Positions 1 through 39,399 of a stretch of 39,399 nucleotides of DNA are shown piece after piece. The notes below the pieces were generated by a model that worked only from the letters and a program-made list of their open reading frames with translations, did no database searches and had not been told where the DNA came from. Numbering within the stretch: the stretch's first letter is position 1; the number at the start of each line of letters is the position of its first letter. Source of the stretch: Polyangiaceae bacterium. Its GTDB lineage: Bacteria; Myxococcota_A; Polyangia; Polyangiales; Polyangiaceae. The stretch lies in NCBI GenBank assembly GCA_029261965.1, contig JAJDAH010000135.1:1-39399 (forward strand), given 5' to 3'. The position numbers and the translations under genes were made by a program.

Positions 1-1
1 G

Positions 2-304
2 TCCGTCCGACGGAGGCCGCTGCGCTCCTGCCCGCTGCCTGGCGAGCGCGGCGCGAGGTCCAAAACTGCAGCGACGACGCCGCCGAATAGAGCTGCTGGT
101 CGCGCCGAAAGTTGGACCTGCCGACTAGCGGACGGACACTCGAGCACCGATCCCAACGACAGCTTCCTCTGGGATGTTCTGCAGGGCCCGGCTGGGACCT
201 CGCAGAAGATGCCGCCGGTGCCGCCGGTCGATATTCGAGCCCTGAACCCAAAGGACGTTGAAGCGTTCCGCCAGTGGCTCGAGCTCGGCGCTCCCGACAA
301 CTGA
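2..304 (+). CDS. C-terminal part of a cytochrome c-like/DUF1592-associated protein, cut by the left window edge
   Basis: An open frame runs from the window edge to a TGA at 302-304. The last ~55 residues (a DPNDSFLWDVL stretch, then KMPPVPP and QWLELGAPDN) resemble the end of the secreted cytochrome-like lipoproteins common in myxobacteria and planctomycetes, where a late Met-Pro-Pro motif supplies the axial heme ligand and the chain ends in W-I/L-x-x-G-A-P. The part before about position 120 does not look like that family and reads as Arg/Pro-rich sequence. No CxxCH heme motif is visible in the portion present. Either the upstream part carries a frameshift or the heme motif lies outside the window. 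The family is inferred from the tail only. Confidence 0.45.
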   Translation, partial: SVRRRPLRSCPLPGERGARSKTAATTPPNRAAGRAESWTCRLADGHSSTDPNDSFLWDVLQGPAGTSQKMPPVPPVDIRALNPKDVEAFRQWLELGAPDN

Positions 305-458
305 GCAGGCCGTACCTTTCAGCGAGCCCTTCGATGCGCGAGGGCCAGCGCGCTTGTTTGCGTGCACCGAAATATCCGCTTCCGAAATCTAGAGCAAGCA
401 CGCCGCCCATGACGACAGGGATGCATACCTCACGTGCCGGAGCCTGCCCGAAGTCGGC

Positions 459-1889
459 CTAGAAAAACCCAGGGAGCCCGCAGGTGGTCGCCCCCGCCGT
501 GATCTCTGCCCTTGCCGGCGCGGGCACCGCCGCCATCCAATCTGGAAGCGAGAAGTTGTCCGGCTTGTCGCCGCCGTCGAAGGTGAGACACGGCGCAGCC
601 CGGTTGCCGAAGCTCACACCAAACCTCTGCGCCTCCGGGGGACTGACGTAGCCGAAGAGAAAGCACATTTCGTTCTGAGCCACGCCGAAGCACATGTCGT
701 GATCGGTCGTGTTGTTGAAATGACATTGAAACTGAACGGCATTCATTCCGTCAGTTCCGATAGGAGGATCGTAGAGCTCGATGTCGCTGTCGGTGAGACC
801 CGTGCCCTGGCGGTCGTACGGAGAAACGCTGGGCGTGAACACGTGGTCACCGGTGTCCGTGACCTCGGGCGAGACCATGTTCGCGTAGGTCGTGAGTGGC
901 GAGCTTCCGAAGCTCGTCTCGAATCCCGTGGCCCATTGGTGGGTGTGAGGTTGGATCGCGAGCACCTCTCCGCCCGCCCAATTGCATGTGGCTCTCAGGC
1001 TCGTCTGGGCGCGGGGCGGCAGCACGAAGTTGAACATGACGAACACGAACATCGCCGCCGGGTTCGTCACGAGGTCGACCGGCATGGTGAAAAAGTCCCA
1101 GGCCGCTTCGACGTGCACCGCTTCGGGCGTGGTGTTCTGCAAATGCACGTCCGCCATGACCTGATAGCCGGTTGGGATTTCGTAGGCGTAACCCTCGGCG
1201 AAGGAGAATCGTTCGGCTTCGATACCAATCACTTGCGTCGAGCTGGCGAAAAGCAACTTCGGAACGATTGGGGTCGCGTCTGTGCCTTGGAGCTGGGAGA
1301 ACATCCGACCGAACACGAAGCCGTCCGCCGAGCCCGTGCAGTGCGGGTAGGGCTGCGACGGGAATTCGGTGTTGATGGGCACGCCGTAGAGCGTGGCGTG
1401 ATGCATCCCAGGCGTGACGTGGATCATGGCGGAATAGATCCAACGGTTCTTGATGTCGGGGATTTGCCAAGATTGGCAGGCGGTCAAATCCTGAAAGCCA
1501 GTCGGACTTTCGAACCCAGACTCGATGTCCTGGGGTTGCATGACCAGGCGGAAACCGCTCTTCGGAGGCTCCGGCACGTTCGGTATCGCCGTCAGGCCAC
1601 CGCCGGCAGCTCCGTAGGAAACCACATTGTCCTGGTCGATCGGCTCGCTTGGCTCATGACGCCGCGGATCGTCGCGGTTGCTCATCGGCGAGCCCGCAGC
1701 TCCCATCATGCCCGCGACGCCGCCGGAGCCTGAGCTCATGCCTGCGCCAGCGACCCCAATCGTCCCGGCGGATCCGCCGGTGGCGCTGGTCGGATCAAGC
1801 CCCCCCGCCGTTTCGCCACCACAGGCCACAAGGAAAACGCCGGCGCCACCCAGAACTGCGCGCCCCACCGTCGATAGCCTCGCCCCCAT
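459..1889 (-). CDS. Lipid-anchored copper type II monooxygenase homologue (PHM/DBH-like)
   Basis: A 476-residue protein. I start it at the ATG at 1889 rather than the upstream ATG at 1979, because this leaves an n-region (MGARLSTVGR), a hydrophobic stretch and a lipobox ending at Cys23. A Gly/Ser/Ala-rich linker follows (about 28-70), then a two-domain core. All six copper-ligand positions known from peptidylglycine alpha-hydroxylating monooxygenase have candidates: His163-His164 (MHHATLYG) and His249 (DVHLQN) for CuH, and His315-x-His317 (PHTHQ) and Met408 (NEMCFLFGY) for CuM. Known members use O2 and a reductant to hydroxylate C-H bonds. The substrate here is unknown. It probably acts at the cell surface or periplasmic face of a membrane. 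It stands alone on the minus strand and faces away from the next lipoprotein gene. The family call is firm; the activity is inferred. Confidence 0.8.
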   Translation of the reverse strand: MGARLSTVGRAVLGGAGVFLVACGGETAGGLDPTSATGGSAGTIGVAGAGMSSGSGGVAGMMGAAGSPMSNRDDPRRHEPSEPIDQDNVVSYGAAGGGLTAIPNVPEPPKSGFRLVMQPQDIESGFESPTGFQDLTACQSWQIPDIKNRWIYSAMIHVTPGMHHATLYGVPINTEFPSQPYPHCTGSADGFVFGRMFSQLQGTDATPIVPKLLFASSTQVIGIEAERFSFAEGYAYEIPTGYQVMADVHLQNTTPEAVHVEAAWDFFTMPVDLVTNPAAMFVFVMFNFVLPPRAQTSLRATCNWAGGEVLAIQPHTHQWATGFETSFGSSPLTTYANMVSPEVTDTGDHVFTPSVSPYDRQGTGLTDSDIELYDPPIGTDGMNAVQFQCHFNNTTDHDMCFGVAQNEMCFLFGYVSPPEAQRFGVSFGNRAAPCLTFDGGDKPDNFSLPDWMAAVPAPARAEITAGATTCGLPGFF

Positions 1890-2157
1890 CCGATGACCTG
1901 CCTTCTCTACGAAGCGTATGATCGGCGCGGGCGACGCGCAAACGCCAATCGATTCCGGTCGGTGTCCGGACTGGCCCAAAACATCCGCCTCAGATGATCA
2001 TACTCGGCCGATCGACTACACGTCCGGATTCTGCCCAGGTGACCGCTACCCGGTGAGCTCCGGTGAGCACTTTCTCGATCCGCCGACGGGGTGCGTAGTC
2101 ACGTCGAGTCCCAAGTCAGCCCTCGCACGTGGCCCTGACTACGCGCTGGCATGGGAT

Positions 2158-2787
2158 ATGCTTCGATCACGCGAGATGGAAGGGCTCGTTCGATTTGGTT
2201 TCGTTTCGGCGGTTGCGGCGCTCGTCGGAATCGCCTCGTGTAGCGTGAACGGCAGCGGGCCCCGCGATTCGGCTGTGCACGTGGCACAGGGCGGCACAGC
2301 GGGATGCGACAACGGAAGCGTCATGACCGAGTTCTCCGAATTGGGATGCACGCCCAACGTCGTCATCGGGTCGGCAGGCGCCTGCAACTCTTGCGACGAG
2401 AGCAGCTGCGCGGGCACAACCGTGCGCGGGGCGGTTGTGTGCGAATGGACGGCATCCAACGCCTCACCATGGGTCAATCACAATGCGGCGTGTTTTTGCA
2501 ACGACGCCCGTTGCACGCAAGAAGCTGTCGATGCGAATCGCGAATGTCTACGACCGTTTCTCGCGAACGCTTGCGAGCTTCCACCCATTTGTCTCCCCGG
2601 GGGCGGCACGTTCGGTTGCGATGACGTAGCCGAGACTTGCCCGAGCCTCGGGCGCAGTGCTTGCAGCGAGGTTTTCAACGGACTGACGTTCGCCAAGCGC
2701 GTCAAAGTGCACGATTGCTTTACGAACGGCCTAGCGAGCGCGAGCGACTGTGCGGCGCTGTTCGATCAGTGCGTGTTCGACTTCTGA
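2158..2787 (+). CDS. Cys-rich lipoprotein of unknown function
   Basis: A 209-residue protein starting MLRSREMEGLV. The frame is open further upstream to 1918, but the signal sequence begins here: basic residues, a hydrophobic segment (FVSAVAALVGIA) and a lipobox ending in Cys (GIASC). An alternative ATG at 2176 gives the same lipobox with a shorter n-region. No clear Shine-Dalgarno sequence precedes either start. The mature part holds many Cys residues, consistent with a disulfide-stabilised periplasmic or surface protein. I recognise no named domain. The gene is divergent from the copper monooxygenase homologue across about 270 bp. The lipoprotein call is good; the function is unknown. Confidence 0.65.
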   Translation: MLRSREMEGLVRFGFVSAVAALVGIASCSVNGSGPRDSAVHVAQGGTAGCDNGSVMTEFSELGCTPNVVIGSAGACNSCDESSCAGTTVRGAVVCEWTASNASPWVNHNAACFCNDARCTQEAVDANRECLRPFLANACELPPICLPGGGTFGCDDVAETCPSLGRSACSEVFNGLTFAKRVKVHDCFTNGLASASDCAALFDQCVFDF

Positions 2788-2911
2788 TGTGAGCTAGCGA
2801 ATTCGGCCGAAGTGGCAGAGCAATACCGCAGCGTGTGCGGTTCCACGCGGCCATCGAGGCCGGAGCGTTGGACCGCCAAAGTATCCGCCGACGACTCGAA
2901 ATCTAGGACGC

Positions 2912-3298
2912 ATGAGATCGATCATGTCCACTTCGACGTCCGCTGCGAGACCGCTCGGGCAGATCCTCCTCATGCATCTTCGGGATGGGATGTGTGATGA
3001 CACTCGGGCGCTTTCTGCCGAAGCCGTGGCAACCATGCGTGGGGACCGCATCATGCGCGAGTACTCGGGCGAAACCGGCAACGAGGTCGCCCAAGGCTAC
3101 GGCATGGGATGGTGGATCGACCGCGAGAACCCCGGCGGCTTCGCCGATCCCGGCGCCTATGGGGCCGTTCCATCGCTCGACCTCCCTCGCGACTACGGTG
3201 CTTTCATCGTCATCGAAAGCAACACGGGTCTCGGCCTCATGATCCGGCTAGCCAGCAAACCCGAGCTCGAACGCATCTTCGACGAAGCTCCGGACTGA
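2912..3298 (+). pseudogene. C-terminal remnant of a beta-lactamase-fold serine hydrolase
   Basis: The readable part corresponds to the last third of a class C beta-lactamase-type serine hydrolase (esterase/D-aminopeptidase group). It has a helix like those that follow the active-site loop (LGQILLMHLRDGMC, then DTRALSAEAV), the YGMGWWID strand and a DPGAYG-x-VP segment before the terminal helix. The SxxK nucleophile and YxN motifs that would lie about 150-250 residues upstream are absent, and the preceding 120 bp do not carry them in any frame I read. No signal peptide is present. I treat it as a 5'-deleted pseudogene; a short expressed ORF cannot be excluded. Confidence 0.6.
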
Positions 3299-3356
3299 CT
3301 TCTTTTTCTCGCGCGCAGCCCGGGGGCTTTGGCATGCTCTGCCACGGAGGTCGGCG

Positions 3357-4460
3357 ATGAATCGTTCGAAGGGACTAGCTCTCGGGATGGTGGCGGCGCT
3401 CGGCGTGGCGTGGGTCAGCGGTTGCGGCTCTAGCGGCAGCGACGGCGCGAGCGACGAAGGGAGCGCCGGTAGCGCGGGCGCCTCGGGCGGAAGCGGGGGC
3501 GCATCTACCGGCGGTTCAGGTGGCGCAAGCACTGGAGGGACCGGCGGTTCGGGCGGTTCGGGCGGTTCGGGCGGTTCGGGCGGTGGCACTGGTGGATCGG
3601 GTGGTGGTACCGGCGGCTCTGGGGGAGGTACGGGCGGCACGGGCGGTGGCACTGGTGGATCGGGTGGTGGTACCGGCGGTTCCGGAGGCGGAACTGGCGG
3701 CTCGGCGGGAGTCGCGGGAGCGAGTGGCAGCAGTGGAGCCGCGGGTGCTTCGGGCTCGGCGGGCGCCGGAGGAGCGAGTGGCAGTAGTGGAGCCGCAGGT
3801 GCTTCGGGCTCGGCGGGGAGCGCCGGAAGCGCGGGCGCATCGGGAAGCGGCGGCGCTGGCACCGGAGGTTCAGCCGGTGCAGCAGGTTCAGCCGGCGCAG
3901 CAGGCTCGGCCGGCGCAGCAGGCTCGGCCGGCGCAGGCGGCATGGGCGGCGGCCTCAGCATGGCGGACTGCGCCACATCGAATCTCGTGCAAAACGGGAG
4001 CTTCACCTCCGACATCAGCAGCTGGAACGTGGTTTTCTCGCCTAGCCCGTCGATGGGGGTTTTCAGCCCCGTGGACGCGGACAACGCCGGAGCTTCAGGC
4101 TCGCTCCTGCTCACGACCACACGCGTGCTCAACAACTCGGCCCCGGTGACCCAGTGCGTTCCCATCAGTGCTGGCGCCACGGTCCTCGGTTTTGCTGAGT
4201 CGATGATCGTGGCCTCCGCTACCGACGACGGCGAGGCCCAGCTGCGTTTCAGCTTCTTCGGTCAAGTGGCGTGCGGCGGCTCGTTCATTCAAATCGATCG
4301 CTCCACCTCGAGCGGCGCCGAAGGCGTCTGGACCGACCATTCGATCACCGCAACCGCCCCGCCCTCCGCCCTCAGCATGCTCGTCGTTTTCGACAACTTT
4401 CGAAGATCCGGCACCACGCTCTCCGTCCATTGGGATAACGCCTGCGTCGTGGCGCAGTAA
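3357..4460 (+). CDS. Gly/Ser/Ala-repeat lipoprotein with a carbohydrate-binding-like C-terminal domain
   Basis: A 367-residue protein with a strong lipoprotein signal (MNRSKGLALGMVAALGVAWV, lipobox VSGC). Residues about 30-200 are nearly pure Gly, Ser, Ala and Thr in GGSGG, GGGTGGS and AGAAGS-type repeats. From about residue 202 a globular domain begins (CATSNLVQNGSF, SSWN) and ends with a W-D-N-A strand. That pattern (N-G-x-F, S-x-W near the start, D-N near the end) is typical of CBM4/9-like jelly-roll domains. A likely role is a flexible surface stalk presenting a binding domain. The signal, repeat and domain boundary are visible; carbohydrate binding is inferred. The length of the stalk may vary between strains because the DNA is itself repetitive. 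Confidence 0.75.
   Translation: MNRSKGLALGMVAALGVAWVSGCGSSGSDGASDEGSAGSAGASGGSGGASTGGSGGASTGGTGGSGGSGGSGGSGGGTGGSGGGTGGSGGGTGGTGGGTGGSGGGTGGSGGGTGGSAGVAGASGSSGAAGASGSAGAGGASGSSGAAGASGSAGSAGSAGASGSGGAGTGGSAGAAGSAGAAGSAGAAGSAGAGGMGGGLSMADCATSNLVQNGSFTSDISSWNVVFSPSPSMGVFSPVDADNAGASGSLLLTTTRVLNNSAPVTQCVPISAGATVLGFAESMIVASATDDGEAQLRFSFFGQVACGGSFIQIDRSTSSGAEGVWTDHSITATAPPSALSMLVVFDNFRRSGTTLSVHWDNACVVAQ
3530..3950 (+). repeat. In-frame coding repeat tract (Gly-Ser-Ala stalk)
   Basis: The tract consists of several nested tandem units. They include short GGCGGTTCG hexa/nonamer steps near 3545-3580, a near-identical block of about 65 bp repeated at roughly 3580 and 3647, a pair of about 55-bp blocks near 3717 and 3770, and CCGGCGCAGCAGGCTCG-type units near 3890-3925. 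Third-base differences between copies show that some units are old and others (the last group) are almost identical and recent. Confidence 0.8.
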
Positions 4461-4503
4461 GAGCGGGGTTCGAGTCGCGGTCGGGATGTTCTAGGGTGTC
4501 GAA

Positions 4504-4950
4504 ATGAACCGAACGCTCTCTCTCGGTGTCTGGATGCTGGGGCTTGCCACGGTGGGTACGGCCGGATGTGGCAACTCGAGCCACACGATGATGACTCGGC
4601 AAGCTGAGACGCCACCGAACATTCTGCAGGCCATGCGAGGTGGGTCGCGCGTGGGTTGCGACGTGAGTGAGAGCTACGACGGCTTGCTCGGGATCTTCAT
4701 CGACTGCGACAAGGGGCGAATGGTCGTCGGCAAGCCCACGGGGGAAAACATGAAGGGACCCGACGACCCGCTCCAGGTGACCTGCTTCGACGGCCTCGGC
4801 GACCCGAGCACGTGCATGGCACTCTGGAAGCGGGTGCTGGCCGAAGGGGCAGCGCCTTGCGGGGAGGGGGAGGCCGGTCCGGGCTGCGGGGAGCTACGGT
4901 GCAGTGGCGGGATCGACCAAAACACGTGCGAGGAAGTTCTGGCTGACTAG
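4504..4950 (+). CDS. Small lipoprotein of unknown function
   Basis: A 148-residue protein with an n-region (MNRTLSLGV), a hydrophobic core and a lipobox (GTAGC). The mature chain holds about eight Cys residues in the C-terminal two thirds, including a CGEGEAGPGCGELRC cluster, which suggests disulfide pairing outside the cytoplasm. No domain is recognised. It follows the repeat lipoprotein by 43 bp on the same strand, so the two may be co-transcribed. A hairpin with a short T-run about 70 bp downstream would end the transcript. Confidence 0.65.
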   Translation: MNRTLSLGVWMLGLATVGTAGCGNSSHTMMTRQAETPPNILQAMRGGSRVGCDVSESYDGLLGIFIDCDKGRMVVGKPTGENMKGPDDPLQVTCFDGLGDPSTCMALWKRVLAEGAAPCGEGEAGPGCGELRCSGGIDQNTCEEVLAD

Positions 4951-5019
4951 CTGCTTTGCGCGGTGCGAGGCCTCCGGCGACGACCCTCTAGTCCCCTGGA
5001 TCTTTGATTACTTGCAAAT

Positions 5020-5055
5020 CTCGGCGGCCCCTACGGGGCGAGGCCGCCGAGTTTT
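5020..5055 (+). terminator. Rho-independent terminator candidate
   Basis: A perfect 10-bp inverted repeat, CTCGGCGGCC (5020-5029) and GGCCGCCGAG (5042-5051), with a 12-nt loop, is followed directly by TTTT. It lies between convergent genes. The T-run is on the plus-strand side, so it would terminate transcripts of the lipoprotein gene ending at 4950. Confidence 0.65.
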
Positions 5056-5132
5056 GGCGGCGAAAAAGCACAGATCTGATCCATGTCCTGGTCTTTCCAA
5101 CGTGTGATGGACCTCTGGTCCACCACACTAGG

Positions 5133-6200
5133 TTAGAACAACAAGCCGCCGCTGTCGGCACACACCGCGGGGGGCTCGGGGGTGCAGACTCGTACGACGC
5201 AGCGGTCGGGTGGCTCGTCGCACTCGTTGCACCCTGGCGTCTTCGGTGCCGTGGCGCAGAGCTTGCCACCACAAACGAGACCGGGTGCGCACAGCACGGC
5301 GCTGCCCGAGGTCGGCTCGGGGCACGGCTCGTTCTCGCCGGGCGCTTCGACGCACGTGCCGTCGACGCATCCGAGACCATCGGCGCACCCGAGGACGACG
5401 TTTTGCAGGCAGGGCGAACCAGCGCCGGGCAGAGCCGTGCAGGTGCCGTCCGCGCAGTCACGAGACGCGCACTCGATCGGAAGCTCACATGACGCGCCCG
5501 CGGCTTTTGCCGTGCGACATGTCGCCTCGGTCATTCGCGGATCGCAGTAGTGGTCCTCGGCGCATTGATTCTGCGCGCACGGCTCACCATCGGTGGGAAG
5601 CGTCACGCACAGGCCGGAATCGGGGTCGCACACGAGCCCAGGTGGTCGGCACGTTCCGAGGGCGCCGGTGTCGTCGGAGCATCGATCACCCTCGTCGAGG
5701 ATGCCGCCCCGGCTGCTGCAGGGATCTTCGCAAGTACCCAAGCACGAGAGCCCCGGTTCGCAGTCGCTGGAACCGAATGAGCCGTCGCAATCTTCCCCCT
5801 CGCTCTTGGTGCCGCTGTACACGGCGCACGAGTCATCCGAGCACCCGAAACCCGTATCGAAGGGATCGAGCGGGTCGCAGCCTCGGTCGAGCATCGCGTT
5901 GAGCTTTCGAGCGAGGCAGTCACCGTCGTACGTCAGGCCGCTTTCCTGAGCGTCCTGTTGGAGCGACTCGAACGCGAACCTCATCCCCGTCTCGCAGTTC
6001 GTGAGTGGCACGCCCGCGAGCTCTCCGCAGTCACACCGCCGCCATTCGCGGCACAGCCGCTTCGCGACCTCGCTGGCTGCGCCGCTTTCGGAAACCGGGC
6101 CGTCGATTCGACTCAGGCCACTCCCGCCGCAGGAGAGCAACCAAGCGAACGTCGCGGTGATGACGACGCCGTAGCGAGCCAGGCGGGCAGAGCGGGTCAT
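5133..6200 (-). CDS. Cys-rich lipoprotein with repeated disulfide motifs
   Basis: A 355-residue protein when started at the ATG at 6200, which gives a clean signal (MTRSARLARYGVVITATFAW) and lipobox (LLSC); the frame is open to 6278. The N-terminal half has a helical domain with a C-x-W-R-R-C-D-C cluster and a Gly-Leu-Thr-Tyr-Asp-x-x-Cys element. The second half has repeated C-x-x-G-L-x-C-x-x-G-x-C units (about residues 135-330), like the Dickkopf/EGF-like Cys repeats of many myxobacterial surface lipoproteins. The N-terminal domain resembles that of the lipoprotein encoded at 33977-34987. Function unknown; surface location is inferred. Confidence 0.7.
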   Translation of the reverse strand: MTRSARLARYGVVITATFAWLLSCGGSGLSRIDGPVSESGAASEVAKRLCREWRRCDCGELAGVPLTNCETGMRFAFESLQQDAQESGLTYDGDCLARKLNAMLDRGCDPLDPFDTGFGCSDDSCAVYSGTKSEGEDCDGSFGSSDCEPGLSCLGTCEDPCSSRGGILDEGDRCSDDTGALGTCRPPGLVCDPDSGLCVTLPTDGEPCAQNQCAEDHYCDPRMTEATCRTAKAAGASCELPIECASRDCADGTCTALPGAGSPCLQNVVLGCADGLGCVDGTCVEAPGENEPCPEPTSGSAVLCAPGLVCGGKLCATAPKTPGCNECDEPPDRCVVRVCTPEPPAVCADSGGLLF

Positions 6201-6421
6201 GGTGCTGAACGTAGCAGCTCCGCCGCGGTTGACGGAGTGGACGTCGTGGCGATTTTCGAGATCCCCCGGAGTGTGCAATTCCGGGTCGGTCGAGATTCGT
6301 TCGCTGCATTCACGCTCCAGGTCGTCGTGCTGGCGTGAAGAAGCGCGGGTCTGGGGACTTGTAGGTCCGACCGACTTGCGCTGGGGTTTTCGTCTTGGGT
6401 GGACTGCGGTAGGTCAGAGGC

Positions 6422-7465
6422 ATGAAACGAGTCGCGCCGCTCAGACGCTCCGCCCGAATCTGGTGTCTCTCTCTGGTCGGCTTGGCCGCAGTGAGCTGCG
6501 AATTCGGGGACGTGCAGTACCAACTCACGTTCACTGGTGCCAACCACATCGGCGCGCTGTCGGTCGCCGGTGTACCCGGCACCGCGTACGTCGTGAGCCG
6601 CGCGAACCCGTCGGGACCATCCCAAGTCAGGGGTTATGACACCACCACGGGAGCTCTCATCGGCACGACGCCGACGTGGTCGGGCGGATGGGAGTTCGTT
6701 GGCGTCGAGAAGGTCGACGACCATTTCGGGGGCGGCCCGCCCAAGGTGATCAGCCTTCACCAAAACGGTCACATCGTGACCTGGCCCGACACCCTCGGTT
6801 CCTGGACGACCTGGGACTCGGGCTACATGTTCGAAAAGACTCGCAACGGTGACTTCTTGGGCGTACCAGGTGTGGACGCCGACTACGTGTGCGACTTCGA
6901 GTCGAAAGACGGGAAGCACTGGCTGATGTCGGGCGTCGTCGTCAACCAGGCGACGGGACTCAGATACCCGTACGTGGAGCACGTCGGCTACTACATCGAT
7001 GATGTCGTCAACATCACCTTGGACCTCCAAGAGTCACCCTACGCCGCGTCGTCGGTAGGTCCGTTCCAGAACCACTGCCCCAAGATCGCTGTCGACGCTG
7101 TGACGGACGAGTTCCGTGTGCTCTGGAGGTCGAGCGACTCTCCGGAATACGTCACCACGGCGCACCGATACCGCTGGGATCTCGAATGGGACGGCTACCA
7201 CATCGTGGAGGTCGACGTTTCGCCGCACACGATGACCCACACTCTGTGGAGCGCGCGAGACCAGAGCGCCACGCACGACGTGAACTTCATGGTCGCTCGG
7301 CAATTCCAGACTATCCTCTTCGACGAGGCCACCGGCATCGAAGACTTGCTCACCAGGGAATTCGGTTTCGTCGACATGAGCGACTGGTGGACGGGAAGCG
7401 ACGCCACGCGCAGGCTGTGGGTCGTCGAGGACGGCGACCTCCACGCGGTTTCGTTCGTGCCCTGA
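6422..7465 (+). CDS. Lipoprotein of unknown function, possibly beta-propeller
   Basis: A 347-residue protein with an Arg-rich n-region (MKRVAPLRRSARIW), a hydrophobic core and a lipobox ending in Cys26 (AVSC). The mature region is rich in Gly, Trp, aromatic residues and short beta-like segments such as G-x-W-E-F-V-G-V, H-I-V-T-W-P and a closing R-L-W-V-V-E-D-G-D-L. This resembles repeating blades of a propeller, but no blade motif is regular enough to name. It is divergent from the Cys-rich lipoprotein at 5133-6200 across about 220 bp. Lipoprotein export is well supported; the fold is a guess. Confidence 0.6.
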   Translation: MKRVAPLRRSARIWCLSLVGLAAVSCEFGDVQYQLTFTGANHIGALSVAGVPGTAYVVSRANPSGPSQVRGYDTTTGALIGTTPTWSGGWEFVGVEKVDDHFGGGPPKVISLHQNGHIVTWPDTLGSWTTWDSGYMFEKTRNGDFLGVPGVDADYVCDFESKDGKHWLMSGVVVNQATGLRYPYVEHVGYYIDDVVNITLDLQESPYAASSVGPFQNHCPKIAVDAVTDEFRVLWRSSDSPEYVTTAHRYRWDLEWDGYHIVEVDVSPHTMTHTLWSARDQSATHDVNFMVARQFQTILFDEATGIEDLLTREFGFVDMSDWWTGSDATRRLWVVEDGDLHAVSFVP

Positions 7466-7660
7466 ACCATCGGGCGCGTCACTGCTCGCTCCCCCACGGA
7501 CGGACCTGCGCCCCGGCGAGCAGCAGTCAGCCCCAAACGCGCTACGCCTCGAACGTCTCCCATCGTGTCGCCTGTCCGAAGCGCCCGCGCATGGGAGGGC
7601 GGGTCGAGATCACTTCGCCGACAGCGCCTGGCAGTCGTTCGAGCTGCAGGACTCCTACAG

Positions 7661-7857
7661 CCTGATACCGAGTTTCGCGACGCCTTCGTCGCCGGCCTGT
7701 CCCATATCGCGAAGGAGACTGGAGCGCGGCCCAGAACGCCTTCGAGGCCGTGGCGGATGCCGATCCCGAAGACGCCGCGGCGCACCTCTAGCTGGAGCGC
7801 ACCGCGGGAGAGCTGCCAACCGATCGGGATGGCACGACCCGACTGACCAGCAAATAG
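7661..7857 (+). pseudogene. Decayed C-terminal tail of a class III adenylate/guanylate cyclase-type protein
   Basis: Two adjacent frames read as one protein tail. FRDAFVAGL in the frame of 7661 continues after a one-base shift near 7703 as YREGDWSAAQNAFEAVADAD, then PEDAAAHL, an in-frame TAG at 7789-7791, LERTAGELP and finally DGTTRLTSK before a TAG at 7855-7857. A TPR-like helix pair followed by a P-D-D-x-P segment and a terminal D-G-x-x-R-L-T-x-K is the usual ending of CHASE2/HAMP-type class III cyclases. The frameshift plus internal stop mark it as dead. No catalytic cyclase domain remains upstream. Confidence 0.6.
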
Positions 7858-8160
7858 CTGACGAGCAGCTGCTGGACTGCAAGTGCACGCGCCCTGCTCC
7901 GGGATGTTCGATTACGTGGCTGCGACGGCGACGTCGAGCCTGGGCGCGCAGGTCCTGCGCGGGGTCACGTGCAGGAAGTGCGCGCAACGCCGAGCTGAGC
8001 GGCGCCGCCTCGACCGGACGTCGACGTTTGTTCACATCGACCTTGGCACGAAGCGTGCTCTTTTGTTTCGCGCCGCCATGGCGGCGACGGCGCGAGGAGG
8101 ATCTCCCGCAGCCGAGAGGTTAGACGTCCCGCGAGCGGGACGGTCACGGAGTAAGAAATC
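7858..8160. other. Non-coding leader upstream of the ZU5-like lipoprotein gene
   Basis: I see no convincing gene here. Near the 3' end are a palindromic GCCGCCATGGCGGC around 8080-8095 and the hairpin-forming GTCCCGC-GA-GCGGGAC at 8126-8141, about 20 nt before the start codon. A short GGAG lies about 10 nt before the ATG at 8161. Confidence 0.4.
8126..8141. promoter_or_regulatory. 16-nt palindrome next to a ribosome binding site
   Basis: GTCCCGC (8126-8132) and GCGGGAC (8135-8141) are exact reverse complements separated by GA. The element ends about 20 nt upstream of the ATG at 8161. It could be an operator or an mRNA hairpin affecting initiation; nothing in the sequence decides between these. 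Confidence 0.35.
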
Positions 8161-9021
8161 ATGAGGACACTGAAAAGCCATTCGCGGGCGCTCTACATCA
8201 TGTGCGTCCTGGTTGCTTCCGCAGGCGTCGCCGCGTGCAGTGGCGGCGAGTCGACGCCGGATGGACCGAACACCGGTGCGGGGGCGGCGGCGCCGTTCGA
8301 TCCCTCGACTCTCACGTGGAGCAAGGAGATCGGCGAAACCGGGGGCATCGTCGAGGGCCCGCGTGGCACCCGTGCCGAGATCCCGCCGGGTGCACTGCGT
8401 GAACCGGTGACGATTTCGATCTCCGTCGTCGAAACCGGCTTCTCGGCGCTTCCTGCCACCGCGCAAGGCGACGTGTTTGCGTTTGAACCGCACGGGCTCT
8501 CGTTCGACCTCCCCGTGACACTGACCCTTCCCCACTCAGGTCAGCCCGAGGAACTCGCCGTCTACACGTCGGATCCCGAAGCGGATTGGTCCGTATTGCG
8601 TGGCGCCGTCGACTACGGGGCGCAGGCTGTCACGGTACAGGTCGAGCATTTCTCGTTCTTCTTCAACGGTCGCGAGGTCTGCGGTCTGGCATACCAGGAC
8701 TGCTGCGCCGGGGACTTGTGCGCTGGGAACCAACTGCGGTGCGTGGACCAGGTCTGCGCGCCGGAAGCGGGTGCCGGTAGTGCGCCGTCGTGCGGCGGCG
8801 CCCGGCAGCGTTGCTGCGCCGGCGGCGACCCGTGCGGCGGAGAGGCACTCGTCTGCTCGGCGGGGTTCTGTATGGAGTGCGGTTTCGAATTCGAGCGTTG
8901 CTGCACGGGGACGTCGGAGTGCCACCAGCCGGGGTTGCGATGCAACATCACGAACGACCCGCCCCCGGCGTTCAGCTCGTGCCAAAAACAGGGCGGAGGG
9001 CCGATGGGTGGCAGTGGTTGA
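8161..9021 (+). CDS. Lipoprotein with ZU5-like domain and Cys-rich repeats
   Basis: A 286-residue protein. The signal (MRTLKSHSRALYIMCVLVASAG) ends in a lipobox, VAAC. Residues about 60-165 match the bacterial ZU5 pattern: a G-G-x-V segment, then AEIPPGAL followed by V-T-I-S-I, F-x-P-H-G-L-x-F and a closing strand before HFS. ZU5 domains in animal ankyrins, UNC5 and PIDD1 mediate binding or autoproteolysis. An HFS triplet, the autocleavage motif of ZU5-UPA proteins such as PIDD1, occurs near residue 162 (EHFSFFF), but whether it cleaves here is unknown. Residues 174-275 contain three C-x-x-x-x-x-x-C-C units, each with a following G-L/A-x-C. Surface exposure is inferred. Confidence 0.7.
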   Translation: MRTLKSHSRALYIMCVLVASAGVAACSGGESTPDGPNTGAGAAAPFDPSTLTWSKEIGETGGIVEGPRGTRAEIPPGALREPVTISISVVETGFSALPATAQGDVFAFEPHGLSFDLPVTLTLPHSGQPEELAVYTSDPEADWSVLRGAVDYGAQAVTVQVEHFSFFFNGREVCGLAYQDCCAGDLCAGNQLRCVDQVCAPEAGAGSAPSCGGARQRCCAGGDPCGGEALVCSAGFCMECGFEFERCCTGTSECHQPGLRCNITNDPPPAFSSCQKQGGGPMGGSG

Positions 9022-9276
9022 GGCGCACTAGGCGCTCTCGGCCGGCACGGGCCTCCACCGGGGCGCGTAGGTCGCATGAACACCCCTTCCCCTCCAGCGT
9101 GACGCCAGACACATCCTCAGTGTAGCGGACATGGCGGTGCGTTGCCGGCTTGTTGCGGCTCGAGCTCGAGCGTGGCGAGATGCTGAGCGAAGAATCGACC
9201 GGGGAGGCGGACGCCACCCTCCCCGCCGAGCGCCCGCTCGCGGCCCGCTCCGCCGGAGGAGCCACCCCAGTCACAA

Positions 9277-9536
9277 CGGATCCGACGTCCGGGTGGTGGT
9301 CGGAAGCGGCTCGAAGAGAAGGACGAGAGCTTGCTCCAGGACCTCGACTCGCTCCTCGATTCGGCAACTCGTGGCGATCCCGAATCTCTTCTGAGGTGGA
9401 CGACAAAGAGCGTCCGGAAGCTGGCCGAGCAGCTGCGCGAGATGGGTCATGCTTTCGGTCGTCAGAAGGTCAGCGACCTGCTTCACGAGCTCGGTACAGC
9501 CTGCAATCGCTGCGCAAGACACGCGAAGGCGCCTAA
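9277..9536 (+). pseudogene. ISAzo13-family transposase remnant
   Basis: In the frame of 9277 the sequence reads RIRRPGGGRKRLEEKD, then a helix and TRGDPESLLRWTTKSVRKLA, a Q-L-x-x-x-G-H turn and VSDLLHELG. These are landmarks of the central region of ISAzo13-type transposases. After a single-base shift near 9495 it continues as YSLQSLRKTREGA and hits TAA at 9534-9536. The N-terminal helix-turn-helix part and the whole DDE catalytic part are missing. It is therefore an internal fragment with a frameshift. Confidence 0.75.
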
Positions 9537-9770
9537 TACATCCTCCGGCCTCCCATCGCTCAGGACCGCCTCACTCGGCGCGCGGACGGCACACTCGAGC
9601 TCACCTTCAAGAGCATCTGGAAGGACGGCACGCGCGCCCTCGTCCTCGAGCCGCACGATCTCTTGGTCCGCTTGGTCGCCGCCGTGCCCCCGCCCCGGTT
9701 TCATCTGATGAGATACTTCGGAGTCCTCAGCTCTCACTCCTCGCTACGCGCCGACGTCGTCCCCGAGGTT
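9537..9770 (+). pseudogene. IS91-type (Y2) transposase C-terminal remnant
   Basis: Directly after the ISAzo13 fragment, the frame beginning TAC at 9537 reads YILRPPIAQDRL, then a short loop, K-D-G-T-R-A-L-V-L-E-P-H-D-L-L and VPPPRFHLMRYFGVLSSHS up to DVVPE. The R-P-P-x-A-x-x-R-L element and the P-P-P-R-x-H-x-x-R-Y-x-G-V signature are characteristic of the C-terminal half of IS91/ISCR-type transposases. The catalytic N-terminal half is absent. The two IS fragments abut with no spacer, so one rearrangement probably joined them. Confidence 0.75.
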
Positions 9771-10060
9771 CGGTGGAGCCTTCTCCAGCTTCGATTGCCC
9801 TTCGCGCTGAAACGGTTCCCCGACTGCCTCGCCCACGATCTCCGCCGCGCGAACGTAGAGCGTCGTCGTCGCCATGAATCGCTTACGCGGACGCGTCGGC
9901 CGGGAACACGAACGGCGACGGCCCCGTGCGGTGTCGCAAGAAACTCGGTGGGCCGCTCGAGCTCTCCTACCGGGACGCGGCATGATTTCCTGGCGATCCG
10001 GTCTCGGCACAGAACGGTGTTTTCGCCGGGAATGCCCAAGAAGCCCGGGCCGGTGGTGCG
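9771..10060. other. Gene-poor stretch between IS relics and the kinase gene
   Basis: Short open frames exist on both strands but none has a recognisable family, signal or start. It probably is decayed DNA that accompanied the adjacent IS fragments. Confidence 0.4.
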
Positions 10061-12031
10061 TCAGCTCAACGCACCGGGGGGCACGGTCACACTTCCGGTG
10101 GTCGCCTCCTCGGGCATGAGGTGGCGCATGTTGTAGGCATGCAGGAAGAGTCGCCGCTCCGCCTCGGTCAGCGAGGTGACCGCTCGGCCGACCAAGAACG
10201 CCGGAACGACGAGTGTTTGCGCGCTCGTGAGAATCAGAAACGTCAGCGCTGGCGCTTCGGCGAGATTGGTGACCCCGGGGAGGACCACCATGGCGCCGCT
10301 CTCGAAAGCGTACGAAACGGGGATCACGCCGAATATTTGCAGGAGCGCCGGTACGACGACCACGAGGGTTCCGGCGGCGACTCCGACGATCTGCAGGAAC
10401 CGATCGGCGCGCATTTGCACGATGAATACGAGGACCGTAGCCGTGGCGAAGGCTGGCGTGAACACGAGCGGACCAAACAAGGAGCCCGCGAGAAGCACGA
10501 GCACGAAGGCCACCAACGCAGCGCCGAGCTGCACCGGCCGGCTGAACCGCGTGTTGCCGAAACCCGTCCATGCGGTGTAGCCACCCGCAGCAGCAATCAA
10601 CAGGGCGAACGCGACGGCGGCGAAGGGGCTTCTGAGACCAGCCCACAACAGGTACGGAAACACGACCAAGCAGCTGACGTAGGCGCCGGCAGCCAAGCGC
10701 GAGTTTGCTCTTCTGCGCTGCACGAGGGCTTCCCGAAGCTCCTCTTCAGCTTCGGGCGGAACCTCGTTCAACGTCTCCCCGAGGACCTTCATCATGGTCT
10801 GCACGGCGAGCTCGTTGTTCGGGTTCAACGCCAAAGCCGACTGCAGCTCCTTGATCGCTCGGGCGCGAGCCATGTCGCCACCCGGCGCCGAGATGAAGTC
10901 GATCACCTCTTCGGCGTTTTTGGTGTGTTGATCGGACAGCTCTCGGCGGCGAGCCATATCGCGGTCGCCGTCGAGGAACCGCTCGATCGCTTCGTGCAGG
11001 TCTCTTGCGCTGGCGTACCGCTGCGCCTTGTCGAGTGCGGTGGCGCGGACGCAGATTTCTTCGAGCTCGATGGGAACCGCCCGCTCGGCACATCTGACCG
11101 ACGGCCGAGCGTCCACTCCGCGAAGTGTCGAGGTCAGCATGCTTTGAACGCTGTCGCGCGGGTGAAGGGGCTCGAGCGTCAAGAGCTCGAACAAGATCGC
11201 CCCGAGCGAGTACACGTCGCTTTGACCGTCCGTCTCCTCGAGATTGCCGCGAGCCTGCTCCGGCGCCATGTACCCCGGTGTTCCCATGATCGACCCGTCG
11301 AGCGTTTGCGAGCTCGCCGAGTCCGCGGGCAGGTCCATGTCGATGCTCGCGGCCGGGTCGTCGGCACCACGCACCTTGGCCACCCCCCAATCGAGCACGT
11401 TCACCTCTCCGAACTCGCCGAGCATGATGTTCGCGGGCTTGAGGTCGCGGTGCACGACCCCCTTCTTGTGCGCAAAGGCGACAGCCAAACAAGCTTGGCT
11501 GAAGGCAGTGAGGAGCCGCCGCTGGGAGTAGTCTCGGCGGAGCTCGTTGCTCTCGTCCCTGGATATCTCGACGACTCGTTCGAGAGTCAGCCCGGCGACG
11601 CGCTTCATCGTGAAGTACTGAGAGCCGTCGGGCGCGAGACCGAGGTCGTGCACGGGAACGACGCTCGGGTGTTCGAGCTGCCCTTGAATACGCGCCTCTC
11701 GAATGAACCGCGCGCCCATGTCCGAACGGGATCCGACTCCCGGGAGAACAACCTTGAGCGCCACCTCGCGGCCGATCACGTGATCTTTGCAGAGCCGAAC
11801 CTCACCCATGCCACCCTCGCCCAGCACGCCGCGGAGCTCGTAGCGAGCGTCGAAGTCGGCTTGGTGCAGAGACGCGGGAGCGGGATCGACGAACCCTTGC
11901 GAATTGGGCGCCTGGGCGAACGTGTCTAGAGCACCGACGTCCACCGTCGGGGCCGAGGCGTGGGTCGGCACTTTGGTGGGCGCGACGGGCGAAGCGCCTG
12001 GCGGCGTGTCACCGGACTTGATGGTGGACAT
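10061..12031 (-). CDS. Hanks-type serine/threonine protein kinase with C-terminal membrane segments
   Basis: A 656-residue protein. After a ~60-residue Pro/Ala-rich N-terminus comes a complete kinase domain (about 64-355). Visible motifs are the Gly loop GEGGMGEV (71-78), Lys93 in ALK, Glu112, the catalytic loop HRDLKPANIM with Asp196 and Asn201, DWG at 214-216 in place of DFG, GTPGYMAPE and DVYSLG. A short helical stretch with TPR-like character (about 395-430) links to five or six hydrophobic segments (about 440-620). This suggests a membrane-bound receptor-like kinase with a cytoplasmic catalytic head. The DWG variant occurs in other bacterial kinases and need not impair Mg binding. It starts 18 bp after the TetR gene on the same strand and is likely co-transcribed with it. 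Confidence 0.9.
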   Translation of the reverse strand: MSTIKSGDTPPGASPVAPTKVPTHASAPTVDVGALDTFAQAPNSQGFVDPAPASLHQADFDARYELRGVLGEGGMGEVRLCKDHVIGREVALKVVLPGVGSRSDMGARFIREARIQGQLEHPSVVPVHDLGLAPDGSQYFTMKRVAGLTLERVVEISRDESNELRRDYSQRRLLTAFSQACLAVAFAHKKGVVHRDLKPANIMLGEFGEVNVLDWGVAKVRGADDPAASIDMDLPADSASSQTLDGSIMGTPGYMAPEQARGNLEETDGQSDVYSLGAILFELLTLEPLHPRDSVQSMLTSTLRGVDARPSVRCAERAVPIELEEICVRATALDKAQRYASARDLHEAIERFLDGDRDMARRRELSDQHTKNAEEVIDFISAPGGDMARARAIKELQSALALNPNNELAVQTMMKVLGETLNEVPPEAEEELREALVQRRRANSRLAAGAYVSCLVVFPYLLWAGLRSPFAAVAFALLIAAAGGYTAWTGFGNTRFSRPVQLGAALVAFVLVLLAGSLFGPLVFTPAFATATVLVFIVQMRADRFLQIVGVAAGTLVVVVPALLQIFGVIPVSYAFESGAMVVLPGVTNLAEAPALTFLILTSAQTLVVPAFLVGRAVTSLTEAERRLFLHAYNMRHLMPEEATTGSVTVPPGALS

Positions 12032-12049
12032 GTGTATCCCTCCTGGTGA

Positions 12050-12730
12050 TCACGACTTGTCGCCGACTTCGTCGACATCCGCACCGAACGTACCGAGGAC
12101 CATGCGGACCGCGACGGGCACCGCCTCCTCGATGTGGGTCGTATCTCCTCGCACCACGTAGCGCATGCCAATGGCTTCGATGGCGTGAACCAAGCCGTAG
12201 CAGGTGAGCTCGTCCGGCTCGCGTCGAATCACCCCTGCGCTGTGTGCGCGCGACAAACCCTCCATGAGAAGGCCCGCGAGCTCGGACACTCCGACTTCGC
12301 GGCGAAGCACGAGCTCGCGACCGGCCGCATACACCTCTCGGTTGATGGCCTTTGCCACCGCCGGATTTGCGCCGATGCGCTGGTAGTGAGCGCGCACGGC
12401 GCCCTCGAGTCGAGCCGCAGGATCGCTTTGCCGGTCGAGCTCCTTTTGCTGAAGGCGCCGCGTACCTTCGACGGCGCTTTCGTACACGGCAGCGAACAGG
12501 GCCTCGAGGTCGCGGAAGTGCTCGTAAAACGTCGCGCGGCTCAGTCCCGAGCATTCGAGCACGGCTGCGACCGACGCTTTGGCGTAGCCCACGTCCGCGA
12601 AGACATCGGTCGCCGCCGCCAGCAGCCGCTGCCGCTGCTCTCCCTTGCGATCGACGGTGCTCTTCGATCGGTCGTATTTGCCGCGAGGTAGCCGTTTTCG
12701 GCTCGTCCGCGCCCGTAGGGTGACATTCAT
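12050..12730 (-). CDS. TetR/AcrR-family transcriptional regulator
   Basis: A 226-residue protein with a ~30-residue basic N-terminal extension. The TetR DNA-binding domain follows at about 30-80: an R-Q-R-L-L-A-A-A-T-D-V-F-A-D-x-G-Y helix, then ASVAAVLECSGLSRATFYEHF, the classic recognition-helix ending. The C-terminal half is the variable ligand/dimer domain. It lies at the head of a two-gene minus-strand unit with the kinase and is divergent from the acylase operon. A 15-nt palindrome covers its start codon and another lies in the shared promoter region, so it probably controls itself and the acylase operon. Ligand unknown; an acylated substrate or product of the acylase is a reasonable guess. 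Confidence 0.9.
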   Translation of the reverse strand: MNVTLRARTSRKRLPRGKYDRSKSTVDRKGEQRQRLLAAATDVFADVGYAKASVAAVLECSGLSRATFYEHFRDLEALFAAVYESAVEGTRRLQQKELDRQSDPAARLEGAVRAHYQRIGANPAVAKAINREVYAAGRELVLRREVGVSELAGLLMEGLSRAHSAGVIRREPDELTCYGLVHAIEAIGMRYVVRGDTTHIEEAVPVAVRMVLGTFGADVDEVGDKS

Positions 12731-12742
12731 ACGATTCGTATG
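12728..12742. promoter_or_regulatory. Palindrome overlapping the TetR start codon
   Basis: CATACGA and TCGTATG are exact reverse complements separated by one base. The element includes the ATG of the TetR gene. Its size fits a TetR operator half-site pair, which would allow repression of the regulator gene itself. Confidence 0.5.
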
Positions 12743-12777
12743 TATCAGAAATACGGCTCATGTCACGGAATACATCT

Positions 12778-12807
12778 AATATATGCTTGCATCATGATGC
12801 CAGACAA
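12778..12807 (-). promoter_or_regulatory. Promoter candidate for the TetR-kinase unit
   Basis: Read on the minus strand, TTGTCT (12807-12802) and TATATT (12783-12778) are separated by 18 nt. The transcript would start near 12771, leaving a leader of about 40 nt that includes the palindrome at 12728-12742. This AT-rich block stands out from the GC-rich surroundings. Confidence 0.45.
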
Positions 12808-12816
12808 TTTTATATA
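12787..12816 (+). promoter_or_regulatory. Promoter candidate for the acylase operon
   Basis: TTGCAT (12787-12792) and TATATA (12811-12816) are separated by 18 nt (17 if TTATAT is taken). The expected transcription start is within a base or two of the ATG at 12824, so the mRNA would be leaderless. No Shine-Dalgarno sequence precedes that ATG, which agrees with this. Confidence 0.5.
12789..12800. promoter_or_regulatory. Perfect 12-nt palindrome between overlapping divergent promoters
   Basis: GCATCATGATGC is fully self-complementary. It overlaps the -35 box of the plus-strand promoter candidate and lies in the spacer of the minus-strand one, the position expected for a shared operator. The nearby TetR protein is the obvious candidate to bind it. 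Confidence 0.5.
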
Positions 12817-12823
12817 GACTGGT

Positions 12824-15469
12824 ATGTCTGTTTCCGTCCATGGCTTCGCGTCGATGCTCCTCCTCTCCGCGTGGGCCCTCCTGGGGTGCTCGGACTCTTC
12901 GGAGCGCGTCGACCCCGGGCCCGAACCCGGTGAATCAGTCGAGATCCTGCGCGACAAGAACGGCGTCGCGCACATCTACGCCGCCAACGACGAGGACCTC
13001 TTCTACGGCTACGGCTATCAGCTTGCCGAAGACCGCTTGTATCAGCTCGACTACTTTCGCCGGCGCGCCTATGGCCGCGGCGCCGAGGCTCTCGGTGGAG
13101 AGTTTCCGGGCGTTCAGAGCGTGACGATTCTCGGTGACGATCGTTTGGTTCGAATGTTCGACACCGAGCGCTGGGGCAATGCGGATTGGCGCATGGCCCA
13201 AGAGCACAACCCCGAGCGCTACGCGCTGATTCGAGCTTGGGTCGACGGCATCAATCAGAGGATCCGAGAGGTGCAGGCTGGCGAAGCCCCGTTGCCCCCC
13301 GAGTTCACCCGGCTCGACTTGTCACCAGAGCCCTGGGAGTACGTTGACCCGTTCGTGACGATGAAGATGGCGCATCTCGTGATGGACCAAACCATCCTCT
13401 ACAAGATCTTGATGACCATCGTCGGAGACTTCGCCCCAGACGCATTGAACAAGGTCGACATTCTCAAGCCGGCCCGACCCGTCTACGCCGCCGAGGATCG
13501 GTCTCGAGCCGAGAAGTCGGCGTCGCGTGCGGCACCCTTCGGTCCAAGGCAGCGGCGCGTCTCCCCGTCCCGCGCCGAGCAGCTCGTAGAGCTCATCGCG
13601 CGGGTCTTCGGCAACCACATGCCCTACGGGAGCAACAACTGGGCGGTCTCGGGCGAGCACACCGATACGGGTCGCCCGCTGATCGCGGGAGATCCCCACC
13701 TCGGTGCGATCCAGTCCGGATACCCCTACGCGGTGCATCTGAACAGCGCGGACGCCGGCGGAACCTTCAACGCGGCGGGCTACGCGTTCGTCGCCGGGCC
13801 TGGCCTGCTTTCGGGTCGGAACGAGAACCTCGTCTGGGCCCCGACATCGAGCTTCGGCGATCCGATGGACTTCTGGTCGGTCAAGTCGCTCGAGGGCGGC
13901 AAGGCCGTCGAGATCGCGGGAAAGCGAGTCGAGGTGGTCGAGCGCCGAGAGGTGTTCGAGGTCGAGGATGGGGAGACTTTCGTCGACGTGATGCGGGACG
14001 TGCCCGGCTACGGCGTGCTCTTCGATCCGGATCGGGCGGGGGTGCCCCTCGCGGCCTCCGTGCTCGCGGGCGAGCAGCGCGAAGTGCTCATCGGCTACGT
14101 CGACATGCGGGCGCGTCCGTCACGCTGGTTTCTCGAGACCAACCGCGCTCGAAACCTCGACGAGTTCGACGACGCCGTCGACCGAATGGAAGAGATGAGC
14201 TTCAACATGGTCGCCGCGAGCGCCGAGGGCATCACCTACCGAGTGGGGCAGGAGGTCCCGACGCGAAACATCGACAAGGGGATCCAACCTTGGCGCATTC
14301 TCGATGGAGACGACCCCGATGCCTGGTGGACAGGCCTCGGTGGCGATCCCGAGACGGGATTCGAGATCGAGCAACTCGGGCCCGATCGGCTTCCCCACAG
14401 TCGGGGCGAGCGGGGCGGTTTGATCGTCACCGCGAACAACGACCCCTTCGGCTTCACCGCCGACGGCAACCCCGGCAACGACGAGTGGTACTACGGCGCG
14501 TTCTTTCTGCCTGGCTGGCGAGCTGCTCGCGTCACCAGCGAGCTCGAGCGACTCAGCGCGCGCGGCGACATGTCCGTCGATGACATGAAGGCGCTCCAGG
14601 TCGACGTGCACAGCAACCTGTTCGAGCACCTTCAACCGGTGCTCTTGGATGCCTTCGATGCGTTCGACGCGAAGAATCCGGATCTCGTCGACTTCTGGGA
14701 CGGTTCCGACGCCGCCGACCTCCAGGTATTGGTCGACCTGCTCCGCGGATGGAACGGCCAGGCCCGCCGTGAGGAGACGGCGCCGGTACCGTTTTTCGTG
14801 CTCGCGCATACCATGAGCCGCAATGCGCTCGAGGACGACATCGGCGTGCTCTACGGACAGATCATCGACCGAGCGCCGATGTACATGTTCAAGATCATGA
14901 CACTGCTGCTGACCGACGGTTACGACAACGGACACCTGGCCTTGCAGAAGAACGGAACCGAGTGCGTCACTGCGGATCCGAGCACCTGCGACCTGTACAC
15001 GAAGAACGAGTTCGTGATGACGTGCCTGCGCCAGACTGCGGACTGGCTACGCTCGGTCTACGGGACCGTGGATTCGGCAGGCTACGTCTACGGCGACTGG
15101 CACCGCGCCAACATGGAGGGCGGCTACGGCGCCGGAGGCATCGTCTTGCCGCAGATTCCCGCGGACGGAGACGAGAGCACGGTGAGCGTGGCGAGCTTCA
15201 CCAAATTCACCGACGACCGCGAAGCGGGCTGGACGTACGACTGGATGCCCATCGTGCGGTCAGTGGGCACCTTCGACGAAGCCGGAAGGCCCCAAATGGA
15301 CTTCACGTTGCCCTGGGGCAACGTGGCCGACGAAGCGAGCCCGTACTTCGACAACCTCCGGCAGAACTGGACCGAGGGTGGATACGCTCGCATGTACTTC
15401 GACCGCGCGGATGTCGAAGCCCACGCGGACGCCACGCGCCAGATCACGATTTCGCGTCCAACCCGCTAG
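12824..15469 (+). CDS. Lipid-anchored penicillin acylase-family Ntn hydrolase (acyl-homoserine lactone/penicillin amidase type)
   Basis: An 881-residue protein. The start gives a short lipoprotein signal with lipobox LLGC (Cys22). The alpha chain region has the usual opening (ILRDKNGVAHIYA, then GYGYQLAEDRLYQLD). The linker ends before GSNNWAVSG, where Ser270 becomes the N-terminal nucleophile of the beta chain after self-cleavage. The oxyanion-hole Asn is expected in TANNDPFG near 538. A D-P-H-L element (about 290) that is also conserved follows the nucleophile. Such enzymes hydrolyse amide bonds of acyl side chains (beta-lactams, N-acyl-homoserine lactones, lipopeptides) outside the cytoplasm. 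The substrate cannot be read from the sequence. It is first in a plus-strand operon with DUF1592, DUF1552 and a lipoprotein. Confidence 0.9.
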   Translation: MSVSVHGFASMLLLSAWALLGCSDSSERVDPGPEPGESVEILRDKNGVAHIYAANDEDLFYGYGYQLAEDRLYQLDYFRRRAYGRGAEALGGEFPGVQSVTILGDDRLVRMFDTERWGNADWRMAQEHNPERYALIRAWVDGINQRIREVQAGEAPLPPEFTRLDLSPEPWEYVDPFVTMKMAHLVMDQTILYKILMTIVGDFAPDALNKVDILKPARPVYAAEDRSRAEKSASRAAPFGPRQRRVSPSRAEQLVELIARVFGNHMPYGSNNWAVSGEHTDTGRPLIAGDPHLGAIQSGYPYAVHLNSADAGGTFNAAGYAFVAGPGLLSGRNENLVWAPTSSFGDPMDFWSVKSLEGGKAVEIAGKRVEVVERREVFEVEDGETFVDVMRDVPGYGVLFDPDRAGVPLAASVLAGEQREVLIGYVDMRARPSRWFLETNRARNLDEFDDAVDRMEEMSFNMVAASAEGITYRVGQEVPTRNIDKGIQPWRILDGDDPDAWWTGLGGDPETGFEIEQLGPDRLPHSRGERGGLIVTANNDPFGFTADGNPGNDEWYYGAFFLPGWRAARVTSELERLSARGDMSVDDMKALQVDVHSNLFEHLQPVLLDAFDAFDAKNPDLVDFWDGSDAADLQVLVDLLRGWNGQARREETAPVPFFVLAHTMSRNALEDDIGVLYGQIIDRAPMYMFKIMTLLLTDGYDNGHLALQKNGTECVTADPSTCDLYTKNEFVMTCLRQTADWLRSVYGTVDSAGYVYGDWHRANMEGGYGAGGIVLPQIPADGDESTVSVASFTKFTDDREAGWTYDWMPIVRSVGTFDEAGRPQMDFTLPWGNVADEASPYFDNLRQNWTEGGYARMYFDRADVEAHADATRQITISRPTR

Positions 15470-15519
15470 GTGTCGGGCACGGCGCTTCAGCGAGCGAGCG
15501 AACCCGCGGAGAAACGACG

Positions 15520-17235
15520 ATGACCGAACGGAAAAGGCGACAGAAAGGAGCTTGGTCATTCTGGCCAGGCGGAGGTTTCGGGGTCGTGCTGCTCTCCCTC
15601 GCTTCGGGCGCGTGCCAAAGCGACAGCGGCGGCGGCCCCGAGGCGACGCCATCGCGCGTCGCGCCTCCCGTTCCCGCCGAAGCACCGCTTCGAAGGCTCA
15701 CCTCGGCGCAGTACCTGCGCATCGTTTCCGATGTCGTCGGTCCCGAAGGTGTGCTTCCGGCGCGGCTCGAAGAAGACTCCGAGTACTTCGGGCTTCTTTC
15801 TTTGGGAGCGGCGAACACCTCGGTCAGCTTCGCCGGGGTCGAGCGCTACGAACGCGCTGCGTACCTGATCGCCGAGCAAGCCCTCGCCGGTGGACCGAAC
15901 CGGCAGAGGCTCGTGCCCTGCGAGCCCCAAGGCGTGGTCGATGCGCAATGCGCCGAGCAGTTCGTCCGCGAGCTCGGGCGCAAGCTCTGGCGCCGGGGCT
16001 TGACCGATGGAGAAGTCGCGACCTTCGCGCAGATCGCTGTCGACGTCGCGAGCGATCCAGCCATCGCCGACTTTCATCGTGGCTTGGAGCTAGCGCTCGC
16101 TGGGCTGCTCCAGAGCCCCGACTTCATCTACCGGGTCGAGGTCGGTGCGCCGGCGCAGGGTGACGATACTCGACTGCGCTTCTCCGACGTCGAGATGGCG
16201 AGCCGCTTGTCGTTCCTCTTCTGGGGCGACGCACCGGACGAAGAGCTCTTGGCGGTGGCCGAGGCGGGCGGTCTCTCGGATCCGGCGACGCTTTCCGAAC
16301 AGGTGGGCCGTTTGATTGCGGACGAACGAATCAAGAACGGCATTCGAACGTTCTTCGACGAGATGCTCAAGCTCGGCGAGCTCGGGCATCTCGAGAAGGA
16401 TCCTACCGTGTTCACGGCGTACAGCGCCGAGCTCGGCCCCTCGGCGCGAGAGCAGACGCTGCTCGACTTGGAGAAGCTCGTCATCGCGGAGGACGGCGAC
16501 TTCCGAGGCATACTGACGAGCACCCGAACGCACGTCGACCGGACTCTCGCCGCCGTCTATCGAGTGCCGGCGCCCAGCGTGGACGGTTTCGCGTTGACCG
16601 TGCTGCCTCCCGATCAAGGACGGGTCGGCCTGTTCGGTCACGCGAGCTTCTTGGCGCTCAATTCGCACGCGGCGAGCACCTCCGCCGTCAAGCGCGGAAA
16701 ATTCGTGCAAGAGGTGTTGCTCTGCAATCCGATTCCGCCCCCTCCTCCAAACGTGAACACCGTGTTGCCAGAGGTCACCGAGGAAGCGGTGACGCTGCGC
16801 GATCGGGTCGGCATTCATCTGACCGACCCGGTGTGCGCCTCGTGCCACGAGCTCATGGATCCCATCGGCCTCGCGTTCGAAACATTCGACGCCATCGGAA
16901 CCTTTCGGTCGCACGACCAGCACGTGGAGATCGACGCGAGCGGAGTCTTGCGCGACGCCGCTTTCGACGACGCCGCTGGGCTCGCTCGAGTCATCGCCGC
17001 CGACCCGAATTTCACCAAATGCTTCGTCGACACTCTCCACAGCTACGCCGTGGGAACACCAGCCGACGGGCGAGCGCGTGGAGAGCTCGACGAGCTTCGC
17101 GATCGTTTCGTCGAGAGCGGCTACCGCGTGCTCGAAGTCATGCGCGCCATCGCGACGAGCCCCCGCTTCTGGGACGCAGCCGTTCAGGTCGGCGACTCAG
17201 GGCCCACCTGCGACCCCATGCCGGAGGACACGTGA
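15520..17235 (+). CDS. DUF1592/DUF1588/DUF1585 c-type cytochrome-like lipoprotein
   Basis: A 571-residue protein. I start it at the ATG at 15520, preceded by GGAG about 8 nt upstream; the frame is open much further upstream but there overlaps the acylase gene. It has a basic n-region, a hydrophobic stretch and a lipobox (ASGAC). Domains in order are DUF1587-like (RRLTSAQYLRIVSDVVG, about 55), DUF1595 (CAEQFVRELGRKLWRRGLT), DUF1592 (LLQSPDFIYRVE through RLSFLFWGDAPDEEL), DUF1588 (FLALNSHAASTSAVKRG, then VCASCHELMDPIGLAFE) and DUF1585 at the end. The CASCH in DUF1588 is a c-type heme-binding motif. The family is almost always encoded beside a DUF1552 protein, as here. Its reaction is not established. 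Confidence 0.9.
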   Translation: MTERKRRQKGAWSFWPGGGFGVVLLSLASGACQSDSGGGPEATPSRVAPPVPAEAPLRRLTSAQYLRIVSDVVGPEGVLPARLEEDSEYFGLLSLGAANTSVSFAGVERYERAAYLIAEQALAGGPNRQRLVPCEPQGVVDAQCAEQFVRELGRKLWRRGLTDGEVATFAQIAVDVASDPAIADFHRGLELALAGLLQSPDFIYRVEVGAPAQGDDTRLRFSDVEMASRLSFLFWGDAPDEELLAVAEAGGLSDPATLSEQVGRLIADERIKNGIRTFFDEMLKLGELGHLEKDPTVFTAYSAELGPSAREQTLLDLEKLVIAEDGDFRGILTSTRTHVDRTLAAVYRVPAPSVDGFALTVLPPDQGRVGLFGHASFLALNSHAASTSAVKRGKFVQEVLLCNPIPPPPPNVNTVLPEVTEEAVTLRDRVGIHLTDPVCASCHELMDPIGLAFETFDAIGTFRSHDQHVEIDASGVLRDAAFDDAAGLARVIAADPNFTKCFVDTLHSYAVGTPADGRARGELDELRDRFVESGYRVLEVMRAIATSPRFWDAAVQVGDSGPTCDPMPEDT

Positions 17236-18614
17236 TGAGCAGAGCCGGAAGAACCCTTCTCGACCGGAGGACGTTGCTTCGTGGGGCCATCGGGGGCGTT
17301 GCGATGTCGATGGGGCTGCCGACGCTCGAGCTTTTTCTCGATGCCAACGGCGACGCCTACGCCGACGGCAGCTCGTTCCCAAAACGATTCGGCGTGTTTT
17401 TTTGGGGAAACGGCACGCTGCCGGGTCTGTGGACGCCCACGACGCAAGGCGCGAGCTGGGAGCTCAGCGAGCAGCTCGGGCCACTAGCAGCGGTCAAAGA
17501 TCAGATCAGCGTCGTCACCGGCATGGCGCTCAAGTCGCCGAACAGCACACCCCACGAAAGCGGCGCGTCGGGCATCATGGCCGGAGGGGACTTGATCCAG
17601 AACACGTTCTCGCTGACCCGTCCCTCGGTGGATCAGTCGGTCGCTGACGAAATCGGACGCGACACGCGGTTTCGCTCGCTCGAGCTCGGCGTCGTCGACG
17701 AGGGAAACTTCTGGTCGTTCGCCGACGCGAACGTACCGAACCCCATCGAGTTCGATCCGCACACGCTGTATCGGCGCCTCTTTGTCGATGGGTTCACCCC
17801 GCCAGGGGCCGAGCCCGTCGTCGATCCCCTGCTCGTGCACCGACTGAGCGTGCTCGACGCCGTACGCGAGCAGTCCGGGCGGCTTTGCGGAAAGCTCGGC
17901 GCGGTCGACCGCCAACGCCTCGAGCAGCACCTCGACGGGGTACGCGACCTCGAGCGCCAACTTGCCAACGTGACGCCGACACCGCTCGGATGTGTGGTAC
18001 CCGGCCAGCCGGCGACCGACTATCCCGCGCTGCCGGACGGGTCCCCGGATCTCAGCGCGCGCAATGCCGTCATGGCGGGGCTCCTGGCCTCGGCGCTGTC
18101 GTGCGATCAGACCCGCGTGTTTACCTACTGGCTGACCGGGTCGCAGGCGGAGGTGCGCCTCCCGGGGGTCGAGTGCACGGATCCGGCCAGTGGCGCGGTC
18201 GGACCATGCCCCGAGACCTTTCACCGATACACCCACGACGAGCGCGGAGTCGACTGGTCGGATCAGCCCATCGTCAACCAGTGCGTCAAGCGGGTGATGG
18301 TGGAGCTCAACGAGTTTCTCTCGACGCTCTCGGGTACGCCCGAGGGCGACGGCTCGCTGCTCGATAATTGCGGCATCCTCTGCACCTCCGACTGTTCGTG
18401 GGGCGCCTACCACCTCGTCGACGAATATCCGATCATCGTGGCGGGCAGGGCCGGTGGCACGCTCAACGCCGGTGTTCACTACCGTTCGCCGAGTGCCGAG
18501 AACGTCAACAGCGTCACTCTGAGCTTGGCTCGTGCCATGGGCCTGAATTGGTCTTCGTGGGGTGAAGGCGCAGCGAAGACCAGTGACGGCTTGAGCGCCA
18601 TCGAGAATTGGTAG
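17235..18614 (+). CDS. DUF1552 family protein with twin-arginine signal
   Basis: A 459-residue protein whose ATG shares its A with the TGA of the preceding gene, implying translational coupling. The N-terminus carries a twin-arginine signal (DRRTLLRGAIGGVAMSMGLP), so it is exported folded by Tat. The body shows typical DUF1552 features: KRFGVFFWGNGTLPGLW, the S-G-A-S-G segment near residue 110, LDAVREQSGRL with a following LEQHLDGVRDLE, and the H-x-x-T-H-D-like HRYTHDERG. The family belongs to a broader alkaline phosphatase-like/sulfatase-like group of unknown activity and pairs with DUF1592 proteins. The Tat signal suggests a cofactor or cytoplasmic folding requirement. Confidence 0.9.
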   Translation: MSRAGRTLLDRRTLLRGAIGGVAMSMGLPTLELFLDANGDAYADGSSFPKRFGVFFWGNGTLPGLWTPTTQGASWELSEQLGPLAAVKDQISVVTGMALKSPNSTPHESGASGIMAGGDLIQNTFSLTRPSVDQSVADEIGRDTRFRSLELGVVDEGNFWSFADANVPNPIEFDPHTLYRRLFVDGFTPPGAEPVVDPLLVHRLSVLDAVREQSGRLCGKLGAVDRQRLEQHLDGVRDLERQLANVTPTPLGCVVPGQPATDYPALPDGSPDLSARNAVMAGLLASALSCDQTRVFTYWLTGSQAEVRLPGVECTDPASGAVGPCPETFHRYTHDERGVDWSDQPIVNQCVKRVMVELNEFLSTLSGTPEGDGSLLDNCGILCTSDCSWGAYHLVDEYPIIVAGRAGGTLNAGVHYRSPSAENVNSVTLSLARAMGLNWSSWGEGAAKTSDGLSAIENW

Positions 18615-18621
18615 GTCGGAA

Positions 18622-19575
18622 ATGCATGGACTTCTCCGGTATTCGTCGCCCCTGGCCGCATCGGTGGTTGCGCTCGCGATCGCCGGTTGCGGTGATTCCG
18701 CCGAACCGCCCGACGAGCCGAACCCGCCCGAAGATCCACCCATCGCTCTCGAGGGACGCTGCCTGGGCGGCGACGATCCGACCAAGAGCATCACCCTTCT
18801 CATAGACGACTACGACATCGTCATTCCCGAAGCGGGCGCGAGCCTGGGTGTCGACCTCGACGGCGTCGATGGGAGCGACGAAACCGGGCTCGGCTGCGGC
18901 ATCGACGACCTCGTCGGCGTCGACGGCACGCCGGGCGTCGACAACGCGCTCGGGCCGATCTGGGGCACCTTCATCGGCATCCTCGGAGAGGCCATGGCGC
19001 AGGGACTTCAGCAAAGCGCCATCTTCGACGGACGGGTGTTGATGCTGCTGCGTCTCGAGGGCGTCGACGACTACGCGAGCGATGATTGCGTCGACCTCAG
19101 GACTCTCACCGGCAACGGTGCGCCGCTCATCGGCACCGACGGAAGGCTGTTGCCCTACCAGACCTTCGGAATCGACTCCGACCGCTCGACCAGCTTCGCG
19201 CACGCGGGCTCGATCGACGAGGGGACTGCCCGAGTGCGCGCCGAAGTCGTGAAGGTGGAAGCGAATCTCGGTAGATACACGTTCGTCGCGGCGTTCCGCG
19301 ACGCCGTCGTCGAGATCGCTCTCGATGAAGACGGCGCAACCGGCGTCTTGTCCGGGGGACTCGATACCGATTTCGTAGTCCGCGCCGCCCAGGAGGAGGC
19401 CCAGTTCAGCGAAGCATCGAGCCTCGTCGACGCGATTCCCATGCTCGTCGAAGCTTCCGCAGACCTGGCCCCCGACGCGGCCGGCAAGTGCACGCAGATC
19501 AGTTCGGTGATCACGTTCGACGCCATTCCGGTGTTCGTCGCCAGCGATGCCCCGAGCGTGGAGGAAGAGGGCTAG
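18622..19575 (+). CDS. Asp-rich lipoprotein of the acylase operon, function unknown
   Basis: A 317-residue protein, 7 nt after the DUF1552 stop, with a lipoprotein signal (MHGLLRYSSPLAASVVALAIAGC). The N-terminal part of the mature chain is rich in Asp and Gly (G-V-D-L-D-G-V-D-G-S-D, then VGVDGTPGVDNALGP), which looks like calcium-binding loops. The rest is beta-rich with no named domain. Position and spacing make it the last gene of the acylase-DUF1592-DUF1552 operon and probably a partner in the same envelope process. No strong terminator follows. Confidence 0.75.
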   Translation: MHGLLRYSSPLAASVVALAIAGCGDSAEPPDEPNPPEDPPIALEGRCLGGDDPTKSITLLIDDYDIVIPEAGASLGVDLDGVDGSDETGLGCGIDDLVGVDGTPGVDNALGPIWGTFIGILGEAMAQGLQQSAIFDGRVLMLLRLEGVDDYASDDCVDLRTLTGNGAPLIGTDGRLLPYQTFGIDSDRSTSFAHAGSIDEGTARVRAEVVKVEANLGRYTFVAAFRDAVVEIALDEDGATGVLSGGLDTDFVVRAAQEEAQFSEASSLVDAIPMLVEASADLAPDAAGKCTQISSVITFDAIPVFVASDAPSVEEEG

Positions 19576-20234
19576 CGAGGCCAGCGACGTCGACATGGCT
19601 TCCGGGCGCCTGGGCCCACATGAGCGCTGAGCCTTCACCGATGACCTCGTCTCGCGCGAGCTTCCGCCGTCGCAGATCCAATGGGGAGGGCTCACCTGCA
19701 GCGGGGAGGAGCGCGGCGCGACCCGGCGCAACGGGCTGCTCGATCTCCTGACCGTTGAACCGCGACTATCGCTTTCAACCAGAATGTGCGCGCACGGGGG
19801 AAGTTCTTGGACCGCGATGCTCCGAGAGGCCAGCCCAGCCGACGCCAGCGCTGAGTAAGGCCCTAGCCGCGCTCCAGCGCGCTGGCCCGCGAATGTTTTC
19901 GCGCTGCACACGTGGACGCACACGATTTTTTTCTCGTGTCGACAGCGTTTCGGTCAGGCCGATCTCTTTTCAGGTCGGTGAGCGACGCGTTTCGGGATGA
20001 CGTCGCGCGTGCTCTGACATTTCGCGCGGGTTTCCGAAGTCGCCGAGTTTCTCAATGGTTTCAGATTCTTGCGACACTTTACGCTTGATCGAATTGTGCG
20101 GAGCGTTAACATCAACTCATCGACTGGCGCCACCGCGCGCCAAACCGTCCTGGTTGAACGAGCTGCAGCATGGCGCCCCGGCGCACGCTGTCTGAGCCAG
20201 GCGAGGGGGTCGCGACGCCGTCGAGCACGCCGCC
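19576..20234. other. Long intergenic region before the nitrate operon
   Basis: About 660 bp without a convincing gene. A plus-strand frame around 19640-19850 is open but matches no family I know. An inverted repeat ACACGA/TCGTGT with a T7-containing loop lies near 19918-19940. The last 190 bp are locally AT-richer (around 20040-20115) and include TTGATC (20085-20090) and TAACAT (20107-20112) spaced by 16 nt, a weak promoter candidate. That would leave a leader of about 120 nt before the nitrite reductase gene. I see no clear FNR box, sigma-54 site or attenuator. Confidence 0.35.
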
Positions 20235-23200
20235 ATGGATCCGTACACTCTCAACCCGTCTCGTCCCTTCGATGGGCTTCGTATCGCGCTCCCCGACACC
20301 GAGCGGTCGGCACGCGCCGCAGGGCTCGCCGAGCGCCTCGGGGCCTCGGTCGTTCGATTTCGCCTCTCGAGCCACGTTGGCGACCCCGAACGACGGGGCA
20401 TCGAGCATTGGGTGAACGAGCTGCTCGGCGGCGCCTTCGACGACGTCGTCTTCTCGACCGCTCAGGGCGTGCACGTGCTTCTCGGTTATGGTCGGTGCCG
20501 TCACGACGAAGAAGCGACAATCGAAGCGCTTGCACGAGCGCGATGCATCGCTCGCGGACCGCAGGTGGCCGCAGCCCTCGATGGCCACGGGATCGAGGTC
20601 GACATCCGCTCGGACGACGCGACCAGCGCGAGCCTGCTCGCAGCTCTCGCCGGCCTCGATTTCTCGAAGCGAACGGTGGCGCTCCAGCTCTTCGCACGAA
20701 ACCGAGAAACCGTTCTCCGTGAGCACCTGCGTGAGGCAGGAGCTTCTCTCCGTACTCTTGCAAGCAGCACCGACGAGGATGCGCCCACGATCGAGCTGAT
20801 CGAGCTGATCGAGCACGGACGGCTCGATGCCGTCCTCTTCACCAGCTCGACCCAGATCGATCGCGTGCTCGGGGTTGCGAAGGAGTGCGGACGAATCCAA
20901 TCGCTTCGACGAGGTTTCGATGCGACGCGCGTAGTCGCCGTCGGAGCAGCCGCTGCCGAATCTCTTCGCGAGAACGCCGTGCGCGTGGATGCGCTCGTCT
21001 CTCGTCGTGTGCTCGACGAGCCCGATCGAGAGCTACTCGCCGAGTCCCTCGACCGGGACGTCCGACCCGTTGACGCTCCGAGACCCGCGACGGACAGTGC
21101 TCGCTCCAGCCGCCGTCGCACGGTCGTCGTCATCGGCAACGGGATGGTGAGTCACCGCTTTTGCGAGCGAATCGTCGACTACGACGACGACGGATCGATC
21201 CAGCTCGTCGTCCTGGGCGACGAGCCGCTGCCCGCCTACGACCGCGTGAATCTGACGAGCTACCTCGACAAGAAGAGCGCTGACGAGCTGTTGCTTGCGG
21301 AACCGGATTGGTACGCCGCCCACGGAATCGACCTTCGCCTCGGCCGTCGCGCCGTTTCGATAGACCGCGACCTCCGGCTCGTGGAGACCGATGATGGCGA
21401 GGCCGTTCGCTACGACGCTCTCGTGCTCGCCACGGGATCGGAGCCTTTCGTCCCGCCGGTGCCGGGCATGAATCTCGACGGCGTCTTCGTCTATCGCACC
21501 ATCGCGGATTTGGACGCAATCCGCACGCGCGCTCGAACTGCGACTCGGGCCGCCGTCATCGGTGGCGGACTCCTGGGGCTCGAGGCGGCAAAAGCAGTCC
21601 GAGATCTGGGTGTCGAAACTCACGTCGTCGAGTTCGCCTCCCGGCTCATGCCTCGGCAGCTTGACGAGCTCGGCGGCCAGCTGCTCGCGCGAGTGGTCGA
21701 AAACCTTGGCGTGCACGTTCACGTCGAAAAAGCCACGAAGAAAGCCAAGGGCGACCGCGCAGTCGAAGGGCTCGTGTTCGCGGACGGGCCGGATCTCGAC
21801 ATCGACATGGTCGTCGTGTCGGCAGGAATCCGCCCTCGCAGTGACCTGGCCGACCGCGCGGGCCTGCGGGTCGGCGAACGCGGCGGAGTCGTAGTCGGCG
21901 ACGACCTGCGCACCGACGATCCCCGCATCTACGCGATCGGCGAGTGCGCGCTGCATCACGGCACGACCTACGGGCTCGTGGCGCCGGGCTACGACATGGC
22001 TGACACCCTCGCGCAGACACTGACCGGCAGTCCTTCGGCGTTCGAAGGCTCGGACATGTCCACGAAGCTCAAGTTGCTCGGCGTCGACGTTGCAAGTCTC
22101 GGCAAGCCTTTTCCGGACAACCCGGATCAGCCGACGGTCGTTCTCCAGGACTTGGTCAACGGGGTCTACAAGAAGCTGGTCCTCGACGACGCCGGCGAGC
22201 GGCTCGTCGGCGCGATGCTGGTCGGCGACGCCAAAGAGTATGCTTCCTTGCTCCACCTGGTTCGAAGCGGGGAGAAGGTGTCGGGTAACCTCGACGCGCT
22301 CATCGTCGGCGACCGCGACGGAGGCGACGACGGTGGCGGCCTACCCGCCGAAGCGCAGATCTGCTCGTGTAACAACGTCACGATGGGCGACCTTTGCCGC
22401 GGCATCCGCGAGCAAAGCCTGGCGAGCCTCCAAGACGTCCAGAAACACACGAGCGCCGGCACCGGTTGCGGCGGCTGCTTGCCGACGGTGGCGGACATCC
22501 TGAGCGCCGAGCTCATCGCCCAAGGGCATCGCGTGAGCCGACCCGCCTTGTGCGAGCACTTCGCCTACACGCGCCAGGAGCTCTACGAGATCGTCAAGGT
22601 TCGGCGCATCGCAGACTTCGACGCCTTGCTGGCTGAATACGGACGAGGCGATGGCTGCGAAGTCTGCAAGCCGGCTGTGGCATCGATCCTCGCGAGCACT
22701 CACAACGAGCTCATCACGCACCACCAGACGATCCAGGACACCAACGACCGTTTCCTGGCGAACATCCAACGCAGGGGCCTGTATTCGGTCATCCCCAGAA
22801 TCCCTGGTGGTGAGATCACCCCCGACAAGCTCATCGCGCTCGGCACCATCGCGAAGAAGCACGGGCTCTACACCAAGATCACCGGCGGACAGCGGGTCGA
22901 TCTGCTCGGCGCCCGCCTGGACCAGCTTCCCGACATCTGGGAAGCGCTCGTGCAAGAGGGCTTCGAGAGTGGCCATGCCTACGGCAAAGCCATGCGCACG
23001 GTGAAGAGTTGTGTCGGCTCCACTTGGTGTCGGTACGGCGTTCAAGATTCCGTGTCGATGGCTCTGAGGGTCGAGGGTCGCTACAAGGGCGTGAGATCAC
23101 CACACAAGCTCAAAGGCGCCGTGAGTGGATGCATCCGCGAATGCGCGGAGGCTCAGAGCAAAGACTTCGGTCTTATCGCCACCGAGCGCGGGTACAACGT

Positions 23201-24050
23201 GTACGTCTGCGGAAATGGTGGCACCAAGCCCCGTCATGCAGACCTACTGGCGGCCGACGTCGACGCGGACACCGCGGTCCGCTACCTCGACCGGTTCTTG
23301 ATGTACTATATTCAGACCGCCGACAAGCTCACACGCACGTCGGTATGGCTCGAAAGGCTCGACGGCGGCATCGAGTATCTCAAAGAAGTCGTCGTCGACG
23401 ACCGGCTCGGCATCTGTGAGCAGCTCGAGCTAGACATGCAGCATCTCGTCGACACCTACCAGTGCGAGTGGGCAGCCGTAGTCAGCGACCCAGAGCAGCG
23501 GGCACGGTTCCACCATTTCGCCAACTCGAGCGAGACGGACGGCAACATCGAGTTCGTGGTCGAGCGCGGACAGCTGCGGCCTGCGGATTGGCTTCGCGAC
23601 GATCGCTCGGACCATGATGTCGAGCGGCGCGTCTCACTTCCCGTTCTTCAGACGAGCTGGGTCCGGGTCGGCCGCGTCGAGGACTTTCCGGAAAACGGTG
23701 GACGGGCGATCAAGTACGGAGCCACCCAAGTCGCGGTCTTCAACTTCGAGTCCCGCGACCGCTGGTATGCGACTCAGAACACGTGCCCGCACCGGCTGGA
23801 CCAGGTCTTGTCCCGCGGCATCATCGGAGACGCTGGCGGCGAGCCGAAAGTCGCTTGCCCGCTGCACAAGAAGACGTTCTCGCTCGAATCGGGTGAGTGC
23901 TTGAGCGGCGAGCCCTATCGAGTTCGAACGTTCGACGTGAAGGTCGCTGACGGCGAGGTGCTCGTCGACCTTCCGCCGGAGCACGCAATGGTGTCTTTGG
24001 TCCCCCACTGTCCTGCTCCAGCCAAGCCGCCGGCGCGGGCAACGCACTGA
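20235..24050 (+). CDS. nirB: HemD-NirB-NirD triple fusion: uroporphyrinogen-III synthase, siroheme nitrite reductase and Rieske subunit
   Basis: A 1271-residue protein. Residues 1-about 285 are a HemD-type uroporphyrinogen-III synthase domain (GLRIALPDTERS, DDVVFSTAQGVHVL, ARGPQVAAAL, VALQLFARN, DAVLFTSSTQ, VVAVGAAAAESL). NirB begins near 295: FAD/NAD Rossmann motifs VVVIGNGMVSHR and AAVIGGGLLGLEAAK (about 440), a [2Fe-2S] BFD domain with Cys710, 712, 745 and 748, a second BFD-like domain (CEHF near 773, GDGCEVC near 807), then the siroheme/[4Fe-4S] Cys926-Cys932 (CVGSTWC) and Cys966-Cys970 (CIREC). The C-terminal NirD domain keeps both Rieske pairs, CPH (1183-1185) and CPLH (1208-1211). It reduces nitrite to ammonium with NAD(P)H in the cytoplasm. 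It heads the nitrate operon. HemD makes the precursor of siroheme, so the fusion links cofactor supply to its user. Confidence 0.92.
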   Translation: MDPYTLNPSRPFDGLRIALPDTERSARAAGLAERLGASVVRFRLSSHVGDPERRGIEHWVNELLGGAFDDVVFSTAQGVHVLLGYGRCRHDEEATIEALARARCIARGPQVAAALDGHGIEVDIRSDDATSASLLAALAGLDFSKRTVALQLFARNRETVLREHLREAGASLRTLASSTDEDAPTIELIELIEHGRLDAVLFTSSTQIDRVLGVAKECGRIQSLRRGFDATRVVAVGAAAAESLRENAVRVDALVSRRVLDEPDRELLAESLDRDVRPVDAPRPATDSARSSRRRTVVVIGNGMVSHRFCERIVDYDDDGSIQLVVLGDEPLPAYDRVNLTSYLDKKSADELLLAEPDWYAAHGIDLRLGRRAVSIDRDLRLVETDDGEAVRYDALVLATGSEPFVPPVPGMNLDGVFVYRTIADLDAIRTRARTATRAAVIGGGLLGLEAAKAVRDLGVETHVVEFASRLMPRQLDELGGQLLARVVENLGVHVHVEKATKKAKGDRAVEGLVFADGPDLDIDMVVVSAGIRPRSDLADRAGLRVGERGGVVVGDDLRTDDPRIYAIGECALHHGTTYGLVAPGYDMADTLAQTLTGSPSAFEGSDMSTKLKLLGVDVASLGKPFPDNPDQPTVVLQDLVNGVYKKLVLDDAGERLVGAMLVGDAKEYASLLHLVRSGEKVSGNLDALIVGDRDGGDDGGGLPAEAQICSCNNVTMGDLCRGIREQSLASLQDVQKHTSAGTGCGGCLPTVADILSAELIAQGHRVSRPALCEHFAYTRQELYEIVKVRRIADFDALLAEYGRGDGCEVCKPAVASILASTHNELITHHQTIQDTNDRFLANIQRRGLYSVIPRIPGGEITPDKLIALGTIAKKHGLYTKITGGQRVDLLGARLDQLPDIWEALVQEGFESGHAYGKAMRTVKSCVGSTWCRYGVQDSVSMALRVEGRYKGVRSPHKLKGAVSGCIRECAEAQSKDFGLIATERGYNVYVCGNGGTKPRHADLLAADVDADTAVRYLDRFLMYYIQTADKLTRTSVWLERLDGGIEYLKEVVVDDRLGICEQLELDMQHLVDTYQCEWAAVVSDPEQRARFHHFANSSETDGNIEFVVERGQLRPADWLRDDRSDHDVERRVSLPVLQTSWVRVGRVEDFPENGGRAIKYGATQVAVFNFESRDRWYATQNTCPHRLDQVLSRGIIGDAGGEPKVACPLHKKTFSLESGECLSGEPYRVRTFDVKVADGEVLVDLPPEHAMVSLVPHCPAPAKPPARATH

Positions 24051-24118
24051 GCGCGAGTTTTTCGGGGAGGTTTCGGCGAATGACGAGCTTCGGCTCGGTC
24101 GGGAGAAGTGCACGAACT

Positions 24119-24123
24119 GGAGG
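24119..24123 (+). promoter_or_regulatory. Ribosome binding site deciding the NarK start
   Basis: GGAGG ends 5 nt before a GTG at 24129. The open frame also contains a GTG at 24108, but that one has only GGGAGA immediately against it. I therefore choose 24129. Confidence 0.65.
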
Positions 24124-24128
24124 ATCCC

Positions 24129-25460
24129 GTGGAGATCAACAAGGCGACGAGAATCGATCTGCTCAGCTTTTCGAGCCCGCAAATGCGCGCATTTCACCTG
24201 ACCTGGGCCGCGTTCTTCCTCTGTTTCTTCGGCTGGTTCGGGATCGCACCGATGATGGCGATCGTTCGCGACGAGCTTCAGCTCACCAAGGCGCAGATCG
24301 GAAACATCATCATCGCGTCGGTAGCGATCACCGTGGTCGCCCGCCTGTTGATTGGCAGCCTGCTCGATCGCTACGGACCGCGAAAGGTCTACACCCTACT
24401 GCTCGCAGTCGGCGCCATCCCCGTGATGGGCATCGGTCTCGCCGAAAGCTACGAGACCTTCCTCCTGTTCCGCCTCGCGATCGGAGCGATTGGGGCTTCG
24501 TTCGTCGTGACCCAGTATCACACGAGCCTCATGTTCGCGCCGAACTGCGTGGGCACCGCCAACGCGACGACGGCCGGCTGGGGCAACATGGGCGGCGGTG
24601 TGACGCAGATGGCAATGCCGCTCGTCATGGCCGTCTTCATCGCCTTCGGCTTCAGCGACGCGGCGAGTTGGCGCCTGGCGATGGTGGTACCCGGCGTCGG
24701 CCTTTTGACGGCCGCGTGGCTGTACTACCGGCTGACGCAAGACACCATCGACGGAAACCTCGAGGACCTTCGTCGCCAGGGCAAGATCCCCGGGCATCTG
24801 AGTGCCAAAGGAACGTTCCTCGACGCCGCGAAGGACCGCCGCGTCTGGGCTCTGTTCGTCATCTACGGCGCGTGCTTCGGCGTCGAGCTCACGTTCCACA
24901 ACATCGCGGCCCTCTATTTCGCCGACCACTTCCAGCTCGATCTGAAGACCGCCGGATTGATCGCGGGCCTCTTCGGCGTCATGGCTCTGTTCGCGCGCAC
25001 ACTCGGGGGTTATTGCGCCGACCGAGCCGGGATCCGATGGGGGCTCAGGGGCCGGGTCGCGCTGCTCGGTGCCGGACTCGCGCTCGAAGGCATCACTCTC
25101 GTCGCGTTTGCGCAGATGAACGGGCTCGTCATCGCGGTGGCAACCTTGATCGTGTTCGGCCTGTTCGTCCAGCTGTCGTGTGGGGCCACGTTTGCCATCG
25201 TTCCGTTCGTCAACAATCGAGCGCTCGGAAGCGTGGCTGGAATCGTCGGTGCGGGGGGAAACGTGGGCGCGGTCGCGGCTGGGTTCCTGTTCCGGTCCGA
25301 AGCGCTGACGACACAGACCGCGCTCACCTACCTCGGCGTCGGCGTGCTCGCGTCGTCGTCTCTCGCACTGCTCGTCAGATTCAGCACTGCTGAAGAAGCC
25401 GGCGCCAAGAACGAGCTCGAGGAGCGACTGCGGAGCGCGGCGCCAGTGCCCGCCGAATGA
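24129..25460 (+). CDS. narK: Nitrate/nitrite transporter, NarK/NRT type major facilitator
   Basis: A 443-residue protein with a GTG start. It has twelve predicted hydrophobic segments and the two glycine-rich nitrate signatures of the NNP family: GWGNMGGGVTQ in helix 5 and GIVGAGGNVGAVAAGFLF in helix 11. The MFS loop motif is seen as GSLLDRYGPRKVY between helices 2 and 3. It would import nitrate (or exchange nitrate for nitrite) across the inner membrane to feed the two reductases of this operon. It lies 78 bp after the nitrite reductase fusion and 10 bp before the iron-sulfur/anchor gene. Nitrate as substrate is well supported by signatures and context; direction and coupling ion are not visible. 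Confidence 0.92.
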   Translation: MEINKATRIDLLSFSSPQMRAFHLTWAAFFLCFFGWFGIAPMMAIVRDELQLTKAQIGNIIIASVAITVVARLLIGSLLDRYGPRKVYTLLLAVGAIPVMGIGLAESYETFLLFRLAIGAIGASFVVTQYHTSLMFAPNCVGTANATTAGWGNMGGGVTQMAMPLVMAVFIAFGFSDAASWRLAMVVPGVGLLTAAWLYYRLTQDTIDGNLEDLRRQGKIPGHLSAKGTFLDAAKDRRVWALFVIYGACFGVELTFHNIAALYFADHFQLDLKTAGLIAGLFGVMALFARTLGGYCADRAGIRWGLRGRVALLGAGLALEGITLVAFAQMNGLVIAVATLIVFGLFVQLSCGATFAIVPFVNNRALGSVAGIVGAGGNVGAVAAGFLFRSEALTTQTALTYLGVGVLASSSLALLVRFSTAEEAGAKNELEERLRSAAPVPAE

Positions 25461-25470
25461 CGGAGGAAAA

Positions 25471-27147
25471 GTGACTCAACCAGCGTTTCGACTGCCACTG
25501 ATCCATCAGGTGCTCGAAGAGCAGAGCCGCCTGACCGTCGTCGAGCGGTTCGCTCAGCGACACGCCGCGAAGGAGCCGCTCGCCCAACGCGAGCACTACC
25601 GCGCGCTGATTCCACTCACCGAGCCGGCCCCTGGCCAACAGTACGGTTTCCACGTCGATCTGGACAAATGCACCGGTTGCAAGGCCTGCGTCGCCGCGTG
25701 CCACCGAGTGAACGGTCTGGACGACGGGGAGTCCTGGCGCTCGGTGGGCCTCCTGCACGGGGGCACCGTCAACGAGCCCGTCCAGAAGACCGTCACGGCG
25801 GCGTGCCACCACTGCCTCGACCCCGCGTGCATGAAGGGGTGCCCCGTCGACGCCTACGAAAAGGACCCTTTGACGGGGATCGTTCGGCACCTCGACGACC
25901 AATGCATCGGGTGCCAGTACTGCATGCTCACCTGCCCCTACGAGGTCCCACAGTTCAACGAGCGCCTCGGCATCGTTCGCAAGTGCGACATGTGTGCGGA
26001 CCGACTCGCCGTAGGAGAGGCGCCGGCGTGCGTCCAGGGTTGCCCGAACGAGGCCATCGAGATCCGACTCGTCGATCGGGAGCAGGTCGTAGCCGACACA
26101 CTCGCCGACGCATTCTTGCCGGGAGCACCGTCACCGGGCATCACCGCACCCACGACCACCTACCAGACCGACAAACCCCTGCCGCGAAACGTCCTGCCTG
26201 CGGACTTTCACGATGTGCGCCCTGCCGCCCAGCACATGTCGCTCGTGGTCATGCTGGTTTTGACACAACTCTCGGTAGGTGCGTTCGCGGCGGATGCCGC
26301 GCTCCACGCGTTCGATACCGACGGGTCGCTCACCGCCTTCCTACCGCTGCAGTCGCTGGTTGCTCTCGGCAGCGGCTTGCTCGCCCTCGGCGCGAGCGTC
26401 TTTCATCTCGGGAGACCCGCCCTCGCCTATCGAGCCCTTCTCGGAATTCGCACGTCGTGGCTGAGCCGCGAGATCCTCGCCTTCGGCGTCTTTGCGGCCC
26501 TCGCCTTCGCCTACGCGGCTTCGTACTGGCTCAACGGATCTCTCGGCCAGCTGGTCCGACCGTGGCAGCCGCTGCTTGCCGCCTCGGTGGTCCTGGCCGG
26601 CGGCAGCGCCATCGCCTGCTCGGCGTTTCTCTATCATGCGACCCACCGGCGCTTCTGGCACATTTCAGCCACGGGCTTTCGGTTCTTCATGACCGCGGGT
26701 GCGCTGGGGCTTGCTACGACCCTCTGGGTCGCGGTCGTCCCAGCCGAGGCGCTCGGCGTCGCACACTCGACCTCGAGCGACGCCCGACGGGTGCTGGCTT
26801 GGGCCCTCGCGCTCGCGAGCGGGCTCAAGCTCGTGCACGAGGCCGGAGTCTTCGCTCACCTCACCGACCGTCAGCACGGTGACCTGAAACGGTCGGCGAT
26901 TCTGATGACCCGACAGCTTTGGCCAACGACCAAGCTACGCTTCCTCGCCGGAACGGTGGGCGGCGTGCTCGTGCCCATGCTCTGCGCGTCGACTGGTGCT
27001 CTCGACGCCCCAGGAAAACCGACGGCCTTTTTCGTCACCGCGGGGCTCGCCGCGGTCGTTGCCGGCGAGATCCTCGAACGACGTCTGTTTTTCGCTGCGG
27101 TGAGCGCACCGCGCATGCCTGGCGCGGTGGGAGGCCAGGGCCCGTGA
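25471..27147 (+). CDS. Fused DmsB-like iron-sulfur and DmsC-like membrane anchor subunit of the nitrate reductase
   Basis: A 558-residue protein with a GTG start and GGAGGA 3-8 nt upstream. The first ~200 residues are a DmsB/NrfC-type ferredoxin domain with sixteen Cys for four [4Fe-4S] clusters: 67/70/73/77, 112/115/120/124, 145/148/151/155 and 172/175/187/191. From about 230 to 545 there are about eight hydrophobic segments of a DmsC-type anchor (including [25 protein letters not shown], shortened here to its core HLGRP). In DMSO reductase these are separate subunits that pass electrons from menaquinol to the molybdenum subunit. Here they are one chain, and the gene overlaps the molybdopterin subunit gene by 4 nt (GTGA). 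The simplest role is quinol-to-nitrate electron transfer on the cytoplasmic face. Confidence 0.9.
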
Positions 27148-29372
27148 AGCAGCCAAAACACCTCCACGATCTTCTCTTGTGCCGCGACGGTCCGCTGACG
27201 CGGGAGCTTCTGCGCAAGCCGGCAGGCTTCGGGCTCGGGCTGCGCCCCGCGCGACTCGCGCCCGACGCGACGACGACTTCGGTGTGCGGATTTTGCTCCA
27301 CCGGCTGCGGCCTCGAGCTGCACCTTCGCAAGGGCGCCGCCATCAGTCTTTCCCCGGCGAGCGACTACCCAGTGAACCTCGGCATGGCGTGTCCGAAAGG
27401 ATGGGAGGCGCTGACGCCCCTCGCCGCCACCGACCGTGCGACGACGCCCCTCCTTCGCAACAACAAGGGCCAGCTGGTCCCCGTCGCCTGGGAAGAGGCA
27501 CTCGGCACCTTCGTCGATCGATTCCGCGCCATCCAAGACGAGCACGGCCCCGAATCCGTCGCATTCCTCGGCACGGGCCAAGTCACCACCGAGGAGATGG
27601 CGTTTCTCGGAGCGCTCGCCAAGTTCGGCATGGGAATCCGGCACGGCGACGGCAACACCCGTCAGTGCATGGCGACGTCGGTGGTTGCGTACAAAGAAGC
27701 CTTCGGGTTCGACGCGCCTCCTTACACCTACGCCGACTTCGAAGCCTCGGACGTCATCGTTCTGGTGGGCTCGAACCTCTGCATCGCGCACCCCATCCTT
27801 TGGGAGAGAATCTGTCGGAATCCCCACCGGCCGGAAATCGTCGTCGTCGATCCGCGGAAGACAGAAACCGCCATGAGCGCGACGCAGCACCTCGCGCTTC
27901 GGCCAAAGAGCGATCTCGTCCTGTTCTACGGCGTCGCCAAGCTGCTCATCGATCGTGGCGCCATCGACGAGGCCTTCGTCGATGCGAGCACCACGGGCTT
28001 TCGAGAGTTTGCCGCCCACGTTCGTGACTACGACATCGAAACTGTCTCGCGCGAGACCGAGCTCTCCGTCGACGCCATCGACCATCTGGTCACCACGATT
28101 CAGAAGGGCGAGCGCGTGAGCTTCTGGTGGACGATGGGGGTCAACCAGAGCCACGAGGGTGTGCGCGTCGCACAATCGATCATCAATCTGGCGCTCATGA
28201 CCGGAAACATCGGTCGGCCAGGCACCGGGGCCAACTCGATCACCGGCCAGTGCAACGCGATGGGATCGCGGCTGTTCAGCAACACGACGAGCCTTCTCGG
28301 GGGCAGAGATTTTCGCAGCCGAGCCGACCGCCGACACGTCGCAGACGTTCTCGGCATCGACGAGGGCCGCATCCCCTCGCAGAACAGCCTGGCTTACGAC
28401 CAAATCCTCGAACGAGTGCTGAGTGGGAAGATCCGCGGGCTGTGGATCATCGCCACCAACACCGCCCACTCCTGGATCAATCAAGCCGATCTGGACGACA
28501 CCCTCAGCCGCCTCGACTTCGTCGTCGTGCAAGACATGTACGCGAGCACCGAGACGACGCGATTCGCCGATCTCGTGCTCCCGGCGGCGGGTTGGGGCGA
28601 AAAAGACGGAACCTTCATCAACTCGGAGAGGCGTATCGGGCTGGTCAAGAAAGCCGTTCGCGCTCCGGGCCAGGCTCTCGCCGACTTTCACATTTTCCGA
28701 TTGATCGCCGAAGCCTGGGGGGTCGGGGAGATGTTCGCTCGCTGGCAAAGCCCGGAGCAGGTGTTCGAAATCCTGCGGGAGCTCTCGCGAGGTCAGCCGT
28801 GCGACTTCTCGGGCATCGACGGCTACGACGATCTCGAGCAGCGGCGCGGCATTCAGTGGCCGCTTCCCGAACGAGCCGGAGACGAGGCCGGAGCCGAGCC
28901 CCAAGCCGAGCGCCGCCTCTTCGAAGACGGCCGCTTCTTTCACCCCGACGCCAAGGCCAAGCTCATTTTCGAAGAGCCTCGGCGCCTACCCGAGCCCGTG
29001 AACGACCGCTACCCGTTCACACTTCTCACCGGACGCGGAGCGTCGAGCCAGTGGCACACCCAAACCCGCACCGCGAAGTCGGAGCTGCTCCGAAAGCTGT
29101 ACCCGAGCGAGGCCTACGTCGAAATCAACCCCGCCGACGCGGCTCGACTCGACCTCGCACCGCACGAACAGGTGCTGATCGAAACGCGCCGCGGGAGGAT
29201 GGCAGCGCGCGCCTACATCACCAACGTCGTTCGGCCGCACCAGCTTTTCGTGCCGATGCACTACCCGGCAACCAACCAACTGACGTTTCCCGCCTACGAC
29301 CCCTACTCACGCCAGCCGGCGTACAAGGCATGCGCCGCGCGGGTCCGAAAGCCGAGCGACCGCGGCGTCTAG
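27144..29372 (+). CDS. nasC: Molybdopterin nitrate reductase catalytic subunit (assimilatory type)
   Basis: A 742-residue protein. I take the GTG at 27144, which overlaps the previous stop as GTGA; the frame is open upstream but inside the preceding gene. A ~45-residue extension precedes the [4Fe-4S] motif Cys48, 51, 55 and 83 (CGFCSTGC and GMACPKGW). Cys175 in [10 protein letters not shown] is the expected molybdenum ligand. Other Mo-bisMGD landmarks are [30 protein letters not shown] and the C-terminal [17 protein letters not shown] cap, as in NasA/NasC/NapA. No twin-arginine or Sec signal is seen, so it should act in the cytoplasm, reducing nitrate to nitrite. It lacks the C-terminal BFD domain of some Nas enzymes, which fits electron delivery by the fused DmsB-DmsC partner. 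Confidence 0.92.
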
Positions 29373-29406
29373 CTCCAGCTCGACCGGGCGCCTCAGCGGG
29401 TCTGGG

Positions 29407-29434
29407 CTCCCCTACTCCTGCATAGGGAGGTTTT
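29407..29434 (+). terminator. Terminator candidate of the nitrate operon
   Basis: CTCCCCTA (29407-29414) pairs with TAGGGAG (29423-29429) with one bulged C and an 8-nt loop, and is followed one base later by TTTT. It begins 35 bp after the nitrate reductase stop codon. The T-run is short, so confidence is moderate. Confidence 0.5.
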
Positions 29435-29443
29435 GCAGACGAC

Positions 29444-29779
29444 GTGTGCGCATCCATCACGTCGCGCAACGACGTCCACCGAAGCTCGAGGCACCGAGGC
29501 GCCAAGAAAGACCGCCGCTCGGTCGTGCTGGTCGGTGCTTCCGAGGCGCGTCTGCGTGTCCAGCGTGAACTCAGCGTCGAGTTGGTCTGGACCGGTCCTA
29601 CGACACGCGTCGTGCCCACGCGGAGGACCGAGCAGGTGCTCCTCGACCTCATCGCGAGCGCGAACACTGACCTCTTCCTTGTGAGCTTCGTTGCCTACGA
29701 CGTACGCAGCGTCGTGACGGCCATGAATGAGGCCGCGAGCCGTGGTGTTCGTCTTCGCGTGCTGCTCGAAGCCTCGTAG
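29444..29779 (+). pseudogene. Truncated phospholipase D/DrmC-like fragment
   Basis: A 111-codon frame. Its second half reads VELVWTGP, VVPTRRTEQVLLDLI, FLVSFVAYDV and a G-V-x-L-R-V-L-L-E-A-S ending. This is the first part of the phospholipase D-like domain of DrmC, a component of DISARM defence systems. It stops (TAG 29777-29779) just after the first core strand, before either HxK motif, so no active enzyme can be made. The other DISARM genes (drmA, drmB, drmE or methylase) are not in this window. The N-terminal ~40 codons are not recognisable. I read it as debris from a lost or rearranged defence island. Confidence 0.6.
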
Positions 29780-30111
29780 ACTTCAAGTTGGCCGAGGCCG
29801 ACTTCTTTCTCGAGAAGGTGCGGGAAAGGTCGCTGGAGCTGTTCGAATGCAACTTCTACTTCAGTATCGGCGGCCTCAGCACTACTCGGCCGAAAACCTA
29901 CAGCGAACTGGCCGGACCATCGACGACGTCGATGAAGAACTGTTCGGTGATGCCGCGACACGTGCTTGAATTCGCGATCGACAAAAGCGGCCGCCTCGGC
30001 GACATTGCAGAACACCCGCATGGCTACGACTTCCAAGACCGCCGCACGCACGAAGAACACAGCATGAGGAGCGTTCGGTACTTTTGGGCGTCTTTCGGAC
30101 GGCCCTCGTGA
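29776..30111 (+). pseudogene. Short fragment of an unrecognised protein fused onto the DrmC-like remnant
   Basis: Beginning in the last codon of the DrmC-like fragment but in another frame, the sequence reads DFKLAEADFFLEKVRE and then ELFECNFYFS. This looks like the amino-terminal helix of a small family of uncharacterised proteins with many acidic and aromatic residues. After about 35 codons the reading becomes featureless and runs to a TGA at 30109-30111, which overlaps the next GTG start. A joint of two truncated genes is the best explanation. Family identity is uncertain. Confidence 0.3.
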
Positions 30112-30626
30112 GTCGCTCGGACGTCCCCGACGGCAGCGCCGCCGGTCGCCGTCGGCGCGAGCTCGGCGCCGTCGCCTTCGTGCTTGGAGTCGCAGCAGCA
30201 CTCGTCTTCTCAGATGGCAAACGAAGCGCGTGGCCGTTCTCCCACTGGTGGCTCTATCACACGGGAACGCCGAAACCGCTCGACACGATCGTGCTGCATC
30301 AGGTGCGCGTGCTGGATGAGGCGGGAAGTTGGCGACGACTCTGGCCACGCGATTTGTTCACGCTCGATGACGACAGCTCGAGTCAAGATATGGGGCATGG
30401 GCTTCTTGCTCGGGCGGTGGATCCCAAGAACGCGCGGAGAGTGCAGTATCAACGAGCGCTGCTTCGACGAGTCTCACGCCTGCTCGACATGAAACCAAAG
30501 CAAGTCGAGATTTGGCATTTGACCTGGCAGGTGGACTACACAAAGTACCCGCCACTAGAGCTCGAAAACACGATCGCCGAAGAGCTAGCTCTGGTGCTGC
30601 CGGGGCAGTCGGGCGAACCACCGTGA
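30108..30626 (+). CDS. Membrane-anchored partner of the HTTM protein, function unknown
   Basis: A 172-residue protein from the GTG at 30108; an earlier in-frame start at 30084 is possible. Residues about 18-35 form one hydrophobic segment (LGAVAFVLGVAAALVF) after an Arg-rich stretch, so it is probably anchored with a soluble domain outside. That domain includes PFSHWWLYH, VRVLDEAGSWRRL and EIWHLTWQVDYTKYPP. I know no named family for it, but small proteins of this type occur immediately before HTTM genes. Its stop overlaps the HTTM start by GTGA, which indicates coupled translation and a shared task. Confidence 0.65.
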   Translation: MSRSDVPDGSAAGRRRRELGAVAFVLGVAAALVFSDGKRSAWPFSHWWLYHTGTPKPLDTIVLHQVRVLDEAGSWRRLWPRDLFTLDDDSSSQDMGHGLLARAVDPKNARRVQYQRALLRRVSRLLDMKPKQVEIWHLTWQVDYTKYPPLELENTIAEELALVLPGQSGEPP

Positions 30627-31813
30627 CTTTCCCTCGACGGCTCTACGACAAGTTTGCCGAGTGGCTCTTTGCACCGAAAGAAAACGCGGCGCAGCGTCTC
30701 GGACTCGCAAGAATCGTTTTCTGCGTCGTCTACCTGTGGCGCATCAGCACGTACCGCCTCACGGAGGTCGTGGATCTACCCGTTGCCGATTGGAGGCCGC
30801 CGTACCTCTTCAAGTGGGTGCCACGGCCGTCGGAGCTGAGTCTCTCGATCCTCGAGTCGCTGCTGGTTTTCGCGCTCCTTCTACTCATGCTCGGGTATCG
30901 AACTCGCCTGGTCGGGTTTGCGGTGCTGGGTCTCGGAGTCGCGTTCAACGTCTGCAAGCTCAGCGGCGTGGGCATAGGGCTTTCTGCGTTCCTGTTGATG
31001 TTCTGGGTCCCGGTGTTCCTCGTCTGGTCGCGATGGGGCGCGGCGTATTCGATCGATGCGCTATTGAACCGCCAACGCCACGGTTCAAGGGGCAAGGTCG
31101 ACGAAGACACCGTTTCCTTTTGGCCAGCGCGCGGACTGCTGCTGGTACTCGCCATTCTCTTTTTCACCGCCGGCTACTCCAAGCTCACGCACTCCTGGAG
31201 CGAAAATCCTCGCTACGTCGCAGACTTACTGCTGGAAAAGAGCGTCGCGTCGTACCTTCGCAATGGGGCGCCCATCAGCCCGCTCAATCCCTTCATCGCG
31301 AGTCAACCGTTTCTGTACGTGCCCATGCAGTTCGGTGCCCTTCTCTTCGAGCTCTCATTTCCGGTCGTCGTGGTCAGTAGACGTGCGCGCTGGGCGTACT
31401 TCCGCGTGGTGCCGCTATTTCACGCCGTCAACATGTTCTTCCTAGGGATCCCCGTCATCGAGATCCTCGCGGTGTATGCCGTCTTCGTCGACTGGGAAAG
31501 CGTCAGACGTTTCCTCCGGCTCGACCTCTCGTGGCGTTGGGGCACCGGCTGGATTCCTCCTGCAGTGCTGGCTGTCGCGTTCACGAGCGCAGCATGGAAC
31601 ACGCTGCCAGTACCTCGGGGCTGCTTCAACATGTTCGGCTGGCTCGACCACTACACGATTTGGGTGCTGGTCTCGCTTGCCACATTCGCCTGGTGGGCCG
31701 TCGATCTTCGACGTTGGATCCGTCAGCGAGTGACCGCACGAAGACGGTCATCGGTTGGCACAAGCAAGGATTTAGGCTCGCGGCCACCTGCGTCGACCGG
31801 TTCGGAGGGATAG
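30623..31813 (+). CDS. HTTM domain membrane protein (vitamin K-dependent gamma-carboxylase-like)
   Basis: A 396-residue protein with a GTG start that overlaps the preceding stop by 4 nt. It has about eight hydrophobic segments. The HTTM features are R-L-G-L-A-R-I-V-F near the start, a helix-loop with FWVPVFLVWSRWGAAYSIDALL, the FFTAGYSKL element after the third or fourth helix, and FELSFPVVVVSRRARW followed by FHAVNMFFLGI. HTTM proteins share the membrane part of gamma-glutamyl carboxylase; bacterial members are mostly uncharacterised. The C-terminal ~30 residues are basic and probably cytoplasmic. Enzyme activity is not implied by sequence alone. Confidence 0.8.
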   Translation: MTFPRRLYDKFAEWLFAPKENAAQRLGLARIVFCVVYLWRISTYRLTEVVDLPVADWRPPYLFKWVPRPSELSLSILESLLVFALLLLMLGYRTRLVGFAVLGLGVAFNVCKLSGVGIGLSAFLLMFWVPVFLVWSRWGAAYSIDALLNRQRHGSRGKVDEDTVSFWPARGLLLVLAILFFTAGYSKLTHSWSENPRYVADLLLEKSVASYLRNGAPISPLNPFIASQPFLYVPMQFGALLFELSFPVVVVSRRARWAYFRVVPLFHAVNMFFLGIPVIEILAVYAVFVDWESVRRFLRLDLSWRWGTGWIPPAVLAVAFTSAAWNTLPVPRGCFNMFGWLDHYTIWVLVSLATFAWWAVDLRRWIRQRVTARRRSSVGTSKDLGSRPPASTGSEG

Positions 31814-31868
31814 AGATCATCCCGTCGCCGTTTCGGGTCCTCGGATTCGTTCATCGTCCGAACCCCAT

Positions 31869-31901
31869 CTGCGGGCAGCGTGCTTTTGCGACTGCCCGCA
31901 G
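31869..31901 (+). terminator. Strong hairpin downstream of the HTTM gene
   Basis: CTGCGGGCAG (31869-31878) and CTGCCCGCAG (31892-31901) are perfect complements with a 13-nt loop. It lies 56 bp after the HTTM stop. There is no T-run after it, so it could be a Rho-independent-like terminator, an mRNA stabilising structure or an operator. Another small inverted repeat, CCTCCC/GGGAGG, lies at 31970-31985 before the Fic gene. Confidence 0.4.
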
Positions 31902-32038
31902 TCGAGAATCGAAAAGAGGGATTCCTGCTGGTACTCCTGCAGGACGAGGTCGTCCGAATACGTGTCCAGCCTCCCTGGAGGGAGGACGAAAAGACCCCAT
32001 GATTGGTCGCTCCGCTGCCTCGACGTAGAATCTGGGGC

Positions 32039-32668
32039 GTGGCGTGGACCCTAGACGACCTCCAGGACCATCTACTCATCGGGTCGACTCTCGTGGAGGG
32101 CTCCACCCTGACCGAAGAGCAAGCCCGTGCTGTTCTGGCTGGACGCACGGTGCAGGGTCACGCGGTTCGCGAGGTCCGTGAGCTGAGCAACTACAGGGCG
32201 GCCACTGAGTGGTTGATGCAGACGCTCGAACCGTCACCCTACGTCTCGATCGATGTCGTGCTCTCGTACCATTCGCGCCTCATGCAAGGACTCAGCGACG
32301 AAGCCGGGCGTTTCAAGGCTCACGCCAACTACACGATTCGTTCCGACGGTTCGCGGCTGGACTATCTTCAGCCTGGCAAGGTGCCGGACGCGATGACGAC
32401 CTGGATCGACGACTTCAACCGGTCGGCGCCGGACGCCGTGGCCACCGGCGCCGAGCTGTATGCACGCTTCCAAGCGATCCATCCCTTCGCCGATGGCAAC
32501 GGGCGAATCGGAAGGATCCTGCTCGCGTACTTTCTGTACCGGGAGCTTGGCGTATCGTTCCGGTTCTACGCGCGCGACAAGCTCGCGCATCTGCGCGCGA
32601 TGGAGGCCACCGACCAGAAGAACCTCGAGCCACTCGAAGACTTCGTGCGTGCTAGAGTCCAATCGTGA
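32039..32668 (+). CDS. fic: Class II Fic protein (AMP-transferase family) with own inhibitory helix
   Basis: A 209-residue protein from the GTG at 32039; a TTG at 32003 is in frame, but this start places the inhibitory motif at the usual distance. S16-x-x-x-E20-G21 (STLVEG) matches the [S/T]xxxE[G/N] inhibitory helix, placed before the Fic core as in class II. The active site is complete: HPFADGNGRIGR with His148, Asp152, Asn154, Arg156 and Arg159. A flap (R-S-D-G-S-R-L-D-Y-L-Q-P) precedes it. Such proteins transfer AMP (or another nucleotide moiety) to target hydroxyls when the inhibitory Glu is displaced. Its stop overlaps a 69-codon ORF by GTGA. The target is unknown. Confidence 0.9.
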   Translation: MAWTLDDLQDHLLIGSTLVEGSTLTEEQARAVLAGRTVQGHAVREVRELSNYRAATEWLMQTLEPSPYVSIDVVLSYHSRLMQGLSDEAGRFKAHANYTIRSDGSRLDYLQPGKVPDAMTTWIDDFNRSAPDAVATGAELYARFQAIHPFADGNGRIGRILLAYFLYRELGVSFRFYARDKLAHLRAMEATDQKNLEPLEDFVRARVQS

Positions 32669-32874
32669 AGCCGCTATCGGAGCTCGTCGACGAATCCCTC
32701 GCCGCGGCTCTCCGTCACGCCATCGAGCGAGGAGACTTCCCACGTCTCGACTACCAGACGGCCATGGAAATTCTGCTGAGCGACGGCATCGTCCCCGCTT
32801 CCGACCTACCGGTTTCGTCCGTGCTGGCCCTCGAGGATTGGGTGCGCCAGACCGCTCTCGACCGGATCGCCTGA
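32665..32874 (+). CDS. Small acidic protein coupled to Fic, function unknown
   Basis: A 69-residue protein whose GTG overlaps the Fic TGA (GTGA). It is predicted to be helical, rich in Ala, Leu and acidic residues (SELVDESLAAALRHAIE, ALEDWVRQTALDRI), with no signal or membrane segment. Such coupling suggests a subunit or modulator of the Fic protein. It lacks an inhibitory [S/T]xxxE[G/N] motif, so it is not a classical VbhA-type class I antitoxin; the Fic protein already carries its own. A chance ORF is possible but unlikely given the tight overlap and the stop position. Confidence 0.55.
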   Translation: MKPLSELVDESLAAALRHAIERGDFPRLDYQTAMEILLSDGIVPASDLPVSSVLALEDWVRQTALDRIA

Positions 32875-33077
32875 CTCCGCCCCGGCCAGGCCCGCGCCCG
32901 CTCGTGCTCCACCGTTCGAAGCGGGCGTCCGACTGGAGGGCACGGACGTGAGGCTCGACACGCCGCCCAAGCGCCCCCCACCCCACGCTCGGGCTGGCGC
33001 GCGTGGGCCGAGCTCATGAAGCGCACGTTCGCCACCGACGCGGAACCGGCACCGCGGGAAGTGCTACCATTGTCGAG

Positions 33078-33665
33078 ATGGCTGCCGATGCTGCTCATCG
33101 CCGGGCGACCTACGAGGACGTGCTCGAAGCGCCTGAGAACATGATCGCAGAGGTGCTCGACGGGGAGCTCCACCTGCAGCCCCGCCCGGCGGCTCGCCAT
33201 TCCGCTGTGACCAGTGCGCTCGGCGAGGAGTTGGGTCCGCCCTTCAAACGCGGTCGTGGGGGTCCGGGCGGCTGGATCATTCTCGATGAGCCGGAGGTGC
33301 ACTTGGGCGAGGACGTGCTCGTTCCAGACCTCGCCGGCTGGAAACGCGCCAGGCTCCCGGCCATCGGCGACGAGGCCTACTTCGAGCTGGCGCCGGATTG
33401 CGTTTGCGAGGTGCTGTCTCCGGCGACGGAGAAGCGCGATCGCGTCGCAAAGCTGGCGATCTACGCCCGCGAGCAGGTCCCCAACGCGTGGCTGATCAAT
33501 CCCACGCAACGCACGCTCGAAGTGTTTCGTCTGCAGGGCGACCAATGGTTGACGCTCGGCGTGCACCACGACGATCAGCGTGTGCGCGCCGAGCCTTTCG
33601 AGGCCATCGAGCTCGATCTGGCCGTGCTGTGGGCGGACCTGGCGCTCGGGGACGGCGCGAAGTAG
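33078..33665 (+). CDS. Uma2-family putative PD-(D/E)XK nuclease
   Basis: A 195-residue protein from the ATG at 33078; the frame is open to 33003 but the homologous region begins with TYEDVLEAPENM. It follows the Uma2 (DUF820) pattern: E-V-L-D-G-E-L-H-L, R-H-S-x-V-T-S-A-L, a VLVPDLAGW strand and CEVLSPATEKRDR, giving Glu25, Asp84, Glu111 and Lys119 as candidate metal and catalytic residues. YAREQVPNAWLINP and a R-T-L-E-V-F-R-L strand complete the fold. Uma2 genes are abundant and mobile in cyanobacteria and myxobacteria; their biological role is not settled. About 200 bp with no gene separate it from the Fic unit. Confidence 0.85.
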   Translation: MAADAAHRRATYEDVLEAPENMIAEVLDGELHLQPRPAARHSAVTSALGEELGPPFKRGRGGPGGWIILDEPEVHLGEDVLVPDLAGWKRARLPAIGDEAYFELAPDCVCEVLSPATEKRDRVAKLAIYAREQVPNAWLINPTQRTLEVFRLQGDQWLTLGVHHDDQRVRAEPFEAIELDLAVLWADLALGDGAK

Positions 33666-33976
33666 CCAACTCGACGGCGCCACGAAGCCGCCCAGTCACC
33701 GTTCGGGCCTACGTGCTCTCGAACCGCCGACCCTTAGGCACAGGGCCCGTAGCAACCACGAACCTGGGACTACCGGGGCAAGTCAAGGCCCGGCGTGCTC
33801 GCGCTCGCGGCGAAATGGCGCCGCCCGAATCGCTACGGCAGTCCGCAATTTGGGGCGTCCACGACCTTTTGGTTCAACTCTGAATCGCACAAGCTCAGCC
33901 CGATTTCTCGAACTTCATGACGTTCGTCGAAGAAGCCGTCGGTCAGTGCCGCGAAAGTCGATGACTGCCTACACCC
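33666..33976. other. Non-coding gap between the Uma2 gene and a convergent lipoprotein gene
   Basis: About 310 bp with only short overlapping frames. A segment around 33705-33770 has tRNA-end-like words (TCGAACC) but does not fold into a cloverleaf. I see no terminator with a T-run. Confidence 0.4.
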
Positions 33977-34987
33977 TCACGGTTCGCATGCGGGGCGGGA
34001 TTGCTCCGACGCCACCGGGAGCATCTCGCAAGCGAAGTAGAGTTCAGCCGGGACCTCGCCGTGGGCGGAAACCGGATGCATTGCGAAGGTCCCCTGCAGA
34101 GATTGCATGACCGGTTCGTACACCTCGCCGGTCAGCCTGCCGCATGGGAGGTTCGGGTCCGTGCTCGTCAATGTCAGCTGGATGTCCCAGCGTTGCGCCG
34201 CCGGAAGGATCGGGTTCGCCTCCAACGGAAACGTGTGTTCGGGGAGGTCGATCACTAGCGCTTCGGACGTGAGGTGGAATTCGATGGAATCCGAAAACGC
34301 TTCAACTTCGCGGGTCTGTTCGCAGGCTGCGACTCCGCGATACCTCAGCGTTCCACGGACGCTAGAGTCGGGTTGGGCCTCGGCCGTGTCGATCTCGAGC
34401 TGGGAGAGAATCGGGAACTGTTCCGCGGTGTCAATTCCGGTGCTTAGGGCGAGGAAGTAGAGGCCTGGCAGCGTCGAAGGATCCGGAAGCTCGACCGAAC
34501 CGGGTGGTGGAGGACAAGGATCGCGGCAGACATCGAAGCTCTTGTCGCATTCGAGCCCTGACTCGCAGTCGCCGTATTGAAACAAACTGCGGCATGGCTC
34601 TCCCAGTTTCCTGTCGCCAGCAAACACCGGGCACGGTACCGGGCATTCTGTCAGGGCAGTCGACGGGCCGTCGCATGTAGCTTCCGTCCAGAGCTCGAGT
34701 TGCTGGTTCGCGCACTCCGAATCGAACCGGAGCCCGAAGTTCTCTGCGCTCGTGAAGGAGTGGTTCCACTCCTCGCGCGTTCTTGCAATACACTCCGCCA
34801 ACCGAGTGGCGCGCTCTTCGGGATCCAGGAATGAGGCAGCGCTGCTGCACTCGACTTGGAGCTCGCACACGATCTCGGCGCGTTCATCCGCGTACTCGGA
34901 AGACGTCAAAGTGCCGGGCCGCCCGCCGTTGCACGCGACGCACCAAACACTAACCGCCAGCGCAACTAGTTTCCGGCCTCGGCGCAC
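33977..34987 (-). CDS. Cys-rich lipoprotein, paralogous at its N-terminus to the one at 5133-6200
   Basis: A 336-residue protein with a signal (MRRGRKLVALAVSVWCV) and a lipobox ending in Cys (VAC). Residues about 30-150 follow the same order as the lipoprotein at 5133-6200: a C-x5-C pair, an E-C helix, G-L-R/T-F/Y-D-x-x-C, a Cys-rich turn, then G-E-P-C and C-x-x-G-L-x-C with a D-P-C. After a Pro-rich linker (PCPPPPG) a beta-rich domain (about 165-320) follows with no recognised family. Probable surface protein. It is transcribed in the same direction as the gene at 35060-37039, with a 72-bp gap. Confidence 0.65.
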   Translation of the reverse strand: MRRGRKLVALAVSVWCVACNGGRPGTLTSSEYADERAEIVCELQVECSSAASFLDPEERATRLAECIARTREEWNHSFTSAENFGLRFDSECANQQLELWTEATCDGPSTALTECPVPCPVFAGDRKLGEPCRSLFQYGDCESGLECDKSFDVCRDPCPPPPGSVELPDPSTLPGLYFLALSTGIDTAEQFPILSQLEIDTAEAQPDSSVRGTLRYRGVAACEQTREVEAFSDSIEFHLTSEALVIDLPEHTFPLEANPILPAAQRWDIQLTLTSTDPNLPCGRLTGEVYEPVMQSLQGTFAMHPVSAHGEVPAELYFACEMLPVASEQSRPACEP

Positions 34988-35059
34988 GGGTCTGGCTAGC
35001 TTCGACGTCGGCGTGCTGCAACCAAATTCCGCGCCCTTGATCCCATGATGTCGAGACGC

Positions 35060-37039
35060 TCACAGCGAGCGAAGGTAGCTCGTCAAATCTTCGATCTCTC
35101 GAGCCGTCAGATGCGAGGTTCGGCCGTGTTCGTCGCCGCCGCCACACTCGGGGTCGAATCTGGCTTCCAGCGTGGGCGCGCAGCCGGTGTGAATGAACGG
35201 CGCGCGGTAGCCGACGCCGACTAGCGAGGGGACCTGCAAGAGGTGGGTCGGTGGCGTCGTGCCGACGTTGAAGCTGCCCGCGCGCGTGTGCTTGGGGCCG
35301 GTATGGCACGAGACGCAGCCGACCTCCGACGATTCGAAGACCGCTCGTCCGCGCAGGGCTGAGGGATCGTCAGGCGCGACGATCGGCGCCGGCGGCGTCA
35401 ACGAAAAGATCCAACCAGCCAACGCATTCAGCCGTTCCGGGCTTTGTCTCAGCCCGCCCATGCGACCGACGAAAACTTCGTCCATCAAGGTCTCGAGGTT
35501 CTTCATGTCGCCGTCCCAATGAAACGGCGCGGTGCCTTCCAGGCCCACGTTGAGCGACTGGGTGCGTCGATCGCCGATCGGGTCGAAACGCCACACTCGT
35601 CCGTCCTCGCCCCCTTCGACGTGGCACGACACGCACGCAATCCCCGCACCGGTGTTTCGATGGAAGATTTCGTGGCCAGTATCGAAGACGCTCCGTGTCT
35701 CGAGGCTCAAGATGTCCTTCTTCACTCCTACAGGGTCGTCGAGAAAATGCAGCGCGGCAGGCTCGCGCGTCTGTACGATCATCCAAGGGGCGCCGCGTCG
35801 CGCGGCATCGTCGGTGCCGGGTGAGAACGCCACCGCGGTCGACTGACCCTCGAGGTTCGTGCGGAAACCGGTTTCCGCACAATTGTCGGCCACACCCGCC
35901 ACGGCTGACTCCAACAACGGAGTGAGCTCGTACACGCTCAGTGCACCTGGCGATCCGGCATTGCCTGCGTGCACGACAGCCACCCACCTGCGGTCGGGAG
36001 AAACCGCGGCGTCCACCGTCAGCACGCCGTGCATGAGTGGCATTCCAGCGCGAACCTCCCCATTCGGGCCCACTGCGCTCACCGTCGACTGGACGACGGA
36101 TCCGCAGGAGACCTCCGAGGGGTTTTCGACGCTGCTGCCGCCACTGACGCCATACTCGCTGTCGTCCGATGGTGGCTCGGGCGTCTGGACGGGGGGATCG
36201 GTTCGGTCCACCGGTTCGATCCCGATCACGCCCGAGCGAGCGTACTGGTGCAGGAGCGCGGACCAACCCAAACCCATCGGCACCATTCTCCAACCGACCG
36301 CCGGGTCCAGCGACGAGGTCCGCTCCGGGCGGACGCCGACTTCGCCGGTCGATTCGTCGAAGAACTCGACAGGGGGGATCTGGTGGAGCAGCGACCGGGG
36401 GCGGATGCGCCGGGCGACCTCGCCGACGGCGTCCATCTCGAGCACCTCCGCCGTCTTGAACCGACTGACACGAAGCACGTCGCCCATGACGAGCACATCC
36501 CGCAGATCCACGTCGAGGTGGAGGCGCCGCGTGATGGATCCATCGAGCTCGGTCATGCTGACGAGTTGGCCGCCGGCGCATGCGACGTGAATCAACCCGT
36601 TCGCCGCGTCGTAGGCAATGCCTCGCGGCGCGCCGCAGACATCCACTCGCGAAACCGCCACACCGGTCTCGAGATCGATCGATGCGACGGCGCCGCCGCG
36701 CCGGAGCACGACGTGAGCGCGACCGGCGCTACCTTCGATGACTCGACCCGGTTCGTCTCCCGCGAGCAGAGTCACGGTGTGAACCAGACGCCTGCCCTCG
36801 ACGTCGGCCAGCCAGACGACGTCACGGTCGGGATCGGCCGCGACCGCCCAGCGACCATCGGACGTAATCGTGAGCGTCCCCCCGCTGATCGGCCGCGGTG
36901 GCTCCGCCGCTGTCTGAACCGGCCGGTCGTCGAGCGGAACGAAGACCTTCGGCGAGTCGTCGTCCCTCGAGCCACAGGACACCATCAGCGCCGCCATCAG
37001 CGGCAAACAAACACCCGAGCGACACGTCGACTTCGTCAT
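35060..37039 (-). CDS. Beta-propeller/di-heme cytochrome c lipoprotein (MauG/CcpA-related)
   Basis: A 659-residue protein with a lipoprotein signal (lipobox MVSC, Cys22). Residues about 50-400 contain propeller-like repeats (GGTLTITSDGRWAVAADPDR, V-W-L-A-D-V, GRAHVVLRRGGAVASIDLETG and later VSPDRRWVAVVHAGN), resembling YVTN/quinohemoprotein blades. The C-terminal part holds two c-type heme motifs, CVSCH near 469 and CVSCH near 573, with the surrounding H-W-D-G and L-x-V-P-S-L-x-G elements of bacterial di-heme peroxidase/MauG-type proteins. It would work in the periplasm as an electron carrier or peroxidase-like oxidase. Substrate unknown. It runs with the lipoprotein gene downstream. Confidence 0.8.
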   Translation of the reverse strand: MTKSTCRSGVCLPLMAALMVSCGSRDDDSPKVFVPLDDRPVQTAAEPPRPISGGTLTITSDGRWAVAADPDRDVVWLADVEGRRLVHTVTLLAGDEPGRVIEGSAGRAHVVLRRGGAVASIDLETGVAVSRVDVCGAPRGIAYDAANGLIHVACAGGQLVSMTELDGSITRRLHLDVDLRDVLVMGDVLRVSRFKTAEVLEMDAVGEVARRIRPRSLLHQIPPVEFFDESTGEVGVRPERTSSLDPAVGWRMVPMGLGWSALLHQYARSGVIGIEPVDRTDPPVQTPEPPSDDSEYGVSGGSSVENPSEVSCGSVVQSTVSAVGPNGEVRAGMPLMHGVLTVDAAVSPDRRWVAVVHAGNAGSPGALSVYELTPLLESAVAGVADNCAETGFRTNLEGQSTAVAFSPGTDDAARRGAPWMIVQTREPAALHFLDDPVGVKKDILSLETRSVFDTGHEIFHRNTGAGIACVSCHVEGGEDGRVWRFDPIGDRRTQSLNVGLEGTAPFHWDGDMKNLETLMDEVFVGRMGGLRQSPERLNALAGWIFSLTPPAPIVAPDDPSALRGRAVFESSEVGCVSCHTGPKHTRAGSFNVGTTPPTHLLQVPSLVGVGYRAPFIHTGCAPTLEARFDPECGGGDEHGRTSHLTAREIEDLTSYLRSL

Positions 37040-37139
37040 GGGACCCTCCAGTCAGCACCCACGATTGGCGCCTTCGATGTTAGTCGTTCGAGGCGCTGCG
37101 ATTGAGCGTACATCTTCGAGCGTCCCCCCAACCTACCGA

Positions 37140-37601
37140 TCAATCCGCCTGGGGCGCAGGATCGGGTCGAGGTCCCGGCCTCGTCTCGATGGGACGCTCG
37201 CTGTCGTCGCGACTTTGCCCCCGCGGCCGCGTCGTGAGACAGGGACACTCTTTCGCACACTCGAGCAATTCGAGCACCAGGTTGGCGCCCGTGTGGCTCG
37301 TACAAACCTCGGGGGCCCGGCTCGGCTGGCATTCGGCAGTTTCCACCGCACACGGAAGCGCCTCGGCACAGTAAGGGTTATTGATACACGCAACGTACGT
37401 GTCGAGGCAGATCGTGCAGGCGCAATAGTCGAACGGATGGCTCGCATTCTCGAGACACAGTGCCCGCGGACTGGTGCTCGTATCGATTGGATTCGCCGGG
37501 CCTTCGACGGGATCCGGCATGGGATCCGCGCCTCGGTCACTCCCGCACCCGAACGCCGTGAGCGCGATGAGCAGAGGGCCCGAAACCAATCGGCTCCGCA
37601 T
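37140..37601 (-). CDS. Small Cys-rich lipoprotein, function unknown
   Basis: A 153-residue protein from the ATG at 37601 (37613 is an alternative, and the frame is open to 37688). The signal MRSRLVSGPLLIALTAFGC provides the lipobox. Twelve or so Cys residues cluster at about 45-120 (YCACTIC, then CINNPYC, ALPC, AECQ, C-A-K-E-C-P-C), which suggests a compact disulfide-rich domain. The tail is basic and Pro-rich. No family recognised. Confidence 0.55.
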   Translation of the reverse strand: MRSRLVSGPLLIALTAFGCGSDRGADPMPDPVEGPANPIDTSTSPRALCLENASHPFDYCACTICLDTYVACINNPYCAEALPCAVETAECQPSRAPEVCTSHTGANLVLELLECAKECPCLTTRPRGQSRDDSERPIETRPGPRPDPAPQAD

Positions 37602-37838
37602 GCTCCCAAGCATGAAGGGCGACCGGCCGGAGCGCAACACCGAACGAGCCCGGACGCTTCTCGACACGCGCTGAAGCGAGCGGCACATCCCCGCGCGACA
37701 GCCTCACCCCCGGAGGTCGACGTACCGCCAGCTTCGTCGTGTCCCGAGCTACTGCCACCGACTCCCGTCTAGACCCCCAACCGCTCATTGTTGCGTGTGA
37801 GCTCATCTGCCTGAGATCCGCGTGTTAGGATGCTCACG

Positions 37839-38144
37839 ATGAAGCGGCCGCTCCTCATCTCAGCCCTTGCCGGGGCTCTTCTGACGGCCTGCCTCCAACG
37901 GTCGATGACCCCCGGCGAGGTCCGAATCGCCGAGAACGATCCCATCGTCATGATCGAGGCAGGCAACATGGAGTTCGACGGGGGGAAGCTCTTCGTTAGA
38001 TACCTGATCGACCGCTCGACTCGCACGTGCTGGGTCAAGGTCGGTGGAAGCCACGAACGACTGAGATGCTGCGAGCTCGCCCGCGTCCCGGCCGCGCGTC
38101 AGTACATCACCTGGGCTACTCCCGAGAGTTGCCCCACCGACTAG
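37839..38144 (+). CDS. Small lipoprotein, function unknown
   Basis: A 101-residue protein. AGGA at 37827-37830 lies 8 nt before the ATG at 37839, which I prefer over the ATG at 37830. The signal MKRPLLISALAGALLTAC provides the lipobox. The mature part is small, with C-W-V-K and a double Cys (RCCE). It ends 10 bp before the barrel-like protein gene and is probably co-transcribed with it. Confidence 0.65.
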   Translation: MKRPLLISALAGALLTACLQRSMTPGEVRIAENDPIVMIEAGNMEFDGGKLFVRYLIDRSTRTCWVKVGGSHERLRCCELARVPAARQYITWATPESCPTD

Positions 38145-38154
38145 GGGGAAACAC

Positions 38155-39003
38155 GTGAACGGGTTGGCTCCGCCTTCGAGCCACTTAGTGGAGCGCGCCC
38201 TCGTGGGTCTCGTCGCAGCCGCCATGCTCACGTGGTCGACGGACGTTCGGGCGCAAGCGAGCGCCGCGACGGGGACGGGGTGGGGGCCCGTCGTCGGAGG
38301 TCAGGGCATCGGCCCCGTCGGCCGCGCGTGGGGTGAGGTGGGCTTCATGCATCGCGACGGCGCTTCGGTACTGAGCCCGCTCGTCGGTGGCGCGGTCTTC
38401 ATGACCGAGTCCATCGAGCTCGACGCCGTCTTCCCGGCAGCCTTTCTCATTGGAGACGAGAACGCGGCCGTCATCGGGAACATCAATTTGGGCGTTGCTC
38501 ACTTCGCCAGCACCGATCGCGGGCGCCAACGCGTGGGTCTGGCCGTCGGTCTGCCGACAGCTCGAGCCGACAATTTCGAGGAGGGGTTCACCCTCGACAC
38601 CGCCGCCCTCATGCGCGTCGAGCAGGAGCTCTGGTTCTGGCCAGTGGACGCCATTCCGATCACGGTCCCACTTCACACGGAGCTCAAGTGGCGGTTCATG
38701 ATCTTGATGAGCGACATTGCCGTGAGCGCCTGGGTGCCGATCGGCGATCGTGCAGATCCGGAAGTCATCTTCCAAATCACTCCCACCTATGGATTCGAGC
38801 TCGGCGCGACTGGCATCATCGGATGGCGTATCCCCATAATCCTCGCGACCCTGCCAACAGGCGGTCAAATAGGTTTGGAGCCCTTCCTCCGATTCGGCCA
38901 TCGGGTGTTCTTCATCGCCCGCGGCACTCTCACATTCGATCACGACCCCAATAGCGACGAGATACTCTACGGCGCGCATACCGGCATGGGGGCCACGTTT
39001 TGA
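38155..39003 (+). CDS. Outer-membrane beta-barrel-like protein, function unknown
   Basis: A 282-residue protein with a GTG start and GGGGGA about 8 nt upstream. A Sec signal with cleavage near RAQA-S (about 35) is followed by alternating hydrophobic strands, Gly-rich turns (GPVGRAWGEVGFMHRDGASVL, shown here by its core GRAWGEVGF), repeated aromatic residues at strand ends, and a terminal Phe (GMGATF), as is usual for outer-membrane barrels. About ten strands can be suggested. No transporter family is recognised. It follows the small lipoprotein by 10 bp. Confidence 0.6.
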   Translation: MNGLAPPSSHLVERALVGLVAAAMLTWSTDVRAQASAATGTGWGPVVGGQGIGPVGRAWGEVGFMHRDGASVLSPLVGGAVFMTESIELDAVFPAAFLIGDENAAVIGNINLGVAHFASTDRGRQRVGLAVGLPTARADNFEEGFTLDTAALMRVEQELWFWPVDAIPITVPLHTELKWRFMILMSDIAVSAWVPIGDRADPEVIFQITPTYGFELGATGIIGWRIPIILATLPTGGQIGLEPFLRFGHRVFFIARGTLTFDHDPNSDEILYGAHTGMGATF

Positions 39004-39044
39004 GTGATCGGCGATCCGGAAAAATCCGGGGCGTTCTCGTCGCT

Positions 39045-39399
39045 TCATGCGACCGCCGCTCTCTCGAGTTTTCGGTGGAACTCGGGGTCTGTGTCACCGA
39101 CTGTTCCGAGGCCGCCGCGACCGTGGGAAAGGCCTGTATCCTCGGCGCCAGCGGCCTCGAGTGCAGCCGTAGCCAGAGCTCGGGCTTCATCTAGGTCGCC
39201 TCGATGCGCGGCGATCACGGCTCGGGCGCCGTTTGCCATGTATACCCGCCAGGGGAAAACCGGATCACCGTACGTTTCGAGTGCTTCGAGCACCTCGTCG
39301 AAGAGCTCTGAAAGCTCTTGTTCCACGGCGAGCTTCCCGAACGAGAAGCAGGCGTTCGACTGGAGTCCTGGGGACTCTTTCTCGCGCTTCAGGGCCCGC
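39045..39399 (-). CDS. Partial TPR-like protein, cut by the right window edge
   Basis: The minus-strand frame is open from the window edge to a TAG-type stop whose complement begins at 39045, giving 117 codons of the C-terminus. It has helical, acidic/Ala-rich sequence (ELSELFDEVLEALETYG, then AVIAAHRGDLDEARALATAALEAA), which resembles a TPR/solenoid repeat, and ends GRGGLGTVGDTD-x-x-F. The start lies outside the window. No function assigned. Confidence 0.55.
   Translation of the reverse strand, partial: RALKREKESPGLQSNACFSFGKLAVEQELSELFDEVLEALETYGDPVFPWRVYMANGARAVIAAHRGDLDEARALATAALEAAGAEDTGLSHGRGGLGTVGDTDPEFHRKLERAAVA

Follow-up and report, generated by a model that had tools for sequence, protein, structure and literature searches.

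Uroporphyrinogen III stands several enzyme steps before siroheme, namely methylation, oxidation and iron insertion, and siroheme delivery to its enzymes is, to our knowledge, poorly known. A HemD-type domain with a tie to nitrite assimilation is already described in NnaR, a regulator of nirBD that carries one; in S. coelicolor NnaR is reported to be without HemD activity, and a role as a sensor has been put forward as a possibility (PMC6277429, PMC11162112), while the role of its HemD domain is called unclear (PMC11162112). No description of a HemD-NirB-NirD arrangement was found in the searchable papers, in agreement with the earlier note, which knew of no account of this exact arrangement.

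Such an arrangement is encoded in the window, by which we mean the whole 39,399-nucleotide stretch of Polyangiaceae DNA that was analysed. The features at issue are as follows.

20235..24050, + strand: hemD-nirB-nirD, a single chain of 1271 aa in an uninterrupted frame from the ATG at 20235 to the stop at 24050
20274..21059, + strand: HemD-like domain, residues ~14-275 (profile, predicted structure, alignment)
21060..21116, + strand: linker, residues 276-294, of low predicted confidence and of a length that differs among orthologues
21117..23588, + strand: NirB part, residues 295-1118, with FAD/NAD, BFD [2Fe-2S] and siroheme/4Fe-4S domains (Pfam, NCBIfam, alignment)
23655..23969, + strand: NirD part, residues 1141-1245, in which the Rieske ligands follow the pattern C-x-H ... 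C-x-x-H (Pfam, NCBIfam, alignment)
24108..25460, + strand: MFS transporter, which probably carries nitrate/nitrite for the cluster (Pfam)
25471..27147, + strand: iron-sulfur (DmsB-like) and membrane-anchor (DmsC-like) protein in one chain (Pfam, NCBIfam)
26919..29372, + strand: molybdopterin oxidoreductase, probably nitrate reductase (Pfam)

As the earlier note had read from the letters, a HemD domain, a full NirB and a Rieske-type NirD stand in one 1271-residue chain, with an open frame and with Pfam and NCBIfam matches. HEM4 (PF02602) is matched at residues 29-253 with 88.6 bits against a curated cut-off of 27.5, and Pyr_redox_2, Fer2_BFD, NIR_SIR_ferr, NIR_SIR and, at residues 1141-1244, Rieske_2 are found in the same chain, each above its curated Pfam cut-off. 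In NCBIfam, NirB (TIGR02374) scores 1008.8 bits against an equivalog cut-off of 578.35, and NirD (TIGR02378) 113.9 bits against a cut-off of 74.65. Invariant across the ten aligned three-part chains are C710, C712, C745 and C748, which we take to be the BFD [2Fe-2S] cysteines, C926, C932, C966 and C970, presumably the siroheme/4Fe-4S cysteines, and C1184, H1186, C1208 and H1211, assumed to be the Rieske set.

Of 108 genomes of the family, ten encode the three-part chain, counting the genome of the window itself, and these ten represent five genera. When 183 genomes of the order were searched, the same ten were the only matches above 200 bits among the matches listed, with frames of 1263-1339 aa. 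In 377 sampled genomes of the phylum, where up to six candidates were scored for each genome, none of the listed matches from outside the family exceeded 200 bits. The HemD fusion is also absent from the best 80 NirB loci, all in other genomes, that were kept from a public genome scan with patterns derived from NirB. The scope of the fused-HemD profile was thus the family, order and phylum samples and these 80 loci.

An assembly or sequencing artefact joining neighbouring genes could be suspected, as the window is the whole of one contig in a 480-contig assembly, and its chance is practically nil, as the same joint recurs in ten genomes of five genera. Both joints, near 21100 and near 23640, lie in open frame in 10/10 three-part chains with no internal stop, ruling out the frameshift that the earlier note had considered at either place. 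Frameshift and misassembly alike are rejected because nine further genomes carry the same chain. The fusion is real, conserved and part of a nitrate-assimilation cluster.

Among the nine other fused genomes, a clear relative of the MFS transporter adjoins the fusion in two (G090, G095), a clear relative of the molybdopterin oxidoreductase stands beside it in four (G088, G090, G092, G093), and a clear DmsB/DmsC-like relative does so in five (G088, G089, G090, G092, G093), the last being absent from the fetched stretches of G002, G006, G008 and G095. Downstream nitrate genes are not seen in the stretches of some fused genomes. The listed TTG start of the oxidoreductase overlaps the preceding gene, and the real start is probably further in. 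An overlapping frame at 24080-25393 has no domain.

NirB and NirD are in one frame at 21 of the 80 best NirB loci from other genomes, one of the 21 being a partial frame of 544 aa. The earlier note held that the two are usually separate, which is only partly borne out. Joining of NirB and NirD is ordinary; what sets the chain apart is its HemD part. In the stretches around the 80 loci, the HemD profile detected no HemD of the fused kind or of the lone second kind; one weak CobA-HemD-type match lies in one stretch (L172). In a NirB tree built by a quick method, the fused rows form no clean single group, with four changes counted and one not ruled out.

In the HemD tree, rooted at the midpoint, the ten fused domains form one clade (support 100/98), which joins the lone HemDs of G410, G483, Azospirillum and Microvirga (support 99/88) and is apart from CobA-HemD. 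Descent from CobA-HemD is unsupported by this tree, and so is descent from the family's own lone clade beside nirB, as the tree groups the fused domains with the four lone HemDs just named. That nine-row lone clade is found in 0/10 fused genomes versus 7/16 genomes that are unfused and whose NirB match exceeds 640 bits, a count that takes no account of kinship and mixes two NirB lineages. By BLAST placement, the lone HemDs of G114, G116, G117 and G118 and the second one of G097 are all outside the nirB-linked clade.

More than one HemD lineage has genes that lie next to nirBD. The gene order is nirB-nirD-MoOR-cysG-hemD in Microvirga, where the lone hemD comes right after the siroheme synthase (CysG) gene, and nirB-nirD-hemD in both Deinococcus and Paenibacillus. 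Around the lone HemDs of G410 and G483, the nearest lone relatives in the class, nirB was not found within the stretches; the neighbours are peptidyl-arginine-deiminase-type and carbon-nitrogen hydrolase genes in G410 and a histidine kinase gene in G483. A scan of the 25 lone second HemDs found no DNA-binding domain in any of them.

A HemD-type structure, whose absence the earlier note would have taken against the fusion, is present in the predicted model. The AlphaFold model of the HemD region has a mean pLDDT of 85, and each of the best 12 Foldseek matches in the PDB is a uroporphyrinogen III synthase (U3S). VIA-align rows ranked below the U3S entries were counted merely as common arrangements. 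The best structural match is the Thermus thermophilus U3S (3d8s, 1wd7), with Z of 16.7 across 243 residues, an rmsd of 15.3 and an identity to 3d8s of 28%; the rmsd is large, and therefore the lobes match, but their relative placing does not. A direct phmmer search of the PDB with the HemD domain of the window chain gave no U3S, unlike the alignment profile, which did.

The domain has a conserved middle lobe (~52-165) and a degenerate other lobe, with limits presumed from the human enzyme. Mean pairwise identity is 0.43 in the middle lobe and 0.31-0.32 in the other lobe of the fused set, and 0.41 and 0.43-0.52, respectively, in the lone set. In the two closest pairs, dN/dS is 0.07 and 0.17 for HemD and 0.03 and 0.13 for NirB, and in these close pairs the HemD part is under purifying selection. 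In wider pairs, dN/dS is 0.22-0.80 for HemD where dS is finite and 0.16-0.33 for NirB; these seven pairs are not leaned on, with dS above 1 or infinite in most and 0.88 in G090-G093, and their higher HemD ratio equally fits relaxed constraint. Identity to the window copy is 25-32% for the HemD part, versus 62-65% for NirB in two of these wider pairs. This fast evolution, the higher ratios in wider pairs and the degenerate second lobe are what a HemD fold serving as scaffold alone (oligomer contact, solubility or linker), without a ligand, would display, but we regard such a structural add-on as quite improbable, as it leaves unexplained both the residues invariant in one lobe of the fused set (E57, W59, D69-D70, Q77-G78-V79, R103 and G108) and the presence beside nirBD of HemD genes from different lineages.

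One alignment column, which we take to be that of the tyrosine tested in the cyanobacterial enzyme, is a gap in every fused HemD domain (tyrosine in 0/10), and the window chain has no tyrosine within L172-D182, where it would lie. The tyrosine is kept in 12/12 CobA-HemDs, each with CobA and HemD domains, in 24/25 lone second HemDs, the single exception having C there, and in 9/9 others; the 12 and the 25 are a selection, not every match. The ten gaps count as a single loss within a single clade. In PMC7242693, a conserved tyrosine is described as important for synthase activity (Roessner 2002, cited therein), and no essential residue is said to have been identified in the synthase; a literature search for the tyrosine by its residue number gave no result. 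NnaR is reported inactive, yet the tyrosine is present in the NnaR-type row (Streptantibioticus), and therefore the residue alone is no predictor of activity. Loss of the second G-P motif was dropped as a weak sign of inactivity, since the Thermus, Bacillus and Paenibacillus rows are also without P.

The same genome has a CobA-HemD fusion elsewhere (218 bits, both domains confirmed), and HemC and a precorrin-2-dehydrogenase-type domain are also encoded elsewhere in the genome. HEM4 scores of CobA-HemD-type frames are mostly 150-235 bits, versus 35-93 bits for the nine listed fused domains, the tenth (G089) being below the list's cut. These scores, the CobA-HemD already present and the tyrosine missing in 10/10 make it unlikely that the HemD domain is an active dedicated synthase, making uroporphyrinogen III so that the siroheme precursor supply is tied to the nitrite reductase, even with a HEM4 match of 88.6 bits over a cut-off of 27.5, a predicted U3S fold, a low dN/dS for the two closest pairs, relatives that adjoin nirBD (the sister gene in Microvirga right after cysG) and, according to PMC7242693, no essential residue identified. 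Besides, uroporphyrinogen III is not siroheme, and the three later steps would be needed first. The earlier proposal that the fusion could couple cofactor synthesis to the apo-enzyme is partly supported: the fusion is conserved and lies in a nitrate cluster, and lone relatives stand beside nirBD. Production by the chain of its own cofactor's precursor is not supported, given the CobA-HemD and the missing tyrosine.

With the tyrosine and much of the other lobe lost, the domain most likely no longer serves the cell as uroporphyrinogen III synthase, and its catalysis has probably been lost, judging from these residues and the degenerate lobe. At a probability of roughly 45%, we favour the reading that a nitrate-cluster HemD fused to NirBD acts as a non-catalytic module that may bind a tetrapyrrole and load or sense siroheme, much as proposed for NnaR. 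We conceive that, in an ancestor of five genera of the family, a second hemD of the nitrate-cluster kind would have been fused once and in frame ahead of a nirB and a nirD that were already joined. The domain would have kept its fold and one conserved lobe, losing the tyrosine and much of the other lobe, and could still bind a tetrapyrrole, either a siroheme precursor or siroheme itself. It might thereby assist in loading, protecting or sensing the cofactor that the attached nitrite reductase needs; both the binding and the effect on NirB are putative.

It is a rather doubtful step further that the HemD fold has turned into a built-in receiver of siroheme or its precursor, a cofactor-loading or -sensing module in the apo-enzyme's own chain. 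If true, the fusion would be a covalent link in a wider pattern of HemD-type proteins repeatedly drawn to nitrite assimilation, as lone genes, as NnaR and as HemD-NirB-NirD. A natural HemD-like fusion to a siroheme enzyme points to nitrite reductase, not DNA, as a partner of such domains, and offers in one protein a test case for binding, loading and activity with and without the HemD domain.

Compared with known systems, the window chain resembles NnaR (Streptomyces, Mycobacterium) in that a HemD-type domain stands outside the housekeeping enzyme and is tied to nitrite assimilation. On the other hand, NnaR carries a winged-helix DNA-binding domain (PF00486 in the Streptantibioticus row), which Pfam did not find in the window protein, and the window's HemD part is fused to the reductase itself; a reading as an NnaR-type regulator was rejected, as the fusion has no DNA-binding domain. 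CobA-HemD (uroporphyrinogen III synthase/methyltransferase) likewise has its HEM4 domain within a fusion protein, but its partner is the next pathway enzyme, its clade is separate and, unlike the window chain, it keeps the tyrosine in all 12. The Thermus thermophilus enzyme, the closest structural match to the HemD part, keeps the tyrosine that the window domain is without and differs in lobe placing. Residues 295-1245 of the window chain are the same enzyme as NirB-NirD fused nitrite reductases, but the HemD part of the window chain has no counterpart of the fused or lone second kind at the 80 loci. The lone second HemDs of Deinococcus, Microvirga and Paenibacillus are related HemDs in the same neighbourhood as the fusion; they are separate genes and keep the tyrosine in 3/3, unlike the fused copies, and of the three only that of Microvirga belongs to the sister group of the fused clade.

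The earlier note had read the gene as a three-part single chain, which is borne out by a frame of 1271 open codons in which all domains lie above their cut-offs.

Features of the HemD-NirB-NirD protein of the window
Window 20235-24050: open reading frame, ATG at 20235 to stop at 24050
Residues 29-253: HEM4 (Pfam, above cut-off)
Residues 297-1086: NirB (NCBIfam, 1008.8 bits, above cut-off), with FAD/NAD, BFD and two nitrite/sulfite reductase domains (Pfam, all above cut-offs)
Residues 1141-1244: Rieske_2 (Pfam, above cut-off)
Residues 1141-1245: NirD (NCBIfam, 113.9 bits, above cut-off)

The family was covered by 108 genomes, 31 of which have a match to this protein at E 1e-90 or better. Ten of the 31, counting the window genome and spanning five genera, carry HemD, NirB and NirD in one stop-free frame. 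The other nine chains are 49-55% identical to the window protein over the alignment. An artefact as the origin of the joint is excluded by the recurrence of the same stop-free chain in these genomes. With a fused-HemD profile, the same 10 were the only matches above 200 bits among those listed for 183 genomes of the order. Outside the family, none above 200 bits was among the matches listed for 377 genomes sampled across the phylum, where two lone relatives reached 196 and 190 bits.

Downstream of the fusion lie genes for an MFS transporter, for a DmsB/DmsC-like fusion protein and for a molybdopterin oxidoreductase; this set is interpreted as a nitrate-assimilation cluster. The second of these (25471-27147) joins a DmsB-like iron-sulfur domain and a DmsC-like membrane anchor in a single chain, an odd partner for the nitrate reductase of an assimilatory cluster; such a one-chain protein lies beside nirB in several relatives too. 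Elsewhere in the window, a penicillin amidase gene (12824-15469) precedes a pair of genes (14962-17235 and 16833-18614) with DUF1592/DUF1588-type and HXXSHH (DUF1552) domains. These listed frames overlap, so the true starts are probably further downstream.

The novelty is the HemD part. Among the best 80 of at least 570 confirmed public NirB loci, 21 (one of them partial) have NirB and NirD in one frame, so their union in one chain is ordinary and the earlier note's view of them as usually separate needs tempering. Profiles of the fused HemD and of the lone second HemD, a separate gene besides the CobA-HemD fusion, matched nothing in these 80 stretches, and a CobA-HemD-type profile gave one weak match. 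The note's impression that the arrangement had not been described holds for openly licensed PMC full texts, where no HemD-nitrite reductase fusion was found. Passages of a fusion survey in Archaea (PMC11237513) mention CobA-HemD and HemC-CobA-HemD and do not mention HemD-NirB. The texts that came up include the two NnaR papers discussed below and a paper on archaeal heme, which deals in the relevant passages with different nir genes.

A stand-alone hemD had been suggested as a check, and another HemD of the window genome proved to lie within a CobA-HemD fusion (218 bits, domains found); the genome also has one HemC. Among the matches listed for 106 family genomes, HemD falls into three kinds. 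The high-scoring one (mostly 150-235 bits) is CobA-HemD in 12/12 rows checked; lone second HemDs score about 98-143 bits, and the nine fused ones on the list score 35-93. NF004584 and NF005568 (381 residues), both named uroporphyrinogen-III synthase in NCBIfam, matched all 25 lone rows; in the only row with scores given, they fell below the cut-offs. We take NF005568 to be the HemD-plus-regulator type; a domain scan found no DNA-binding domain in the 25 rows. One stretch (L079, genome G094) carries the lone second HemD twice in tandem on one strand (5589-6500 and 6803-7663).

The lone second HemD adjoins nirBD in several family genomes, and also follows nirBD on plasmids of Deinococcota, Bacillota and Alphaproteobacteria (L222, L228 and L226). 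For plasmid contexts, 7 of the 26 records found were inspected.

Gene contexts of the lone second HemD and of other hemD genes
Directly upstream of nirB: genomes G099, G065
Further upstream of nirB: G096, G097
Downstream of nirD: G019, G100, G038
Deinococcus and Paenibacillus plasmids: nirB-nirD-hemD
Microvirga plasmid: nirB-nirD-molybdopterin oxidoreductase-cysG-hemD
Azospirillum, Bacillus: neighbours other than nirBD
Thermus oshimai: within a nitrite/sulfite reductase and siroheme cluster

All 10 fused domains fall into a single clade (support 100/98) of a midpoint-rooted HemD tree with 56 rows, so HemD was probably fused once. This clade joins Azospirillum, Microvirga and two further genomes (G410, G483) at 99/88; the tree groups it neither with the same-family lone clade beside nirB nor with CobA-HemD, and supports neither as its source. 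In a NirB tree built with a quick method the fused rows are not neatly together (4 label changes, although 1 may suffice), and secondary loss of HemD may thus have occurred in relatives, for example in G097, G099, G011, G113 and G033. The nine-row lone clade beside nirB is found in 0/10 fused genomes vs 7/16 unfused genomes with a NirB match above 640 bits, a complementary distribution that is suggestive only, as kinship is uncontrolled and two NirB lineages are mixed. One of these lineages groups with a cyanobacterial NirB; that holding the fusions is nearer Planctomycetota and others. In the same tree a Myxococcales record (L131) groups with a genome (G033) of the order to which the window genome belongs, which is therefore probably in Myxococcota. 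In G113, whose genus has one other member here (G008, with the fusion), a CysJ-type flavoprotein reductase-like gene, recognized by eye, precedes the unfused nirB (L108, upstream of 2936).

The predicted model of the HemD part is confident (pLDDT 85, pTM 0.56) and has uroporphyrinogen III synthases as its best 12 PDB matches (12/12), and its large rmsd to the Thermus enzyme (Z 16.7) suggests a different lobe placing. There is a real, if smaller, chance that the domain still acts as a synthase and supplies the reductase to which it is joined, as the earlier note proposed: the related Microvirga hemD sits behind cysG, and passages of PMC7242693 give no essential residue as known for the synthase, with mutagenesis pointing to a possible active-site tyrosine. 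Against this, a tyrosine column conserved in the family (12/12 CobA-HemD, 24/25 lone and 9/9 other rows) is a gap in 10/10 fused rows, four residues being missing there; two of these (G092, G093) have an unrelated tyrosine further along. The column falls at position 189 of chain 1jr2, which is presumably human Tyr168 and presumably also the residue targeted in the mutagenesis. Mean pairwise identity is similar in the middle lobe (fused 0.43 vs lone 0.41) and lower in the fused set in the other lobe (0.31-0.32 vs 0.43-0.52). In the two closest pairs dN/dS of the HemD part is low (0.07 and 0.17, vs 0.03 and 0.13 for NirB), and in wider pairs where dS is finite it is 0.22-0.80 (vs 0.16-0.33); in every comparison that could be made, the HemD part is thus less constrained than NirB. 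The fused domain therefore has some role, but probably no longer performs its former chemistry.

The fused domain is proposed to bind a siroheme precursor or siroheme and so may help load, protect or gate the nitrite reductase. Its closest functional parallel is NnaR, described in passages of PMC6277429 and PMC11162112 as an activator of nirBD that bears a HemD domain, lacks HemD activity in S. coelicolor and has been proposed as a possible sensor; there, the HemD domain sits on an activator.
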